DNA of 64,000 bases, from NCBI RefSeq assembly GCF_000619825.1, contig NZ_JHUW01000007.1, positions 372,001-436,000 of the forward strand. Direction: 5' to 3'. Each line of letters starts with the position of its first letter. Positions within the stretch are counted from its first letter, which is position 1. Shown here piece by piece: positions 1-64,000 of this stretch. The notes below the pieces were generated by a model. It saw nothing but the letters and a program-made list of their open reading frames with translations. It was not told the DNA's origin and did no database searches. Source of the stretch: Prevotella sp. MA2016. GTDB taxonomy: Bacteria; Bacteroidota; Bacteroidia; Bacteroidales; Bacteroidaceae. A program made the translations under genes and the position numbers.

Positions 1-341
1 CTACCCAATACGCTGAGCTGGCACCGCTGCCTGTCATCAAGACACCAGGCACGCAGACCATGTTCTCAGGCGATGGTGATTGCCCGGCCCAGGGATTCAT
101 CTATGAACACCCCAACAACGCCTCGTTACCACTTTACCACCGTCTCGACATGGGATTCAACTTCTATCACACCACAAAGCATGGTCACCAGCGCATCTGG
201 AATCTGTCGCTCTACAACGCCTACAGTCACTTCAACACCATGTGGACAGAGTCCGAGGTGAAAAACGACGGTTCTCTCCGTATCAAATCGAAAGGTTATA
301 TCCCCATCGTCCCATCATTCAGTTACACCATCAAATTCTAA
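1..341 (+). CDS. TonB-dependent receptor, C-terminal end (partial)
   Basis: This is the last ~113 codons of an outer-membrane protein that begins left of the window; the open frame runs from position 3. The sequence is rich in alternating aromatic and polar residues typical of terminal beta-strands, and it ends in a phenylalanine (SYTIKF), the usual C-terminal residue of outer-membrane barrels. The next gene, six bases on, is a DUF4249 lipoprotein, the usual partner of one class of Bacteroidota TonB-dependent receptors, and this supports the call. The substrate cannot be inferred from this fragment. Confidence 0.75.
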   Translation, partial: TQYAELAPLPVIKTPGTQTMFSGDGDCPAQGFIYEHPNNASLPLYHRLDMGFNFYHTTKHGHQRIWNLSLYNAYSHFNTMWTESEVKNDGSLRIKSKGYIPIVPSFSYTIKF

Positions 342-347
342 GTAAGC

Positions 348-1451
348 ATGAAACAGAATCATATCATCACATCTCTTGTAGCAGTACTCATCACACTGTC
401 GTTCCAGGCCTGTAGGGATGAATTTGACATGTCACAGATAGATAAGTCCAGGAAACTGAGCGTCAGCTGCTATCCCTCTACAGCCGACACCACCTGGATA
501 TGGGTCTCACGCACGATCCCCGTGGACAAGCAATCCACGGTGCATCAGGATTTTAGTATTGGCAATGCCTCTATTATATATCAGGTGAACGGACAGCCAC
601 GCGAGGTTTGCGAGAAGGAACCGGGACTATACTATACATGCAGCCCCCAGAAGGTGGGCGACAAGGTAACAATCGAGGTATCAGCCAACGGTTTTGAGAG
701 GGTGACATCCGAAGCCACCGTTCCCAACGCTATCCCTATCAGGTTAGAAGGTCTGAAGAAGATCACCACCTATAATCACGACATAGACAAATTCGCTACC
801 TACGACCAGTTGACTGCCACCTTTAGCGACCCGGAAGCCACCACCGACTTCTATGCGGTGAGGGTGCGCGCCATCAATTACAAAGGCTTGGTATATGGGG
901 TGGCCGATCCCGTTTATGATGAGAACGGCCATATCGACCACTACCAAACACAATGGTCACTGGGGGATTCAAGAGGTACCTATGCCAACTATCTGCGCTA
1001 CAAGGAGATGTATCCTAATGCCGAATGGCATGTGGAGCTGCAGGATTCTGTCTATAGCTACCCCACCATCAGCGTAGATGACGAGCCACTACTGAACCCA
1101 CTGAGCGAGTTCGAAGAAAACTTCGGCTTCAACAACAGATTCTTCAGACAGTTCTACATCTTCAGCGATGCCACCATCAACGGTCAGACATATACCCTGC
1201 ACCTGAACATCCCCAAAAACTACTGGCTGGGGGAATATCAATTCATGACGCGCTTGCAAGTGCAGTTATACCATATCTCGCCCGAACTTTACCGATACGC
1301 GAAAGCACTCAACGATGCAGAAAACAACGAATGGGCACAAGGAGGATTCTCGATTCTCAGACCCACACCTTCGAACATCGTCAATGGTGTAGGCATCATG
1401 GGAGGATACCATACAACGGAGACTACATGGATAACCAAGACATATGAATAA
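348..1451 (+). CDS. DUF4249-family lipoprotein
   Basis: A 367-residue predicted lipoprotein. Residues 1-22 form a lipoprotein signal peptide with lipobox LSFQAC, lipidated on Cys22. The rest is a periplasm- or surface-exposed beta-rich protein matching the DUF4249 type in length and layout (early TADTTWIWVSRT segment, then immunoglobulin-like strands). DUF4249 proteins are generally encoded just downstream of a TonB-dependent receptor and are assumed to help it capture substrate; the molecular role is unproven. It follows the receptor by six bases and overlaps the next gene by eight, so the three are probably one operon. Confidence 0.7.
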   Translation: MKQNHIITSLVAVLITLSFQACRDEFDMSQIDKSRKLSVSCYPSTADTTWIWVSRTIPVDKQSTVHQDFSIGNASIIYQVNGQPREVCEKEPGLYYTCSPQKVGDKVTIEVSANGFERVTSEATVPNAIPIRLEGLKKITTYNHDIDKFATYDQLTATFSDPEATTDFYAVRVRAINYKGLVYGVADPVYDENGHIDHYQTQWSLGDSRGTYANYLRYKEMYPNAEWHVELQDSVYSYPTISVDDEPLLNPLSEFEENFGFNNRFFRQFYIFSDATINGQTYTLHLNIPKNYWLGEYQFMTRLQVQLYHISPELYRYAKALNDAENNEWAQGGFSILRPTPSNIVNGVGIMGGYHTTETTWITKTYE

Positions 1452-1908
1452 ACCTATGAAAGAGATCAAAGACAAATCACTCGAATTCGTGCTGCACCAC
1501 TATCAGCACGGCAAATTCGACACCCAGAAAGCACTGCGTAAGGTAGCGCCAGCAAAGGTGATTCCTTTATGGCGCAAGGTGGCTGTGGCCGCCTCGTTCA
1601 CGCTCCTGCTACTGGCTGGGGCTTATGCTGCCTTTACCACCGGCTTCCTTTCACCCGCCGAGGAGCCTGTCAAGGGCGAGCAGCCTGCTGCCACCACCAC
1701 GGTTGCACGGGCACCACAACACTTCCACTTCGACAACACACCGCTGCCTGAGGTGCTGAAGACATTAGGTGATCATTATCAGGTGACCCTGACTGCCGAC
1801 AAGACCGACAAGCACTTGACAGCCGACTTCGACTCTGACAATCTGGAACAGACCATCGAGATGATAGAACATGTTTTAGAGGTAAAAATTACCGTTTCTA
1901 AAAAATAA
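1444..1908 (+). CDS. small membrane protein with FecR C-terminal (DUF4974) domain
   Basis: A 154-residue protein with a basic cytoplasmic N-terminus (1-40), one transmembrane helix (about 45-68, VAVAASFTLLLLAGAYAAF) and a periplasmic domain (about 92-154) of the FecR-C/STN type (FHFDNTPLPEVLKTLGDHY, then a TADFDSDNLEQTIEMI stretch). Normal FecR-like anti-sigma factors are about 300-350 residues and carry a FecR core between helix and C-terminal domain; here the core is missing. The gene overlaps the DUF4249 gene by eight bases. It may be a minimal signalling partner of the upstream receptor or a shortened anti-sigma factor; no ECF sigma gene is visible. An alternative start (Met5) is at 1456. 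Confidence 0.55.
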   Translation: MNKPMKEIKDKSLEFVLHHYQHGKFDTQKALRKVAPAKVIPLWRKVAVAASFTLLLLAGAYAAFTTGFLSPAEEPVKGEQPAATTTVARAPQHFHFDNTPLPEVLKTLGDHYQVTLTADKTDKHLTADFDSDNLEQTIEMIEHVLEVKITVSKK

Positions 1909-1912
1909 TGTT

Positions 1913-1920
1913 TATCTTTG
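1913..1920 (+). promoter_or_regulatory. -7 promoter box (TATCTTTG) of the carbonic anhydrase gene
   Basis: Exact match to the Bacteroidota -7 consensus TAnnTTTG. It lies five bases after the upstream stop codon and ends ten bases before the ATG at 1930, so the transcript would have almost no 5' leader. Confidence 0.6.
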
Positions 1921-1929
1921 CAACCAGAT

Positions 1930-2457
1930 ATGGCATTGATTAAGAGTTATAGAGGTCTGGCACCCAAGTGGGGCAAGGACTGTTATTTTAGCGAGAACGC
2001 TACGATAGTAGGCGATGTAACGATGGGCGATGAATGCTCGGTGTGGTTTAATGCGGTGGTGCGCGGCGATGTGGCTCCTATCACCATTGGCAACTGCACC
2101 AACATTCAGGATGGCAGTTGTGTACACGTAACCCACGAGACGGGCCCCACGCATATCGGCAACTACGTCACCATCGGGCATAACGTCACCGTGCATGCCT
2201 GCACCATCCACGACAATGCCTTGATTGGTATGGGTTCTACCCTGCTCGACGGTTGCGAGATAGGCGAAGGTGCCATCGTGGCTGCAGGTGCCCTGGTACT
2301 GCAGAACACCAAGATTCCTGCTGGCGAGATTTGGGGTGGAGTACCTGCCAAATATATCAAGCCCGTACGCCCAGGGCAGACCGATAATGCCAAACACTAT
2401 GTGGCCTACTCCAAATTCTATCTGGAGGAAGGCGAAACAGAACCTACAAAATTTTAA
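1930..2457 (+). CDS. gamma-class carbonic anhydrase family protein
   Basis: A 175-residue left-handed beta-helix protein of the gamma carbonic anhydrase (YrdA/Cam) family, which folds as a trimer with a metal ion at subunit interfaces. Visible features are hexapeptide repeats and the family metal ligands, His66 and the His84/His89 pair in the IGHNVTVHA segment. The supporting Arg45 (VVRGD) and Gln60 (NIQDG) are also present. The likely role is reversible CO2 hydration, but many YrdA-type members have not been shown to be active, so a related transferase-like role is possible. ATG at 1930 is preferred over a TTG at 1918 because the TTG lies inside the promoter box. Its 3' end faces the metallophosphoesterase gene four bases away. 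Confidence 0.8.
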   Translation: MALIKSYRGLAPKWGKDCYFSENATIVGDVTMGDECSVWFNAVVRGDVAPITIGNCTNIQDGSCVHVTHETGPTHIGNYVTIGHNVTVHACTIHDNALIGMGSTLLDGCEIGEGAIVAAGALVLQNTKIPAGEIWGGVPAKYIKPVRPGQTDNAKHYVAYSKFYLEEGETEPTKF

Positions 2458-2461
2458 GTAT

Positions 2462-3568
2462 CTACCTCAACGTAGCCACCACATATTCACTCTGGGTACC
2501 AATGCGGAACTTGCCACCCCAGATGCCTATGCCCGATGAGACATAGTACTGGGTGTTGCCACGCTGATGGCTACCCCACGAGCATTCGTAGATACGATCG
2601 GTAATCCAAGAGATGGGCCATACCTGTCCACGATGGGTATGACCACTCAGCTGGAAATCAACACCAGCAGCCTCGGCACGGTCCAGATTATAAGGCTGAT
2701 GATCGAGCACGATGGTGTAAGGACTTTGATGATTGAGCTTTGAACTTTGAACTTTAACTAGATCTTTGATTGGTTTGCGGCGCATGTTGGTGCGGTCATC
2801 ACGACCAATAATCACGATACAGCTATCGATGACAGCAGCCTCATCTACCAACAAGTGGATGCCTGCATCCTTGTAGAACTGCTGCGCCTCGGGCACACCA
2901 GCATAAAACTCATGATTGCCCAAGCAAGCATAGACAGGTGCCTTGAGTCGATGAAATTCCTCAGCCATCCGCTCTTCCATAATCGGGCGCATGCTGCCAT
3001 CAATGATATCACCGGCTATCAGAATAAAGTCGGGGTTCTCAGCATTCATCATATCCACCCAGCGTGCCAGTTCTTTGCGATTATTATGATAGCCGATATG
3101 CAAGTCGCTGGCCATCACAATCCTATATTCCTTAGGCAGTGGTTTCTCCGACTTCAGGCCGAGCGCTACGCGTACCTTATTATTATAATGCAGGTTGCCA
3201 TATACAAACACACCCAGCATCAGGACAAAGATACCAATGGCGGTGTAGCCATTATGATAAAGGAAGGATCGGGGTACCAGACGAACCAACCGGCCCAAGT
3301 CGAGCACCAGGAAAATCATCACCAGATAAAGCAATACAAACAATGAGGATGTACCAATGTCGTAAGCCCAACGGGCCGACCACAAAGGCATGCTATCAAA
3401 CGCCCGACGGAAATTAAGAAACAGCACCAGGAAACTGGCCACGCCAACAGCGACGACCAGCAACTTGAGCCAAGCCGATACGGGCAGCATCACCCACACA
3501 TGCCATGACAGGTAGGCAATGGCAGCAAGCGGCAATAAAAGGAATAGCATCATCCACATAGTTTTCAT
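2462..3568 (-). CDS. membrane-anchored metallophosphoesterase
   Basis: A 368-residue protein with about four N-terminal transmembrane helices (residues 1-140) followed by a calcineurin-like phosphoesterase domain. Metal-binding motifs appear in the standard order: SDLHIG, GDIIDG, GNHEF, DHQP and SGHTHRGQ. This architecture matches the YkuE/YaeI-type phosphoesterases, some of which act on lipid-linked phosphates such as UDP-diacylglucosamine; the substrate here is unknown. An oddity is a loop (LVKVQSSKLNHQS) just before DHQP, encoded by a simple repeat that resembles intergenic repeats elsewhere in the window. It probably shares a transcript with waaA upstream, from which it is 16 bases away. 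Confidence 0.8.
   Translation of the reverse strand: MKTMWMMLFLLLPLAAIAYLSWHVWVMLPVSAWLKLLVVAVGVASFLVLFLNFRRAFDSMPLWSARWAYDIGTSSLFVLLYLVMIFLVLDLGRLVRLVPRSFLYHNGYTAIGIFVLMLGVFVYGNLHYNNKVRVALGLKSEKPLPKEYRIVMASDLHIGYHNNRKELARWVDMMNAENPDFILIAGDIIDGSMRPIMEERMAEEFHRLKAPVYACLGNHEFYAGVPEAQQFYKDAGIHLLVDEAAVIDSCIVIIGRDDRTNMRRKPIKDLVKVQSSKLNHQSPYTIVLDHQPYNLDRAEAAGVDFQLSGHTHRGQVWPISWITDRIYECSWGSHQRGNTQYYVSSGIGIWGGKFRIGTQSEYVVATLR
2722..2757 (-). repeat. simple tandem repeat inside a coding region
   Basis: On the minus strand the stretch reads as imperfect repeats of AAAGTTC (AGTTAAAGTTCAAAGTTCAA, then AGCTCAATCATC). It keeps the reading frame of the metallophosphoesterase and encodes a loop of about 12 residues between two catalytic motifs. 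The composition resembles the TTGAA-rich arrays in spacers at 16642-16690, 18125-18155 and 22219-22277. Confidence 0.5.
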
Positions 3569-3584
3569 GTCTTTTTAAAATAAG

Positions 3585-4820
3585 CTACAGGGCAACAGAA
3601 GAGAGAACCTTCTGTGTAGCACCAGCCTGACCTTTCACAAAATGTCCAGCCTGTCGGCCCTGCTCCTGCAGGTAGGCAGCATCAGTAGCCAGACGGTCCA
3701 TCAAAGCAACAAACTCCTCGTAGTTATTAATCTCAAGACCACCACTGGTTTTAAGTCCCTGAGCCTCCTGGAACTTCTGGTTGTTAGGACCGAAGAATAC
3801 GGGTACATCCCAAACAGCAGCCTCCAACAGATTGTGGATGCCAACGCCGAAACCTCCACCAACATAAGCCACATTGCCATAGTGATAGATGCTTGACAAC
3901 AATCCGAAGCAGTTGATGATCAGCACCTCGGCATCAGCCAGATCAGTCTGACTTATCTGCTGTTCTACAGTGGTATAGCGAACCACTTTTCGTCCTTCCA
4001 GTAGTTTTTCTATTTGCTGTAAGTGGTCTTCGCCAATCACATGGGGAGCGATGATGAGTTTCCAGTTCTTGTGGGCATTAAAATACTTGATAAAGATCTC
4101 CTCATCGGGTGGCCACGATGAACCAGCCACGAACACCAAAGGCGCATCCTTCACAAATGCCTCAACGATAGGCAGTTGTTTGGCAGCCTCCTTGATTTGC
4201 AGCACACGGTCAAAACGGGTATCGCCCACCACTGTGGTGTTAGTGATACCAATCTTGGCCAGCAACTCCTTACTGATGTCGTTCTGTACAAAGAAATGTG
4301 TGAAGCAGTTGAGTACGCGACCATACTGGCGACCATACCACTTAAAGAACACCTGCTCTGGACGGAAGATGCTCGACACACTATAAACAGGCACACCACG
4401 ATGCTTCAGGATGTGCAGATAGTTATACCAGAACTCGTACTTGATAAAGAAAGCCATCACCGGCCGAACAGTACGCAGGAATCGGCGGGCGTTAGTTATT
4501 GTGTCGAGTGGCAGATAGGTGATGATATCAGCTCCCTCGTAATTCTTGCGCACCTCATAACCAGAGGGCGAGAAGAACGTGAGCAGAATCTTATACTCCG
4601 GATGATCCTTACGCAACTGCTCCATCAAGGGGCGTCCCTGTTCGAACTCACCCAGCGAGGCAGCATGGAACCACACGTACTTGGCATTGGGATCCACCTT
4701 TTCACGCAGAATCTTGAATGCCTCACGCTCACCACGCCACATTTTACGCACCTTCTCATTGAAGCAGCTATAAATAGCCACTCCAAGAAGGTACATATAT
4801 ATGATCAGATTATATATCAT
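3585..4820 (-). CDS. waaA: 3-deoxy-D-manno-octulosonic acid (Kdo) transferase
   Basis: A 411-residue GT30 enzyme that transfers Kdo from CMP-Kdo to lipid A precursor at the inner membrane, the first step of the LPS core. One N-terminal membrane anchor ([18 protein letters not shown]) is followed by the conserved segment FHAASLGEFEQGRPL, which carries the catalytic Glu. Further family motifs are the middle FIKYEFWYNYL segment, VAGSSWPPDEE, and the C-terminal GGGFGVGIHNLLEAA nucleotide-binding motif. Length is normal. Its start overlaps the gltX stop by one base, so gltX, waaA and the phosphoesterase gene probably form one transcript. Confidence 0.92.
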   Translation of the reverse strand: MIYNLIIYMYLLGVAIYSCFNEKVRKMWRGEREAFKILREKVDPNAKYVWFHAASLGEFEQGRPLMEQLRKDHPEYKILLTFFSPSGYEVRKNYEGADIITYLPLDTITNARRFLRTVRPVMAFFIKYEFWYNYLHILKHRGVPVYSVSSIFRPEQVFFKWYGRQYGRVLNCFTHFFVQNDISKELLAKIGITNTTVVGDTRFDRVLQIKEAAKQLPIVEAFVKDAPLVFVAGSSWPPDEEIFIKYFNAHKNWKLIIAPHVIGEDHLQQIEKLLEGRKVVRYTTVEQQISQTDLADAEVLIINCFGLLSSIYHYGNVAYVGGGFGVGIHNLLEAAVWDVPVFFGPNNQKFQEAQGLKTSGGLEINNYEEFVALMDRLATDAAYLQEQGRQAGHFVKGQAGATQKVLSSVAL

Positions 4821-6337
4821 TATCCCAGAACTTCAATCGCACGTTTCATACGGGCAATGGTTTCTTCCTTACCCAGGAAGGCGGAGATGTCAAACATGCC
4901 AGGACCCTTACCCTCGCCTACGAGTGTCAGGCGCCATGCATTCATCACATTACCCAGTTTATACTCTTTCTGTTCAACCCAAGCATGTACTATCTGTTCC
5001 TGATTCTCGAGCGAGAAGTCGTCGATACCCTCCAGCACACCGATAAGCTCAGTCATCACCTGTGCAGAGTCTTCCTTCCAACGCTTCTTGGCAGTCTTCT
5101 CATCATAGGCAGTAGGAGCCTCGAAGAAGAACGAGCAGAGTGGCCACAACTCATGAACGAACGACACGCGGTCCTTCATCATCTCGGTCACTTTCAGGAT
5201 ACGCTCAGAGGTCTCGTTAGGACAGTGCTCCTTCACGATAGGCTCGAAGAGAGCTGCGATTTCCTCGTTGCTCTTCTTGAGAATATACTCATGGTTGAAC
5301 CAAACGGCCTTCTCGAAAGCGAACTTGGCACCAGCCTTTGAGCACTTAGAGATATCGAACAGAGGCACCAGCTCGTCGAGCGAGAAGATCTCCTGCTCTG
5401 TACCAGGGTTCCAACCCAGCAGTGCCAGGAAGTTGATGACAGCCTCTGGGAAGTAGCCATCCTCACGATAGCCACGCGAGGTCTCACCACTCTTAGGATC
5501 CTTCCACAGCAGTGGGAACACAGGGAATCCCAGGCGATCACCATCACGCTTTGAAAGTTTTCCCTTACCATCGGGCTTCAGCAGCAATGGCAGGTGAGCA
5601 AACTGAGGCATGGTATCCTCCCAGCCAAAGGCACGGTACAACATCACGTGCAACGGTGCAGAAGGCAACCATTCCTCACCACGGATAACGTGAGAGATCT
5701 CCATCAGGTGGTCGTCAACGATATTAGCCAGATGATAGGTAGGCAACTCGTCGGCACTCTTATAGAGCACCTTGTCGTCGCAGATATCGCTCTTCACGCG
5801 AACCTCACCACGAATCAGGTCGTTGACCAGAATCTCCTGACCAGCCTCTACCTTAAAGCGAACCACATACTGCTTACCCTCGGCAATCAGTTTTTCAACC
5901 TCTTCCTTAGGCATGGTCAATGAATTACGCATCTGACTGCGGGTATGGCAGTCGTACTGGAAGTTCTGGATTTCAGCACGCTTAGCCTCCAGTTCCTCTG
6001 GGGTGTCGAAAGCAATATATGCCTTGTCGGCATCGAGCAACTGCTGAACATACTTCTTGTAAATATCACGACGCTCGCTCTGACGATAAGGACCCTTATC
6101 ACCACCGAAGCTTACGCCTTCGTCGAACTTGATACCGAGCCACTTAAACGACTCGATGATATATTCCTCGGCACCAGGCACGAAACGGTTGCTGTCGGTG
6201 TCTTCAATACGGAAAACCAGATCGCCACCATGCTGTTTGGCGAACAGATAATTGTACAAGGCGGTACGCACGCCACCAATATGCAATGCACCCGTTGGAC
6301 TGGGTGCAAAACGTACTCTAACTCTTCTTTCTGACAT
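4820..6337 (-). CDS. gltX: glutamyl-tRNA synthetase
   Basis: Class I aminoacyl-tRNA synthetase of about 505 residues that charges tRNA-Glu with glutamate. The HIGH-type motif appears as HIGG at residues 19-22 ([13 protein letters not shown]) and the KMSKS-type loop as KLSKRDG. The [16 protein letters not shown] segment is also typical. An ATG at 6343 would add two residues; the ATG at 6337 ([10 protein letters not shown]) fits family N-termini better. It is the first gene of a minus-strand unit with waaA and the phosphoesterase, with a promoter box at 6358-6365. Confidence 0.95.
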
Positions 6338-6357
6338 AATCAATTAAAATTTGTGTG

Positions 6358-6365
6358 CAAAGTTA
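6358..6365 (-). promoter_or_regulatory. -7 promoter box of gltX
   Basis: The minus strand reads TAACTTTG, matching TAnnTTTG, about 20 bases upstream of the gltX start. It sits back to back with the pgpH promoter at 6409-6416. Confidence 0.55.
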
Positions 6366-6408
6366 CAAAATAATTAAGAATTAATAATTAAGAATTAAGA
6401 AAAATAGC

Positions 6409-6416
6409 TATCTTTG
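6409..6416 (+). promoter_or_regulatory. -7 promoter box of the HD phosphodiesterase gene
   Basis: TATCTTTG, an exact TAnnTTTG match, 17 bases before the ATG at 6434. The 40 bases before it are made of AATTAAGAATTAAT-like A/T repeats shared with the divergent gltX promoter. Confidence 0.6.
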
Positions 6417-6433
6417 CAGCAAAATCATTCATT

Positions 6434-8485
6434 ATGAGTAGTTTTAACATTAAAAACGACCTATCTTGGCGTGATTTCCTGATTCGTTTGGGTCTAATTA
6501 TCATCACAGTAGCCGTCATTGTCTGGATGATGCCAAGTAGTAGTCAGCATAATTTCAAGATAGAAAAAGGTCGCCCCTGGATTTATAGCGACTTGAAAGC
6601 GCCGTTCGATTTTCCTATCTACAAGACTGATGAAGCCGTGAAGGCCGAACGCGACAGCATCATGAAGCAGTATGAACCTTACTTCATCATGAACAGCGAG
6701 CTCGTGGGCAAACAGGTGCGCCAATTCTCGAAAGACTACTCAAACGGTATCCCTGGTTTGCACAATGATTATATCAGTATCATATCCAATCGCTTGCACC
6801 GCCTGTACGAGCAGGGTATCATGAGCAACTCTGAATATGCCAAGATTAGCAAGGACACCTCGCTGTTTGTGCGCATTGTAAACGGGAAGAATGCCACCAG
6901 CATACAGATAAACCACGTTTATTCGGTTGTGTCGGCCTACGAGCAACTGTTTCAAGATCAGACATTAGCCAAGCATCGAGAGATTCTGCAGAAATGCAAT
7001 CTGAATGATTATATCACAGCCAACCTCAGTTATGACAAGGAGCGCAGCGAGGCCAGCTTAAACGATCTGATCAACAGTATTCCTCTGGCCAGCGGACTGG
7101 TTCAGCGCGGCGAGAAGATTATCGACCGTGGCGACATTGTGGATGGCAAGACCTACAATAAGCTACTCTCGTTTCAGAAAGAAATGGAGCGTCAGCAAGT
7201 GGATCAAGAGAAGATACGTCTGAACATTGTGGGACAGCTGATCTACACAGCCATCCTGATTACATGCTTCACCATCTTCCTCACACTATTCAGAAAGGAC
7301 TATTTCGAGAAGGTACGTTCTACCACGATGCTCTATGCGCTCATCGTACTCTTTACTATCATTGCCTCGATGATGGTTGAGCACAGTGTGCTGCATGTTT
7401 ACATCGTGCCCTTTGCGATGGTGCCTATCTTTATCCGTGTGTTTATGGATTCGCGCACTGCATTTATGGCGCATGTCACACTGATTCTTACCTGTGCCTG
7501 CTTCCTGCAGCATCCACTGGAGTTTGTGGCAGTAGAACTCGTGGCAGGACTGGTAGCCATCTTCTCACTGCGCGAGCTGTCAAGCCGTTCGCAGCTGTTC
7601 TGGACGGCCGTATCGGTTACGGCTGCAGGCATCCTGACCAACCTGGCACTCGACTGGATTCGCATCAACGACATATCGAAAATCAGTTATAGCGAATACA
7701 ACTATCTGGTTATCAATGGTGTACTGCTATTCTGCTCATACCCCCTACTCTACGTTATTGAGAAGGCCTTCGGATTTACTTCGAACATCACACTGATTGA
7801 ACTGTCGGATATGAACAAGGCCCTGCTCCGCAAGATGAGCGAGGTGGCACCAGGCACCTTCCAACACTCCATACAGGTGGGCAACCTGGCCGCCGAGATA
7901 GCCAACAAGATTGGTGCTAAGAGTCAGCTGGTACGTACCGGTGCACTCTATCATGACATCGGTAAGATTAGTAACCCCATCTACTTCACCGAAAACCAGT
8001 CGGGCGTTAATCCCCACGAGAAGATGAATCAGATAGACAGTGCACAGATGATCATCAGTCACGTGACTGAAGGCATCAAACTCGCTGAGAAATACAACCT
8101 GCCTGGCGTTATCAAGGAGTTTATCAACACCCATCACGGACAAGGCAAGACCAAATATTTCTACGTGCAATATAAAAATGCCCATCCCGATAGCGAAGTT
8201 GACGACCTGCTGTTCACCTATCCAGGTCCCAACCCATTCACCAAAGAACAAGCTATCCTGATGATGGCCGACACCGTAGAGGCCGCCTCACGCGCACTGC
8301 CCGACTATACCGAGAAGTCGATTCGCGACCTGGTTAACAAGCTTATCGACTGCCAGGTGGAAGAAGGCTACTTCAAAGAGTGCCCTATCACCTTCCGTGA
8401 TATTGCCTACGCCAAAACAGTGCTGATAGAGAAGTTGAAGACCATCTATCACACCCGTTTGAGTTACCCTGAACTGAAGAAGTAA
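6434..8485 (+). CDS. pgpH: 7TM-HD domain phosphodiesterase, PgpH type
   Basis: A 683-residue integral membrane protein with an N-terminal helix (about 20-35), an extracytoplasmic 7TMR-HDED-type domain (about 40-265), a block of seven transmembrane helices (about 270-465) and a cytoplasmic HD domain. The HD pair is in ALYHDIGK near residue 508, with an upstream His in FQHSIQVGNLA and a later HHGQG. PgpH enzymes degrade the second messenger cyclic di-AMP and so affect osmotic and cell-wall control. The substrate call rests on architecture only. The gene is monocistronic by layout, with its own promoter and a strong inverted repeat after its stop. Confidence 0.85.
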   Translation: MSSFNIKNDLSWRDFLIRLGLIIITVAVIVWMMPSSSQHNFKIEKGRPWIYSDLKAPFDFPIYKTDEAVKAERDSIMKQYEPYFIMNSELVGKQVRQFSKDYSNGIPGLHNDYISIISNRLHRLYEQGIMSNSEYAKISKDTSLFVRIVNGKNATSIQINHVYSVVSAYEQLFQDQTLAKHREILQKCNLNDYITANLSYDKERSEASLNDLINSIPLASGLVQRGEKIIDRGDIVDGKTYNKLLSFQKEMERQQVDQEKIRLNIVGQLIYTAILITCFTIFLTLFRKDYFEKVRSTTMLYALIVLFTIIASMMVEHSVLHVYIVPFAMVPIFIRVFMDSRTAFMAHVTLILTCACFLQHPLEFVAVELVAGLVAIFSLRELSSRSQLFWTAVSVTAAGILTNLALDWIRINDISKISYSEYNYLVINGVLLFCSYPLLYVIEKAFGFTSNITLIELSDMNKALLRKMSEVAPGTFQHSIQVGNLAAEIANKIGAKSQLVRTGALYHDIGKISNPIYFTENQSGVNPHEKMNQIDSAQMIISHVTEGIKLAEKYNLPGVIKEFINTHHGQGKTKYFYVQYKNAHPDSEVDDLLFTYPGPNPFTKEQAILMMADTVEAASRALPDYTEKSIRDLVNKLIDCQVEEGYFKECPITFRDIAYAKTVLIEKLKTIYHTRLSYPELKK

Positions 8486-8493
8486 TCCATTTA

Positions 8494-8560
8494 TGCACAA
8501 ACCTACCTAAAAGTGTGCAAATTCTGCACACTTTTGCACATTTGTGCAGGTTTGTGTGCA
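8494..8560. repeat. nested inverted repeats built on TGTGCA/TGCACA
   Basis: Inside the 173-base gap between pgpH and the FadL-like gene is an 11-bp perfect inverted repeat (AAAAGTGTGCA at 8509-8519, TGCACACTTTT at 8525-8535, 5-base loop). Outer arms flank it: TGCACAAACCT at 8494-8504 and AGGTTTGTGTGCA at 8548-8560. A small hairpin, GCACA-TT-TGTGC, lies at 8536-8547. The central hairpin could end pgpH transcripts. The repeated hexamer could instead form a cluster of protein-binding sites upstream of the FadL-like promoter at 8621. Confidence 0.6.
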
Positions 8561-8620
8561 ATTTTCGTTAAACAACGTTAACTTTGTGTGCGCAAACATA
8601 AGATTTTAAAACAATACCTA

Positions 8621-8628
8621 TACCTTTG
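8621..8628 (+). promoter_or_regulatory. -7 promoter box of the FadL-like gene
   Basis: TACCTTTG, matching TAnnTTTG, 30 bases before the ATG at 8659 and downstream of the TGTGCA repeat cluster. Confidence 0.55.
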
Positions 8629-8658
8629 CAGCCGATTTTGAAAAAAAGTGTTTAAAAT

Positions 8659-10269
8659 ATGAAAAAGATGAATGTATTGCTGACCAGCTTGATGCTGACA
8701 GCAGCCTCAACAACAGCCACAGCGGGTGGCATCTTAACCAACACTAATCAGAGTATCGACTTTTTGCGCAATCCAGCGCGAGATGCCGCCATCGGTCTCG
8801 ACGGCGTTTATAGCAACCCTGCAGGTGTGGCCTTTCTGCCCGAAGGATTCCACCTGGGTTTCAACTGGCAATATGCCCATCAGACACGTACCATCGAGAG
8901 TACGAGTCCTTTCTTTGCATTAGGTAGAAAGAACAACGGTCAGACCACCAAGACATTCGAGGGTGTGGCTGATGCACCTTTCCTGCCTTCAATTCAGGCT
9001 GCCTACAACAAGGGCAACTGGAGCTGGCAGTTCAACTTCTCAGTTCCTGGCGGTGGTGGTGCTTGCGAGTTCAATGATGGTCTGGGTTCATTCGAGAGCG
9101 TGGTTGGTAACATCGCCAGCAGTTTCATGACACTCGATGGCATGGCTGCTCAGCTCAATGGTCTCACTTCACAGCTCACTCCTCTTTACGCCATGCTGGG
9201 CCAGAAGGCTCCAAATGCCATCGACACTTATGGTGTGAATGGTTATGATATGAATGGCTATATGGAGGGTCGCCAGTATTACTTCGGCTTCCAGTTGGGT
9301 ACAGCCTATAAGATCAACAAGAACCTGTCTGTTTACGGAGGTTTGCGCGTACTCTACGGCACAGCCACTTATAAAGCCAAGATAAGCAACATCATGGTAG
9401 GCACTCAGGGTGGTTATGTGGATTTCAGCAACTTCCTGCCTAATGTTCCTGCTCAGGCCCAGCAGAATGCAGCTGTAGCCCAGCAGCATCTGACATTACT
9501 CAATCAGGTAGAGCAGGCTGGCATGATGACCGACCAGCTGAAGCAGGCTCAGGCAGCTGTAAGCGCCGGATTAAGCCAGCTCCAGCAGAGTTCAGGTCAG
9601 TTGGCCACCCTGTCGAAATATGCTGAGGGAGTGAATCTGCTTTGCAACCAGTCAAGCGTAGGCATCGCACCTATCATCAGCGTTGACTATAAGTTTGGCA
9701 ACTTCAACTTTGCTGCCAAGTACGAGTTCAAGACTCAGATTCGCATGAAGAACGAATCAACGGTGAATGAGGCCAGCGAGATTGCAGCAGTGAATAAGTT
9801 CCGTGATAGCGAAGAGGTGAACGAAGACGTACCTGCCCTGCTGACAGTAGGTGCCATGTGGAGCCCTGTTGAAGACGTACGTATCAACCTTGGTTATCAC
9901 CACTATTTCGACAAGGACGCTTCATGGTATAACAACGCTCAGGACTTGCTCGACCACGACTCAAACGAGTATCTGGCTGGTGTAGAATGGGATCTAAGCG
10001 ACAAGCTCACCATCTCAGCAGGAGGTCAGGTAACACGCTATGGTCTTACTGATGACTACATGAACGATATGTCGTTTGTAACCAACAGCTACAGCTTCGG
10101 ACTTGGTTTCAACTACAAGGCCAGCGACAAGATTACCTTGAAAGCTGCCTACTTCCAGACCAACTACGACGATTACAATCGTAACGACTATCCCCCACTC
10201 TCTGGTATGAGCGACTCGTTCACACGTACCAACCGCGTACTGGGTATCGGCTGCGAGCTGAATCTCTAA
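8659..10269 (+). CDS. OmpP1/FadL/TodX-family outer-membrane protein
   Basis: A 536-residue predicted beta-barrel with a cleavable signal peptide (about residues 1-22, ending TATAGG). The start of the mature protein carries the family signature region (SIDFLRNPARDAAIGLDGVYSNPAGVAFL), and the C-terminus alternates hydrophobic and polar residues as in barrel strands. FadL-type proteins let hydrophobic molecules such as fatty acids cross the outer membrane; the substrate here is unknown. One oddity is a Gln/Ala-rich helical insert at about 262-325 (VPAQAQQNAAVAQQH onwards), unusual within a barrel and probably a surface or plug element. The gene has its own promoter and converges on priA. Confidence 0.8.
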   Translation: MKKMNVLLTSLMLTAASTTATAGGILTNTNQSIDFLRNPARDAAIGLDGVYSNPAGVAFLPEGFHLGFNWQYAHQTRTIESTSPFFALGRKNNGQTTKTFEGVADAPFLPSIQAAYNKGNWSWQFNFSVPGGGGACEFNDGLGSFESVVGNIASSFMTLDGMAAQLNGLTSQLTPLYAMLGQKAPNAIDTYGVNGYDMNGYMEGRQYYFGFQLGTAYKINKNLSVYGGLRVLYGTATYKAKISNIMVGTQGGYVDFSNFLPNVPAQAQQNAAVAQQHLTLLNQVEQAGMMTDQLKQAQAAVSAGLSQLQQSSGQLATLSKYAEGVNLLCNQSSVGIAPIISVDYKFGNFNFAAKYEFKTQIRMKNESTVNEASEIAAVNKFRDSEEVNEDVPALLTVGAMWSPVEDVRINLGYHHYFDKDASWYNNAQDLLDHDSNEYLAGVEWDLSDKLTISAGGQVTRYGLTDDYMNDMSFVTNSYSFGLGFNYKASDKITLKAAYFQTNYDDYNRNDYPPLSGMSDSFTRTNRVLGIGCELNL

Positions 10270-10281
10270 AAAGAAAATGAT

Positions 10282-12537
10282 TTATAACGGATCTACATCG
10301 AAGTAGATCTGAAGCGAGGAATAGCGCTTGTCTTGTAGCATCTGCTGCTGGGCAAGCGCTAAATATTTGCGCACCTCTGCCATGTTGATGCCCAGTTCCA
10401 ACTTGAGCATCAGCTTGCGAATGGATAACGACTTCACTTTGGCCACAGCTGGTTTGTCGGGACCTAGCACACGGGTGGAAAACCACTGCCGCAGTCTGCT
10501 GCCGATCTCGATGCTGGCCGACTCGACCACTGCGTCGGAACGGTGCTTCAGATAGACATACACCAGACGGTAGTAAGGTGGATAATGGAACTGCTGGCGC
10601 TCGGCTATCTGTTGGCGATAGAGCCCCAGGTAGTCGTTCTGCACCACCTGTTGTATCACAGGCAGCGCGGGCGACTTGGTTTGCAGGATTACCAAGCCCT
10701 GCTTCCCCTTACGACCGGCTCTTCCTGCCACCTGTGCCATCATCATATAGGCCTGCTCGTAAGCACGGAAATCAGGATAGTTCAGCATATTGTCGGCATT
10801 GAGGATGCCCACCACCGACACTTTGTCGAAGTCTAATCCCTTCGAAATCATCTGAGTACCTATCAGCAGATTGGTGCGCCCGGCAGAGAAATCGCTGATG
10901 ATACGCTCGTAGGCATTACGGGTACGGGTGGTATCCAGGTCCATACGGGCGATGCGGGCCTCTGGGAAGATATCGCGAAGCTGATCTTCAATCTTCTCAG
11001 TACCATAACCTTTGGTTATCAGGTCGTGCCCTCCACAGGCCGGACACTCTGTAGGCACCTGATAAGTATAGCCACAGTAGTGGCACGTCAGCTGGTTCAT
11101 GTTGCGGTGCAGCGTCAGCGACACGTCGCAATGCTGACAATGAGGCACCCACCCACACTGCTTGCACTCTATCATAGGGGCATAGCCACGACGGTTCTGG
11201 AAATAGATCACCTGTTCGCCTCGTTCCAGTGCCTCGCGGGTCTTGGCCAGCAACAGGGGCGAGAACGGACCGTTCATCATCTTACGATGCTGCAGGTCCT
11301 TGATATCCACCACTTGTATCTCGGGCAGTTGGATACCCTGGTAGCGCTGAAAGAGCTCTACCAGTCCATACTTACCCGTTTTGGCATTATGATAGGTCTC
11401 GAGCGATGGTGTGGCAGTACCAAGCAATGTCTTTGCCCCATACATCTGTGCCAGCATGATAGCAGCCGAACGGGCATGATAACGGGGGGCAGGGTCCTGC
11501 TGTTTATAAGAGGTTACATGCTCCTCATCGACAATCACCAGTCCTAAGTTATTGAATGGCAGTAGCACGGCGCTGCGCGCACCTAATATCACATCGTAAG
11601 GGTGCTGCGACAGCTGTTTCTGCCAGATCTCCACACGTTCGGCATCGGAATACTTACTGTGATAGATACCCAGCCGGTTACCAAACACGCGCTGGAGGCG
11701 TTGCATCATCTGTACGGTAAGGGCTATCTCAGGCAGGAGGTAGAGCACCTGCTGATGCTTGTCCAAAGCCTGCTGTATCAGATGGATATAGATCTCGGTC
11801 TTACCACTCGATGTAACACCATGCAGCAGGGTCACATTCTTCTGCAGGAACGAGAACTGTATCTGGTTGAAGGCCTCTTGCTGCACCTGACTCAGCGGTT
11901 TGATGAGCTCCGGGTGCGGGTCGCCACCAAAGTTCAGTCGCCCCACCTCTTTATCATAGCTCTCCAATACACCACGCTGCACTAATGCATTGACCGATTG
12001 CAGGGTATGCCCCTGGTTGATCAGCTCATCGCGGGTTATCTCAAACTGCTCTTCGGCCTGTCCCATCTGGTCCCAACCCGAGAGTTCCAGATAATCCAGG
12101 AAAGCCTTCAGCTGTTTTGGGGCACGCTGCAGCATATCGATAGCCACATGCAGTGCCTGCTCGCTACGGAACTTGTGCGACAGTTGGATGTAGAGTTCGG
12201 TACGTGGACGATAACCATCCTCGGCCTTCAGTCCTGATGGGAGTGCCGCTTTATACACTTCGCCAATGGGCGACATATAGTAATCGGCTATCCACTGCCA
12301 CAGTTTCAACTGGTTATCGGTGATGATAGGCGCTGTGTCCATCACCTGACTGATAGGCTTCACCTGATAATCTTTCGGCTTGTTGTTATGCAGTCGGGCC
12401 ACAATACCTAAGTAGGTTTTACTGCGACCGAAGGTTACGAGCACGCGCATACCAATACCTACGCTCATGCCATCCGGCACGGCGTAGGTAAAAAGTCCCG
12501 TCAGTGGAACGGGCAGTATGATATCTGCGTAGCCCAA
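10282..12537 (-). CDS. priA: primosomal protein N' (replication restart helicase PriA)
   Basis: A 751-residue superfamily 2 helicase that recognises stalled forks and reloads the replication machinery. An N-terminal 3'-DNA-end-binding domain (1-100) precedes Walker A (GVTSSGKT, 240-247) and the DEEH box (337-340). Eight cysteines follow in paired CxxC motifs (CKQCGWVPHCQHC, CHYCGYTYQ, CPACGG), forming the two zinc sites between the helicase lobes. The late GRAGRKGKQG segment is helicase motif VI. Length and order are normal. The gene is convergent with the FadL-like gene and ends inside a small hairpin sequence (10290-10309). Confidence 0.94.
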   Translation of the reverse strand: MGYADIILPVPLTGLFTYAVPDGMSVGIGMRVLVTFGRSKTYLGIVARLHNNKPKDYQVKPISQVMDTAPIITDNQLKLWQWIADYYMSPIGEVYKAALPSGLKAEDGYRPRTELYIQLSHKFRSEQALHVAIDMLQRAPKQLKAFLDYLELSGWDQMGQAEEQFEITRDELINQGHTLQSVNALVQRGVLESYDKEVGRLNFGGDPHPELIKPLSQVQQEAFNQIQFSFLQKNVTLLHGVTSSGKTEIYIHLIQQALDKHQQVLYLLPEIALTVQMMQRLQRVFGNRLGIYHSKYSDAERVEIWQKQLSQHPYDVILGARSAVLLPFNNLGLVIVDEEHVTSYKQQDPAPRYHARSAAIMLAQMYGAKTLLGTATPSLETYHNAKTGKYGLVELFQRYQGIQLPEIQVVDIKDLQHRKMMNGPFSPLLLAKTREALERGEQVIYFQNRRGYAPMIECKQCGWVPHCQHCDVSLTLHRNMNQLTCHYCGYTYQVPTECPACGGHDLITKGYGTEKIEDQLRDIFPEARIARMDLDTTRTRNAYERIISDFSAGRTNLLIGTQMISKGLDFDKVSVVGILNADNMLNYPDFRAYEQAYMMMAQVAGRAGRKGKQGLVILQTKSPALPVIQQVVQNDYLGLYRQQIAERQQFHYPPYYRLVYVYLKHRSDAVVESASIEIGSRLRQWFSTRVLGPDKPAVAKVKSLSIRKLMLKLELGINMAEVRKYLALAQQQMLQDKRYSSLQIYFDVDPL

Positions 12538-12546
12538 CTTACGTAA

Positions 12547-13164
12547 TTAGAAGAAGTAAGTGGCTGAGAGCTGCCAAGAGTTGGCCTTGGTCTTACCTGT
12601 GATGACTTTTTCAGCAGTTGAAATCGTGGAGTCAATCACGTTATAATCACCGGTCTTGCCAAGAGCAAAATTATAGTTGGCGGCAATCTGCAGGTGGTTG
12701 AGCAATATCAGCCCCAGACCTACGTTTGCACTCAGATTTGACTCCTTTAATCTCCACGATGAGGTGGTGTTCTTCGCATTATCTAAAGATGCGAAGGCCT
12801 TATCGCCGACATTGAAGCCGAACTGTGGACCAGCGAAGAAGTTGATGCTGGCCAACGATCCCAGACCTACGCCATAGCGCAGATTGATGGGCACCTGGAT
12901 AGACTGCTGCTTCACATTCTCACCATCCAACTTAGCTGAACGCTGGTCGTAGAGTGCCGATGCATCGAGCCCCAGACCTACGATGGGTATAGTGAACTTA
13001 ACGGTCGGACCGATAAAGAATCCGGTCTGATTTGATTTATCTACGACGTCCTTGCTGAGTGTCATGTTGGTGAGGTTCAAACCGCCCTTTACACCAAACT
13101 TGACCTGTGCCTGGGCAACGGTGATGGTTGCCAGCAGCACTACCAAAGTAAAAAATTTCTTCAT
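12547..13164 (-). CDS. outer-membrane beta-barrel protein, PorT/OMP_b-brl type
   Basis: A 205-residue protein with a clear signal peptide (residues 1-19, ending TVAQAQ) and short amphipathic strands ending in YFF, typical of 8-stranded Bacteroidota barrel proteins (VKFGVKGGLNLTNM at the mature N-terminus). Members of this family include PorT of type IX secretion, and the gene lies next to the gldKLMN operon. The family is large and its members are mostly uncharacterised, so a secretion role is only a possibility. It has its own promoter at 13208-13215 and a terminator-like hairpin separates it from gldN. Confidence 0.65.
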   Translation of the reverse strand: MKKFFTLVVLLATITVAQAQVKFGVKGGLNLTNMTLSKDVVDKSNQTGFFIGPTVKFTIPIVGLGLDASALYDQRSAKLDGENVKQQSIQVPINLRYGVGLGSLASINFFAGPQFGFNVGDKAFASLDNAKNTTSSWRLKESNLSANVGLGLILLNHLQIAANYNFALGKTGDYNVIDSTISTAEKVITGKTKANSWQLSATYFF

Positions 13165-13207
13165 AACCTCTATAATATTATTAATGTTAATGAATGATTC
13201 TATGGTG

Positions 13208-13215
13208 CAAAGTTA
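13208..13215 (-). promoter_or_regulatory. -7 promoter box of the small beta-barrel gene
   Basis: The minus strand reads TAACTTTG, matching TAnnTTTG, 43 bases upstream of the start at 13164. Confidence 0.55.
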
Positions 13216-13235
13216 CGAAAAAAGTTGGAACAGAA

Positions 13236-13269
13236 AAGGGAATAACCGTTTTTTTTCGATTATCCCCTT
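13236..13269 (-). terminator. hairpin terminator after the type IX secretion operon
   Basis: On the minus strand a 13-bp stem (AAGGGGATAATCG with CGGTTATTCCCTT, two G-T pairs) closes an all-A loop of eight. It is followed by two more T residues and lies 16 bases after the gldN stop. The trailing T run is short, so termination strength is uncertain. Confidence 0.55.
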
Positions 13270-13284
13270 GTATTCTTAAGCCGA

Positions 13285-14376
13285 TTAATGGCGCTGCCGG
13301 CGCACCGACACACGGGCGCCACTGCTACCACTACCGCTCGATCGCTCGGTCTTCGACGCCTTCTGTTTGGCCACCTTCACACCTTTGTTGGCAGCGGGTT
13401 TGTTTTTGGCTGCCTTCACCTTCTTGGCGGTCTTTGTATCCTTGAGTGCAGCAATGCTATCCAGCGAGTCGCGCTTGGCTGGGTCGCCAAAAATTGTTTT
13501 CTTAAAGCCTTCCAACTCGGCTTCGATACGTTTCTGTTCGGCAGTCATCTTAACCTCATCGCCACCACACAGCTGCAGCAGCGTTTTGCCCTGAGCGTTG
13601 TTGGTCTTGTAGATTTTGCCACGATACATGTTGAGCGTAAAGAAATCGTCCATCGATACAGTAGCAGCATTGTTCATACTGCTGGCCATCACCGTCTGAC
13701 GGTTCAGATAGGGCTCCAGATCGCTGTATTTCACCCAGAACAGCGGATACTGTGTAGCCTCACCCCCAAACTCGTCCATCATAATCGGACATAACGCCTG
13801 CACCTTGATGTGGAACGACGAGTTGGCCTGATCGTAATAAGCACTCTCCTTCAGATAGTACTTCTTTACCATAGCCGAGGGGATATCGCTATTGTCCACA
13901 CGGATTTTACCATCCTTCTCTTCGTAGAAAATATGGTAGTTATCCAGCAGCGCCTTCATATCAGCCTTGGTGGCATCGGAAAACACATCGCTACCATCGG
14001 TAGGATACTCGTACACGGGGATATAGCCGTTGAGTGCCAATTTAAAGATATAGGTAAACAGATTCAACTGCTTGCCTTGTGGCTCTACTGGGTAGTAGAG
14101 TCCGCCGTTGGCATCATCTTCAAGTGATATCTCACGATAAATATCTCGGCGCCATACCACCTCTTCGGGCATCTCTACTGCTGTGGGGAATGCTATCTGT
14201 GCACGCATCGACATGGCTGCCGATGGATTACGCTGCTGAGCCTGCTGTTCTGCACGTCGCTGCGGGGGCTGGGCAGAAACAGTGGACAGTGGATAGAGGA
14301 CAGTGAATAGCGCCAATGCTATTCGCCATACATACCAGCCGCTTACACAGCCTATTGTTCGTTTCATTGTCTTCAT
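13285..14376 (-). CDS. gldN: type IX secretion/gliding protein GldN (PorN)
   Basis: A 363-residue secreted protein. In other Bacteroidota GldN (PorN) binds GldK to build the ring attached to the outer membrane in type IX secretion. A signal-like hydrophobic segment (about 10-35, ending STVSAQ) precedes the conserved domain (VVWRRDIYREISLEDDANGGLYYPVEP to LNMYRGKIY, about 70-260). The C-terminal ~60 residues are an unusual Lys/Ala- and Ser/Arg-rich basic tail (KKVKAAKNKPAANKGVKVAK), which looks like an added low-complexity extension. It is the last gene of the porP-gldKLMN operon, 34 bases after gldM. Confidence 0.85.
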   Translation of the reverse strand: MKTMKRTIGCVSGWYVWRIALALFTVLYPLSTVSAQPPQRRAEQQAQQRNPSAAMSMRAQIAFPTAVEMPEEVVWRRDIYREISLEDDANGGLYYPVEPQGKQLNLFTYIFKLALNGYIPVYEYPTDGSDVFSDATKADMKALLDNYHIFYEEKDGKIRVDNSDIPSAMVKKYYLKESAYYDQANSSFHIKVQALCPIMMDEFGGEATQYPLFWVKYSDLEPYLNRQTVMASSMNNAATVSMDDFFTLNMYRGKIYKTNNAQGKTLLQLCGGDEVKMTAEQKRIEAELEGFKKTIFGDPAKRDSLDSIAALKDTKTAKKVKAAKNKPAANKGVKVAKQKASKTERSSGSGSSGARVSVRRQRH

Positions 14377-14410
14377 ATGATTATCTATTAACTTTTCACT
14401 ATTCTTGGAT

Positions 14411-15970
14411 TTATTTCACAATGACTTCCATCGGGTTTGTCAAGGTACGGGTCATACCGTCGGGACCAACCACCGTCACCCTTGAGATGTAGAAGCGACG
14501 GTTGCGGGACAGTTTGCGGAAGGTGTCCTTCTGTCGGGCTGAGAACTGGGCACCGTCAGATGCCATCGGCACGGCGTTACCCATGTTGTCGAAGAACACC
14601 GTTTCGAAACTCTGCACGCGGAAGGCGATGTCGAGGATGCCATCATCGATGGCTGCACCCAGATGATCTATAGCCACCAACTGCCCCTTAGCAAGGGCGC
14701 CACCCTTATAACGGGCAGGATTGCCATGCTCGTCTTTCATAGCGATGTAAGGCGTAGGATCGGGCAGTTTCCTTACACGGAAGGTGTACTGTCCCATCTG
14801 CTGGGCATGACCGGTATTGGTGCTGGTAACGGTAATCACTGCATTCTGTCCTATCTTCGAAGGTTTGGCAATATACTTGCCTGGGCCCACAGCCTGCAGA
14901 GTACCATTGGTCATCGAAGCCTGAATCTTATTCAGCGGCACGCCTGGCACACTGATACTGATAGGGTTGGCATAGCCGGCATAGAGCATATTCATCAGGT
15001 CGGCTGATACGGTGGCACTAGGCTCCACCACGGTGTAGTCCTGCGAGAACTCACGACGGATACGGTCGCCATGGCCGTTCACCATCTCCATATAGCCTTT
15101 CAGTGTAAAGTCGCCCGTCTTGCCACACACGGCTTCATAGAGTCCGTTGTGCAGGTTTACCTTCTGTCCACCGATATAGATATCGGGCACCTGGGTGGTA
15201 TCCACGGCGGCCATCACGATACGGGCCGAGAAGCGGTCGCCACGAACAATCGTTTTTGAGCTAGGAATCACAAAGGCATCCAATAGGTTTACACGTACAT
15301 CCTTTACATCGATGTTCTGCACCAGGGTGTGGAGCACCTCACCCTCGGCATAGCGCACATCACTCTGCAGTTTCGACAGCAGCGTAACAGCAGCCGCAGC
15401 AGGCATCGACTCGAACATATATTCGGCCCAGTTCTTTCCCATGGCACGTTTAGGCACCTGGGTAGTCAAATTGCTGGCTATGATCTGTCGCTGTTTCTCG
15501 TCGGATACCATTGTCAGCATGCGCTCACGGAAAGTGTTGATAGCCTTATATAGTTTCTGTCCCTGACCATTGGTGGGCGAGAGCATCACGTAGTTAGCCG
15601 GTTCCTGATCTTCCTTATTGCGGAGATTGGCTACGTCGCCATCTTTGCCATCGGCCTCCACCACGATAGCCTGCTTCAGACTGGCAGCCAGCTGATAGAG
15701 CGAGTCGCTCATCTGGCGCACCTGTTGAGCTTTGTCGTACCACTCGCGGGTTTTCTGCGGATTAGCTTTCAACTGCTGCTCAAAGGTTTCGTAGATGGCC
15801 AGGTTCTCCTTAGTAGAGTTACCTGTAGTGCGGTTCAGACTTTCCTCCACAATCGAAAAACCGTTGAGCACCTCGGTTGAGACGTTCAGCGCCAGCATCG
15901 CCATCAGAACGACGTACATCAGATTGATCATTCGTTGGCGTGGAGAAACGGGTCTTTTCTTGATTGCCAT
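14411..15970 (-). CDS. gldM: type IX secretion motor protein GldM (PorM)
   Basis: A 519-residue inner-membrane protein with a short basic N-terminus and one transmembrane helix (about 13-32, MINLMYVVLMAMLALNVS), which is the signature start of GldM. A long periplasmic region of stacked domains follows. GldM pairs with GldL to form the proton-driven rotary motor of type IX secretion and reaches the GldK/GldN ring across the periplasm. The conserved N-terminal helix carries the residues that contact GldL. Its start is five bases after the gldL stop. Confidence 0.92.
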   Translation of the reverse strand: MAIKKRPVSPRQRMINLMYVVLMAMLALNVSTEVLNGFSIVEESLNRTTGNSTKENLAIYETFEQQLKANPQKTREWYDKAQQVRQMSDSLYQLAASLKQAIVVEADGKDGDVANLRNKEDQEPANYVMLSPTNGQGQKLYKAINTFRERMLTMVSDEKQRQIIASNLTTQVPKRAMGKNWAEYMFESMPAAAAVTLLSKLQSDVRYAEGEVLHTLVQNIDVKDVRVNLLDAFVIPSSKTIVRGDRFSARIVMAAVDTTQVPDIYIGGQKVNLHNGLYEAVCGKTGDFTLKGYMEMVNGHGDRIRREFSQDYTVVEPSATVSADLMNMLYAGYANPISISVPGVPLNKIQASMTNGTLQAVGPGKYIAKPSKIGQNAVITVTSTNTGHAQQMGQYTFRVRKLPDPTPYIAMKDEHGNPARYKGGALAKGQLVAIDHLGAAIDDGILDIAFRVQSFETVFFDNMGNAVPMASDGAQFSARQKDTFRKLSRNRRFYISRVTVVGPDGMTRTLTNPMEVIVK

Positions 15971-15975
15971 AGTCG

Positions 15976-16641
15976 TTATGCGTTCATCTTAGCCGTCATT
16001 GCCTCAATCATACGGCTATAAATCTTATTCAGTTCTGCTATCTGTGCAGCCATTTTCTTGGTCTGCTCATTGATATCATCGATGGTACCAATCTGTGCAC
16101 TGGCACTCTTCAGCTGCATCTCGTAAACCTTACAGATACCTGTCAGGGTACGGTTCAGGTTCTCCATCTCCTCTGAGTCGTGAGCCAGTTTCTCGTTCTG
16201 GGCCGATACCTTCGAGAGGGTTTCGGTCAGGTGCTTCAGTTCTTCTACATAGGTAGCCGTAGCGCTATCCAACTCAGGATGGGCTGAAACAGATGCAGGC
16301 TGGATGGTACCACCATTACCGCCTACCACTGTAGCCTTACCACCAGCAGCCTTGGCTAGAGTATCTTCGCCAGTACGTACATGAGTATCGAGCTCCATAC
16401 CATCGGTAGTCTTATCGAACGGACGGTCGAAGGCCGAAATAAAGAACACAAGCACCTCGGTACCCATACCTAAAAACAGGAAGAAGTCAGCTCCCTTCAG
16501 GTGTGTCAGTTTAAACAGCGTACCAAGAATAACAATAGATGCGCCCCAGCTGTAAGCATAGTTCAAGAACGTCTGCCCAGGAACACTATCCATCCACTTC
16601 TGCAAGCGGTAAATAACGTTGTATTTGCTATAAATAGTCAT
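15976..16641 (-). CDS. gldL: type IX secretion motor protein GldL (PorL)
   Basis: A 221-residue inner-membrane protein with two transmembrane helices (about 27-45 and 50-70; AYSWGASIVILGTLFKL and FFLFLGMGTEVLVFFISA), followed by a cytoplasmic coiled-coil-rich tail with regular Leu/Glu spacing (about 130-221). The Glu in the second helix (MGTEVLVF) is the conserved acidic residue implicated in proton flow through the GldLM motor. It lies between gldK and gldM with short spacers, as in other Bacteroidota. Confidence 0.92.
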   Translation of the reverse strand: MTIYSKYNVIYRLQKWMDSVPGQTFLNYAYSWGASIVILGTLFKLTHLKGADFFLFLGMGTEVLVFFISAFDRPFDKTTDGMELDTHVRTGEDTLAKAAGGKATVVGGNGGTIQPASVSAHPELDSATATYVEELKHLTETLSKVSAQNEKLAHDSEEMENLNRTLTGICKVYEMQLKSASAQIGTIDDINEQTKKMAAQIAELNKIYSRMIEAMTAKMNA

Positions 16642-16690
16642 ATCTTCAACTCTTCAATTATATATTTTTTTCTTTTATTTTTTTATTCTT
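16642..16690. repeat. T/TTC-rich simple sequence at the gldK/gldL junction
   Basis: The plus strand shows repeated TCTTCAACTCTTCAATTA followed by TTTTATTCTTTTATTCTTC; the latter encodes the Lys/Asn-rich end of GldK. It is one of several A/G-rich (on the coding strand) simple arrays found in spacers of this window. Confidence 0.4.
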
Positions 16691-18120
16691 TTATTCTTCA
16701 CATTATTCTTCACGCGTTCGCTGGTTGAGTTGGCCAGACTGCGCACACAACGGAATCCGATATACGATCGGGGCTGGTTCTGATACTCAGCCGTGCGCCA
16801 TGCCGAACGGATATACGACTCAGGGTCTTTCCACGAGCCACCACGTACACTCTTGCGCTTCAGGCGATAGGGATCTTCCTGCGCAGCGTTGTACTTCAAT
16901 GTGGGGTTGATATCGTTCATCGCCTCAACACCAGCTTCGGTATAGATAGTGCTGGTCCACTCGGCCACATTACCTGCCATATCATAAAGGCCATTCGAGT
17001 TGGCCGAATAGATGCCCACACGACTGGTTATCAGGTTGCCATCCTTGGTGTAGTTGCCGTTATCGGGCTTGAAGTTGGCATAATAGCAGCCCTTGCCGCT
17101 GGCCACATCCTCGTTTTCCCAAGGAAATTCGTTCTGATCCTTGCCACGAGCGGCATACTCCCACTCGGCCTCAGTAGGCAGACGATAGCGCTGCACGTAA
17201 CGGGCTGCGGGACCCAGTCCCTTCAACAGATACTCTGTGCGCCAAGCACAATAGGCATTGGCCTGCTCCCAGGTGACGCCCACCACGGGATAGTCGTTGT
17301 AGGCGGGATTAGAGAAGTAGTAGCGCAGATACATCTCGTTGTCGGCATTGGGGAAGTCGTTCACCCAACAGGTGGTGTCGGGGAATACATTCACGATGTA
17401 GGTATTCAGGAAGTCCCATGGTCCTGAGAGTGGACGATTGATGCTCTCGCGCACGATGCGCCCCTCGTCGTCAACATAGGCCGTATCTTTTGATATCCAC
17501 ACCTGCTCGTCGGGATCCACAGTCAGGTCGGTATTCAGGTTACGCTCCTGCGGGTTCAGGCGGTAGCGGCGCAAGGCAGCAGTGGTGTAGTCGTACACCT
17601 CGTAGCGGTAGTTCAGCTGACGGAAGTCGAGCATTTTATCGCCCGTCACAGGGTTAGTGACATACATGCCGTCGATAATCTCCTGCTCATCCTCGCTTGG
17701 ACGGCGTGGTAGAGGTTTCTTCCAGTTCAGCACGGTTGACAGCTCATTACCCTCGCGGTCGGTCTTCACCGTCTTGTAGGTCTCGTCAATCTCTGAGAGA
17801 CGCTCGCGCAGAATAGAGTCGCGCACGTAGTTCACAAACTGGCGGTACTTCGAGTTGGTCACCTCAGTCTCATCCATCCAGAAACCATCCACCGAGATGT
17901 CGCGCACAGGTGTTTTCTTTCCCCATAGCGAGTCTTGCTGTTCGATACCCATCTTCACATGACCGCGCTTCACGAGCACCATGCCGTAAGGAGTAGGCTC
18001 AGTGAAAGCCCTACCCCCAGTACCTGTTACCTCACCGCCAGTGGCGTTCATCAGCTTGCCACCAAAACAACTGGTCAGCAGCATCATCGCCCCAGCACAT
18101 AATCCTATCAGTTTCTTCAT
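16675..18120 (-). CDS. gldK: type IX secretion lipoprotein GldK (PorK)
   Basis: A 481-residue lipoprotein (lipobox LLTSC, Cys18) with a formylglycine-generating-enzyme/SUMF1-like domain over most of its length. Typical pieces are GMVLVKRGHVKMG, FWMDETEVTNSKYRQFV, YRLPTEAEWEYAARG, NGLYDMAGNVAEW and a VRGGSW to IGFRCVR end. GldK forms the outer-membrane-bound ring of the type IX machine with GldN; the domain is structural here and not known to be catalytic. The final ~15 residues are a Lys/Asn-rich tail from repetitive DNA. It sits between the porP/sprF-like gene and gldL. Confidence 0.92.
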   Translation of the reverse strand: MKKLIGLCAGAMMLLTSCFGGKLMNATGGEVTGTGGRAFTEPTPYGMVLVKRGHVKMGIEQQDSLWGKKTPVRDISVDGFWMDETEVTNSKYRQFVNYVRDSILRERLSEIDETYKTVKTDREGNELSTVLNWKKPLPRRPSEDEQEIIDGMYVTNPVTGDKMLDFRQLNYRYEVYDYTTAALRRYRLNPQERNLNTDLTVDPDEQVWISKDTAYVDDEGRIVRESINRPLSGPWDFLNTYIVNVFPDTTCWVNDFPNADNEMYLRYYFSNPAYNDYPVVGVTWEQANAYCAWRTEYLLKGLGPAARYVQRYRLPTEAEWEYAARGKDQNEFPWENEDVASGKGCYYANFKPDNGNYTKDGNLITSRVGIYSANSNGLYDMAGNVAEWTSTIYTEAGVEAMNDINPTLKYNAAQEDPYRLKRKSVRGGSWKDPESYIRSAWRTAEYQNQPRSYIGFRCVRSLANSTSERVKNNVKNKRIKK

Positions 18121-18124
18121 ATAT

Positions 18125-18155
18125 CTTACTATTTCAATTCTTCAACTCTTCAACT
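18125..18155. repeat. TTCAACTCTTCAA simple repeat between porP and gldK
   Basis: The 35-base spacer is mostly repeats of TTCAACTCTTCAA (on the coding strand TTGAAGAGTTGAAGAATTGA). No stem or promoter box was seen in it. Confidence 0.4.
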
Positions 18156-19091
18156 CTAAAGCAGTCTCACGCTCTTATGCAGATTCCTGCCTTTCTTATA
18201 CAGATTCAGCTCTGTCTGGTAACCCACAAACAGTTCATGACTGCCGTTGGACGGACTGATGCCGCCAGTGTAAATCTCGTAGCTGTAACCTAGATGGATG
18301 CCGTGCCACCTGCCACCCACGAGCACCGTTACCGAATTGGTAGGACTGAAGGTCATACCGCCATACAGCATTTTCTTGTCGTGCTCGTAGCGTATCCTAC
18401 CGGTGATGTCGGCACGCCAAGCAGTGCCATCGGTGCGCCCCAACACAGAGGTCTGTATTTTATAAAACGGATGATTTAGCTGAATATTGTATCCAGCGGT
18501 AAAATAATATGTAGCATCGATGCTCAATTCGCTGGTTTCGCCCAATTCCACCATTGGCGCATTGAGATGCTGCACCGACACACCTGCATACCACGTGCGA
18601 GCCTGATAGTAGAGTCCGGCGGCCACATCGAGCGCCGAGCCATCCATCTGCTGACCGCCCACTACGGGGTCGGTACCATCGTCGGGAAACTCGGCACGAC
18701 TGCCGTCGAAGGTCTCGCCCAGCATACCCAACTGCACACCAACGCTCAACTTGCCACCAAGCACCCGCCGCTGATAGGCATACTGCACACTGAGGCGCTT
18801 GTGCGAGAACAGACCGATATCGTCGTTCAGCAGTTGCACGCCCACGCCATGCACCGCTCCCAGCGCATAAAAAGGCATGTCGGCAGCGGCATACATCGTT
18901 TTCGGGTTATGCTCAAATCCCGCCATCTGCAGGGCATAGGCACCAGTCACGTTCAGTTTGCCCTGCTTGCCCACTGCAGCAGGATTAAACGATGTCTCCA
19001 TCGCCCAGTAGTGAGCAAAGGAGGCATCGTATTGCGCAGCAACCCTTGTCGCCACCCACACACAAACGATTATCAAATAGAAACGTTTCAC
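18156..19091 (-). CDS. porP: PorP/SprF-family type IX secretion outer-membrane protein
   Basis: A protein of about 311 residues from the GTG at 19091. This start gives a proper signal peptide (VKRFYLIIVCVWVATRVAAQ); the open frame extends to 19187 but adds 32 residues without signal-peptide character. The mature protein opens with YDASFAHYWAMETSFNPAAVG, the family hallmark, and continues as a barrel (VGVQLLNDDIGLFSHKRLSVQYAYQ). PorP/SprF proteins anchor or present cell-surface partners of type IX secretion. As the first gene of the gldKLMN operon, 35 bases ahead of gldK, it matches the usual order. A weak promoter-like TTAATTTG lies at 19172-19165. Confidence 0.85.
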   Translation of the reverse strand: MKRFYLIIVCVWVATRVAAQYDASFAHYWAMETSFNPAAVGKQGKLNVTGAYALQMAGFEHNPKTMYAAADMPFYALGAVHGVGVQLLNDDIGLFSHKRLSVQYAYQRRVLGGKLSVGVQLGMLGETFDGSRAEFPDDGTDPVVGGQQMDGSALDVAAGLYYQARTWYAGVSVQHLNAPMVELGETSELSIDATYYFTAGYNIQLNHPFYKIQTSVLGRTDGTAWRADITGRIRYEHDKKMLYGGMTFSPTNSVTVLVGGRWHGIHLGYSYEIYTGGISPSNGSHELFVGYQTELNLYKKGRNLHKSVRLL

Positions 19092-19195
19092 ATCATATAA
19101 AACGTAACTCCGCGGAAAATATTGTGTTTGGATGCGATTAACATTTTTAAGAGAAAAAAAACACCAAATTAACTTCGTTATTAACATAAAAGTCG

Positions 19196-19203
19196 TACTT
19201 TTG
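19196..19203 (+). promoter_or_regulatory. -7 promoter box of the glutaminase-like gene
   Basis: TACTTTTG, matching TAnnTTTG, 42 bases before the ATG at 19246. Confidence 0.5.
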
Positions 19204-19245
19204 CAATCGACTTATTGTATTTAACACAAAAATTAAAAACTTATT

Positions 19246-21744
19246 ATGCAAAAGAAACTAACTACCTTATTAGGTATGGCACTGGCTGTAACCAGTGTCT
19301 TCGCACAGGCAGAGTTGTTTAAGCCTTACAAAGAAACAACACTCCGACTTCCTGCAGTACCCATCGTGGTTAACGACCCCTACTTCTCGATCTGGTCGCC
19401 TTACGATCAGTTGACCGAGGGTAGCACCCGACTTTGGACCAACGACGAGAAGCCGCTTGAAGGACTGCTGCGCGTGGATGGCACAGCCTACCGCTTTATG
19501 GGCGACAAAGAGCACAAGGTGCTAAAGGCCATCGCTCCTATGAGCGACGAGGCTGCCTGGGAGGGCCAGTACACAGAGACTAAACAGACTGACGGTTGGC
19601 AGAAGCCTGACTTTAATGCCGACGGCTGGCAGAAAGGTCGCGCTGCGTTTGGTAATGCTGGCGACAACATCCGCACAGGCTGGAGCAAGGAGCACAGCCA
19701 TATCTACATCCGACGCGAGATTAACCTGACTGCCGACGATTTGAAAGGCGATCTGTACGCTCTCTACTCGCATGATGACGCCTGCGAGCTCTACATCAAC
19801 GGCACACAGGTGGCTACAGGACGCATGGATGCCGTATTCAACGAGTCGGTACGCCTCTCGGCCGAGCAGAAGCAGCTGCTGCATGAAGGCAGAAACGTGA
19901 TGGCACTGCACGTGTATAATAATGGTGGCGGTGCCTATGCCGACTTCGGACTCTATGCCAACGTAGGTATAGAGAACAAAAGCGTAAAGACCGCCCAGCA
20001 GCAAGATGTAGATGTGATGGCCACACAAACGTACTACACCTTCGGTTGTGGCCCTGTCACACTCAACGTGGTATTCACATCGCCCATGCTCATCGATGAT
20101 CTCGACCTGCTCTCCATCCCCGTTTCGTACATATCGTACCAGGTTAAGAGCAACGACCGCAAGAAACACGATGTGCAGATGATGCTCATGGCCAGTCCAC
20201 TCATTGCCACCAACAAGCCTCATCAGCCTACAGAGTCAACCGTAGTGAGCGCGCAGGGTACCAAGTACCTGAAGACGGGCACCATCGATCAGCCTATCCT
20301 AGCCAAGAAAGGCGATGGCATCGGTATCGACTGGGGCTATCTGTATCTCTCAGAGATCAATGGTCGTGTAGCACTCGACAGCTACAACAACATCATGGCA
20401 GGCTTTACTGCTAACGGACAGTTGACTGCCGGACAGCAGCAGGTGCGCGCCTACAAGCAGACCGATACCCCTGTACTGGCCTACGTACACAACTTTGGTA
20501 AGGTTGACCAGCAGCCACAGTCGTCGTTCACCCTCATCGGCTACGACGAGGTGCAGGACATCGAATATATGTACCAGCGCTACAAGGCCTACTGGGCCCA
20601 CGGCGGCAAGGTGAGCATCTTTGATGCCTTCGACAAACTGAGTCGCAACTACCTGGACATCATGCAGCGCTGTCGCCAGCAGGACAAGCAGATTTACGAT
20701 GACGCTCTGACCGTGGGAAATGTGGAGTATGCCGAAATCCTCTCGGGTGTTTATCGCCACGTACTGGCTGCCCATAAGCTCTTTGAGGACAGCGAGGGAC
20801 ATCTGCTGTATTTCTCGAAAGAGAACAACTCGAATGGTTGCGTCAATACCGTCGATTTGACTTATCCTGAAGCACCACTATTCCTGAAGTATAATACCGA
20901 CCTGCAGAAGGCCATGATGACCAGTATTTTTGAGTATAGTCGCTCTGGTCGCTGGACCAAGCCTTTTGCTGCTCACGACCTGGGTACCTACCCCATCGCC
21001 AACGGTCAGGTATATGGCGGCGACATGCCGCTCGAAGAGGCTGGCAACATGCTCACACTGGCTGCCCAGCTGTGCCTGCAGGATGGCAACATCGACTACG
21101 TGAAGCCCTACTGGGACATCATGACTCAGTGGACCGACTATCTGGTAGAGAACGGACAGGACCCCTCGAACCAGTTGTGTACCGACGACTTTGCCGGTCA
21201 CTGGCCCCACAACTGCAACCTCTCGGTTAAAGCTATCATGGGCGTAGCCGGCTATGCCATCATGGCCCGTATGAAGGGCGACAACGCTACTGCCGACCGC
21301 TACATGAACCGTGCCCGCCAGATGGCTAAGAAATGGGAGGCCGACGCACGCGAGGGTGACCACTACAAACTGGCTTTCGACCGTCAGAACACATGGAGTC
21401 AGAAGTACAATATGATCTGGGACAAATTGTGGAACACCAACCTGTTTGGATCCGAGGTGATGCAGCGCGAGGTGAGCTACTATCTGAAGCAACAGAACCA
21501 GTACGGTCTGCCTCTCGACATCCGTAAGGACTACACCAAGACCGACTGGATTATGTGGAGTGCCGCCATGGCCAATGATAAGGACACCTTCCTGCAGTTT
21601 GTTTCACCTATTTATAAATATATGAACGAAACAGGCTCGCGCGTTCCTACAAGCGACTGGCACGACACCAAGACCGGACTGATGATTGGCTTTAAGGCCC
21701 GCTCGGTATTGGGTGGCTACTGGATGCGCCTGCTCACCAAATAA
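19246..21744 (+). CDS. secreted glutaminase family protein (DUF4964/DUF4965/DUF1793)
   Basis: An 832-residue exported protein with signal peptide 1-20 (ending TSVFAQ). The N-terminal DUF4964-type segment (LRLPAVPIVVNDPYFSIWSPYDQLTEG) is followed by an inserted jelly-roll-like module (about 105-235, WQKPDFNADGWQ to DDACELYINGTQVATGRM) like those in beta-galactosidases. A DUF5127/DUF4965 region comes next. The C-terminal (alpha/alpha)6-type domain has DLGTYPIANGQVYGGDMPLEEAGNM and TDDFAGHWPHNCNLSVKAI. Fungal relatives are annotated as glutaminase A, but the fold resembles glycoside hydrolases and the bacterial substrate is not established. It is a single gene with its own promoter. Confidence 0.75.
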   Translation: MQKKLTTLLGMALAVTSVFAQAELFKPYKETTLRLPAVPIVVNDPYFSIWSPYDQLTEGSTRLWTNDEKPLEGLLRVDGTAYRFMGDKEHKVLKAIAPMSDEAAWEGQYTETKQTDGWQKPDFNADGWQKGRAAFGNAGDNIRTGWSKEHSHIYIRREINLTADDLKGDLYALYSHDDACELYINGTQVATGRMDAVFNESVRLSAEQKQLLHEGRNVMALHVYNNGGGAYADFGLYANVGIENKSVKTAQQQDVDVMATQTYYTFGCGPVTLNVVFTSPMLIDDLDLLSIPVSYISYQVKSNDRKKHDVQMMLMASPLIATNKPHQPTESTVVSAQGTKYLKTGTIDQPILAKKGDGIGIDWGYLYLSEINGRVALDSYNNIMAGFTANGQLTAGQQQVRAYKQTDTPVLAYVHNFGKVDQQPQSSFTLIGYDEVQDIEYMYQRYKAYWAHGGKVSIFDAFDKLSRNYLDIMQRCRQQDKQIYDDALTVGNVEYAEILSGVYRHVLAAHKLFEDSEGHLLYFSKENNSNGCVNTVDLTYPEAPLFLKYNTDLQKAMMTSIFEYSRSGRWTKPFAAHDLGTYPIANGQVYGGDMPLEEAGNMLTLAAQLCLQDGNIDYVKPYWDIMTQWTDYLVENGQDPSNQLCTDDFAGHWPHNCNLSVKAIMGVAGYAIMARMKGDNATADRYMNRARQMAKKWEADAREGDHYKLAFDRQNTWSQKYNMIWDKLWNTNLFGSEVMQREVSYYLKQQNQYGLPLDIRKDYTKTDWIMWSAAMANDKDTFLQFVSPIYKYMNETGSRVPTSDWHDTKTGLMIGFKARSVLGGYWMRLLTK

Positions 21745-21801
21745 AGGGGCTAAAGTTAACAGCCTAATTGTTAAATAGATATAATTCCTTGCAAAAACTT
21801 G

Positions 21802-21822
21802 GTACTTTGTAATACAAGGTAC
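21802..21822. promoter_or_regulatory. palindromic operator upstream of padR
   Basis: Arms GTACTTTGTA and TACAAGGTAC flank a central A; nine of ten base pairs match. It ends 12 bases before the -7 box at 21835, so it covers the expected -33 region. PadR-family repressors often bind GTAC/TAC-type palindromes in their own promoters, so this is probably the autoregulatory site of the next gene. Confidence 0.65.
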
Positions 21823-21834
21823 TGAGTTTTTGCT

Positions 21835-21842
21835 TATCTTTG
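21835..21842 (+). promoter_or_regulatory. -7 promoter box of the padR-pspC operon
   Basis: TATCTTTG, an exact TAnnTTTG match, 29 bases before the ATG at 21872 and just downstream of the palindrome. Confidence 0.6.
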
Positions 21843-21871
21843 CCGCAGAAATCTTTTAAAACGGTAAAGAT

Positions 21872-22225
21872 ATGAACATCGAAAATGCAAAGTCGCAAAT
21901 GCGTAAAGGTATGCTGGAGTACTGCGTTCTGCTACTCCTGGAGCATCGCCCGTCGTATGCCAGCGACATTATCCAACAACTAAAAAATGCCGAGCTACTG
22001 GTGGTTGAGGGCACACTCTACCCACTGCTAACCCGACTGAAGAACGACGGTTTGTTACAGTACGAATGGCAGGAGTCAACACAAGGTCCGCCACGCAAGT
22101 ATTACGCCTTGAGTCCCGAGGGGCACAAATTCCTCGAAGGTCTGGATACAGCCTGGCAGGAACTCTCAAACACCATTTACTATCTAAAAAATGTCACACC
22201 TAAATTATTGGAGGCAAAAGAGTGA
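21872..22225 (+). CDS. PadR-family transcriptional regulator
   Basis: A 117-residue winged-helix regulator. The N-terminal MRKGMLEYCVLLLLEHRPSYASDIIQQL is the PadR DNA-binding start, followed by the recognition and wing segment (VEGTLYPLLTRLKNDGLLQYEW, GPPRKYYALSPEGHKFL) and a short C-terminal dimerisation helix. PadR proteins are usually repressors released by ligands or stress signals. The next gene, 52 bases on, is a PspC membrane protein; PadR-PspC pairs are common in Bacteroidota and are thought to respond to envelope stress. Confidence 0.88.
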   Translation: MNIENAKSQMRKGMLEYCVLLLLEHRPSYASDIIQQLKNAELLVVEGTLYPLLTRLKNDGLLQYEWQESTQGPPRKYYALSPEGHKFLEGLDTAWQELSNTIYYLKNVTPKLLEAKE

Positions 22226-22277
22226 AGAATTGAAGAATTCAAAAATTGAAAGAGTGAAGAATTGAAAAATTGAAGTT
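22219..22277 (+). repeat. GAAGAATTGAA direct-repeat array in the padR-pspC spacer
   Basis: A 16-base unit (AGAGTGAAGAATTGAA) occurs at 22219-22234 and again exactly at 22251-22266, with shorter variants between and after. The first copy contains the padR stop codon. The array fills the whole 52-base spacer. Confidence 0.6.
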
Positions 22278-23852
22278 ATGAAAAAGAATATTACCATCAA
22301 CCTGTGTGGGCGCCTGTTTCAGATAGACGAGGATGCCTACGAACTGCTTCAGCAGTACATTAACTCGCTCCGTTCATCGTTTGGCAAGCAAGAAGGCGGC
22401 GATGAGATTGTAGATGACATAGAGGCCCGCATCGCCGAACTGTTCGACGAGCTCCGCCAACAAGGCATCGAAGCCATCACCATCGAGCATGTGAAGGAGA
22501 TTATCACCCGTATCGGTAAGCCCGAAGAGCTAACCGGCGAGGAGGGTGAGAAGCAACAAGAAAGTAACGGAACCAACTGGGAGGAGCAAGCCCGTTCGGC
22601 TGGCCAGAAGATTTATGAGAATGTACGCGCCCGGGTAGCAGGTAAGAAACTGTATCGCAACCCCAAGGATAAAATGCTGGCAGGTGTAATGTCGGGGTTG
22701 GCAGAATATACCAATACCGACCCTGTCATCTGGCGTTTCCTGGCTGTTTTGTTTACTTTATGCTATGGTGTAGGAATCCCGATGTATATCGTCATGGCAC
22801 TCATCATCCCCGAAGCCAAGACTCCCGAACAGTTGCTGCAAATGGAAGGCAAGGACGTAACGCCACAAAACCTGGCCGACGTAGTAGTAGAAAAAGAAAA
22901 ACAGCCCGTACAGTCACCCAGCGTTATACGGCTGTTGTTCACCATCTTCTTGAAGATAGTGATTGCTTTTTCTGTCATCATCTCAATCATCGTGTGCATC
23001 GCCCTGTCGTTCGGATTCTTTGGTGTGCTCATTGCCACGGTTAGTGCGATGGTTCTGCCACTAAACAGTACCCTACCGTTCAGCCTCGGAGCTATGGGAC
23101 TCGAAGGAGCATGGATTAGCAATCCCAAGATGCTCATCATCTTTGTAATTTCCCTGTTCCTGGTATTGCTTCTGCCCATCTATGCCATTATCCACATGGT
23201 GCTTTCGCTGGCCGGAAAAATCCGTCCTATGGGTATCGTTCAGCGCATCGTAAACATCGTGCTTTGGCTTATCGCCATATGCATCGCAGTACCCTTAGGC
23301 ATTACCATTGTCAATTATCAGAATGAATACTACCAGGAGCGTTACCAAATCAATTCTACCACCACCTATCAGGGGGTAAAAATGAATGAGGAAGATGCCG
23401 ATTTCCTGCGCCGAGGCGACTGGCAGCTGATTAAGGCCCAAAACTGCAACCATTACACCTGGTGCGGCGACGACTATCTGGGCAGCAATGATGTGCGTTT
23501 TCTGGATGTGTATAACGCCCACTGCAAGGAAGAGTTCCAAGTAGAGCGACGTGAGAAAGTTGAGCCAGGCATCTACCAGCTTACCTGCTATGCCCGCGCC
23601 GAGGGCCCAGGCACCTTTGTTTATGCCAATAGCAGCGAGAAGATACTACGCCCTATCCCTGTAAAACCCGACTCGGTAGAAGGCATGGGCTGGTATCCCA
23701 TCACCATCGACAGCATCGTAGTGAACAGTGGTTCCATAGGCTACGGCATGTCGTCAGACGAAGCATTTACCGGCGAGCCCTGCCGCGCCAAATACTTCTC
23801 GGCCATGGACTTCAAACTCACCCGCATAGCCGACCTGCAAAACAAGAAATAA
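22278..23852 (+). CDS. PspC-domain membrane protein
   Basis: A 524-residue protein. The N-terminal cytoplasmic part (about 1-110) resembles the short domain found before PspC in Bacteroidota (MKKNITINLCGRLFQIDEDAYELLQQYI). The PspC domain follows (about 120-180, KLYRNPKDKMLAGVMSGLAEYTN and a membrane helix ending MALIIPEAKTPEQL). Four or so further transmembrane helices lie at about 215-345, and a periplasmic C-terminal domain (about 350-524) makes up the rest. PspC domains sense or counter envelope stress in the phage-shock response. It is co-transcribed with padR. The role of the C-terminal domain is unknown. Confidence 0.75.
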   Translation: MKKNITINLCGRLFQIDEDAYELLQQYINSLRSSFGKQEGGDEIVDDIEARIAELFDELRQQGIEAITIEHVKEIITRIGKPEELTGEEGEKQQESNGTNWEEQARSAGQKIYENVRARVAGKKLYRNPKDKMLAGVMSGLAEYTNTDPVIWRFLAVLFTLCYGVGIPMYIVMALIIPEAKTPEQLLQMEGKDVTPQNLADVVVEKEKQPVQSPSVIRLLFTIFLKIVIAFSVIISIIVCIALSFGFFGVLIATVSAMVLPLNSTLPFSLGAMGLEGAWISNPKMLIIFVISLFLVLLLPIYAIIHMVLSLAGKIRPMGIVQRIVNIVLWLIAICIAVPLGITIVNYQNEYYQERYQINSTTTYQGVKMNEEDADFLRRGDWQLIKAQNCNHYTWCGDDYLGSNDVRFLDVYNAHCKEEFQVERREKVEPGIYQLTCYARAEGPGTFVYANSSEKILRPIPVKPDSVEGMGWYPITIDSIVVNSGSIGYGMSSDEAFTGEPCRAKYFSAMDFKLTRIADLQNKK

Positions 23853-23874
23853 TAGTATAAGTATTGCCATAAAA

Positions 23875-23912
23875 AAAATAGAGAGAGTCGATTTTTCAAC
23901 TCTCTCTATTTT
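23875..23912. terminator. bidirectional terminator between pspC and the GH38 gene
   Basis: A perfect 14-bp stem (AAAATAGAGAGAGT at 23875-23888, ACTCTCTCTATTTT at 23899-23912) has a 10-base loop. It is bordered by a run of A on the left and TTTT within the right arm, so it can act for both convergent genes. Confidence 0.8.
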
Positions 23913-23916
23913 GTAT

Positions 23917-26900
23917 TTAGTAAACCTCTAACTCGTAGATGCGGGCGGCAGAGGCCTTATCCTGCGTGGGGTTTATCACATAGAGACGCAGGTAACGAAC
24001 CGCAGTGGGCGTAAACGAGCGATCGGTATAGTTGTTGCGATTGCCATCGAACATATCAAGCGTGCGCCAATCTTCGCTCTCGCTGTTGCGACCTTGCAGC
24101 AGACAGGTACGGGTGATATAGGCCGACTGCTCGGTAGCGGCACTTAACAGGCGCCAACGGCTGACAGTCTTTTGTGCGCCAAGGTCGAAGCTCACGTAGT
24201 TGGGAGCTGCCTGGGCATCGCACCATTTGGTGCTGGCATCGCCATCCATCAGCATGGCAGCACACTCGCTGGCGTCAACCTCGCCTGAAGTGCCGATAAT
24301 CTTGGCATCACGCAGCAGGTTCTGCTGTGGCTGGGCGGCCTGTGCCAGCTGTTGGGCTGCAGGCAGAATAGACGTCTGGAACAAAGGAGCGGCAGCAGCA
24401 CCATCCTTGGTATCGTTGGCCACGGTAGCTGCAAAGATGACCACATGCTCATCCTGAGGCAACTGCACGGTGCGGGCACCCTTAGGCAGATCGATACGCA
24501 CGCGATACATATATGTAAACTCATAAGGCTCGTCGCCAGAACCTGAATGGCGATGAGTACCCACCCAGGCAACTTCGGCATCCTTCAGATAACCTATGGT
24601 CTGACCATCGTGGCCCCACTGGCCGATAAAGCCTGTGTAGTAAGGCACGCTCACCAACTGCTGCTTGCCACCAACGGTGAACGCTGCCTGACGGTCGTCG
24701 TTATCAGAAGCCACCAGCAGATAGAGATGGCGATAGTCCTTGTCGGTAGGCAACTGCAGGGTCTGCCCTTTGCAGGTGAGACCGTTGGCTGCATCTTTCT
24801 CGCCGAAGCTGAAGGGAATGTCGCCCACGGTGAGCCCCTCGTCGGGCAGCAGTTCGGCAGCATAGCTATAGCCACCCTCAAAATTGGCCGAACCACGGAA
24901 CTCATTGAAACTGAAGCAATGGCGGTCGTAGTCGAGGGCTAATGCCTGAGCATCAACAGCAGTAGCTTTCTGACCAGCCAACTGCACCTTGTAGGTCTTC
25001 ACACTATAGGGTTTGATATCCACCAAGAGCTGTGTACCATCGGTCTTGGCTTCACCTAAGGTACGCTCGGTACCATCGGCCTCAACAGCCTTCACAATGC
25101 CAGCAGGGAAGCTGATGCGCGCCTGCTGGTTACCCTTACCGCTCATCTCATACACACGAATGACATACTCATCACTCACCTCGGCACGCTTCAGGGCGCG
25201 TACCACCACATTCTCATTATCTGAGCTTACAAACGAGAACTGGCGACCTAGGCTGCCGGCATGACGGTCGGTGAGGAAGGTGCGCAGCGGGCTGTTGAGA
25301 CGGTCGGCCTGGCGCACGGCGCTCACTGCATTGAGAGCTCCCTCATGGCCCACCAGACTATAGGTGAACACATGGTGACCAAAGTCCTGACGCGCCTGAT
25401 AAGTATAACGGTTTGAAGGTTTTGGAGAGTAGAGCAGCGACAGGCGCAGGGTGTTGTCGGCAGGTTTATCCCAGCCATAGCGCGAGTCGTTGAGTAAGGT
25501 CACGCCGTAGTCGCCCTTGCTATCGGTCAGGTCGGTCCACTCATGGGCATAGACCTCAAAGCTATTGTCGCGGTTGTTACCACGGCGCACACTACCCAGA
25601 CCGATGTCGTAGGTTGCCTCAGCATTAGCTACGCCCAGTGCAAACTCGGCCTTCAGAAGGGCATTGAGTGAGCGCCAGTCAACCTCATTTTCAAAGTCGA
25701 TGCGGTCGGCCTGTGCACCCTCATAGAGATGGATGCGCTGGATGATATCACTCTCACCATATTTCTTCTTGATAACCAATGTCTGGCGCAGGGTGCCGGG
25801 CTCTAATGAGATCTGAACACCATCGTGCACAGCCACTGGCGTCTTGTCGAGAGTAGGCTTCAGTATCTCCCAGGCAGGCCAAGCCTCTGAGCGGCAGTCG
25901 TCAAACACCACCAGGCGCAAGCTCTTGCCAGGAGCCACAAGCTGCTTGCCACAGCGCTTGTCTATCAATGATACAACATCTCCATAGTTATCCACGGTGA
26001 GCTGATAGCGCGACGACTCAATCGTGCGACCCTGCTGGGCAGGTGCTATCTGCTTCTTGCCAGCGGCCTTCACGCCATATACTGCCATACACGTAGCAGG
26101 CACCTCAGCATCAAAGAGCAGCACACGCTTGCCACCACGCTCTACCACCTGCGATGCCACGGTGCGCCCCTTGGCATCGGTGACACGATAGTCGCGACCA
26201 TCAGTCAGCTCAACCTGTGCAATCGCACGGACGGGCGTTGTCTCATTGTTGTAAACCACAACAGGCTGTCCAGAGACACGTGTGTCCATCAGTCGAGCTA
26301 CACCTGAAACGCTGTGTGTCAACACATCAGAAAACTTTTTCAGTGCCAGCAACTCGTCGTTCCAAGAGAATTCGTAGGCACGGGGAATGCTGGTGCCAGT
26401 GAGATCGTCGTGGAACTGATGCCAGATAACGCGCTTCCAGGTATCGGTCATAGCAGCAGCCGGATACTTGGCAGCACCCAACCAGTCGGCCATTACAGCA
26501 GTGCGCTCAGCGGCATCGCCCAGATGCTCGTTCTGACGGTTATACAGTTTCATGGCTGCCTGCGAGGTGTAACAACCATTGCCATGCACATCCATAGGCA
26601 ACTCTCCATCAAACACGGGCAGCTCAGGGTGTTTGTCGAAAGGCAGATAATCCTTGTATATCTGGTCGCTGGTGGCACTCACAATCTTGATAGGACCAGC
26701 GCCCTTGATACCCTTTTCGAGTGCACGTACCGAAGCGATGGTGGGCGAACCACCGATATCGCCAGTGCCATAGTAGCGATAGGCCTGACCGAGCGGACTT
26801 TCACCTATCTCACGCAGCAACTGCTGGTTCTGCGACAGGTCTTCATCCTGATAGCGCTGACTGTAGTTGAAGCCGTGGGTCATCATGATACGACTGCCGT

Positions 26901-27486
26901 CGATGCCTTGCCACAGCCCGATGGTATAAGGATAGCGCTTGCCGCCCTCGTAGAAGGGGTTGGTACGCCATACCAGTTTCTGTGACGAGAAACCAATCAG
27001 GCCGCAATGGGCAGCCAGCGTGGGCAGTGTGTAGCCAAAACCAAAGCAGTCGGGCAGGAACACATCAGTGCTCTCAGTGCCAAACTCCTGGCGGTAGAAC
27101 GTCTGACCCAGTGTGGTGTTTCGCAACCACGACTCGGGTGAGCAGATAATCACCTCGTTGGCATCCCAGCTACTGCCAGACAGATGCCAGCGACCGTTGG
27201 CCACATAGTGCTTCAACTCGGCATACTGCAGGGGATAGTACTCCTTCATCCAGCTGTACTTCACAGCACCCTCAAAATTGAAGATGTAACTGGGATACTT
27301 CTTCAAGAGCATCAAGTTCTGATCGAGCGTTGCTCTCACGTAGTCACGAATGGTGGTCTGCACGTCCCAGTTCCACTGAGTGTCAAGATGTGCATCAGAC
27401 ACCATGTAGGCTTTCTTTTCTGACTGCGCTACAGCTCCCGAAGAGAGTAGCGCAACCATAGCCACTGATAAAAGCTTTTTTGACAT
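23917..27486 (-). CDS. GH38 alpha-mannosidase with C-terminal F5/8 type C domain
   Basis: A protein of about 1189 residues from the ATG at 27486, which gives a signal peptide (MSKKLLSVAMVALLSSGAVA). The open frame reaches 27537, but that extension overlaps the GH97 gene and lacks signal-peptide features. The N-terminal catalytic domain carries the zinc-site HLD (His33, Asp35) and PDCFGFGYTLP (Asp146, the expected nucleophile). Central GH38 beta domains follow, and a discoidin/F5-8C-like domain at about 1060-1189 (MDGDASTKWCDAQAAPNYVSF) is a likely carbohydrate-binding module. The enzyme would cleave alpha-mannosidic bonds in the periplasm or at the surface. It is the last gene of the GH31-GH97-GH38 unit. 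Confidence 0.85.
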   Translation of the reverse strand: MSKKLLSVAMVALLSSGAVAQSEKKAYMVSDAHLDTQWNWDVQTTIRDYVRATLDQNLMLLKKYPSYIFNFEGAVKYSWMKEYYPLQYAELKHYVANGRWHLSGSSWDANEVIICSPESWLRNTTLGQTFYRQEFGTESTDVFLPDCFGFGYTLPTLAAHCGLIGFSSQKLVWRTNPFYEGGKRYPYTIGLWQGIDGSRIMMTHGFNYSQRYQDEDLSQNQQLLREIGESPLGQAYRYYGTGDIGGSPTIASVRALEKGIKGAGPIKIVSATSDQIYKDYLPFDKHPELPVFDGELPMDVHGNGCYTSQAAMKLYNRQNEHLGDAAERTAVMADWLGAAKYPAAAMTDTWKRVIWHQFHDDLTGTSIPRAYEFSWNDELLALKKFSDVLTHSVSGVARLMDTRVSGQPVVVYNNETTPVRAIAQVELTDGRDYRVTDAKGRTVASQVVERGGKRVLLFDAEVPATCMAVYGVKAAGKKQIAPAQQGRTIESSRYQLTVDNYGDVVSLIDKRCGKQLVAPGKSLRLVVFDDCRSEAWPAWEILKPTLDKTPVAVHDGVQISLEPGTLRQTLVIKKKYGESDIIQRIHLYEGAQADRIDFENEVDWRSLNALLKAEFALGVANAEATYDIGLGSVRRGNNRDNSFEVYAHEWTDLTDSKGDYGVTLLNDSRYGWDKPADNTLRLSLLYSPKPSNRYTYQARQDFGHHVFTYSLVGHEGALNAVSAVRQADRLNSPLRTFLTDRHAGSLGRQFSFVSSDNENVVVRALKRAEVSDEYVIRVYEMSGKGNQQARISFPAGIVKAVEADGTERTLGEAKTDGTQLLVDIKPYSVKTYKVQLAGQKATAVDAQALALDYDRHCFSFNEFRGSANFEGGYSYAAELLPDEGLTVGDIPFSFGEKDAANGLTCKGQTLQLPTDKDYRHLYLLVASDNDDRQAAFTVGGKQQLVSVPYYTGFIGQWGHDGQTIGYLKDAEVAWVGTHRHSGSGDEPYEFTYMYRVRIDLPKGARTVQLPQDEHVVIFAATVANDTKDGAAAAPLFQTSILPAAQQLAQAAQPQQNLLRDAKIIGTSGEVDASECAAMLMDGDASTKWCDAQAAPNYVSFDLGAQKTVSRWRLLSAATEQSAYITRTCLLQGRNSESEDWRTLDMFDGNRNNYTDRSFTPTAVRYLRLYVINPTQDKASAARIYELEVY

Positions 27487-27515
27487 AAGTTTTTTAAAAA
27501 GTTTAGTTAGTTTTA

Positions 27516-29450
27516 TTATTCTATCACACCACACCAACCTCCATTCCTAGCAAGGCGGAGTGTTAACGTGTCGTCGGGTGATACGTGTTGGTTGAATCGC
27601 TGATAGTCAACAGCGATGCGATGGGCATTACGACCATCGCGGAAGCCTGTGAGCAGGCCATCGGTTTTAAGGAAGTCTAGTTTGATGGTGAGCTGCTGGG
27701 GCTTACTGCCCGTCATGGCACCTATATACCACTTAGCACCCTTGCGGCGGGCCACCACATAGTGGCTACCTACCTGAGCTGAGAGCACACGACTCTCATC
27801 CCACGTGGTGGGCACCGAGGCGATATAGCGTGTACACTCATCTTCGCGCATGTAGCGGGTTGGACTGTCAGCAAGCATCTGCAGTCCGCTCTCAAAGCAC
27901 ACATACATAGCCATCTGGTAAGCACGTGTGCCAGAGCCCATAGGCAGCGACCCACTGCCATGATTATCTTCGGGCTGGGCTGAAGCCATGGAGCCTGGCG
28001 TGAAGTCCATGGCACCTACAGCGTTGCGGATGAAGGGCAGCCAGATGGTGTTATCGGGCACGCATCCGGCGCCATTCTCCAAGCCACGCACACCCTCATA
28101 CGAGATGACATTGGGATAGCGTATCTCCAGACCTGCCGGTTTGAACGAACCATGAAAATCCACAATCAACTTGTTTTTGGCGCACTCGCTGGCCACACGC
28201 TCATAGAAGTTCACCATCCACTGGTCGCTATGGTCCATAAAGTCGATCTTCAATCCCTTTACACCCATGTCGGCGTAGTATTTGATGAGGTCCATATGGT
28301 TCTCTACTGTCAGCCAGGCCAGCCATAAGATAACACCCACGCCACGCTGGCGACCATACTCTACCAATTGGCGCACGTCGATATCATCGCGTGTAGTATA
28401 GGGGTCGCGCACGTCTTTATTCCAACCCTCATCGAGCAGAATATACTCCAAGCCATACTGGGCAGCAAAATCGATGAAGTACTGATAGGTTTGATTGTTG
28501 ATGCCTGTTTCGAAATCCACATTCCAGATAGTCCAATGGTTCCACCAGTCCCAGCTCACCTTGCCGGGCTTTATCCAGGAGACATCGGCCAACTGGCACT
28601 GTCCGCCCAGCACGCGTTCCATCTCATTGGCGGCGATGGTCTTATCATCACCTACCACCATAAAGCGCCAAGGGAACGAGCGCTTGCCATCGGTACGAGC
28701 TATGAATGGTTGCTCTTTGGTGATGTTGAAACCACGATCGCCGATAGGCTCCCACGTTGCAGGCGACTTGGGAAAGACGGTGGTTAGGGTACTGTTGCCA
28801 GCACTCTTCAGGAACATAGCAGGATAGTCACGCACGTCGCTCTCCGACAGGAGCAGTTTGGTGCCACGTTCTGTTTCCAGCAACACTGGCAGATGGGTCA
28901 TCTCGTCGGCAGACTGATAGTCGGCCAGTGCCACATGGGTATAAGGTTCCTCATACGATGTCCAGAAAGAACGCGTCTTTGACAAGTGGGCCTGTGATGA
29001 TGCAGGCAGGCGCAGTGCAAGCAACTCGTTGGTGATATCAACCTTTCCCTTTCTGTCGATCAAGAAGCGGTAGGCTATACCATTATTATACGCGCGAAAC
29101 TCAACGCTATATCGACCTGCAAAGCGCATCGTAAGTTGTTGAGCCTCATCGCGCGAGAAAGCATTCTTGATTGGTACCACATTGGGCAACAGCCTACTGA
29201 TGAACTGACGCTGCACGCCCTTCACCTTTGGCTGCACACCCAAACACTCTTGCTGTACCTGAAGGCACAGTGCACTAGGCTTAAGAATCTGTTCGTCGCC
29301 ATAATATACACTCATACGAAGCGTATCGCCGGTGGTCACCTCCAGACGGATGCGACCATCAGGCGAGGCAATGCGTTCGGTTGCAGCCTGTGCCAGAGCA
29401 CAGCACTGCAACAACATGAACACAGAAAAAAGGATCTTCGTCATAAACAT
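27516..29450 (-). CDS. GH97 family alpha-glycosidase, probably retaining subgroup
   Basis: A 644-residue secreted enzyme (signal peptide about 1-23, ending QAATER) with an N-terminal beta-supersandwich (about 25-290), a central (beta/alpha)8 barrel (LLDEGWNKD, VKGLKIDFMDHSDQ) and a C-terminal beta domain. In GH97 the inverting enzymes (SusB) use glutamate bases, one in an AHE-type motif, whereas retaining alpha-galactosidase-like members have an Asp nucleophile and Gly there. This protein reads DFHGS with Gly434 and has Asp403 in KIDF, so it fits the retaining subgroup. It lies four bases after GH31 and 29 before GH38. A start at 29444 is also possible. Confidence 0.82.
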   Translation of the reverse strand: MFMTKILFSVFMLLQCCALAQAATERIASPDGRIRLEVTTGDTLRMSVYYGDEQILKPSALCLQVQQECLGVQPKVKGVQRQFISRLLPNVVPIKNAFSRDEAQQLTMRFAGRYSVEFRAYNNGIAYRFLIDRKGKVDITNELLALRLPASSQAHLSKTRSFWTSYEEPYTHVALADYQSADEMTHLPVLLETERGTKLLLSESDVRDYPAMFLKSAGNSTLTTVFPKSPATWEPIGDRGFNITKEQPFIARTDGKRSFPWRFMVVGDDKTIAANEMERVLGGQCQLADVSWIKPGKVSWDWWNHWTIWNVDFETGINNQTYQYFIDFAAQYGLEYILLDEGWNKDVRDPYTTRDDIDVRQLVEYGRQRGVGVILWLAWLTVENHMDLIKYYADMGVKGLKIDFMDHSDQWMVNFYERVASECAKNKLIVDFHGSFKPAGLEIRYPNVISYEGVRGLENGAGCVPDNTIWLPFIRNAVGAMDFTPGSMASAQPEDNHGSGSLPMGSGTRAYQMAMYVCFESGLQMLADSPTRYMREDECTRYIASVPTTWDESRVLSAQVGSHYVVARRKGAKWYIGAMTGSKPQQLTIKLDFLKTDGLLTGFRDGRNAHRIAVDYQRFNQHVSPDDTLTLRLARNGGWCGVIE

Positions 29451-29454
29451 ATGG

Positions 29455-31575
29455 TTATTTGATAGTGAATGTAAGTGCGTCGCCAGACTTCCATGGTGTG
29501 TATTTCACCTTGCCGCCACTCACGAAGCCTACTCTTACTTGACGTACTACCGGAGCCATAGAACCCTCCTTCTGGCAGAGCGTCACCTTGAGTTGCTTCT
29601 TCTGCTTCACAGCCTTCAGTTCGGTAAGGCGATAGTCACCTTTCTTATAATCAAAGCCGTCGCCCTTATCCTCGTAAAGCTGTCCCTGAGCCTGACCATT
29701 GGCATCTACACACACCAACAGGGTGAGCGAGTCGGTACGCATCTCGGCTGTGCTCTGTGCCAGATTAGCCAGAGGTATGATAGAGCCGGGGCGCTGGCGC
29801 AGTTCGGCCTGATAGCTGTCGGTATTGTTTTCGAGTGTAAAAGGCTGCCAACTGCCATCATCGGGCTGAGCCACTTCGGTAGCCCACTGGGGGCGTACCA
29901 TAAGGTCGGCTCCCAACAGGAAGGCACGATCTTCGCTACGCAAACTCAAATCCTTAGGATTGCTCATAAACAATGGGCGCATCACAGGCATACCATCTAC
30001 ACTGGCCTCGCGGAAGCAGGTGTAGATATAAGGCATGAGCATGTAACGGCGGTTGATAGCTGTACGGCACACGTCGAGCACCTGACCATCGAAGGCCCAA
30101 GGCTCCTGATCTACGGTTCCCTTGGTGTTGTGGTTGCGCACAAAGGGGAAATATACGCCCACTGCCGTCCACTGTGCCAGCAGCTCGGCGTTAGAGTTCT
30201 CGCAGAAACCGCCGATATCAGGACCATTGAAAGGCTGACCGCTCAGTCCGAGTGTAAGCGTCATGGGCACGCTGAGCTTCATGTGGTCGGGCGAAGAGAG
30301 ATTATCGCCAGTCCAGGTGGCAGCATAGCGATGACCACCCAGGAAGTTAGAGCGCGACAGGATGAACGGACGCTTCTGTGGATTAGCCAGCAGCAGACCC
30401 TGACGACTGGCACGCACCATGTTCATACCAAACACATTGTGGAAACGCAAGTGTGGACCAGGGATGCCGCCATCGCCATTCAGATGCTGATTGTCGCGGG
30501 GCATAGTAGTCTCAGGAAGTCCGAACGAGGCTGGCTCGTTCATATCGTTCCACACGCCATCCACGCCCTGAGCCATAAAGTCCTTATAAAGTGTAGCCCA
30601 CCATGTGCGCACTTCGGGACGGGTGAAATCGGGGAAGTGTACGGCTCCTGGCCATACTTCGCCTACGAAAGGCTTACCATCCTTGGTCTTCACCCAGTAG
30701 TCGCCGGCTGTGCCCTGGTCATCTACAAAATAACCTTCCTCGGCCTTCACACCGGGATCGATCATATACACACTCTTAAAATTGTGCTGGTGCAGATAGT
30801 CATTTAGCTTCTTAGGATTGCTGAAACCCTTGGGGTCGAACGTAAAAATGCGGTAGCCATCCATATAGTCGATGTCCATCCAGATCACGTCGGATGGAAT
30901 ACGGTTGCTGCGCAACTTATCAGCCACCTCCATTACCTGTGTGTCGGGGTAATAGCTGAACTTGCACTGCTGGTAACCCAGCGACCACAGTGGGGGCAGC
31001 GACATCGTACCGGTAAGACTAACCAGCGCCTGCATCAGAGCCTGAGGACTCTGGCGCTCAATCACAACTACACGGAAGGCAGGGCCCTCGCTATCGAAGA
31101 CCACCTGATGGTCGGCAGTGGTTATCTTCTGGCGCCAGGTGTTATCGGCAATGATACCAAAGGCAGTACCGTCCTTACGCAGCCCCATCACCCAAGGATG
31201 ACTCTGGTAGAGGTGTGTGCCACCATCCATGCCATAGGCTGGGGTATCAACATTCCACAACTCGATAGTACGACCATTACGGCGCAGCGGACCGGTCACC
31301 TCGCCTGTGCCATAAAAATCTACATCGTCGGCAACCTGAATGGTAGCCAGACTATGACCGTCTTTCTGACTGAACACCACATGCAGAGGCCACTGGTCGG
31401 CCAGCGGCAGTACCGCTGCAGGCTCTTGCTCGAAGATAGGTGATGGCTGATGCTGCTTGGCATCATAGTGGGCGGGATAGAACACTGCCACACTATCGGT
31501 AGTCATAAACACTGTTTGAGCCTTGATAGCATTCAGGCTCAACAAAATAATTACTAATGTTAGAATTCGTTTCAT
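29455..31575 (-). CDS. GH31 family alpha-glucosidase-type enzyme
   Basis: A 706-residue secreted glycoside hydrolase (signal peptide about 1-20, ending NAIKAQ). The nucleophile motif VWNDMNEPASFG places Asp344 as the catalytic residue. Other family pieces are IWMDIDYMDGYRIFTFD, FILSRSNFLGGHRYAATWTGDN (acid/base region) and GPDIGGFCENSNAELLAQW. GH31 enzymes act on terminal alpha-glucosyl, xylosyl or related residues; the WNDMNEP form is typical of alpha-glucosidases. It is the first gene of a three-enzyme unit with a promoter box at 31609-31616. Confidence 0.88.
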   Translation of the reverse strand: MKRILTLVIILLSLNAIKAQTVFMTTDSVAVFYPAHYDAKQHQPSPIFEQEPAAVLPLADQWPLHVVFSQKDGHSLATIQVADDVDFYGTGEVTGPLRRNGRTIELWNVDTPAYGMDGGTHLYQSHPWVMGLRKDGTAFGIIADNTWRQKITTADHQVVFDSEGPAFRVVVIERQSPQALMQALVSLTGTMSLPPLWSLGYQQCKFSYYPDTQVMEVADKLRSNRIPSDVIWMDIDYMDGYRIFTFDPKGFSNPKKLNDYLHQHNFKSVYMIDPGVKAEEGYFVDDQGTAGDYWVKTKDGKPFVGEVWPGAVHFPDFTRPEVRTWWATLYKDFMAQGVDGVWNDMNEPASFGLPETTMPRDNQHLNGDGGIPGPHLRFHNVFGMNMVRASRQGLLLANPQKRPFILSRSNFLGGHRYAATWTGDNLSSPDHMKLSVPMTLTLGLSGQPFNGPDIGGFCENSNAELLAQWTAVGVYFPFVRNHNTKGTVDQEPWAFDGQVLDVCRTAINRRYMLMPYIYTCFREASVDGMPVMRPLFMSNPKDLSLRSEDRAFLLGADLMVRPQWATEVAQPDDGSWQPFTLENNTDSYQAELRQRPGSIIPLANLAQSTAEMRTDSLTLLVCVDANGQAQGQLYEDKGDGFDYKKGDYRLTELKAVKQKKQLKVTLCQKEGSMAPVVRQVRVGFVSGGKVKYTPWKSGDALTFTIK

Positions 31576-31608
31576 TTATCAATATATGTTTTACGTTATA
31601 TTCGCGTA

Positions 31609-31616
31609 CAAAATTA
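31609..31616 (-). promoter_or_regulatory. -7 promoter box of the GH31-GH97-GH38 unit
   Basis: The minus strand reads TAATTTTG, matching TAnnTTTG, 33 bases upstream of the GH31 start. Confidence 0.55.
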
Positions 31617-31759
31617 CTATTTTTATATCAAATAAGAAATAAAACAAGCCATTGTATAATCGCTCGCAAGTCATATTTAAAAGAAACGGCTGATAATCAG
31701 CAAGTTCAGCCAAGTTAAGTTTAATTTTTGTATAATCAGAGTTTAGGGGTTCAGCAGCG

Positions 31760-33358
31760 CTATATCTCCATGATGAGACGTTCAAACTGCTCATTGTCAA
31801 CCGTAGAACGGTTTTTTATTCTTGTTTTATACGTGTTGACCGTATGTGTAGAATAATCAAGAAACTTGGAAATGCGATCGCTATCGGTAATGCCCAGACG
31901 AATCAGCGCAAAGATACGCATCTCGGGGGTCAGCGAATGGCTGTTGGGAGGATCTTTACGGTCTTTCTCCTCAAACAGCGCATTATAACGCTCCACAAAG
32001 TTGGGGAAGATATTCAGGAATGTCTGGTCGAAGGCCTGATACATCGCCTCGCGCTCATCGTCGAGCGTAGCCTTCTTCACCAGCGCCATCAGGTCGTCTA
32101 TCTGGTGGGCAGCTATCTTTCGCTCGATAGAGAGATAGAGTTTCTCTAGTTTGGTGATATACTCAGCGTTGATATAGAACGAACGACCGATATAGGCATT
32201 CTTGATCTTGGCATCCTCCTGCAACTGGCGATTGCTACGCTTGAGCTGCTCCAACTGACCGGCAATGGTCTCACGGGCCTCCAGTAGTTTGCAATTCTTG
32301 CGACGAATAGTGCGGAAGCCCAACAGACAGGCCAACAGCAGAACGACAAACAACCCTGTAGCTACAAAGAGCCAGTTGCGCTGACCACGCATACTGTCGT
32401 AGCGGTCTTGCTCGATGATGGGCAGGATATCATTAATCTCTACCTTGCGCAGACGGGTTCCGTAGAAATTCACATCCTCAAGCGCCTGATGCACATAGGT
32501 GCTTGAACGCTCGTGCTCACCATGCTTGAAGATAAGTCGCGCCAAATGATAAAGGGCTGTTATCTCACGTGTCGCCGTCTCATTATCGGCAATGGCCGAC
32601 TGGGCGAAATAAGCGATGGCCTTATCCTCATGCTCCAACGAGAGATGAGCCCATGCCATCTCGGCCATCGCCTTGGCACGCATATGCAGATTGTCTCCAC
32701 AGCCATCAAGCACGTGCTGCAGCGACTCAAGCGCCTTCTGGTGCTCATGCTCACGCAACTGGCGCGAACCCGTCACCGACCACCACATACAGGAGTTGGG
32801 CGGCACGATCTGCTTGAGTGAGTCGAGATAACCATTACTGATGGTGATATACTTGGTATAAAAAGGCTCCTCCCTTACGTAGTCGGCCATACTGCGCCAC
32901 AGCTGGCTGTTAATCTCGTAATAGTCCTCCAGCAGTTTGCCGCTGAGCACGCTACGGTCAACCGACTGCAGCATATCGTTGGCCTCGCTCAGGATACCTG
33001 CCGACACCAATGAGAAGGCAATGGCCTCCTTCGACTGCGCAATATATTGATGGTTTCTTTGGCGATTGGCCAACTCCAGACAGGCATAAGAGTAATGGCG
33101 GGCAGAATCGTAACAGTAAGACTTATACTCGTTATACAACGCGTACATCTGTTCAAACTCATGCCCTTCAGCAGTGGCTTTAGCCATGCCGTCCTTTAAT
33201 TCCTGAATACGATTGACACGCTGTTTTTCAAAATAACTATGCTTGGCAAGACTGGCATCGAGCTTTTCTAACCAACCAATAGTCGTCTTATCTAGTGCTG
33301 CGTTTACCGACGTAGCAAATAGTATCAATAAGTATATTAGTATTGGTTTCCTTATCAT
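31760..33358 (-). CDS. SusR-like membrane regulator (DUF6377, LuxR-type HTH)
   Basis: A 532-residue protein with a signal/anchor segment (1-20), a periplasmic helical repeat region of TPR character (about 25-320), one transmembrane helix (WLFVATGLFVVLLLACLLGF, about 330-350), and a coiled coil. The cytoplasmic end is a LuxR-like helix-turn-helix (SLTPEMRIFALIRLGITDSDRI to YSTHTVNTYKTRI). This one-protein sensor-regulator layout matches SusR of the starch utilisation system, which binds an oligosaccharide in the periplasm and activates sus genes. Lying between susE and the GH31 unit, with its own promoter, it is the likely activator of this locus. Confidence 0.78.
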   Translation of the reverse strand: MIRKPILIYLLILFATSVNAALDKTTIGWLEKLDASLAKHSYFEKQRVNRIQELKDGMAKATAEGHEFEQMYALYNEYKSYCYDSARHYSYACLELANRQRNHQYIAQSKEAIAFSLVSAGILSEANDMLQSVDRSVLSGKLLEDYYEINSQLWRSMADYVREEPFYTKYITISNGYLDSLKQIVPPNSCMWWSVTGSRQLREHEHQKALESLQHVLDGCGDNLHMRAKAMAEMAWAHLSLEHEDKAIAYFAQSAIADNETATREITALYHLARLIFKHGEHERSSTYVHQALEDVNFYGTRLRKVEINDILPIIEQDRYDSMRGQRNWLFVATGLFVVLLLACLLGFRTIRRKNCKLLEARETIAGQLEQLKRSNRQLQEDAKIKNAYIGRSFYINAEYITKLEKLYLSIERKIAAHQIDDLMALVKKATLDDEREAMYQAFDQTFLNIFPNFVERYNALFEEKDRKDPPNSHSLTPEMRIFALIRLGITDSDRISKFLDYSTHTVNTYKTRIKNRSTVDNEQFERLIMEI

Positions 33359-33387
33359 TTTAGTCTGAGTCTTCGTTAATTGCGCCC

Positions 33388-33395
33388 CAAAATTA
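33388..33395 (-). promoter_or_regulatory. -7 promoter box of the SusR-like gene
   Basis: The minus strand reads TAATTTTG, matching TAnnTTTG, 29 bases upstream of the start at 33358. Confidence 0.55.
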
Positions 33396-33460
33396 CGAAT
33401 TTAAAACAAACAACAAGGCATATCAATTCAAATTATAACAATAATTAACGGCTACATAAA

Positions 33461-33503
33461 TAAAAGGGCAATCAGTGGCTCACGATATAGCCACCAACTG
33501 CCC
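33461..33503 (-). terminator. intrinsic terminator after susE
   Basis: On the minus strand a 15-bp stem (GGGCAGTTGGTGGCT with AGCCACTGATTGCCC, three G-T pairs, 8-base loop) is followed by TTTTATTT, 28 bases after the susE stop. It would separate the susCDE transcript from the SusR-like gene. Confidence 0.75.
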
Positions 33504-33530
33504 CGGGGGAAAATACTAACTTTACTACTT

Positions 33531-34661
33531 TTAATCTGCAGGTTCAAACTTGGTCCACATGTCTGTGGCCAACAAACAGAGTGTCAGCGTGTAGCGACCG
33601 CTTACTGAGGGCACCCACTTCACGTCGCCACCGTTGTCCTGATAACGGAAGGGTGACAGACGATGATCACTCACGGGGTCGGCATTATAGTCGGGTGCGA
33701 AGAAGAAGGGATCGCCCCAGCCATTACCAACACCAATCTTAAACTCACCACCAGCATTGAAATCGCCAGTCCAAGCATAATAATATGGTTCGCGTGAGCT
33801 ACCTACCATCTCCAGACGGCCGTTAGAGGTGTTGGTGTTCCAACCTACCGAACAGCCGTTACCACAAATCCAGATCTGTCCTGGTGTGGGCAACTGAACG
33901 ATGTCAAGTACACGACAGTCGTTGAAGCCGACGTTGGTATCCACGATAACCGTACGCTTGCCATTGCCATCGAAACGGAAATCGCGCACGTCACCGTCTG
34001 TATAGTACTCCAACTGCTCGCCTTCGGCCATACCATAGGCAGGATAAGCCTCTGGTGTGGTGGTGAAGTGGAACTTGCAGGCACTCATGTTCAACGTAGC
34101 CTCGTAGATGCCAGTACCCAACTGGCGCTGATCCAGACGCTGGGTACTCTTCTTACCATCATCGGTGGTAATCTGCATGTACAGGTAGGGTGAGTATTTC
34201 TCGTAGCCTGTAGCTGTGAACTCGACAGTCGAGAGCTCAGGCTTGATATAGCGCTGCTCGTTCTTGAAGACAGCCAGCAACTGAGCTGTCACCTTGACAG
34301 CCTGTCCGGGCAGGGCCCACTGGCTCAGCAGACTATTCAGCTCGTCGTGGGTCATCGAGTAAGTCAGGTTAGTACCCAACTCCTTATAGTCGGAGTGGCT
34401 GTCTTTCTGACCGGTGGGATAGAGGCATAACTTATAGCTGATGCCCTCGGTAGCAGGGTCGGCATTCGTAGCCGCATCCCAACTGAAGGTAACAGCCGTC
34501 TGGTCGGCAGCACTCTTGCTGAGGGTAATCTCCTCAACCGAGCTCTTCACGTGCATCTCGTCGGGGTTCTCCTCCAGCGTGAAATACTCTGGATCCTTGT
34601 TGCACGATGTGAACAGCAGTCCTGTGCACAAGGCACTGAATATCATTGCATATTTCTTCAT
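33531..34661 (-). CDS. susE: SusE/SusF-type outer-membrane lipoprotein
   Basis: A protein of about 376 residues with a lipoprotein signal (MKKYAMIFSALCTGLLFTSC, lipobox LFTSC). An N-terminal SusE-type immunoglobulin-like domain (about 35-140, VEEITLSKSAADQTAVTFSWDAATN) precedes two starch-binding-like beta domains (IWICGNGCSVGWNTN and YYYAWTGDFNAGGEFKIG repeats). Surface lipoproteins of this class bind the glycan and help the SusCD complex. The symbol marks the family role; the ligand is unknown. An ATG at 34673 would add four residues. The gene follows susD by 7-20 bases. Confidence 0.8.
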   Translation of the reverse strand: MKKYAMIFSALCTGLLFTSCNKDPEYFTLEENPDEMHVKSSVEEITLSKSAADQTAVTFSWDAATNADPATEGISYKLCLYPTGQKDSHSDYKELGTNLTYSMTHDELNSLLSQWALPGQAVKVTAQLLAVFKNEQRYIKPELSTVEFTATGYEKYSPYLYMQITTDDGKKSTQRLDQRQLGTGIYEATLNMSACKFHFTTTPEAYPAYGMAEGEQLEYYTDGDVRDFRFDGNGKRTVIVDTNVGFNDCRVLDIVQLPTPGQIWICGNGCSVGWNTNTSNGRLEMVGSSREPYYYAWTGDFNAGGEFKIGVGNGWGDPFFFAPDYNADPVSDHRLSPFRYQDNGGDVKWVPSVSGRYTLTLCLLATDMWTKFEPAD

Positions 34662-34680
34662 AATCGTATTCATTTATAGC

Positions 34681-36606
34681 TTAATTACCATTTTCGTTTA
34701 CCCAGAATGGGGCCTCGCGCAAGTTGGGGTTCTTCTCGTACTCGTCGATATAGATAGGCATCCAATAGTACTGGCGCTTCCAGATACGGGTCTGGAACAC
34801 AGTGCGCTTGAAGAATTCCTCAGGCGTGCTACCCTGGAAGTTCATACCATAGTCGTCGCCACACATCTCGGGCAGGTTCTCTGCCTCCTTCCAGCGACGG
34901 ATATCATACCAGCGGTTGTTCTCGCAGCACAGCTCCACACGGCGCTCGGCACGAATCACACGGCGCAGCTCGGCCTGGGTGTCATCCACATGGATGAACT
35001 TCTCGTCCATCGGGCTCACATCGGCAGTAGTGTATTGGCGCACACCAGCACGCTCACGGATACGGTTCAGATACTTCAGAGCCTCCTGGCGCGAAGCGCT
35101 GTTGTCGTAGCACTCGTTCACAGCCTCGGCATAGTCGAGATAGGTGAAGGCCAGACGATAGGTGAAGCCCTGACGTGGGGTAATTGATCCTGTCAGGTTA
35201 TTATCGAGCACGTTCAATCCCTTACGAGCCAGGTAACCATTCTGTGGGGCATCGTGGGGTGATGATGTCTGGATATTATCACGACCGTTATAGAAGAAAT
35301 CGTATTTACGATTGCCTACTGCCAACCAAGCACCGTGGAACGATACGGCATTGTAGAAACGGGGCTCGCGGTTGCAGTACATATTATAGGTACCACGGTC
35401 GGTAACCTGTCCGGGCTTACCTGTACCATACTCCCAGTTGGTGATATCCGAACGATCGTCGATAGTGGTTGACATGCCGTTCTCTACATAACCTGAGTTA
35501 GGATCGGTGATGGGCAGACCGTTCTTGGTGAAGAAGGCATCAACCAAACCCTGGTAAACACCCAGACCACAACCACCACCATACTCACGTACACTCACCT
35601 TAACCAGGAAGAAATTATAACTGTTATTCTTAGTTACAGGGAAGGTAATCTCGTGGTTACCCTCGCTCCAACGCTTGATGTGCACGTTATAGGTACTCAT
35701 GAAGGGGTCGATCTCACCATTAGGACCTTTCTCGGTATAGAGGGCATAGCCAGCTTTCTCGGCCTCGTCGATACAGAGTTTCAAAGCTTCTACAGCACGC
35801 ACCCATTTCTGAGGATCGTAGGAAGGATTAAAAATCTGTTCACCTTCGTTGTTCACATAATCCTTGTACCAAGGGTTACCATTCACCAACGGACTGGCGG
35901 CAAAGAGCAACATGCGCGAACGAACGGTGAGGGCCATGATGCGGTTGATACGACCATATTTCGAAGGATCGTCATATACAGCAGGCAGTGCCATAGCAGC
36001 CTCCAACATCTGCTTATCACAGTAGTCAACCACATCGTCGAACTTAGACTGACCTACCATCAAATCTGCCAAATCAAAATCGGTGGGTGCAATATAATCG
36101 GGCTTGAAGGGGATACCACCATGGTTTTCGGCCAACTGCCACCAGCCATAGGCAGTGAGGAACTTCACCTCGTTCTTCATGTTGTCAACCTCCGATTGTG
36201 GCAGGTCGTGATCAGGCATCGCCTTTACCATATTATTAAAGATGTAGCCATGACGGATATAACGGGGCATCATCATCCAGTAATTACCTTCCCACTGTGA
36301 GTTAATGGTCCACTGGCCAAAAATCTTTGGGATAACTTTGCTCCAATCCCACTGCTGCCAACGCTTTGAAGGAGTCATATCATCGGCGAACACCTCATAA
36401 CCATCGGTCTTCAGCTCCCACTTGTCAGGAGTATGAATCACATTATAGACATAGGCCAACCATTGATAGACCTTTTCACGGTTCTCGAACACCATATCGG
36501 TGGTCAGCTCGGTATCAGGCTCCTTGTCGAGATAGTCGGAGCACGACACTAACGAGCCGCTGATGGCGCTAAGCGCACAGAAAATATATAGCAGTTTTTT
36601 CTTCAT
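34681..36606 (-). CDS. susD: SusD/RagB family nutrient-binding lipoprotein
   Basis: A 641-residue surface lipoprotein (MKKKLLYIFCALSAISGSLVSC, lipobox GSLVSC) followed by the family start SDYLDKEPDTELTTDMVF. The body is rich in TPR-like helices, and a typical C-terminal region (YLNRIRERAGVRQY, ELRRVIRAERRVELCCENNRWYDIRRWKEAE) completes it. SusD caps the SusC channel and delivers oligosaccharides. It is slightly longer than SusD itself (about 550), within the family range. It lies between susC and susE on one transcript. Confidence 0.93.
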   Translation of the reverse strand: MKKKLLYIFCALSAISGSLVSCSDYLDKEPDTELTTDMVFENREKVYQWLAYVYNVIHTPDKWELKTDGYEVFADDMTPSKRWQQWDWSKVIPKIFGQWTINSQWEGNYWMMMPRYIRHGYIFNNMVKAMPDHDLPQSEVDNMKNEVKFLTAYGWWQLAENHGGIPFKPDYIAPTDFDLADLMVGQSKFDDVVDYCDKQMLEAAMALPAVYDDPSKYGRINRIMALTVRSRMLLFAASPLVNGNPWYKDYVNNEGEQIFNPSYDPQKWVRAVEALKLCIDEAEKAGYALYTEKGPNGEIDPFMSTYNVHIKRWSEGNHEITFPVTKNNSYNFFLVKVSVREYGGGCGLGVYQGLVDAFFTKNGLPITDPNSGYVENGMSTTIDDRSDITNWEYGTGKPGQVTDRGTYNMYCNREPRFYNAVSFHGAWLAVGNRKYDFFYNGRDNIQTSSPHDAPQNGYLARKGLNVLDNNLTGSITPRQGFTYRLAFTYLDYAEAVNECYDNSASRQEALKYLNRIRERAGVRQYTTADVSPMDEKFIHVDDTQAELRRVIRAERRVELCCENNRWYDIRRWKEAENLPEMCGDDYGMNFQGSTPEEFFKRTVFQTRIWKRQYYWMPIYIDEYEKNPNLREAPFWVNENGN

Positions 36607-36623
36607 AACAATAATACGATAAA

Positions 36624-39600
36624 CTAAAAGTTAATGTCGATACCGAACATCACAGAACGGTTCATTGGATATTTCAAACCATCGTTGGTACCCAATTCAG
36701 GATCCCACAGCTTGAACGACGAGAGGCAGAACAGGTTATTGCCACTGACATACACACGACAGCTCTTCACATAGAAACTCTGCAACCAAGACTTGGGCAA
36801 GGTATAACCAACCTCAAGAGTCTTACAGCGCAGGAAGCTCATATCCTTCTTCCACCATGTAGAACGACGGTAGTTGTTCACGTTAGGACCATAGGTCAGA
36901 CGGGGCCAGAAGGCATATGGATCCTGATTGGTCTCTGTCCAGCGATCGTCGAGATTATAACTGTAGGCGTTACCCTCCGTAGTAGTACCACCACCAGGCA
37001 GGAAGTAAGGCTGATTACCAATCACACGATACATATCACCTGTGCCTTGGAAGAAGAAATTGAAATCGAAGTTCTTGTAGCTAATCACACCACCGAAACC
37101 ATACACGATGCGTGGGTCTTCAGTACCACCAATGTAACCTTCGTCGGCCTCGGTAATAGCACCATCACCATCCACATCTACATACTTAATGTCGCCAGGA
37201 TGCAGAATGGCAGCACCCACACCATCCTGTGTAGGAATACCATCCTTTAAGGTTCCGTCGGCATTAAAGTCGTCGTAGGTGAATAAGCGCTCAGCAACCA
37301 ATCCCCACAACTCGTTCATTGAACGACCTGTAGCCGAACGATGGGTTCCCTTCAATGCTTCGGGCTCGTCTTTCTCATCCACACGGTTCTTGGCATAAGT
37401 AAAGTTACCATAGGCCGAAGTGAACAGGTCCTTGTTCCACTGCTTGTGGAAATTGAGCGTCACCTCAAAACCTTTGTTAGATACCTGACCGAAGTTAGCC
37501 CAAGGTGCCTTTACAAAACCAGTCTGAGTGGGGATGATGCTACGCTCCATAAAGATATTCTTACGCTTCTCACTGAAGATATCCACATTCATGTCGAGCA
37601 TATTCCACAAACCAACCTCGACACCAAGGTTCTTCTTGGTAACAGTCTCCCAAGTCAGGTTCTCAACACCAATCTCACCTTCCGAGATACCCATCGGACC
37701 TTCCTCTGGTTTGTTATGACCATAATTACGCTGTCCGTTGGTTCCCCAGATGTAACCCTCTGCATCAGTCTTAAGAGTACCAAGATAAGCAAAACGACGA
37801 CCACCAATGTTATCATCACCGGCCTGACCAATGCTGGCACGGAACTTGATCTTATGGAAGATGGGCTTCAGCTTTTCCATAAATGGTTCCTCGCTGAGCA
37901 ACCATCCTACAGCCACAGAGGGGAAGAAACCAAAACGCTTACCCTTGGCAAAGTTCTCAGATCCGTTGTAACCGAAGTTGAACTCAGCCACATAGCGGTT
38001 GTCATAGGTGGCCGACAAGCGACCGGCGATACCCTGCTTACGATAGTCCTGGAAACTACCATCGTCGTAGGCCTGCTGGTTGTAGAGCAACATGGCATCC
38101 ACATCGGTTTTACCAAAACGATGGTTATACATCAGGTCGGTCTCGAAATACACGCGGGTATTACCATATTCATTGCCCTGCTCGTTGCCCAGCGATTCAT
38201 CGCCAGCTTCATGCTGCGAGTAAATCAGGTTACCCTCTTCATCACGTCCAGTAGCGGGGAATACGGTACTTGGTTTAGCCGTACGACTACGACGGCTACG
38301 GTTCCAGCGGTCGAAACTAAACAGACCCTTAGCCTTCAATCCAGGCATAATCATCTTCAAATCCTGCTCAACACTGAACAGAGTCTGAATTTTACTTGAA
38401 GTAATGAAGTCGTAACCTTGCTGAGTGACCGTACGCCAGGGGTTAGCACGATACGAAATCACAGGGATAGCACCATCACTATAACGGGCTGGATGCACGA
38501 AAGGCAAGGTACGGAAAGCCTCACCAAACGCATCATTGGTATTGCAACGCTGCTTCTTGAATCGGTTCAGATAACCACCAATGTTTACACGGAGCATGGT
38601 GGTCTTGGTCACGTCCATATCAATGTTGGTGCGCAGGTTATACTGCTGGTTGTTGGTTGCATTATCGAAAACCAGACTCTTATCCTGCTCCAGCAGACCT
38701 GTCTCCTTGAAATATGAAGTGACAATCGAGTAGCGCAGGAAATCGGAACCACCGCTCACTTCCAGATTGCCACGAGTGGTATAGGCATAGTCCTTGGTAA
38801 TAGCATCCACCCAGTTCACATCGGGATAGAGGTCGGGATCATAGCCCGAGCGGGTGCGGTCTATCTGCTGCTGGGTGAAAGGTAGGGCCATATGGTCTTG
38901 AGCTGCCAGCTCGTTGAGCAGCGTCATATAGTCGGGCGCATTCAGGAATTTTGGCAACTGAGTGGGCTGGTTGATAGCGTGCTCTACATGGAAGCTTACC
39001 TGAGGGGCTCCAATCTTACCGCGCTTGGTGGTGATGACAATCACGCCGTTAGCACCACGCACACCATACATGGCCGAGGCCGAAGCATCCTTCAGGATTG
39101 AGAACGACTCGATTTCGGCTACATCCACATTGTTCAGATCGCGCTCCACGCCATCAACCAATATCAGTGGGTTGTTGCTGCCCGAAAAGGTAGAGATACC
39201 ACGAATCCAGAAGTTTGAGTCATCGTAGCCCGGCTCACCAGAGCGCTGGATACCTATCACACCACTCAGCTTACCAGCCAGATTATTAGATAAGGTACGC
39301 GTAGTACCAAACTGCAACTCAGAAGGACGGATGGTCTCGATAGCACCGATGATAGATGCTTTCTTCTGACTGGTATAACCAGTGACCACCACTTCGGTAA
39401 ACTCATTGGTCTCCTCCTCAAGCATCACATTGAGCAGGCGCGAACCGTTCACCTTCACTTGTTTGCTGGCAAATCCAATATAATTGAACTCCAGCGTGGT
39501 GCCGCTCTTTGCTGGCACATTGATACGGAACATACCATCGGCATCGGTGATGGCACGGGTTTCGGTACCCACCAATGTAACAGTTACACCAATAAGCGGT

Positions 39601-39776
39601 TCCTTCTGCTTATCAGTAACGAGACCTGTCACCTGAGTGGTCTGTACGCTTTGTGCCATAGCGACCGGAGCCGTAGGCAGCAACGGAGCAGCCATCAGCA
39701 TAGTCAGACTGCAGAGCATCACAGAACTGGCAGGCAACCAGGAGTGACAGAATTTGGATAGTTGTTTGTTCATCAT
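36624..39776 (-). CDS. susC: SusC/RagA family TonB-linked outer-membrane transporter
   Basis: A 1050-residue TonB-dependent transporter. A long signal segment (to about residue 42, ending APVAMAQ) is followed by a carboxypeptidase-regulatory-like domain (VTGLVTDKQKEPLIGVTVTLVG), a plug domain (EVVVTGYTSQKKASIIGAIETI, GVRGANGVIVITTKRG) and a 22-strand barrel ending MFGIDINF. No STN domain precedes the plug, so ECF-sigma signalling is unlikely and control by the SusR-like protein fits better. It imports oligosaccharides together with SusD and is first gene of the susCDE transcript. Met2 (39773) is an equally good start. Confidence 0.93.
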   Translation of the reverse strand: MMNKQLSKFCHSWLPASSVMLCSLTMLMAAPLLPTAPVAMAQSVQTTQVTGLVTDKQKEPLIGVTVTLVGTETRAITDADGMFRINVPAKSGTTLEFNYIGFASKQVKVNGSRLLNVMLEEETNEFTEVVVTGYTSQKKASIIGAIETIRPSELQFGTTRTLSNNLAGKLSGVIGIQRSGEPGYDDSNFWIRGISTFSGSNNPLILVDGVERDLNNVDVAEIESFSILKDASASAMYGVRGANGVIVITTKRGKIGAPQVSFHVEHAINQPTQLPKFLNAPDYMTLLNELAAQDHMALPFTQQQIDRTRSGYDPDLYPDVNWVDAITKDYAYTTRGNLEVSGGSDFLRYSIVTSYFKETGLLEQDKSLVFDNATNNQQYNLRTNIDMDVTKTTMLRVNIGGYLNRFKKQRCNTNDAFGEAFRTLPFVHPARYSDGAIPVISYRANPWRTVTQQGYDFITSSKIQTLFSVEQDLKMIMPGLKAKGLFSFDRWNRSRRSRTAKPSTVFPATGRDEEGNLIYSQHEAGDESLGNEQGNEYGNTRVYFETDLMYNHRFGKTDVDAMLLYNQQAYDDGSFQDYRKQGIAGRLSATYDNRYVAEFNFGYNGSENFAKGKRFGFFPSVAVGWLLSEEPFMEKLKPIFHKIKFRASIGQAGDDNIGGRRFAYLGTLKTDAEGYIWGTNGQRNYGHNKPEEGPMGISEGEIGVENLTWETVTKKNLGVEVGLWNMLDMNVDIFSEKRKNIFMERSIIPTQTGFVKAPWANFGQVSNKGFEVTLNFHKQWNKDLFTSAYGNFTYAKNRVDEKDEPEALKGTHRSATGRSMNELWGLVAERLFTYDDFNADGTLKDGIPTQDGVGAAILHPGDIKYVDVDGDGAITEADEGYIGGTEDPRIVYGFGGVISYKNFDFNFFFQGTGDMYRVIGNQPYFLPGGGTTTEGNAYSYNLDDRWTETNQDPYAFWPRLTYGPNVNNYRRSTWWKKDMSFLRCKTLEVGYTLPKSWLQSFYVKSCRVYVSGNNLFCLSSFKLWDPELGTNDGLKYPMNRSVMFGIDINF

Positions 39777-39819
39777 TTGTTAAATTGTTATATTGTTAGC
39801 CGTTGATTGATTTGCGATG

Positions 39820-39827
39820 CAAAATTA
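39820..39827 (-). promoter_or_regulatory. -7 promoter box of susCDE
   Basis: The minus strand reads TAATTTTG, matching TAnnTTTG, 43 bases upstream of the susC start. Confidence 0.55.
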
Positions 39828-39881
39828 ATATCTATAATCCTAAATCATGCTATCTATTCGGTTTGTATAACCTCCAATCTA

Positions 39882-39916
39882 CTCTATCAAACAGCATAAA
39901 CTCTGTCTATCAACCA
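39882..39916 (-). promoter_or_regulatory. direct repeats upstream of the susC promoter
   Basis: On the plus strand CTCTATCAAACAG (39882-39894) and GTCTATCAACCAG (39905-39917) match at 11 of 13 positions, with a 23-base period, about two helical turns. They lie roughly 55-90 bases upstream of the -7 box, a suitable place for an activator such as the SusR-like protein. A weaker relative (TCTATTCG) is at 39853. This is an inference from position and repetition only. Confidence 0.4.
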
Positions 39917-40075
39917 GTTACACAACACCCACTTAACTATAATGTATAACGGAAATAAAAGCCAAATGCTTGCAGTTTTTCACCAAAAGACCTCACTCCA
40001 TCCCTAACTAAATGTTAAATAATAACTTCTAAAGCGAAATATTTACGAAATAATTTGGTTTATTATAAACTTGTC

Positions 40076-40083
40076 TATATATG
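40076..40083 (+). promoter_or_regulatory. possible promoter of the small winged-helix unit
   Basis: TATATATG is one change from TAnnTTTG and has a TTTG 18 bases upstream (40054-40057). Spacing is near the Bacteroidota -33/-7 distance. Weak evidence. Confidence 0.3.
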
Positions 40084-40104
40084 CACCGTAAACCCGACAC
40101 AGTT

Positions 40105-40143
40105 GGCCTTTGATGTGCTTTCTGCAGGAGCACAGACAAGGCC
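40105..40143 (+). other. two-part hairpin in the leader of the winged-helix gene
   Basis: GGCCTT (40105-40110) pairs with AAGGCC (40138-40143). TGTGCT (40114-40119) pairs with AGCACA (40129-40134). The two stems are separated by a 3x3 internal loop, and the 9-base terminal loop contains CTGCAG. No T run follows, so it is not a terminator; an RNA leader structure or a relic repeat are both possible. Confidence 0.4.
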
Positions 40144-40190
40144 GGAGAGTAGTAAACCAAAAGTAGAACATCATTAAAAACGAAACAACA

Positions 40191-40298
40191 ATGGAAGAAA
40201 AGAATAACATGACTGCCGAGCGCAGTTTGGAGATCATTAGGGAGTCCCATTCTCATACAAAATCAAAAATAAGGAGGGAATTATGTTCAAACCACTAG
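40191..40298 (+). pseudogene. 35-codon remnant of a small membrane-protein gene
   Basis: A short frame (MEEKNNMTAERSLEIIRES to RRELCSNH) resembles only the first ~20 residues of membrane proteins that accompany winged-helix regulators in Bacteroidota (start pattern N-E-x-S-L-E-I-I). It then runs out of frame into the next gene, overlapping its first 16 bases. No transmembrane part remains. It may be a decayed partner gene or a leader peptide; the family match is from memory. Confidence 0.35.
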
Positions 40299-40522
40299 AC
40301 CCATTGCTACACTCCGAGCTGCGACTGGCAGTGATGTCACTGCTTATCAGTGCCGAAGAAGCTGAGTTCCCCTACATCAAAGAACAGACGGGAGCTACAT
40401 CGGGCAATCTGAGCGTGCAGATAGACAAACTCTCGGCAGCAGGCTACTGTCGTATCACCCCTGCCGGTCTAAAAGCTTTTGAGGAGTATGTTGAATCGTT
40501 AAAGGGTTACCTGAAATTATAA
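40283..40522 (+). CDS. small winged-helix DNA-binding protein with shortened wing
   Basis: A 79-residue protein resembling the HTH_27/MarR-like winged-helix regulators (FKPLDPLLHSELRLAVMSLLISAEEAEFPYIKEQTG, TSGNLSVQIDKLSAAGY, ITPAGLKAFEEYVESLKGYL). Family members are usually about 95-100 residues; here the stretch between the recognition helix (DKLSAAGY) and ITPAGL, which normally forms the beta-hairpin wing, is about 15 residues short with the frame kept. DNA binding may be altered or lost. An unusually good Shine-Dalgarno-like sequence, AAGGAGGG, lies four bases before the ATG. Confidence 0.6.
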   Translation: MFKPLDPLLHSELRLAVMSLLISAEEAEFPYIKEQTGATSGNLSVQIDKLSAAGYCRITPAGLKAFEEYVESLKGYLKL

Positions 40523-40524
40523 AA

Positions 40525-40562
40525 AAACAAGCGAAGTAGCATTCAAGTTACTTCGCTTGTTT
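40525..40562. terminator. bidirectional terminator after the winged-helix gene
   Basis: A perfect 14-bp stem (AAACAAGCGAAGTA at 40525-40538, TACTTCGCTTGTTT at 40549-40562) has a 10-base loop. The A7 run at 40521-40527 gives a T7 tail to minus-strand transcripts, so it is strongest for that direction; for the plus-strand gene it starts two bases after the stop codon. Confidence 0.75.
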
Positions 40563-40563
40563 C

Positions 40564-40713
40564 TTAATACTCATCCTCGTTGAAGTTTAAAGGATGTGCT
40601 GATTCACAGCGAGTTACAAGGTTCTGTGCCATTATTGTGCCACTAATTTGGCAGTGATTTGCGACAAAAAGCCGCTCTATAGCGAGTCCTGGAAGCTTCA
40701 TACGCTTTGCCAT
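40564..40713 (-). CDS. short hypothetical protein or remnant
   Basis: A 49-codon frame (MAKRMKLPGLAIERLFVANH to NFNEDEY) ends one base before a strong minus-strand terminator, which is its main support. Its frame extends upstream without a stop for about 16 codons (NERINELFVAVKIKK). No family was recognised. It could be the tail of a decayed gene from the adjacent transposase-like region. Confidence 0.22.
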   Translation of the reverse strand: MAKRMKLPGLAIERLFVANHCQISGTIMAQNLVTRCESAHPLNFNEDEY

Positions 40714-40845
40714 TTTTTTGATTTTTACGGCTACAAAAAGTTCGTTTATCCGCTCATTAGCTTATTGATTTAGACGATTTGACATGTATGGACACAGTTA
40801 TCCCTGTATGTTGGCCAAAGCCTTCTTCACGAGAGCAGGCTGGCA

Positions 40846-41094
40846 TCAACAGAGCCGTTCGTATCTGAAGATGTTATAGACAAGATAGGTCAGAGCTGTG
40901 GAAGCCTTGACGTGGTCCTTGTAGCCATAGTCATGCTTCTTCGTCAATACATCAAACTCCATTTCGAGGCATGGAGCGAAGAGGTGCTTTTGGGTGTACC
41001 TTTTTGCTTGTTTCTCAGACGGAGCTGGGCGTTTTGTGATTTTTTTAGCTAATAACGAGCAGAAAATTAGCCGGAAGCTGCCATTTGAAGTCAA
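40846..41094 (-). pseudogene. transposase remnant, IS5-like
   Basis: An 82-codon minus-strand frame contains KKHDYGYKDHVKA, resembling the YGYKxHVK motif near the third catalytic region of IS5-type DDE transposases. It jumps directly to TYLVYNIFRYERL, like the very C-terminus of such proteins. After the in-frame TGA the reading continues as QPALVKKALANIQG, also transposase-like. The middle and N-terminal thirds are missing or scrambled. No terminal inverted repeats were identified. The identification is by motif only and could be wrong. Confidence 0.4.
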
Positions 41095-41251
41095 TTCTAT
41101 AACATAGTTTAACTTTGTTTTTTTTGCAACTGCAATGCGGGTTAATGGATTTTCGTGGACGATAGTGATTTTCTATATAGAAAATTCACTTTTATGTGAA
41201 GCTTTAGATTTTTTTAGCGCATAAAAGTGTTTTCAATTCATTTCTTTTTTG

Positions 41252-41259
41252 TAATTTTG
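41252..41259 (+). promoter_or_regulatory. -7 promoter box of the ABC-exporter polysaccharide locus
   Basis: TAATTTTG, an exact TAnnTTTG match, 20 bases before the ATG at 41280. It overlaps a GTG at 41259 and so rules that codon out as the start. Confidence 0.6.
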
Positions 41260-41279
41260 TGCCATCCAATACAATAATA

Positions 41280-42140
41280 ATGGCAGAAAAAATCTCAAAC
41301 CAATATTGGACCATGCGGATCCGCCCGCACGAAAAGCTGTGGCACATCGACTTGGGCGAGATCTGGCGTTATCGCGACCTGATAGAACTGTTCGTCAGGC
41401 GCAATATCGTGGTGCAATATAAGCAGACCGTCCTCGGTCCACTGTGGTATCTGATACAACCCGTATTGACGGTCATCATGAACATGGTGGTGTTTGGAGG
41501 CATTGCCAAGATGAGCACGGACGGCATGCCCCAAGCCCTTTTCTATATGGCAGGCAACATCTGCTGGTTCTATTTCTCTAACTGTCTGAACCAGTCGTCC
41601 AACACGTTCATCGCCAATCAGAGTATGTTCGGCAAGGTATATTTCCCGCGCCTCGTAGTGCCCATCGCTGTGGTGATATCCAATCTGTTGCGATTTGTCA
41701 TTCAGTTAGGGCTCTTTGCGGCGCTCTACCTCTATTTCTTTATGGCAGGTGCTCCTATAGCCCCCAATTGGGCTATTCTGCTTACGCCCCTATTGGTCAT
41801 GATGTTAGCAGGACTGGGGCTTGGCTTTGGAATTCTGATCTCCTCGCTTACCACGAAGTATCGTGACTTTACGATACTCTTCACTTTTATCGTCCAACTC
41901 TGGATGTATGCCACGCCTATCGTCTATCCACTCAGCATGGTGGAAAAAGGTACGCTTCGCACACTGATTATGGCTAACCCGATGACCTCTATCATCGAGG
42001 CTTTCAAGTATGCCACTTTGGGTCAGGGCTATTTCTCTTGGTTCGCATTAGGCTATAGTTTCCTGTTTATGAGTGTGCTGGTGCTATTCAGCGTCGTTAT
42101 ATTTAATAAGGTACAACGTAATTTCATGGATACCGTATGA
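41280..42140 (+). CDS. wzm: polysaccharide ABC exporter, permease (Wzm/TagG type)
   Basis: A 286-residue ABC-2 family permease with six predicted transmembrane helices. The N-terminal amphipathic region (WRYRDLIELFVRRNIVVQYKQTVLGPLWYLIQPVLT) is the family signature and is followed by membrane segments to the C-terminus. Together with the next gene it exports a lipid-linked polysaccharide across the inner membrane, as in ABC-dependent O-antigen or teichoic acid export. The stop codon overlaps the start of the ATPase gene by four bases (ATGA). The ATG at 41280 is chosen because the upstream GTG lies in the promoter. Confidence 0.88.
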   Translation: MAEKISNQYWTMRIRPHEKLWHIDLGEIWRYRDLIELFVRRNIVVQYKQTVLGPLWYLIQPVLTVIMNMVVFGGIAKMSTDGMPQALFYMAGNICWFYFSNCLNQSSNTFIANQSMFGKVYFPRLVVPIAVVISNLLRFVIQLGLFAALYLYFFMAGAPIAPNWAILLTPLLVMMLAGLGLGFGILISSLTTKYRDFTILFTFIVQLWMYATPIVYPLSMVEKGTLRTLIMANPMTSIIEAFKYATLGQGYFSWFALGYSFLFMSVLVLFSVVIFNKVQRNFMDTV

Positions 42141-43411
42141 AAGCTATTGAGTTTAATCATGTAGGCAAGCAATATCGCTTGGGGCTGGTATCCACAGGTA
42201 CCTTCAAAAATGACTTGAGTCGTTGGTGGGCCATGAATGTCTTGGGTAAGGAAGATCCCTTCCTGAAGATTGGTGATACCAACATACGTTCCACGAAGGG
42301 CGAGAGCGAATTCGTATGGGCATTGAAAGATATCAATTTCAGTGTGGAGCAAGGCGATGTAGTAGGCATCATTGGCAAGAATGGCGCAGGCAAAAGCACT
42401 TTGTTGAAGTTGCTTTCTCGTGTAACTGCCCCAACCGTTGGCGAGATCAACGTCTGTGGGCGCATCGCCTCGCTGCTCGAAGTGGGTACAGGCTTCCACC
42501 CAGAGATGACAGGTCGTGAGAACATCTATATGAATGGTGCCATCATGGGCATGACCAAGGCAGAGATTACCCGCAAACTCGACGAGATTGTCGATTTCTC
42601 TGGTTGCGAACGTTATATCGATACGCCTGTGAAACGCTATTCTTCGGGCATGAAGGTGCGTTTAGGTTTTGCCGTTGCCGCTCATCTTGAGCCGGAAATT
42701 CTGGTGGTCGATGAGGTGTTGGCCGTAGGCGATGCCGAATTCCAGAAGAAAGCCATCGGCAAGATGCAGGATGTATCGAAAGGAGAAGGCAGGACCGTGC
42801 TGTTCGTGAGCCATAATATGGCAGCAGTTCGTAGTCTCTGTCAGAAAGGCGTGGTGCTTCGCGATGGTATGACAAACTTTATCGGTACCGTTGATGATGC
42901 TGTAAATCATTATCTTGCATCATCAACGACTCAAGCTGAAAAGCAGAAACTGATGACAGATTATATTACCAACTGCAAAAGTTTCTTGAAAATTGACGAG
43001 ATACAGATCAACAACACACCATATAACTCAACATCACTTACTCAAGGTCAAGAAGTGCTTGATGTGCTTATCAAGGGCAAAACACAAGAACCTATGAAGT
43101 GCGACATTAAATTAATCATAAAAAAGTTGGATGAAACTCCAGTTGCTTGCTTTATTGAAGGCCGATATAAAGGAGTCTTGTGTGATGTCCCCCCCGGAGT
43201 ATTTACATTCGAACGTCATATTCGCCTTCCTAAATACTTGGCAAATGGCGATTATCTGATTGACCTGTTTCTCCATGAACCTCGTCGTCAGGACTTCTTC
43301 GGGGTCCCAAATTGTCAAACGCTCCATATTGAAGGCTTTTACGATCAATATGCGAGTCCTATAACCCTTTCCGAAGACGGATTTATCGGGTTAGAGTCAG
43401 CAAATATTTAA
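42137..43411 (+). CDS. wzt: polysaccharide ABC exporter, ATPase with Wzt-type C-terminal domain
   Basis: A 424-residue protein. The nucleotide-binding domain (1-250) has Walker A GKNGAGKST (80-88), signature YSSGMKVRLGFAVA and Walker B EILVVDEVLAVGD. Residues about 265-424 form an extra beta-rich domain of the Wzt-C type, which in O9a-like systems binds the modified chain end before export. This suggests that the exported glycan carries a terminal cap recognised by the ATPase. It overlaps wzm by four bases. Confidence 0.88.
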   Translation: MKAIEFNHVGKQYRLGLVSTGTFKNDLSRWWAMNVLGKEDPFLKIGDTNIRSTKGESEFVWALKDINFSVEQGDVVGIIGKNGAGKSTLLKLLSRVTAPTVGEINVCGRIASLLEVGTGFHPEMTGRENIYMNGAIMGMTKAEITRKLDEIVDFSGCERYIDTPVKRYSSGMKVRLGFAVAAHLEPEILVVDEVLAVGDAEFQKKAIGKMQDVSKGEGRTVLFVSHNMAAVRSLCQKGVVLRDGMTNFIGTVDDAVNHYLASSTTQAEKQKLMTDYITNCKSFLKIDEIQINNTPYNSTSLTQGQEVLDVLIKGKTQEPMKCDIKLIIKKLDETPVACFIEGRYKGVLCDVPPGVFTFERHIRLPKYLANGDYLIDLFLHEPRRQDFFGVPNCQTLHIEGFYDQYASPITLSEDGFIGLESANI

Positions 43412-43428
43412 TTACAGATCAGACGACT

Positions 43429-44361
43429 ATGAGTCCAACTTTTAGTATCATCATACCCCATAAAGGCATTCCGGATTTGCTGATGCGATGCTTGAGGGCA
43501 ATACCTGTATCTGCGGACATTCAGGTGATTGTGGTGGATGACAATAGTTCTGATGCAGATACTTATTTAGATAAGTACCCGGAACTGTCGCGCCCCTATC
43601 TGGAGTTTATCAGAACGACAAAAGGGGGAGGGGCTGGCTATGCCAGGAATGTGGGATTAGAGCATGCTAAAGGCAAATGGCTGCTGTTTGCCGATGCAGA
43701 TGACTTTTATGTTGATGATATGTACAGTATCATCTGCTCATACGTTGATTCTGATGCGGATGCCATATACTTCAAAAAGAAGTCGGTTCTTTCGGAAGAT
43801 ATAAGTATAACAACGGAAAGGTGTTCTCACGTGAATAAAAATATTGACAATTTCCTGTCTAACGGTGACGAGTGGCCTATTAGAGCACAAATGTATGAAC
43901 CATGGGGTAAAATGGTTAAAAGAGATGTGATGGTCAAACACGACATCCGTTTTGACGAAGTAATGTATGCTGATGATGCCTATTGTTCTTTACAGATAGG
44001 CTATTACGCAAGGACAATTCTGGTTGTCAATAGAGTCCTTTATGTTGTCACTTATCGTTCTAATTCCCAAACGTATCATTTTTGTTTGAAGCCTAATGAG
44101 TTGAGGCTAAGGGCAGAGGCAGCCTTTCGGATGGATAAGTTTATGCTGCAAAATGATTTTTGTAGAGAGCATCGATTGAATTTTTTTTTAGTTAAGATGT
44201 TAACGCATGACAGGAGGTTGTTCAAGTACTACTTCTTCAAGTTGGAAGAAATCTATCCGTCAAAGTTGGCGGCATTACAGGATATATGCAAGAATAGACC
44301 CCGAAGATTCAAGATTAAATTCTATTTATATTCATTTTTAGTATGGCTAAGAGTTTTGTGA
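43429..44361 (+). CDS. GT2 family glycosyltransferase (copy A)
   Basis: A 310-residue GT-A fold enzyme. N-terminal nucleotide-binding region FSIIIPHKGIPDLLMRCLRAIP, VVDDNSSDADTY, then GGGAGYARNVGLEHAKGKWLLFADADDF with the DxD-like DAD at 89-91. It probably adds a sugar to the lipid-linked repeat at the cytoplasmic face. Its first ~105 residues are almost identical to those of the gene at 45748, while the acceptor-side half is clearly diverged. It starts 18 bases after the ATPase gene. Confidence 0.85.
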   Translation: MSPTFSIIIPHKGIPDLLMRCLRAIPVSADIQVIVVDDNSSDADTYLDKYPELSRPYLEFIRTTKGGGAGYARNVGLEHAKGKWLLFADADDFYVDDMYSIICSYVDSDADAIYFKKKSVLSEDISITTERCSHVNKNIDNFLSNGDEWPIRAQMYEPWGKMVKRDVMVKHDIRFDEVMYADDAYCSLQIGYYARTILVVNRVLYVVTYRSNSQTYHFCLKPNELRLRAEAAFRMDKFMLQNDFCREHRLNFFLVKMLTHDRRLFKYYFFKLEEIYPSKLAALQDICKNRPRRFKIKFYLYSFLVWLRVL

Positions 44362-44503
44362 ATATAGAAATATTTAAAGTGTAAGATAGGTTTTACAGAT
44401 GAAATGCCGCAAAATCGTTTGCTGTAATATACGAAATTTATTAATTTTAGGTTGCTGTACTAAACTTTTTTGCGATAAATTTGGTTATTCCATTAAGTTT
44501 TTG

Positions 44504-44511
44504 TATTTTTG
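44504..44511 (+). promoter_or_regulatory. -7 promoter box of the AAA+ ATPase gene
   Basis: TATTTTTG, matching TAnnTTTG, 28 bases before the ATG at 44540, inside a 178-base A/T-rich spacer. It suggests independent expression of the ATPase gene within the locus. Confidence 0.5.
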
Positions 44512-44539
44512 CACGTAATAATCTTGAGTATATAAAGGA

Positions 44540-45736
44540 ATGGAAACTCTCTTTAGGAAACATCGGATATTGATATCGCAAGTTAGTATGACTATTGTCC
44601 GCCAAATGATGCATACTGTCAAATGGGAGCGGCAATTAGTGTCAATCCGCGGTTCTCGTGGCGTTGGCAAGACGACACTGATGCGTCAGTATATTCGACA
44701 GAAGTATGGCATAAACGCAGGCGAGGCTCTCTATCTGGTGATGGACAGTATGTATTTTACTAATCATACTCTGCTTGAGGTGGCAGAACGTTTTCATTTG
44801 GTGGGAGGCAAACATTTGTTTCTGGATGAGGTGCACAAATATCCTACTTGGAGTAAGGAAGTGAAGGAGATTATCGACTTATGGCCCGACTTAAAAATTA
44901 CCTTTACTGGCTCGTCGCTGTTACAGATACTGAATGCTGACGCGGACTTGTCTCGTCGTGTACTCAACTATGATATGGCAGGGCTCTCATTCCGTGAATA
45001 TCTGCAATTCTACAAAGGCATTGAGTTGCCTTCCTATTCATTAGAGGAAATATTGAGTAATGCCGACTCCATCTGCCAGAAGGTCTGTGAGGCATGTCGT
45101 CCTCAGGCGCTTTTCGAGGATTATCTGCGAGTAGGATACTATCCTTTCTATGACGGAGATGATCAGGACTACTATAGCCGCATTGAAAATGTGGTCAGTT
45201 TTATCATCGATCAGGAAATGACTCAGTTTTGCGGGGTTGAACCTGCCTATACTCGTAAACTCAAGGCAATGCTTCTCTTTTTGGCCAATAATGTGCCATA
45301 CGATGTCAGCATCGCCAAACTCTCATCTTACCTTGAAATAAACAAAACCACCGTACTGAGTTACCTTGCCAGTATGCAGAAGGCAGAATTACTGAATTTG
45401 CTCTACACTGATAAAAAGTCAGTGACTAAGATGCAAAAACCTGATAAAGTTTATCTTCATAATCCTAACATGCACTATGCTTTGAGTTCGGAGGAGAAGA
45501 TAGGTACGATACGTGAGTGCTTTGTAGTAAATCAATTGTCAGCAAGTCATACCGTAGAATATGGTAAGACACAAGGTGATTTCAAAATAGACGGTAAGAT
45601 AATATTGGAGGTTGGTGGTAAGGATAAGACTTTCGACCAGATAGCAGATATACCCGACTCGTATGTCTTAGCAGACTCAATGGAGTTTCCTATTGGCAAG
45701 AAACTACCTATTTGGATAGTAGGATTCCTCTACTAA
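44540..45736 (+). CDS. AAA+ ATPase with DUF4143 domain
   Basis: A 398-residue protein of the widespread AAA_14/DUF4143 family. Walker A GSRGVGKTT (38-46) and Walker B LFLDEVHKYP (93-102) are intact, followed by FTGSSLL sensor-like residues. A C-terminal winged-helix and nuclease-like DUF4143 region completes it (SYLEINKTTVLSYLASMQKAELL, then FKIDGKIILEVGGKDK). The cellular role is unknown; proposals include DNA-related or toxin-antitoxin-like functions. It has no evident link to glycan synthesis and sits between two paralogous glycosyltransferase genes with its own promoter, so it is probably an insertion. Confidence 0.8.
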   Translation: METLFRKHRILISQVSMTIVRQMMHTVKWERQLVSIRGSRGVGKTTLMRQYIRQKYGINAGEALYLVMDSMYFTNHTLLEVAERFHLVGGKHLFLDEVHKYPTWSKEVKEIIDLWPDLKITFTGSSLLQILNADADLSRRVLNYDMAGLSFREYLQFYKGIELPSYSLEEILSNADSICQKVCEACRPQALFEDYLRVGYYPFYDGDDQDYYSRIENVVSFIIDQEMTQFCGVEPAYTRKLKAMLLFLANNVPYDVSIAKLSSYLEINKTTVLSYLASMQKAELLNLLYTDKKSVTKMQKPDKVYLHNPNMHYALSSEEKIGTIRECFVVNQLSASHTVEYGKTQGDFKIDGKIILEVGGKDKTFDQIADIPDSYVLADSMEFPIGKKLPIWIVGFLY

Positions 45737-45747
45737 AATAGAAACCT

Positions 45748-46683
45748 ATGGATTGCCCATTATTTAGTATTATCATTCCTCATAAAGACATACCGGATCT
45801 GCTGATGCGGTGCTTGAGGTCAATCCCTGTATCTGAGGATATACAGGTGATAGTAGTGGATGACAATAGTGCTGATGCTGATACATATTTGAAAAGATAT
45901 CCAGAACTGTCGCGCCCCTATCTGGAGTTCGTCAGAACGACAAAAGGAGGAGGGGCTGGCTATGCCAGGAATGTCGGGCAGGATCGGGCTAAAGGAAAAT
46001 GGCTGCTGTTTGCCGATGCGGATGACTTCTTTGTTGAAGATATGCATGACATCATCAGCTCATACGCTGATTCGGAAGCAGATGTCATATTCTTCAAGAA
46101 TAAGGCTGTTCTTTCAGATAATATAAACGTAGGATCAAATCGATCTTCTTGGATGAATAGAAAGATTGATCAGTGTTTGAAAGATGGTGATGAATGGCCT
46201 GTAAGATTTAAGTTGTTTGTTCCATGGGCCAAGATGGTAAAAAGGGATTTAGTTGTTAAATACAATATCCGATTTGACGAAGTTGCGTATTCTAATGATG
46301 TATATTTTTCTTTGCTTGTTGGTTATCATGCAGGAATCATCAAGGTTGCAAATATAGCCCTATATGTCGTGACTTTTCGTCCCAAATCATTAAGTGCAGA
46401 ATTTTGTACTAAGCCTGGAGAATTGAAAACAAGGGCAGAAGTGTTTTTCCGAGAAGAAAAATTCTTGATTAGGCATAATATCTGTAGAGTTAGGTCTATG
46501 AGAAAATATTTATTGATAATGTTGAAGAGAGACCATTCTTTATTCAAATATTACTTTTACCAGTTAGATGAATTATATCCATCAAAACTATTGGCATTGC
46601 ATGATATAGGAAAAGGGACATCTCTGCTTACCAAGATCAAGTTGTATTTATATTCATTGCTGATATGGGCAAGGGACTTGTGA
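45748..46683 (+). CDS. GT2 family glycosyltransferase (copy B)
   Basis: A 311-residue paralogue of the gene at 43429 (FSIIIPHKDIPDLLMRCLRS, GGGAGYARNVGQDRAKGKWLLFADADDF). Residues 1-105 differ at only about one in five positions or fewer, while residues 110-311 share only scattered motifs (DEWP, MVKRD, IRFDEV, LYPSKL). The pattern suggests a duplication followed by selection or recombination on the acceptor half. Twelve bases separate it from the ATPase gene stop. Confidence 0.85.
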   Translation: MDCPLFSIIIPHKDIPDLLMRCLRSIPVSEDIQVIVVDDNSADADTYLKRYPELSRPYLEFVRTTKGGGAGYARNVGQDRAKGKWLLFADADDFFVEDMHDIISSYADSEADVIFFKNKAVLSDNINVGSNRSSWMNRKIDQCLKDGDEWPVRFKLFVPWAKMVKRDLVVKYNIRFDEVAYSNDVYFSLLVGYHAGIIKVANIALYVVTFRPKSLSAEFCTKPGELKTRAEVFFREEKFLIRHNICRVRSMRKYLLIMLKRDHSLFKYYFYQLDELYPSKLLALHDIGKGTSLLTKIKLYLYSLLIWARDL

Positions 46684-46716
46684 GTATCTGTTGAAGTAAA
46701 GTTATATAAGCGTAAG

Positions 46717-47703
46717 ATGGAAAACGAACTCCTTCACCCGTTTGTCAGCATCATCGTGCCTGTATATAATACGGCGGAATACGTGGAAGAATGTATTCAG
46801 TCCATCCTGTCGCAGACCTACGAGAATATAGAACTGATTCTTGTGAATGATGGCAGTACGGACGGCTCTGGTGAAATCTGCAAGAAGTATGAACATTTGC
46901 CTCTTGTTCGATATATAGAAATAGAGAACGCAGGTGTTGTAGTTGCAAGGAAACGAGGTGTAGAGGATGCACGTGGCGAATGGATAATGTTTGTAGATTC
47001 TGATGACTATTTACTAAAAGATTGTGTTTTAGAGTTACTATCAATCTCTGAAGGTGTTGATATTGTTATAGGATGCCATACGAGAAGCAAACAACTGATA
47101 GATGCTTTTGATTATTATGATAGAGAAGACTATCTATTCATGCTTACTTGTCGTCGATTTCCAACATATCCTTGGGCTAAACTCTTCAGTGCAGATCTGA
47201 TTAGAAAATGTCAGCTGGCATTTGCATATAACTATCCCGTAAAGGAGGATTTCCTTATGAATTTAGCATTAGCGAGAACTAATGAGAAAAAAGTTGCCGT
47301 ATGGAGGAAACCTGTTTATTTTTACCGCATTCGTATAGACTCAGCCACTCGCAGTCACAATTTTGACCTTGATTCTTATTATGACTTCTGTAATCTTGTA
47401 GATTCTATTGTTGCAGATAGCTTGTCTGAAGAAAAGGAGAAACGGGCTAAGATAGAGGTTCGTATGGATTATTATAATGATTACCTTAAACGTAATGATT
47501 ATGAAGGGAATAAGCGACATCCCTTTGTAAAGGAGATAATTCGCCTTATTAACGAAGATGGAGTCATTCGCCTTTCTGACAGGCTATTATTATCAGTATC
47601 TAACAAGAGATCAATTAAAATGTGCCTCTTCTTGAACAAGTTTATCACTAGGATTGAAAATCCTTCAATAATTATAAAGGATTTCAGTCGATTACATATA
47701 TAA
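46717..47703 (+). CDS. GT2 family glycosyltransferase
   Basis: A 328-residue GT-A fold enzyme (FVSIIVPVYNTAEYVEECIQSIL, VNDGSTDGSGEICKKY, WIMFVDSDDYLL with the DSD metal motif). The C-terminal half contains YPWAKLFSADLI and PVKEDFLMNLAL, typical of capsule glycosyltransferases of the EpsJ/WcaA kind. It starts 33 bases after the previous gene. Base composition from here to about 48770 is distinctly A/T-rich compared with the housekeeping region, as expected for exchanged surface-glycan genes. Confidence 0.83.
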   Translation: MENELLHPFVSIIVPVYNTAEYVEECIQSILSQTYENIELILVNDGSTDGSGEICKKYEHLPLVRYIEIENAGVVVARKRGVEDARGEWIMFVDSDDYLLKDCVLELLSISEGVDIVIGCHTRSKQLIDAFDYYDREDYLFMLTCRRFPTYPWAKLFSADLIRKCQLAFAYNYPVKEDFLMNLALARTNEKKVAVWRKPVYFYRIRIDSATRSHNFDLDSYYDFCNLVDSIVADSLSEEKEKRAKIEVRMDYYNDYLKRNDYEGNKRHPFVKEIIRLINEDGVIRLSDRLLLSVSNKRSIKMCLFLNKFITRIENPSIIIKDFSRLHI

Positions 47704-47757
47704 TTAAACCAGATAAGGATAAGAGAATGGATTTGAATTTGGAATGGTACATAAATC

Positions 47758-48765
47758 ATGGATAAGATTATGAAAACAAAAATAGTATACGCTGTCAGTA
47801 GTGATGAACAGGATATTTATTTAGAACAGACCGTTCTATCTGTATTCTCTTTGAAGCGACATAATCCAGATGCCGTTGTGGAATTCGTCGTAGATGAAAG
47901 GACAGACAAGACGATAGTCGGGAAGCGTGAATTGATTTTGCAATATGTCAATAAAAAGATCGTGGTGGAAGTTCCAGAATCGTATGATAAGAAACAAACT
48001 TCCAGATTCCTAAAAACCAATTTACGTCAGTATATAGATGGAGATTTTCTGTTTATTGACTCAGATACAGTTATTGCAGATAGTCTCGCTGATATTGATT
48101 CTTTTGATGGTGACATTGGGGCAGTAATAAATGAGCATGTACCAATTAGTTTGTACTTTGATAATTATGGGAAAAGTGTTAGGAGATATGCAAAAGAAGA
48201 AGGTTGGCAATGTAATGATACCCTTCCTTATTTTAATAGTGGTGTTATGTTCGTTAGGGATTCGGAAATGAGTCGGCATTTTTATAAAGATTGGCATAAT
48301 GCATGGTTATATAATATATGTAAGTTTGGAAGACATTATGATCAACCACCTTTGGCTTTAGTAAATGAAAAAAATAACTATGTTGTTACTGAACTTCCCG
48401 CAATTTGGAATTGCCAAATATTGAGATATGGCTTACCGTATTTACATCAAGCTAAGATAATTCATTATTTTGCTGCCATGTATAACAAAGATACAATCAT
48501 CTATGCTTTTCGTAAAAAGGCAATTTATGAGGACATCAAAAATAAAGGATATTTGTCAACCGATTTAATCAAACTCATTGATAGAGCGAAAACAGCTTTC
48601 GATAATCCAACTCGACTTTGTACAAAAGAGGAACTAAATGTCCTTTCTGGTGAAATGGCTATGGCTTGTCTGTATCACCCTATAATACTTAATACGCTTA
48701 ATTCATTGTTTAGATTGCTTAGCAGGGTACATGGTTGGTTTATAAGGCCATTTCGAAAGAATTAG
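47758..48765 (+). CDS. GT8-like glycosyltransferase
   Basis: A 335-residue protein with a nucleotide-sugar-binding start (TKIVYAVSSDEQDIYLEQTVLSVFSL) and the DxD metal motif in FLFIDSDTVI (DSD at 101-103). YFNSGVMFVRDS follows, a pattern seen in GT8 galactosyl- or glucosyltransferases and relatives. Acceptor and donor are unknown. Met5 (47770) is an alternative start. The 88 bases after it hold a few short frames but no recognisable gene. Confidence 0.7.
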   Translation: MDKIMKTKIVYAVSSDEQDIYLEQTVLSVFSLKRHNPDAVVEFVVDERTDKTIVGKRELILQYVNKKIVVEVPESYDKKQTSRFLKTNLRQYIDGDFLFIDSDTVIADSLADIDSFDGDIGAVINEHVPISLYFDNYGKSVRRYAKEEGWQCNDTLPYFNSGVMFVRDSEMSRHFYKDWHNAWLYNICKFGRHYDQPPLALVNEKNNYVVTELPAIWNCQILRYGLPYLHQAKIIHYFAAMYNKDTIIYAFRKKAIYEDIKNKGYLSTDLIKLIDRAKTAFDNPTRLCTKEELNVLSGEMAMACLYHPIILNTLNSLFRLLSRVHGWFIRPFRKN

Positions 48766-48858
48766 TCATTGTTTTTTCCCTTCGGCGGTGGTAAGAGAGA
48801 CTGGGCATCCATCGAAAAGTATGCATGATATAAAGAAACTTTTTAAAAAGCATTGAAG

Positions 48859-50100
48859 ATGAATATGAAACAGAGAATATGGAAGATTACAAGGCCAGTA
48901 CTGAGACCTGTGGGAGCAGTGACAATAGTTTGTTTGTTCTACCTGTTGCGCATATTCCCGATAAAGAAGAATAAAGTCTTGGTTTGTGTTTCAGCTGGCA
49001 GGCGCTATGATGACAACCAGAAGTTTATCATGGAAGAGCTTCATAAGCTCATTCCTGATTTGGATATCGTCTGGGTGAAGGATCCCAAATATGAATACGA
49101 ACTGCCAACATGGATGCGACCAGTTAAATGGCGCAGTTGGCATTGGCTGTATGAGTATGCGACGGCTAAGATCTGGACGAACAACCGCTGCGAACCTGAT
49201 TACTTTGTGAAGCGAAAGGGACAGTTATACGTGGAAACATGGCATGGTGGACTGGGCATCAAGAAAGTGTCAGGCGATATCATAGGCGAATATGCTGCAG
49301 GCATAACAAAGACACTCTTCCAGAAGAATGCATCGGATATGGCAGATGTGTATATTTCGAATTCTGACCATCTATCGATTATCTATCGCAGGGCGTTCAA
49401 ATATCATGGGCCAATCTGGAAATGCGGCTATCCGAAGAACGATATGCTGGTGCAGAACAATCCTGAGGAAGGTATGAAGGCTCGTAAGGACTTAGGCATT
49501 CCTTCTGATCATAAAGTGTTGCTCTATGCGCCTACATGGCGACTTCGTTTTACTCAGGAACAGCACATCGACATGAATGTATATGATCTGGATATGGATC
49601 GTTTGAAAAAAACGCTGACGAATAAATTTGGTGGCGAGTGGACGATGCTGATCAGATTCCACCCATCGCTACGCCTCTATGCCAAAGGCTATCAAGAAGC
49701 TCATCCAGATGTGAAGGACGTGACAGACTATCAGGACATGCAGCGGCTACTGATGGCGACAGATGTGATGATTAGTGACTATTCGAGCTGTATCTTCGAT
49801 GCTGCCCTAAGAAGGATTCCCTGTTTTACGTATGCTACAGACTTCGAGCAGTATAAGTATGAAGAGCGTGGCGTGTACTATGAAATGGAGGAACTACCGT
49901 TCCCATACGCCAAGAACAACGACGAACTAGAACAGAACGTAAAGGTTTTCGAGATGGAGGACTATCTGAAGAAGTGGGATGCCTTTACGGTGAGGATGGG
50001 ACTTAACGAGACTGGCCATGCGGCAAGGGACATCGCACAGAAGATGGCAGACTACCTTGATGGCAAAAAGGTGGAATGGCAAAATGATTATCCAATATAA
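48859..50100 (+). CDS. TagF-like CDP-glycerol glycerophosphotransferase family protein
   Basis: A 413-residue single-domain member of the TagB/TagF family, which moves alditol phosphates from CDP-alditols to a growing polymer. Visible motifs are the membrane-associating N-terminus (VTIVCLFYLLRIFPIKKNKVL), ETWHGGLGIKK (His129), SNSDHLS, CGYPKNDML, YAPTWR and DYSSCIFDAALRRIPCF, all in order. A TTG at 48853 is in frame, but the ATG at 48859 is the better start. The neighbouring cytidylyltransferase and epimerase genes suggest that the donor is made locally. Confidence 0.82.
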   Translation: MNMKQRIWKITRPVLRPVGAVTIVCLFYLLRIFPIKKNKVLVCVSAGRRYDDNQKFIMEELHKLIPDLDIVWVKDPKYEYELPTWMRPVKWRSWHWLYEYATAKIWTNNRCEPDYFVKRKGQLYVETWHGGLGIKKVSGDIIGEYAAGITKTLFQKNASDMADVYISNSDHLSIIYRRAFKYHGPIWKCGYPKNDMLVQNNPEEGMKARKDLGIPSDHKVLLYAPTWRLRFTQEQHIDMNVYDLDMDRLKKTLTNKFGGEWTMLIRFHPSLRLYAKGYQEAHPDVKDVTDYQDMQRLLMATDVMISDYSSCIFDAALRRIPCFTYATDFEQYKYEERGVYYEMEELPFPYAKNNDELEQNVKVFEMEDYLKKWDAFTVRMGLNETGHAARDIAQKMADYLDGKKVEWQNDYPI

Positions 50101-50113
50101 AAACCAAATAGTT

Positions 50114-50830
50114 ATGAACATAGCTGTGATTTTTGCAGGAGGGCGAGGGGACAGACTCCATAGTCATAGTCGGCCCAAGCAGTTTTTTGAGTTTCGAGGG
50201 AAACCTATCGTGGTCTATACCATCGAGGTGTTTCAGCATATCCAGGAAGTTGATGCCATCGTGGTGGCTTGTCTCGAAGACTGGATACCTTATCTGCGTC
50301 GTCAGGTGGAAAAATATGATCTAAATAAAGTCATAGATATCGTACCTGGTGGCAGGAAAGGACAGGGCTCCATCTACAATGGACTCGTATGTGCCAAGCA
50401 ACATTTCCCAGAAAACTCATTAGTGCTGATACACGACGGTGTGCGCCCCTTGGCGATGGAGAAGACCATTATTGAATGTATTGAAGTAGCCAAGGAGAAA
50501 GGGAATAGTATCGTTTGTGTACCTGCGATGGAGACTATCGTCATGAAGAAAGCTGATGGTTCGCTGGAGGTGCCAGACCGAGACTCAGTTCTGATGGTCA
50601 GAGCGCCCCAATGTTTTGTGCTGAAAGATGTGATGGAGGCTCATCAGAAGGCATTAGCAGAGGGGAAACATGATTTTGTGGATACTTGTTCGATGATGAA
50701 CCATTATGGTTATGAGTTGCATACGATTATAGGGACAGCTGAGAATATCAAGATTACGACACCTGCTGACTACTTTATGTTCAAGGCCATCATTGAAGCG
50801 AGGGAAGAAAGTGCTGTATTTGGGTTTTAA
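50114..50830 (+). CDS. IspD/TarI-family cytidylyltransferase
   Basis: A 238-residue nucleotidyltransferase with the CTP-binding motif VIFAGGRGDRLHSHSRPKQFFEF and the later HDGVRPL and VRAPQCF segments. The family includes IspD (isoprenoid pathway) and TarI/Bcs1 (CDP-ribitol synthesis). Its position between a TagF-like transferase and an NAD-dependent epimerase/reductase favours making a CDP-alditol for the polymer. The start is the ATG at 50114, 13 bases after the previous stop. Confidence 0.8.
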   Translation: MNIAVIFAGGRGDRLHSHSRPKQFFEFRGKPIVVYTIEVFQHIQEVDAIVVACLEDWIPYLRRQVEKYDLNKVIDIVPGGRKGQGSIYNGLVCAKQHFPENSLVLIHDGVRPLAMEKTIIECIEVAKEKGNSIVCVPAMETIVMKKADGSLEVPDRDSVLMVRAPQCFVLKDVMEAHQKALAEGKHDFVDTCSMMNHYGYELHTIIGTAENIKITTPADYFMFKAIIEAREESAVFGF

Positions 50831-50843
50831 GTATGCTACCACT

Positions 50844-51902
50844 ATGAACAAGGATATTATCCAAGAGGATTTACAGAGGATGAGTGAGGCCAATCTGCCT
50901 TGGCGAGAACTTGACGGAAAGACCGTCTTCGTTACTGGAGCTACAGGTATGCTGGCCTCGTATGTCACCTGGCTGTTGCTCTATCTGCATGAGCATGCAG
51001 GCATCAACGTCTCTGTAGTGGCACTTTGCAGGAATCGCCAGAAAGCAGAACAATATTTTGGCTCGTATGTAGGGAAGTCTTATTTCCGTCTGCTGATACA
51101 GGATGTATGCAATCCTATCGCCTATGAGGGACAGGTGGACTATGTATTCCATCTGGCAGGGAACGCCAGTCCTCATTTTATTAATACGGATCCTGTTGGT
51201 ATTATGAAGTGTAATCTGCAGGGGACTATCAATGTGCTGGAACTGGCTCGGCATCATGACGTTAAACGGGTTTTGTTTGCATCGACACGAGAAGTTTATG
51301 GAAAGAATGAGGATGCAGAGCAGCTCAATGAGTCGGCTTTTGGCACTCTCGATCCTTTGGACGACAGGTCGTGCTATCCTGAAAGCAAGCGGGCTGCAGA
51401 ATCGCTTCTGAAGAGTTATGCTCTGCAATATGGTGTACTGTTTAATACCGTTAGAATTGCCCATTCTTATGGACCAACTATGAATCTGGAGAATGACGGG
51501 CGAGTGATGGCAGATTTGATTTCAGACGTGGTAGCTGGCAGAAGCATTGTACTGAAAAGTACTGGCACCGCTGTTCGCGCTTTCCTTTATGTAACCGATG
51601 CCGTTATAGGAATGTTTACGGTACTCTTCCTTGGTGAACCATCAACGGCCTATAATCTTGCCAACGAAACAGAGCCGATCTCCATCAAGGATTTAGCTCT
51701 TTTGCTAACCTCATTCAGGAAAGACATCGACTTGAAATTAGTTTATGATACGCGGCAGCAAGACAATACTAAGGGTTACTGCACCTATAAACGAATTGCC
51801 CTTGATACCAGAAAATCAGAGGCTCTAGGATGGAGCCCCCATATAAGTCTTAAGGAAGGGTTAACCCGTACTTTTATAAAAACGCAAATCGGTATTTTGT
51901 GA
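50844..51902 (+). CDS. NAD-dependent epimerase/dehydratase family protein
   Basis: A 352-residue short-chain dehydrogenase (extended type): NAD-binding TGATGMLASY (31-40), catalytic Tyr/Lys in SCYPESKRAAE, and a DVTDAV-like RAFLYVTDAVIGMF region. It may reduce or epimerise a sugar used with the adjacent cytidylyltransferase; a TarJ-like reductase role is possible but TarJ belongs to another family. The frame can extend to 50793, overlapping the previous gene, but ATG 50844 fits the fold. It is the last gene of the first polysaccharide locus. Confidence 0.78.
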   Translation: MNKDIIQEDLQRMSEANLPWRELDGKTVFVTGATGMLASYVTWLLLYLHEHAGINVSVVALCRNRQKAEQYFGSYVGKSYFRLLIQDVCNPIAYEGQVDYVFHLAGNASPHFINTDPVGIMKCNLQGTINVLELARHHDVKRVLFASTREVYGKNEDAEQLNESAFGTLDPLDDRSCYPESKRAAESLLKSYALQYGVLFNTVRIAHSYGPTMNLENDGRVMADLISDVVAGRSIVLKSTGTAVRAFLYVTDAVIGMFTVLFLGEPSTAYNLANETEPISIKDLALLLTSFRKDIDLKLVYDTRQQDNTKGYCTYKRIALDTRKSEALGWSPHISLKEGLTRTFIKTQIGIL

Positions 51903-52012
51903 GTTTCTTGACGAACGTAAAATGTACTTACCTTGAGGAAATTGTCGATGTTGTCTTGCCATATTCAAATAATTCGATTTCCTCACCTAATTCCCTGTTG
52001 TTCTTAATAAAA

Positions 52013-52048
52013 CCGCCCGGGAGTCCTCATACTGTGGCTACCGGGCGG
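52013..52048. terminator. GC-rich bidirectional terminator between the two polysaccharide loci
   Basis: CCGCCCGG (52013-52020) and CCGGGCGG (52041-52048) form an 8-bp perfect stem with a 20-base loop. CTTTT follows on the plus strand and TTTTATT on the minus strand. It can end the first locus and the LytTR remnant that faces it. Confidence 0.65.
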
Positions 52049-52066
52049 CTTTTCTGTGTCTTAATG

Positions 52067-52261
52067 TCACTGCTGTTTAGCCTTAATGAACACACCTTCC
52101 ATACGCTGGCGGTAGTCGCCAGTGGCATACAGCGGTTTTTTGCCAATGTTGTAGCAATTCTTGGGCAAGCCAAGCGGCAAAGCCGAGCGCCTCTCAAATC
52201 CGTCAATGCAATCCAGATTGACAATCTCCGACCTGTTGATGCGCACAAAGTTCTCTTCAGA
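52067..52261 (-). pseudogene. fragment of a LytTR DNA-binding domain protein
   Basis: A 64-codon minus-strand frame with no start codon after its upstream stop. It reads ENFVRINRSEIVNLDCIDGF, which matches the FVRxHRSxIVN core of LytTR domains, then continues to a normal-looking stop beside the GC-rich terminator. The N-terminal half of the domain and any receiver domain are absent. LytTR regulators control surface and quorum functions in many bacteria. The fragment is probably left from a rearrangement at the boundary of the two loci. Confidence 0.55.
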
Positions 52262-52304
52262 TCATCTTTTTTCATTAAATCGCACGATATTTCGGTAAAA
52301 TTTG

Positions 52305-52312
52305 TAACTTTG
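52305..52312 (+). promoter_or_regulatory. -7 promoter box of the Wzx/Wzy polysaccharide locus
   Basis: TAACTTTG, matching TAnnTTTG. A leader of about 115-135 bases follows before pqqD and contains an inverted repeat (ATGGCA at 52340-52345, TGCCAT at 52361-52366, 15-base loop). UpxY-controlled operons have leaders where the antiterminator loads onto RNA polymerase, which fits. Confidence 0.55.
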
Positions 52313-52446
52313 CAGCCGTAAAAGTTTAAGCGACGATGATGGCAAACAAGAATCTGAAATGCCATACAAAGAAATTAGAAGATATATACTTAGTAAATTA
52401 GTAAATAAGATAAAAAAGACGATTATGGAGAATAAAGAAAAACTTT

Positions 52447-52698
52447 GTGCTGCGCGACGTAGTCGGCAAGAAAGCGATCTTTTGTGTAGGTATCAAAGCC
52501 ATCGACTTTCGCAAGATAATAACTTTGAACGAAAGTGGCGAGTGGGTGTGGCAAGAAGCTATGGCGCAGGGTAACTTCACAGCGGAATCCCTGACAGCCA
52601 GAGTCTGTGAGGAATACGACGTGACAGCCGAAGTGGCCCAATCTTATGTGACGGACTTCCTCGAACAGTTGGACAAAGAAGGAATGATAGAAAAGTAG
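52447..52698 (+). CDS. PqqD-family protein (start region disrupted)
   Basis: An 83-residue protein from a GTG codon (VLRDVVGKKAIFCVGIKAIDFRKI, then TLNESGEWVWQ). PqqD proteins bind precursor peptides for modifying enzymes (RRE fold), but related copies stand alone in Bacteroidota glycan loci. The reading frame upstream gives RIKKNFVLRDVV, the expected N-terminus, but its ATG (52425) is one base out of frame (ATG-G-AGA-ATA-AAG). Either one extra base disrupted the start, or translation begins at GTG and lacks about seven residues. It is followed 118 bases later by upxY. Confidence 0.7.
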   Translation: MLRDVVGKKAIFCVGIKAIDFRKIITLNESGEWVWQEAMAQGNFTAESLTARVCEEYDVTAEVAQSYVTDFLEQLDKEGMIEK

Positions 52699-52815
52699 AA
52701 ACAGATATCGGGCAGGTAGTGCCCTGGCTGGTGGTCTATTTGCAACTAAAAGACAGGTCTTGTTATTTTTTGGAGCTTGAGCAGGAATCATAGAACAACT
52801 GAAAATCAGAGTGAT
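52699..52815 (+). other. pqqD-upxY spacer with possible attenuator
   Basis: The spacer holds GGGCA-GGTAG-TGCCC (a 5-bp hairpin) and, 35 bases on, AAGACAGGTCTTGTTATTTTTT, a small inverted repeat followed by a T run. The stems are short; an attenuation site upstream of the antiterminator gene is possible but unproven. Confidence 0.3.
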
Positions 52816-53418
52816 ATGATGATAGCAGATAAAGAAGGGATTTCTTTGGTACACGACACAACGATGTGTGGTGACCCCAAGGTTTGGTTTCCAATGCGGG
52901 TGACTTATTCGCGTGAGCTAAAGATTAAGGCCGAGTTGGACCGACTGAAGATTGAGAACTTTATTCCAATGACCTATAAATTGCTGGATGCTGATACAGA
53001 GCGTCCACATCGTGAGTTGGTACCCGCCATCAACAATCTCATTTTCGTACACTCTACACAGGAGCGGATCAGTTATCTGAAGCAGAGGAACAAGGTACTG
53101 GAGCCGTTGCGATACATACTTGATCAAACAGCTCAAGAGGCTCACACCATTATGACAGTGAAGGATAGAGACATGGGAAACTTTATGCGCGTGGCCTCTA
53201 TGACTGACGACAGTGTGATGTTCTTGGATGACGAGTGCGTTATAGGGAAGGAAGGCAAGCATGTGCAGATTATGGGCGGCATCTTTGAGGGCGTGGAAGG
53301 AGTGATACGCCGAGTGAAGCGTTGCAAGAGAGTCGTGGTAGAATTGGAAGGGATTGCCAGTGTAGCGATTGCTTATGTCCCTGCTGCGCTCCTTAAGGAA
53401 ATAAAGAGAAAACAGTAG
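52816..53418 (+). CDS. upxY: UpxY-family transcription antiterminator
   Basis: A protein of about 200 residues of the NusG-like UpxY family. These load onto RNA polymerase at the leader of a capsule operon and prevent early termination. Visible: the NGN-like start (KVWFPMRVTYSRELKIKAELDRLKIENFIPM), the central PAINNLIFVHSTQERI, and the C-terminal KOW-like region (GKHVQIMGGIFEGVEGVIRRVKRCKRVVVEL). In Bacteroides each upxY lies near the start of its own polysaccharide operon, as here. The frame opens at 52777; ATGs at 52816/52819 are preferred. Confidence 0.88.
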   Translation: MMIADKEGISLVHDTTMCGDPKVWFPMRVTYSRELKIKAELDRLKIENFIPMTYKLLDADTERPHRELVPAINNLIFVHSTQERISYLKQRNKVLEPLRYILDQTAQEAHTIMTVKDRDMGNFMRVASMTDDSVMFLDDECVIGKEGKHVQIMGGIFEGVEGVIRRVKRCKRVVVELEGIASVAIAYVPAALLKEIKRKQ

Positions 53419-53460
53419 AGGAGGTAATGACTTATATCAATTTAGTGAATCGTTCAGTAT

Positions 53461-54561
53461 ATGAATACGAGCAATAAGACGGAACAACACCAGGAACAGT
53501 TTTTCCAGCTGCTGCGCCTGTCGATGGGAGTGACAGAGCAGAAAGACTTCGTGGCAACTGATGAGGACTGGCAGTGGCTGCATGAAGAGACAGATCGTCA
53601 GTCGCTGATAGGTGTTATCTATGGCGCGATGATTCAGCTGCCTGCCAATCAGCAGCCACCCGTGGACCTCTTAATTAAATGGATATATCAGGCAGATGTC
53701 ATCAATGGCAAGAACGAACTGCTCAATCAGGAGTCTGCGCGACTGACAAAGCTGTTCGGCGATGCCGGGCGACGGACAGCCATCCTGAAAGGTCAGGCCA
53801 ATGCGCGACTCTATCCCGATAAGTTTTTGCGCCAGCCAGGGGATATCGACATCTGGGTGGAAGGCGGACGAGAGAACGTGCTGTCATTGCTTAAGACGGA
53901 GCCATTTGCCTCAATGATGGGCGATAAGGAACTCAAACCGGAATACCATCATGTGCATTTGCCTACTAGTGACAAAAGGGTGATTGTGGAGGTGCATTTT
54001 CTCCCCTCGTCGGGCAACTTCAACCCCTTCACTAATCGTCGGCTGCAGCGATGTCTCAATATGGAGCTTATAAATACTGAGAGCGTGGAGGAGGGTTTCA
54101 ACGTGCCGTCTGTGAGGTTCGCTCTCGCGATGCAGTTGTCTCATATCCAGCACCACTTCTTCCGTGGTGGCATTGGGCTGCGACAAGTATGTGACTATTA
54201 TATGCTGCTGAAGAACTCCACCGAAAAGGATCGCTGGATGGTGGCAGATTATCTGACGGCCTTCGGGCTGCGACAGATAGCCGGGGCACTGATGTGGGTG
54301 CTCGGCGAGGTGTTCCAGATGGATCGCGCGCTGATACTCTGCAAGCCCGACAGTTATTACGGCGAATGCATGCTGCGTGAGATCATGGAAGGAGGTAACT
54401 TCGGACACCATGCCCAGCGACAGCATCAAAGAATGTGGCGACGGCTGTTCGCAGGCAAGTTGCGGCAACTGCGACTGATGCGGTTCAATTTCTGGGAGGT
54501 ATTCTGGATGGAGATGCAATTTTGTAAGGTTGTCTTCCAAACGCTGCTCAAGTGCTCCTGA
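53461..54561 (+). CDS. nucleotidyltransferase-fold protein (NTP_transf_5/PF14907 type)
   Basis: A 366-residue protein with a helical N-terminus and a nucleotidyltransferase-like core (ILKGQANARLYPDKFLRQPGDIDIWV, with the G-D-I-D metal motif), then EVHFLPSSGNFNPF. A helical C-terminal half (SVRFALAMQLSHIQHHFFRGGIGLRQVCDYYML) completes it. Relatives occur in glycan and peptide-modification clusters together with PqqD-like proteins, but the reaction is not known. It follows upxY by 42 bases and precedes the Wzy gene by 40. Confidence 0.7.
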   Translation: MNTSNKTEQHQEQFFQLLRLSMGVTEQKDFVATDEDWQWLHEETDRQSLIGVIYGAMIQLPANQQPPVDLLIKWIYQADVINGKNELLNQESARLTKLFGDAGRRTAILKGQANARLYPDKFLRQPGDIDIWVEGGRENVLSLLKTEPFASMMGDKELKPEYHHVHLPTSDKRVIVEVHFLPSSGNFNPFTNRRLQRCLNMELINTESVEEGFNVPSVRFALAMQLSHIQHHFFRGGIGLRQVCDYYMLLKNSTEKDRWMVADYLTAFGLRQIAGALMWVLGEVFQMDRALILCKPDSYYGECMLREIMEGGNFGHHAQRQHQRMWRRLFAGKLRQLRLMRFNFWEVFWMEMQFCKVVFQTLLKCS

Positions 54562-54601
54562 AGGAAATAATTAGAACGGAAAAAATAAAATAGTTCCAAT
54601 T

Positions 54602-55858
54602 ATGGACACTACAGATGATAACATTTTGTTAGCCCTCTATACATTATTTTGGGTAATCTCTTTTATAGTGTATCACTACCGAAACCGACACATTGACGGT
54701 GGTAGTGCCGTTATGGCCAGTTATATCGTTTACTGTTTTTTTTCATTCATCACTTTAAACGATGAGTTCTTCGATGACACATACGAACATCTGAGCCTAT
54801 TCCCTTTTATCTATCTGTATGTGATGTTAATGTTAGCACTATCACCTGCAATCAAGTTACATCGTAGTCCTGTCATAAAAATAAAAGATCCTCACTCAAA
54901 GGCGTTGCTTATCCCGTGCTATATTGCCATCCTATGCATTTGTGTGCAGATACCGTCTATTTTGTCAAATTTCAATAGCAATTTTGTTAGTATCCTTACT
55001 GATAGCGATGCAGGAAAAGATGCTTATCTGGAGGCATTCGAGAATTCCAAAAGCGCGGGAAGCGCAATCAGAAACCTACCTGCTGTATTATATAACATGC
55101 TATATGACTGCACCGTTTTTATTTTCTTTTTTCTCCTCACACGAAAAGATAAAAACATCAATTTTCTCGTCCTTCTGTTTCTCTCCATTATCATCGGAAT
55201 GATAATACCTGTCATGGACGGACGGCGAGGGTCGGTTATCAAATGCGGCTTAACTATTTTAGCGGGCTATATGCTCTTCCGCCAATTCATCTCTATAAAA
55301 ATTGATCGCATCATAAAAATTTCAGGCATTATCATAACCGCCATAGTGGCTATACCCATTATAGCGATTACCATCAGCCGATTCAGCGACAGAAAAAATG
55401 GTACCGATACAAGCGGTTATGTATATTGGTATATAGGCCAAGCCAACATCTATTTCAATAACTATGCACTTGATGCCGGTGGCACAAGAAATGGCGACCG
55501 CACTTTCAATATGGTGAAAAGGCTTCTATCTTCCGACACACCGAAGAACTATACGGAAAGACGTGAAAAATACAAAAAATTAAAAATTGATGATGACTTT
55601 TACACAACATTTGTAGGCGATTTTGTACTTGACTTCGGCCCTTTGAGTGCTTTTATTATATTTGTTGCGTTCAACAGTTGGGCTATCATCCAAATACGAC
55701 CACGTTGCGGTATTATCAAACTACATCAGCTCCTTCTTGTCTATTTTGCCTTGTGCGTCAGTCTTCAGGGAGGAATGACACTCTTCATGTATTCAGACAC
55801 CGGCAACCTGTCCCTTGGCGCGATGATGTTGCTGTATATATGGCTTAGGAACCATTAG
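54602..55858 (+). CDS. wzy: O-antigen/capsule repeat-unit polymerase (Wzy-like)
   Basis: A 418-residue polytopic membrane protein with about 10 hydrophobic segments and a large external loop (about 265-345, GTDTSGYVYWYIGQANIYFNNY to DDDFYTTFVGDFVLD), as in Wzy and related oligosaccharide polymerases. These join flipped repeat units in the periplasm. Sequence conservation in the family is low, so the call leans on topology and on the neighbouring flippase gene. Confidence 0.75.
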   Translation: MDTTDDNILLALYTLFWVISFIVYHYRNRHIDGGSAVMASYIVYCFFSFITLNDEFFDDTYEHLSLFPFIYLYVMLMLALSPAIKLHRSPVIKIKDPHSKALLIPCYIAILCICVQIPSILSNFNSNFVSILTDSDAGKDAYLEAFENSKSAGSAIRNLPAVLYNMLYDCTVFIFFFLLTRKDKNINFLVLLFLSIIIGMIIPVMDGRRGSVIKCGLTILAGYMLFRQFISIKIDRIIKISGIIITAIVAIPIIAITISRFSDRKNGTDTSGYVYWYIGQANIYFNNYALDAGGTRNGDRTFNMVKRLLSSDTPKNYTERREKYKKLKIDDDFYTTFVGDFVLDFGPLSAFIIFVAFNSWAIIQIRPRCGIIKLHQLLLVYFALCVSLQGGMTLFMYSDTGNLSLGAMMLLYIWLRNH

Positions 55859-55874
55859 GCCTTACTAAAAAAAA

Positions 55875-57407
55875 ATGACTCCAAAGTCTAAACGCATCGC
55901 ATCAAATAGCTTAATGCTGTTTGTAAGGATGATGGTTATCACAGCCATCAACCTATATGCTGTACGCCTGCTACTACGAGACCTAGGACAAGAAGACTAT
56001 GGCACTTTCAATGCCGTTGCAGGTGTCGTGCTGGCCAGTTCCTTCATTACAACCACACTGGCAGTCAGTATTCAGCGTTTCTACTCATATACGCTGGGAA
56101 AAGGAGAAAACAACCAGCTTTCAACCATCTTTTCAGCTAGCATAAATATCATCTTGGTATTGTCTATAGCACTGCTTTTTATCTTTGAAACTATTGGCCT
56201 TTGGTTTGTCAACAACGAATTGTCAATTCCACCAGAACGTCTTGTCGCAGCCAATTGGGTATTTCATTTCTCGCTGATCACATTATGGTTTGGCTTACTG
56301 CAACTGCCCTTTACTGCAGCGATCTTTGCACAAGAGGAGATGGGGGCGTTCGCCCTCATTTCCCTAACCGAATGTATGCTACGTCTCGGCGTGATATTTT
56401 TTATCGGCATCACCGCCATGGATGGCTTGATTTTCTACAGTATTGGGCTTAGTGCCGTAGCTGTGATTATATTCTTACTCTATGCATTTATCGTGCATCG
56501 CCGCTACCCGGAATACAAATATTGCAGGAAAATACCCAAAGAAACTTATCGTTCACTGCTGGCCTTTTCCGGATGGTCTATGTATAGTTCTCTAGCCGCA
56601 GTAGGTTTGACGCAAGGCATCACCATTTTGCTCTATATGTTTTTTGGCCCGATAGCCACGGCAGCGTACGCTATTGCGCAACAAGTGTTTCACGCATTCA
56701 CAGCACTAAGTAACAGCATTGCCGTTGCCTTCCGCCCTGCGATGGTGAAATCTTTTGCAGAGAAAGACTACATTTCTCTCAACAAGATGTTCAGCGCCAA
56801 CAATAAATTCATACTCTATCTGCTCCTGATGGTTGCAATACCCCTTATATTGGAATTGCGCACCATTTTCGATTGGTGGTTAGGCAATGTTTCAGAAGAA
56901 GCCATCATCTATACCCGACTTACCATCATATATATGCTGTGCTTCTCCATGCATAACCCTGTAACAACTATTGTCCATTCCACAGGACAACTTAAATATT
57001 ATAGTTTATTCGTTGACAGTATAGTCATTTTATGTCTTCCTGCCACATGGCTAGCCTTCCACCTAGGAGCATCTTCCGAAATAAGCATTATACTAATGAT
57101 AGCGATGTGTATAATATCTCATCTTGTCAGACTTGTCATTTTACGCCGTCAATATCCCTCTTTTAGCTATGCCCCTTATCTTTCGGAAATCATTCTGCGG
57201 GGACTATTCGTAGCTGTATGTACCTTCTTTGTCGTTTACCTTGTTCACCAAGCATTACATCCAGGCATTGTCAGGCTAGTCACTGTTTTTGCATCTTCAT
57301 GCATTACGATGCTTCTTACAGTCTATTTCTTAGGACTTTCTGCTAAAGAACAACAAACGCTATGCCATTTCTTAATGCAACGAATGAATAAATATTCAGA
57401 AAACTAA
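55875..57407 (+). CDS. wzx: polysaccharide flippase (Wzx, MOP superfamily)
   Basis: A 510-residue membrane protein with about 14 transmembrane helices. The start (SKRIASNSLMLFVRMMVITAINLYAVRLLLRDLGQEDYGTFNAVAG) is the standard MOP-family Wzx N-terminus. It flips undecaprenyl-linked repeat units across the inner membrane for polymerisation by Wzy. It lies 16 bases after wzy and one base before the acetyltransferase gene. Confidence 0.88.
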   Translation: MTPKSKRIASNSLMLFVRMMVITAINLYAVRLLLRDLGQEDYGTFNAVAGVVLASSFITTTLAVSIQRFYSYTLGKGENNQLSTIFSASINIILVLSIALLFIFETIGLWFVNNELSIPPERLVAANWVFHFSLITLWFGLLQLPFTAAIFAQEEMGAFALISLTECMLRLGVIFFIGITAMDGLIFYSIGLSAVAVIIFLLYAFIVHRRYPEYKYCRKIPKETYRSLLAFSGWSMYSSLAAVGLTQGITILLYMFFGPIATAAYAIAQQVFHAFTALSNSIAVAFRPAMVKSFAEKDYISLNKMFSANNKFILYLLLMVAIPLILELRTIFDWWLGNVSEEAIIYTRLTIIYMLCFSMHNPVTTIVHSTGQLKYYSLFVDSIVILCLPATWLAFHLGASSEISIILMIAMCIISHLVRLVILRRQYPSFSYAPYLSEIILRGLFVAVCTFFVVYLVHQALHPGIVRLVTVFASSCITMLLTVYFLGLSAKEQQTLCHFLMQRMNKYSEN

Positions 57408-57408
57408 T

Positions 57409-57972
57409 ATGTCAAGAATCATCAACTACTTCTTTATCAGAATCTATACACTTTTCTTACGTCCACGCTTTGCCCATTTGGGAAAGGGTGCTCATATAGG
57501 ATGGAAGGCTCTGAGACTGGAAGGTCTTCAGTATATATCAGTAGGCGACAAAACATTCATTGCTTCAGGCGTACAACTTACAGCTTGGGACAGCCACAAC
57601 GGCAATAGATATAACCCATCTATCACCATTGGTAACTATTGTGCTATACGTGAAAATTGTCATATTACTGCTATTAATAGCATTGCCATTGGCAATCATC
57701 TCCTAACAGGCACCAACGTGCTTATTACCGACAATAGCCATGGGCAGAGCATTCGCGAACACATGAGTCTGCCTTTCACAGAGCGCCCGCTGTACAGCAA
57801 AGGACCTGTTACCATCGGCAATCATGTATGGCTGGGAAACAACGTCTGCGTCATGCCAGGAGTGACCATCGGCGACGGAGCAATAATCGGAGCCAATAGC
57901 GTTGTTACCCATAATATTCCTGCATACGCTGTTGCAGCTGGCATACCGGCGAAAGTAATCAAGCAATTATAG
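57409..57972 (+). CDS. hexapeptide-repeat acetyltransferase
   Basis: A 187-residue left-handed beta-helix enzyme of the WbbJ/maltose O-acetyltransferase kind. Hexapeptide repeats run from SVGDKTFIASGVQL to PVTIGNHVWLGNNVCVMPGVTIGDGAIIGANSVVTHNIPAYAVAAGIPAKVI. It would O-acetylate a sugar of the repeat unit or its nucleotide-linked precursor. It lies one base after wzx. Confidence 0.85.
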   Translation: MSRIINYFFIRIYTLFLRPRFAHLGKGAHIGWKALRLEGLQYISVGDKTFIASGVQLTAWDSHNGNRYNPSITIGNYCAIRENCHITAINSIAIGNHLLTGTNVLITDNSHGQSIREHMSLPFTERPLYSKGPVTIGNHVWLGNNVCVMPGVTIGDGAIIGANSVVTHNIPAYAVAAGIPAKVIKQL

Positions 57973-57985
57973 TATTATTAAAGAT

Positions 57986-59131
57986 ATGAAACCAAGAATC
58001 ATAGGACTATATCTACCACAATACCATCCCATCCCCGAAAACGACGAGTGGTGGGGGAAAGGATTCACGGAATGGAATAACGTGGTGAAAGCAAAGCCAC
58101 TGTTCCGCGGGCATTATCAGCCCCACCTCCCAGCCGACCTGGGCTTTTACGACCTGCGACTGCCCGAGGTGCGCGAGCAACAGGCAGAATTAGCGCGTGA
58201 GGCAGGATTAGAGGGGTTTTGCTACTACCATTACTGGTTTGGCAACGGCAAGCAATTGCTACAACGTCCGTTCGAGGAAGTGCTGGCCAGCGGCAAACCT
58301 GACTTCCCTTTCTGCCTCTGCTGGGCCAATCACAACTGGACCAGCAAGACCTGGGAGAAGGGCAGCAGCTTGCGCCACGACACCATGATTATGAAAATGG
58401 AATACTCGCGTGAAGACTACATTAGCCACTTCAACTATTTGCTTCCAGCCTTCCGCGATTCTCGTTACATTACCATTGATGGGAAACCGCTGTTTGCAGT
58501 GTGGGTGCCAAAAGGTATTCCCGATTGTCGGGAGTTTATTGACCTTTGGCAAAAACTGGCACGCGAAAATGGCCTGAAAGGAATACACTTTGTGGGGCAG
58601 ACCGACAACACGGGTAAGGCGCTCTCTGGGAAAAAAGCCAACTATTACTCTGCCGACATGGCAAAGGATTATTATAAGTCCGTGCTTGACATGGGGTTCG
58701 ATGCAGTTATGTCACAAGGTTATCGCAGAGCCGTTGCCTTGGCACAGGGCAGAGCAAAGATGATGCTGAAACTGCTGTCGTTCATTTCCTTCATGCCAAC
58801 GTACTCAAAGATAGACTATGGTCGCCTGATGGATAACTACTATGTAGAGGAAGACCGCTGGGAAAATGTCTACCCTACGCTGTTGCCTCAGTGGGACCGT
58901 ACGCCAAGGGCAGGTTCAAAGACGGAAATCGTCACGGGTACTTCTCCCGAGAAATTCCAGCACTACACAGAGCAGGCCATCCGACTCATTGCTAACAAGC
59001 AGCCAGAACATCAGATCCTATTCTTGAAAGCCTGGAACGAGTGGGGCGAAGGCGACTATGTGGAGCCAGACGAGAAATTTGGACATGGCTGGCTTCAGGC
59101 AATCAGGAACGCTATTGATAAAAACGGTTAA
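57986..59131 (+). CDS. GH99-like domain protein (WbsX family)
   Basis: A 381-residue protein with the WbsX start IGLYLPQYHPIPENDEWWGKGFTEWNNVVKA and the internal FCLCWANHNWTSKTW, PLFAVWVPKGIP and ILFLKAWNEWGEGDYVEPD segments. The fold is like family 99 glycoside hydrolases, but WbsX proteins in O-antigen clusters may act as glycosyltransferases or chain modifiers. The function is unproven. No signal peptide is visible, so it is cytoplasmic. Its stop overlaps the next start (TAATG). Confidence 0.82.
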   Translation: MKPRIIGLYLPQYHPIPENDEWWGKGFTEWNNVVKAKPLFRGHYQPHLPADLGFYDLRLPEVREQQAELAREAGLEGFCYYHYWFGNGKQLLQRPFEEVLASGKPDFPFCLCWANHNWTSKTWEKGSSLRHDTMIMKMEYSREDYISHFNYLLPAFRDSRYITIDGKPLFAVWVPKGIPDCREFIDLWQKLARENGLKGIHFVGQTDNTGKALSGKKANYYSADMAKDYYKSVLDMGFDAVMSQGYRRAVALAQGRAKMMLKLLSFISFMPTYSKIDYGRLMDNYYVEEDRWENVYPTLLPQWDRTPRAGSKTEIVTGTSPEKFQHYTEQAIRLIANKQPEHQILFLKAWNEWGEGDYVEPDEKFGHGWLQAIRNAIDKNG

Positions 59132-60195
59132 TGATGAGTAGCAATAACAACAGGCTCTTGGTCGTAGGTCCACTCCCTTGTGAGAAGCATAACTGTCAGT
59201 GGGGCGGTGCGACGGTGCTGATGAAGAACTTCCATGATTATCTGCTCGAGAAAGGCATAGGCCATCGTTTCGTGCAAACCAACAGGTATGTTAATCCCCG
59301 ATCATTGGGACTTCGTCCTCGCGCCAACCAATTTTATTTCATTGCCAAATTTATCACTTCACTGCCTTGGTGCGATACGGTCATGTTCAATTTTTCCGAC
59401 CATGGCACGGTAAACATGTTTCCATTTCTTTCACGAATAGCTCACAGGATGGGCAAGCGGGTCGTATTGCGTAAGTTTGGCGGTTCGTTTGACATCTATT
59501 TGCAAACTGTGCCAAACAGGAAGAAACATCGGGTTATAGAAGCAATCCAAGCAACAGACATAATTTTTCTGGAGACACAAGCCAGCATCTCCCATATAAA
59601 GACATTGATTGGTGATACAGATAAAATACACTGGTTTCCCAATGTCCGCAAGGCTGCATCGCAACGCAGAATGCCCAAAGCGTTCTCCAAACGGCTGGTA
59701 TTTATGTCGCATGTTTCTAATGAAAAAGGGATGGGCGACCTATTGGATGCTTTCGCTTTACTGCCGTCAGACTATCAGTTAGACATCTACGGTGCTATCA
59801 AGGATAAATTCTATGAGCATTTCGACTGGGTTGCCCATCGTGTTCGTTACAATGGAGAAATCCCCTCGACAGAAGTGACATTAAAATTGGCGCAATATGA
59901 CCTCCTACTCCTACCCTCTTATCGTGAAGGTTATCCTGGTATCATCATTGAGGCTCTGTCTGTGGGCATACCTGTAGTTTCTACCCGTGTGGGAGGAATT
60001 CCTGAGATTATAGAGTGTGAACATAATGGATTGCTCGTAGAATGTCACCAGCCAGTAGAATTAGCTAAGGCGATACGTGCTTTCGAAACTATAGATTATA
60101 CTGCTTATTGCAACAATGCCTATCAGACATTTCAGGAGCATTTTGAATCAGACCGTACAAACGAACACATATTGTCTTTACTGACCACAAACTAA
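59131..60195 (+). CDS. GT4 family glycosyltransferase
   Basis: A 354-residue GT-B fold enzyme. The N-terminal acceptor domain starts RLLVVGPLPCEKHNCQWGGATVLMKNF. The donor-binding end is SYREGYPGIIIEALSVGIPVVSTRVGGIPEII, with the E-x7-E pair of GT4 enzymes. It adds a sugar to the repeat unit at the cytoplasmic face. It overlaps the WbsX gene stop by one base. Confidence 0.85.
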   Translation: MMSSNNNRLLVVGPLPCEKHNCQWGGATVLMKNFHDYLLEKGIGHRFVQTNRYVNPRSLGLRPRANQFYFIAKFITSLPWCDTVMFNFSDHGTVNMFPFLSRIAHRMGKRVVLRKFGGSFDIYLQTVPNRKKHRVIEAIQATDIIFLETQASISHIKTLIGDTDKIHWFPNVRKAASQRRMPKAFSKRLVFMSHVSNEKGMGDLLDAFALLPSDYQLDIYGAIKDKFYEHFDWVAHRVRYNGEIPSTEVTLKLAQYDLLLLPSYREGYPGIIIEALSVGIPVVSTRVGGIPEIIECEHNGLLVECHQPVELAKAIRAFETIDYTAYCNNAYQTFQEHFESDRTNEHILSLLTTN

Positions 60196-60202
60196 AAGTA
60201 AT

Positions 60203-60346
60203 ATGCTTATACATTGGTATCGTCTCAGTCATTGGCTATGGAAACATCATGTGCCAGTACTACCAAAACTATTTTGGCGCTTACAGTATCTACTATTTAA
60301 TTGTTCCGTTCCTGCTAGTTGTACCTTAAAGGAAGATATAGCATAA
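60203..60346 (+). pseudogene. N-terminal stub of a serine O-acetyltransferase-like gene
   Basis: A 47-codon frame (MLIHWYRLSHWLWKHHVP, LFWRLQYLLFNCSVPASC) closely resembles the N-terminal helices of CysE-like acetyltransferases in capsule clusters. It stops where the beta-helix part should begin (TLKEDIA then TAA) and is followed directly by the heparinase-like gene (TAAATG). The catalytic domain is absent, so it is most likely a truncated gene, unless it is a short functional peptide. Confidence 0.5.
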
Positions 60347-61909
60347 ATGTCTATTTTTTATTATTTAGAGACTTTGAGGCATCTGCGGTTGACGCAGATT
60401 GTTCATCAACTAAAACACCGGTTCTACAGACCTCAGATCGGAGTTGAGTCCCCCTTGAAGGCTAATCCAAGTGTGGCAATGCTTACAGAGCCTATCGCTA
60501 AGCTTTGCTGCTACGACAGTCAGGGACGGTTCACCTTCCTGAACATCTCTGACAGTTTTCGAGACTGGAACATGGACGAACACGGGATGCTGTGGGCTTA
60601 CAATCTTAACTACATGGACTGGTTGGGGCAGGAGGGAATCAGTGAAGAGGAGTGCCTGAGGTGGATAGACCGTTTCATTGACGAGCTTCCCAGTAACCAC
60701 GTCGGCCTTGCCCCTTACCCCATAGCTTTGAGAGTTATCAACTGGGCAAAGTTCTTCACCCGTCATCCCGAAGGTCGCAATAAAAAGCGGATAGACTCCA
60801 TGTATGCTCAAATTCTCTTGCTTGAGCGTGAGTTGGAGTATCACCTGCTGGGCAACCACTTGCTGGAAGATGCCTACGCCCTCTTCATTGCCTCAGTTTT
60901 CTTTAGCGACGAACGTTTGTTCAGCAAGGCGGCTCATCTTTTGGAAGAGCAGTTAAGCGAGCAGATTCTTCCAGATGGGGCACACTACGAACAGTCGCCC
61001 ATGTATCACTGCATTATGCTCGACCGCCTGCTAGACTGTATCAGTTTCTCGGCCAACAACCAACTGTTCGTCCATCAAGAAACATTTACCAACACGCTCA
61101 AGCAGAAGGCTGCCTTGATGCTGGGCCATTTGCAGAGCATCATCTACAGCGACGGCTCAATACCATTGCTCAACGATTCGGCCTATGGCATTGCGCCCAC
61201 CGCCGGCCAGCTGTTCGACTATGCACGGAAACTGAACATTTCGTGGAATCCCATGCCTCTCAGGGAATGCGGCTATAGGAAGCTAAACGACAAGGGGATG
61301 GAGGTCATACTCGACATCGGCAATATCACAGCCTCCTATCAGCCGGGGCATTCCCATGCCGATACGTTCAACTACGAGTTGCGCATTGACAGCCAGCCCG
61401 TCATCGTAGATACCGGCATCTCCACTTACAACAAAGACCCACGGCGGCAATATGAGCGCAGTACAGCAGCCCATAACACTGTTTCTGTCGCTGGCAGGGA
61501 CTCCAGTATGGTTTGGGGTGGTTTCCGCGTGGGCAGAAGGGCGAAGGTTACCATTGTGAAAGACTGCCCTACGGAAATATTAGCGCATCACGACGGATTT
61601 GGACGCCATATCATACATCAACGACATTTTGCCCTTTGTGACCACTCCATCCATATCGAAGACCTTATCATTGGAAACGTTACCAATGCTATCAGCTATT
61701 TACATTTTAGTCCTCAAACAGATGTAAGCGTTGTTTCAGAAACCGACGGTATCCTAAAGGCTGGTAAAGTCATCATAAAGGCAGAGGGATTCAATGGCAT
61801 CAGTGTCAAAACCGACTATGTTTCTACAGAATATAATAAGCTTCAGCCCTGTCAGGTGCTTGAAATATCCTTTCAACAACAACTAAGATATTCCATTAAG
61901 GTTACGTAA
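60347..61909 (+). CDS. heparinase II/III-family protein
   Basis: A 520-residue protein with an (alpha/alpha) toroid (about 80-290; LLGNHLLEDAYALFIAS, LPDGAHYEQSPMYHCIML) and a beta-sandwich Heparinase II/III domain (about 330-510; HSHADTFNYELRIDSQPVIVDTGISTY, then RSTAAHNTVSVAGRDSS). No signal peptide is evident, and it lies within a biosynthetic operon. Such proteins may trim, epimerise or edit acidic chains; the presence of wecB/wecC downstream hints at a uronic-acid-containing polymer. The exact role is unknown. Confidence 0.8.
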   Translation: MSIFYYLETLRHLRLTQIVHQLKHRFYRPQIGVESPLKANPSVAMLTEPIAKLCCYDSQGRFTFLNISDSFRDWNMDEHGMLWAYNLNYMDWLGQEGISEEECLRWIDRFIDELPSNHVGLAPYPIALRVINWAKFFTRHPEGRNKKRIDSMYAQILLLERELEYHLLGNHLLEDAYALFIASVFFSDERLFSKAAHLLEEQLSEQILPDGAHYEQSPMYHCIMLDRLLDCISFSANNQLFVHQETFTNTLKQKAALMLGHLQSIIYSDGSIPLLNDSAYGIAPTAGQLFDYARKLNISWNPMPLRECGYRKLNDKGMEVILDIGNITASYQPGHSHADTFNYELRIDSQPVIVDTGISTYNKDPRRQYERSTAAHNTVSVAGRDSSMVWGGFRVGRRAKVTIVKDCPTEILAHHDGFGRHIIHQRHFALCDHSIHIEDLIIGNVTNAISYLHFSPQTDVSVVSETDGILKAGKVIIKAEGFNGISVKTDYVSTEYNKLQPCQVLEISFQQQLRYSIKVT

Positions 61910-61912
61910 AGT

Positions 61913-63085
61913 ATGAAAAAAATCATGATAGTCTTCGGTACTCGTCCTGAAGCAATTAAAATGGCACCTCTGGTTATCCAACTGAAAAGAGAAGCGGCCC
62001 ATTTTGATACAGTAGTGTGTGTGACGGGACAGCACCGTGAGATGCTAGATCAAGTTCTTGATATTTTTGATATCAAACCCGATTACAACTTAAACATCAT
62101 GAAACTGGGGCAAGACCTGTATGATGTGACCAGTCGTGTGTTGTTGGGCATGCGTGAGGTATTGCAGAAAGAACAGCCCGACATGGTGCTGGTTCATGGC
62201 GACACAACCACTTCCACAGCGGCAGCATTGGCAGCTTTCTATCAGCAAATACCTGTCGGTCATGTAGAGGCTGGTTTGCGTACTTATAATATATACAGTC
62301 CCTGGCCAGAGGAGATGAACCGCCAGCTGACGGGACGTATAGCCACCTATCATTTTGCGCCCACCCCCATGTGCCGCAAGAATCTGTTGAACGAGAACAT
62401 TGATGAAAACAAAATTGCTATCACAGGAAACACCGTTATTGATGCTCTCTATATGGTGGTAAACAGACTGAAGAATGATACGACTCTGGCTAATAAACAA
62501 AACGAGATTATCAGGGAAGCCGGATACGACTGCAACAGGCTTTCAAGCGGCAGACAGCTGGTACTGATTACCGCCCATCGTCGTGAGAATTTCGGCGACA
62601 GTTTTATTCACATGATAACAGCTATAAAAGAACTGAGCCGGAAATATCCCAACGTGGACTTTGTCTATCCTATGCATCCCAACCCCAATGTGCGCAAACC
62701 TATTCATGAGGTATTCGGTGAGAAACTGGAAAACCTAGGCAACATGTTTTTCATCGAGCCGTTGCAATATTTGGAGTTTGTTTACCTGATGGAGAAATCG
62801 ACTATTGTTCTCACCGACAGTGGTGGTATTCAGGAAGAGGCTCCCAGCCTAGGTAAGCCTGTATTAGTGATGCGTGACACCACTGAGCGGCCTGAAGCAT
62901 TGACGGCAGGCACCGTGAAACTGGTGGGTACCGACTTTGACAAAATCGTGGACGAAGTTAGCACACTGCTTGACAATCCAGCTGAATATGTTAAAATGAG
63001 CCAAGCCGTCAACCCGTATGGAGACGGAAAGGCTTGTAAACGAATCATCAATATACTAAAAAACAAATCTGTATCCGAATTATGA
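61913..63085 (+). CDS. wecB: UDP-N-acetylglucosamine 2-epimerase (non-hydrolysing)
   Basis: A 390-residue enzyme converting UDP-GlcNAc to UDP-ManNAc. Family motifs are GTRPEAIKMAPL at the start, VTGQHREMLDQVL, LVHGDTTTS, HVEAGLRT, TGNTVIDAL, ITAHRRENFG and the UDP-binding DSGGIQEEAPSLGKPVLVMRDTTERPEA. Length is normal. It lies three bases after the heparinase-like gene and overlaps wecC by four bases (ATGA). Confidence 0.95.
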   Translation: MKKIMIVFGTRPEAIKMAPLVIQLKREAAHFDTVVCVTGQHREMLDQVLDIFDIKPDYNLNIMKLGQDLYDVTSRVLLGMREVLQKEQPDMVLVHGDTTTSTAAALAAFYQQIPVGHVEAGLRTYNIYSPWPEEMNRQLTGRIATYHFAPTPMCRKNLLNENIDENKIAITGNTVIDALYMVVNRLKNDTTLANKQNEIIREAGYDCNRLSSGRQLVLITAHRRENFGDSFIHMITAIKELSRKYPNVDFVYPMHPNPNVRKPIHEVFGEKLENLGNMFFIEPLQYLEFVYLMEKSTIVLTDSGGIQEEAPSLGKPVLVMRDTTERPEALTAGTVKLVGTDFDKIVDEVSTLLDNPAEYVKMSQAVNPYGDGKACKRIINILKNKSVSEL

Positions 63086-64000
63086 AAGCATGCTTTATGG
63101 GACTTGGCTATATAGGATTGCCAACGTCAGTCATTGCAGCTAAACACGGGGTAAAAATTGTAGGCGTTGACATCAATCCACAGGTGGTTAATATGACCAA
63201 CCAAGGTCGCCTGCATATCATTGAGCCAGGAATGAAGGAGATGCTACAGGAAGTAGTAAATAATGGATGTCTGCATGCCAGTAATACCCCAGAGGTAAGC
63301 GATGCCTACTTCATGGTGGTTCCCACCCCATTTAAAGGAGACCACGAACCAGACATCTCCTATGTTGAGTCGGCCACACGCATGGTACTCCCTCTGCTGA
63401 AACAGGGAGACCTATATGTTATTGAATCGACATCGCCCGTCGGTACAACTGAAAAGATGGCCGAACTCATTTTTACCGAGCGTCCTGAACTAAGAGACCA
63501 TGTATACATTGCCTACTGCCCGGAGCGTGTGTTGCCTGGCAATGTCGTTTACGAACTCATACATAACGACCGCGTCATCGGTGGACTCAACGAGGCCTCG
63601 ACCAAGAAAGCTCAGGAATTCTACAGTCTGTTCGTACAAGGCACACTTCACCCAACGGACTGCAAAACTGCCGAAATGTGCAAACTGACAGAGAACAGTT
63701 GCCGCGACATGCAGATTGCCTTTGCCAACGAGTTAAGCATCATCTGCGAAAAGGCTGGTATCAATGTCTGGGAGCTTATCAGCCTGGCAAACAAGCACCC
63801 TCGCGTAAATATATTGCAGCCTGGTTGTGGTGTGGGAGGCCACTGCATAGCCGTCGATCCCTACTTCATTAGCAGCGAGTTCCCCAAAGAGGCCAGGATG
63901 ATTGCTATGGCCCGTGAAGTGAACAACTCCAAGGCTGACTGGTGTGCCGAAAAAGTTCAGAATGCCATGCTCCGCTTTGAACTTGACAAAAAGCGCAAAC
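63082..64000 (+). CDS. wecC: UDP-N-acetyl-D-mannosamine dehydrogenase (partial)
   Basis: The first 306 residues of a UDP-ManNAc dehydrogenase, cut by the window end (full length is usually about 400-420). NAD-binding start FMGLGYIGLPTSVIAAKHG, VVPTPFKG, STSPVGTTEKM, CPERVLPGN and the catalytic cysteine in GCGVGGHCIAVDPYF (about residue 252) are present. It oxidises UDP-ManNAc from WecB to UDP-ManNAcA for the repeat unit. Its start overlaps the wecB stop. Confidence 0.94.
   Translation, partial: MKACFMGLGYIGLPTSVIAAKHGVKIVGVDINPQVVNMTNQGRLHIIEPGMKEMLQEVVNNGCLHASNTPEVSDAYFMVVPTPFKGDHEPDISYVESATRMVLPLLKQGDLYVIESTSPVGTTEKMAELIFTERPELRDHVYIAYCPERVLPGNVVYELIHNDRVIGGLNEASTKKAQEFYSLFVQGTLHPTDCKTAEMCKLTENSCRDMQIAFANELSIICEKAGINVWELISLANKHPRVNILQPGCGVGGHCIAVDPYFISSEFPKEARMIAMAREVNNSKADWCAEKVQNAMLRFELDKKRK

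Follow-up and report, generated by a model that had tools for sequence, protein, structure and literature searches.

A PqqD–UpxY–nucleotidyltransferase trio heading a Wzy operon as a probable recombination mosaic of a peptide-modification cassette and a capsule locus

The three genes heading a Wzy-type capsule operon in a Prevotella-like genome encode a PqqD/RRE-like protein, an UpxY antiterminator and a PF14907 nucleotidyltransferase (NTP5). The trio is probably a recombination mosaic of a peptide-modification cassette and an UpxY–Wzy capsule operon, not a conserved module. The mosaic would owe its existence to chance recombination. A stand-alone PqqD atop a polysaccharide operon is explained if a peptide cassette and a capsule locus recombined gene by gene, and the tempting but misleading notion of a capsule control module is removed. 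Moreover, the analysis brought to light a cassette that is widespread in rumen Prevotella and Fibrobacter and whose leader peptide can be recognised, and the role of PF14907 proteins beside HprK-like kinases became testable, with a defined candidate substrate.

The window, i.e., the whole 64-kb stretch of DNA analysed, is G000:C6:372001-436000 of a 3.38 Mb genome in 12 contigs. The features of the trio and its surroundings are given below, where L180 denotes a cassette locus of Prevotella sp. RGIG6979 and L194 the capsule locus of the congeneric genome G563.

52009–52253, minus strand: LytTR remnant, the 3' tail of a degenerate regulator gene, with a bidirectional hairpin terminator, marking the left edge of the former cassette (73% nucleotide identity to L180 3418–3635)
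52275–52351, plus strand: probable cassette promoter TAACTTTG and apparent former kinase start ATGATGGCAAACAAGA, now the foremost promoter of the operon (local alignment to the L180 kinase promoter and start)
52425–52427, plus strand: original ATG of PqqD, no longer in frame (compared with L185, L180, L017, L016, L027 and others)
52447–52698, plus strand: PqqD/RRE-like gene, apparently eroded, with a GTG start (PF05402, 2.6e-13; 78% nucleotide and 64% amino acid identity to L180 PqqD)
52738–53418, plus strand: UpxY antiterminator with its own leader, a capsule-derived block (NF033644; 86% nucleotide identity to L194 8367–9039)
53461–54561, plus strand: NTP5, a PF14907 pol-beta-type nucleotidyltransferase of the cassette clade (PF14907, 3e-37; 72% nucleotide identity to L180 NTP5)
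54589–61158, plus strand: capsule block of Wzy, Wzx, acyltransferase and WbsX, followed by GT4 and a heparinase-like gene (alignment to L194)

In the profile searches, PqqD scored 50.5 bits against PF05402 (cut-off 23.4), UpxY 133.7 bits against NF033644 (cut-off 100), NTP5 129 bits against PF14907 (cut-off 31.2) and the Wzy protein after the trio 93.7 bits against TIGR04370 (cut-off 40). The sequence-only reading that the first three genes head a Wzy operon was borne out, since all of them lie there with scores above the cut-offs. UpxY, most likely starting at ATG 52816, sits near the front of the capsule operon, and the Wzy locus comes next. Past the heparinase-like gene, the operon continues with WecB and a UDP-sugar dehydrogenase, and the initiating sugar-phosphate transferase lies beyond the window. 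The same reading found no radical SAM or peptide gene, and none was detected near the trio; likewise, no lasso gene or leader-like peptide was present there. Its statement that the trio precedes any glycan gene holds for the Wzy operon only, because a glycan/ABC-export locus lies upstream at 41.3–51.9 kb on the same strand. By eye, that locus (41259–51902) contained an ABC exporter (Wzm/Wzt-like), glycosyltransferases, a CDP-glycerol-transferase-like protein, an IspD/TarI-like cytidylyltransferase and a sugar epimerase, and its glycan is possibly of the polyol-phosphate type. An AAA-type ATPase of the DUF4143 kind (44540–45736, by eye) is inserted among its glycosyltransferase genes.

The cassette parent is represented by L180 (JAFYDA010000031.1, the same contig as L220), a rumen metagenome contig of only 3.9 kb with the gene order LytTR<>HprK-like kinase–S26 peptidase–PqqD–NTP5–ABC. 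Three collinear blocks were shared with the window: 52009–52253 (73%), 52421–52699 (PqqD, 78%) and 53474–54528 (NTP5, 72%). The first block matches L180 3418–3635, the 3' portion of a LytTR gene that is intact there (109 aa) and divergent from the HprK-like kinase. Both loci have PqqD followed by NTP5 with the LytTR tail upstream, and protein identities were 64% for PqqD and 66–67% for NTP5. In contrast to the window, the RGIG6979 cassette has an HprK-like kinase, an S26 peptidase, an ABC exporter and an intact PqqD start, and it has neither UpxY nor capsule genes. The interval between the LytTR-tail and PqqD blocks measured 168 bp in the window versus 1.6 kb, holding kinase and peptidase, in L180. 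Co-occurrence with serine-kinase genes missing here, which the sequence-only reading had named as a point against its own proposal, is the pattern of the closest relative, and kinase and peptidase were deleted in the window. The stretch TAACTTTGCAGCCGTAAAA...ATGATGGCAAACAAGA aligned to the L180 kinase promoter and start in a short, weak match that was equalled by 2 of 300 shuffles. Judged from this alignment, the old kinase promoter and start seem to survive. A scan for sigma-70 type promoters gave nothing useful, a null result that is expected for Bacteroidota. A remnant of the S26 gene directly upstream of PqqD was considered and rejected, as the S26 profile scored 0.7 bits there and shuffles did equally well.

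The capsule parent resembles L194, in which UpxY, Wzy, Wzx, acyltransferase and WbsX occur in the same order as in the window. The UpxY block (52738–53410) showed 86% nucleotide identity to L194, and UpxY itself 84% amino acid identity. The stretch from Wzy to WbsX (54589–59123) was 91% identical in nucleotides to L194 12589–17119, and a further stretch was 92% identical to L194 18189–19000; the GT4 gene between these two matching stretches differs from that of L194. For UpxY and the proteins from Wzy onward, identities were 81–96% and dS values 0.19–0.54. The position between UpxY and Wzy that NTP5 occupies in the window is taken by Wza and Wzc in L194, which lacks both PqqD and NTP5. A Wza homologue (50% identity) is present elsewhere in the window's genome. 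Hence, the three collinear L180 blocks together with the L194 blocks point to recombination as the source of the order PqqD, UpxY, NTP5, Wzy. Kinase, peptidase and exporter would have dropped out of the ancestral cassette, and the capsule operon would have joined in, with UpxY placed between PqqD and NTP5 and Wzy onward placed after NTP5. The capsule operon would now be read from the old cassette promoter, with transcription extended by UpxY.

The two cassette-derived genes have fared differently, with much drift at conserved sites in PqqD and almost none in NTP5. The PqqD start reads ATG-G-AGAATAAAG in the window (in full, ATGGAGAATAAAG) versus ATGAGAATAAAG in relatives, which amounts to a 1-bp insertion of G. 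Because of the extra G, the ancestral ATG at 52425 no longer shares the PqqD frame, and the best remaining start is GTG 52447. A programmed frameshift at this point was rejected because no slippery site fitted and a plain 1-bp insertion was simpler. PqqD deviated at 10 of 28 conserved columns, the worst of 31 proteins (0–8 in the 30 relatives, median 0). Its score above the PF05402 cut-off and the winged-helix RRE topology of its model place it in that family; the model comprised three strands followed by three helices (E-E-E-H-H-H) with a pLDDT of 79 and was weak at residues 11–20. The gene nevertheless lacks a sound start, and the protein departs from the conserved residues of its own subfamily. 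From its sequence, PqqD looks eroded and decaying, and it is probably no longer made from the normal start. Against the mosaic with an eroded PqqD stand the frame, which is open although without an ATG, and the pairwise dN/dS of 0.29 to L180 (0.08 for PqqD in the comparison pair L180–L027), although most of that divergence may predate the fusion.

NTP5 deviated at 3 of 85 conserved columns (0–11 in other members) and retained the invariant KGQ...GDID...E.H, including the active-site GDID. Its C-terminus is about 12 residues shorter than in relatives, at the junction with Wzy. Pairwise dN/dS to L180 was 0.20, a weak measure with synonymous sites near saturation. Moreover, much of the divergence of PqqD and NTP5 may predate the fusion, so dN/dS is no proof of present function. 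Relaxed selection on NTP5, suggested by its long tree branch, was set aside since the same value, though weak and near-saturated at synonymous sites, is ordinary. The NTP5 model (pLDDT 96.6) adopted a pol-beta-type nucleotidyltransferase fold. In the Foldseek search, 5uvd was the sole match with E < 0.001, and VIA-align gave Z scores of 11.8 for MenT1 (173 residues, 3.0 Å), 10.2 for 5uvd and 10.0 for ANT(2''). The best fold matches were MenT1, a Paracoccidioides nucleotidyltransferase-like protein and ANT(2''), and the substrate is not deducible from the common fold. No solved structure matched NTP5 at the sequence level, and PADLOC returned no match for PqqD or NTP5. According to its profile score, active site and tree placement, NTP5 belongs to the cassette-clade PF14907 proteins. 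Sequence and model together suggest that NTP5 has probably kept its enzymatic activity and is a passenger of the capsule operon, not a contributor to the capsule.

The recurrence of the trio was assessed in 60 congeneric genomes, among which 45 had PF14907, 50 had PqqD and 53 had an NF033644-type match (39 over the cut-off). PqqD adjoined UpxY on the same strand in one of the 60, namely, in the window only, and no PqqD or NTP5 was found near UpxY in the 15 closest UpxY loci. UpxY comes from a separate capsule lineage, and its inclusion in one module with the other two genes was not upheld. The pairing of PqqD with PF14907 does recur, so that the lack of recurrence named by the sequence-only reading as a refutation does not apply: the two genes are neighbours in numerous loci of Prevotella, Bacteroidales and Fibrobacter. 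However, the loci that share the pair are peptide cassettes containing an HprK-like kinase and an S26-type peptidase, not capsule loci, contrary to the polysaccharide-control module that had been proposed. Among the 29 closest PqqD relatives listed, all 29 lay near a gene for an HprK-like kinase and/or an S26/S24-type peptidase; one was about 3 kb from these genes, the rest adjoined them, and an ABC exporter was usually next. The closest NTP5 relatives (about 41–67% identity) had the order NTP5-HprK-S26-PqqD-ABC or HprK-S26-PqqD-NTP5-ABC. In the genome-wide scan, one or more of kinase, peptidase or PqqD lay within 10 kb in at least 50 of 63 cassette-clade NTP5 loci. Among 17 more distant NTP5 loci, none had kinase, peptidase or PqqD and 10 had glycosyltransferase-type genes; because contigs are incomplete, the counts for both sets are lower bounds. 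In a tree of 134 NTP5 proteins, built by a quick method with SH-aLRT support and without bootstrap, the window NTP5 grouped in a 57-member clade (SH-aLRT 99) that otherwise holds 47 cassette members and 9 proteins encoded beside neither gene kind. No glycan-locus protein is included, and the sister of the window NTP5 was L180 NTP5 (SH-aLRT 98). NTP5–PqqD pairs without a kinase occurred in L186, L187 and L189–L191, all from Prevotella, so a reduced pair can persist. Two further arrangements were observed: HprK-like–radical SAM–PqqD–PF14907 in another congeneric genome (L020, 7.2–11 kb), and a conserved Prevotella locus of rpoD-type sigma factor, small protein, HprK-like kinase, S26 and PqqD (L023, L024, L025, L026), which is apparently single-copy.

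Small ORFs with the leader motif Y-x-KP-x-M-x-VV-x-L ... LLxGS or LLxAS accompany the cassette. Such an ORF stood directly upstream of NTP5 in 14 of the 56 cassette-clade loci with upstream room, and these 14 span Prevotella, other Bacteroidales and Fibrobacter. Over the cassette-clade loci, the motif matched 21 times versus once in reversed and never in shuffled sequences, and it was absent from the glycan-clade NTP5 loci. Since the motif was picked after examples had been seen, the controls outweigh the match count. Peptides directly before NTP5 were found in L182/L223, L209/L254, L190, L016/L231, L250, L252, L260, L268, L271, L275, L279 and L280, with differing cores; that of L223 is MKKRAYKKPSMRVVELQHRTCLLQASGTPPNEIPDYDDWME. 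The L223 set and that of Segatella baroniae B14 (L234) are examples of complete cassettes. No Pfam or NCBIfam model covers them. The cassette relatives thus carry a common-leader peptide gene beside the enzymes, as expected of a RiPP precursor; the window locus does not, and no ORF with the motif was found in the 64 kb. Together, the leader peptide, a PqqD-type leader binder, a kinase-like protein, a peptidase and an exporter make up a RiPP-like anatomy. In such a system, PqqD would bind a small peptide by its KPxMxVVxL leader, phosphorylation of this peptide by the kinase would follow, and NTP5 would attach a nucleotide or sugar to the residue so phosphorylated. Removal of the leader after LLxGS/AS would fall to the peptidase, and export of the product to the ABC protein. 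The order of this chemistry, phosphorylation and then transfer, was borrowed from pseudomycoidin, for which knock-outs demonstrated that PsmK phosphorylates the C-terminal Ser and that PsmN puts hexoses on the phosphorylated Ser, with a nucleotidylation step not excluded (PMC9266682).

The window's own genome has an HprK-S26-PqqD-ABC cassette without NTP5 (C6 near 342 kb, L013), 82 kb from the trio, and two leader-type peptides, MKKKVYIKPSMHVVELRHQACLLQAS.. and MKKKVYKKPEMQVVILQHQANLLVGS..:

L300 1428–1550 = G000:C6:333133-333255: leader-type peptide
L301 1401–1547 = G000:C8 near 201.2 kb: leader-type peptide

The C6 peptide is 7 kb from the exporter gene of the L013 cassette. Both peptides directly follow a large protein ending in GWYDMSG..KL..KPT.KG.YI.NG.KV..K, and a similar ending precedes the L016 peptide. 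A second cassette of this genome (L014, 5.7–8.6 kb; G000:C6 near 232–235 kb) comprises HprK-like and S26-like proteins, a 444-aa protein and PqqD; the 444-aa protein has a CxxxCxxC motif and resembles radical SAM/SPASM enzymes. L027 has a set like that of L014, plus a Cys-rich peptide, MEVKKKFEKPQMKVVKLKPAGMVCGTSCPTKSSCVCDGDCPWHGDW.

These loci bear on a tentative proposal that is compatible with a mosaic origin, namely, that NTP5, perhaps with PqqD, works in trans as the missing transferase for the distant L013 cassette and the leader-type peptides and is co-expressed with the capsule. The presence of that cassette and of both peptides, the conservation of NTP5 and the kinase-less pairs elsewhere are consistent with it. 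However, NTP5 is absent from the surroundings of many HprK-S26-PqqD-ABC cassettes, and L013 may therefore not be short of one; nothing directly connects the trio with L013, and the drift of PqqD argues against its taking part. Recruitment of NTP5, with or without PqqD, to modify or regulate the capsule, with NTP5 perhaps attaching a phosphate-linked substituent to the glycan, is unlikely. Glycan loci of Prevotella often contain other PF14907 proteins next to initiating transferases, FKRP, a glycan phosphotransferase, was among the weak fold matches, and NTP5 is intact and takes the place of Wza–Wzc without upsetting the operon. Nevertheless, the window NTP5 lies outside the glycan-locus clade, the trio occurs nowhere else in the survey, PqqD shows erosion, and relatives of the capsule locus lack both genes. 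Direct capsule modification by NTP5 is possible, with nothing in the analysis to support it, and no result favoured the suggestion that capsule synthesis is protein-primed or regulated by nucleotidylation.

An assembly chimera of a capsule locus and a peptide cassette is highly improbable. Three breakpoints in 2 kb are unusual, but the region belongs to a single 442-kb contig of a 12-contig genome with 99.7% completeness, and the blocks are of single-gene size and joined in operon order. A 1-bp insertion and a lost NTP5 tail are atypical of joining artefacts, and the window copies are 22–28% diverged from L180 and therefore not stray L180 reads. Under the recombination mosaic, expression of the capsule operon now most likely depends on the old cassette promoter and UpxY, with PqqD in decay and NTP5 still active but deprived of local partners. 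A wider reading holds both that the cassette is an undescribed RiPP-like family of rumen Bacteroidota and Fibrobacterota, with phosphorylation and then nucleotidyl or sugar transfer onto the peptide, and that the transferase here has passed to the control of the capsule operon, so that capsule expression and peptide modification in trans are linked; this combination is rather doubtful. Rumen Prevotella and Fibrobacter commonly carry the cassette, which has apparently not been described: in the literature searched, mostly outside subscription journals, no paper was found on it or on PqqD paired with UpxY, a Bacteroides capsule or PF14907.

Among known systems, HPr-rel-A (TIGR04352/TIGR04353) and SynChlorMet (TIGR04249/TIGR04248) also have a stand-alone PqqD adjoining an HprK-like kinase, whereas the cassette scored far below their curated cut-offs. 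The kinase of a relative gave 22.9 bits against HprK_rel_A, which needs 200, and the window locus has no kinase; the window PqqD gave 23.0 bits against PqqD_rel_X, which needs 35, and the locus is therefore not of the HPr-rel-A type. The lasso PqqD model scored 30.8 bits on the window PqqD versus a required 80. In 10 genomes, strong matches to the lasso cyclase PF00733 were full-length proteins away from the cassettes, no match to the B2 protease PF13471 exceeded the cut-off, and one likely lasso locus (G378:C26) was on another contig than the cassette. The cassette was accordingly rejected as a lasso-peptide system, with no cyclase adjoining it and no B2-type protease over the cut-off in these genomes. 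The lasso tailoring systems of paeninodin and pseudomycoidin (PadeK/PsmK, PsmN) share with it a PqqD-type leader binder, an HprK-like kinase, a nucleotidyltransferase homologue and an ABC exporter, all of which act on a peptide (PMC9266682). The cassette differs from them in having no lasso cyclase or B2 transglutaminase-type protease and in using an S26-type peptidase and another leader type instead. It is a variant of the known peptide systems that combine a kinase, an RRE and a nucleotidyltransferase.
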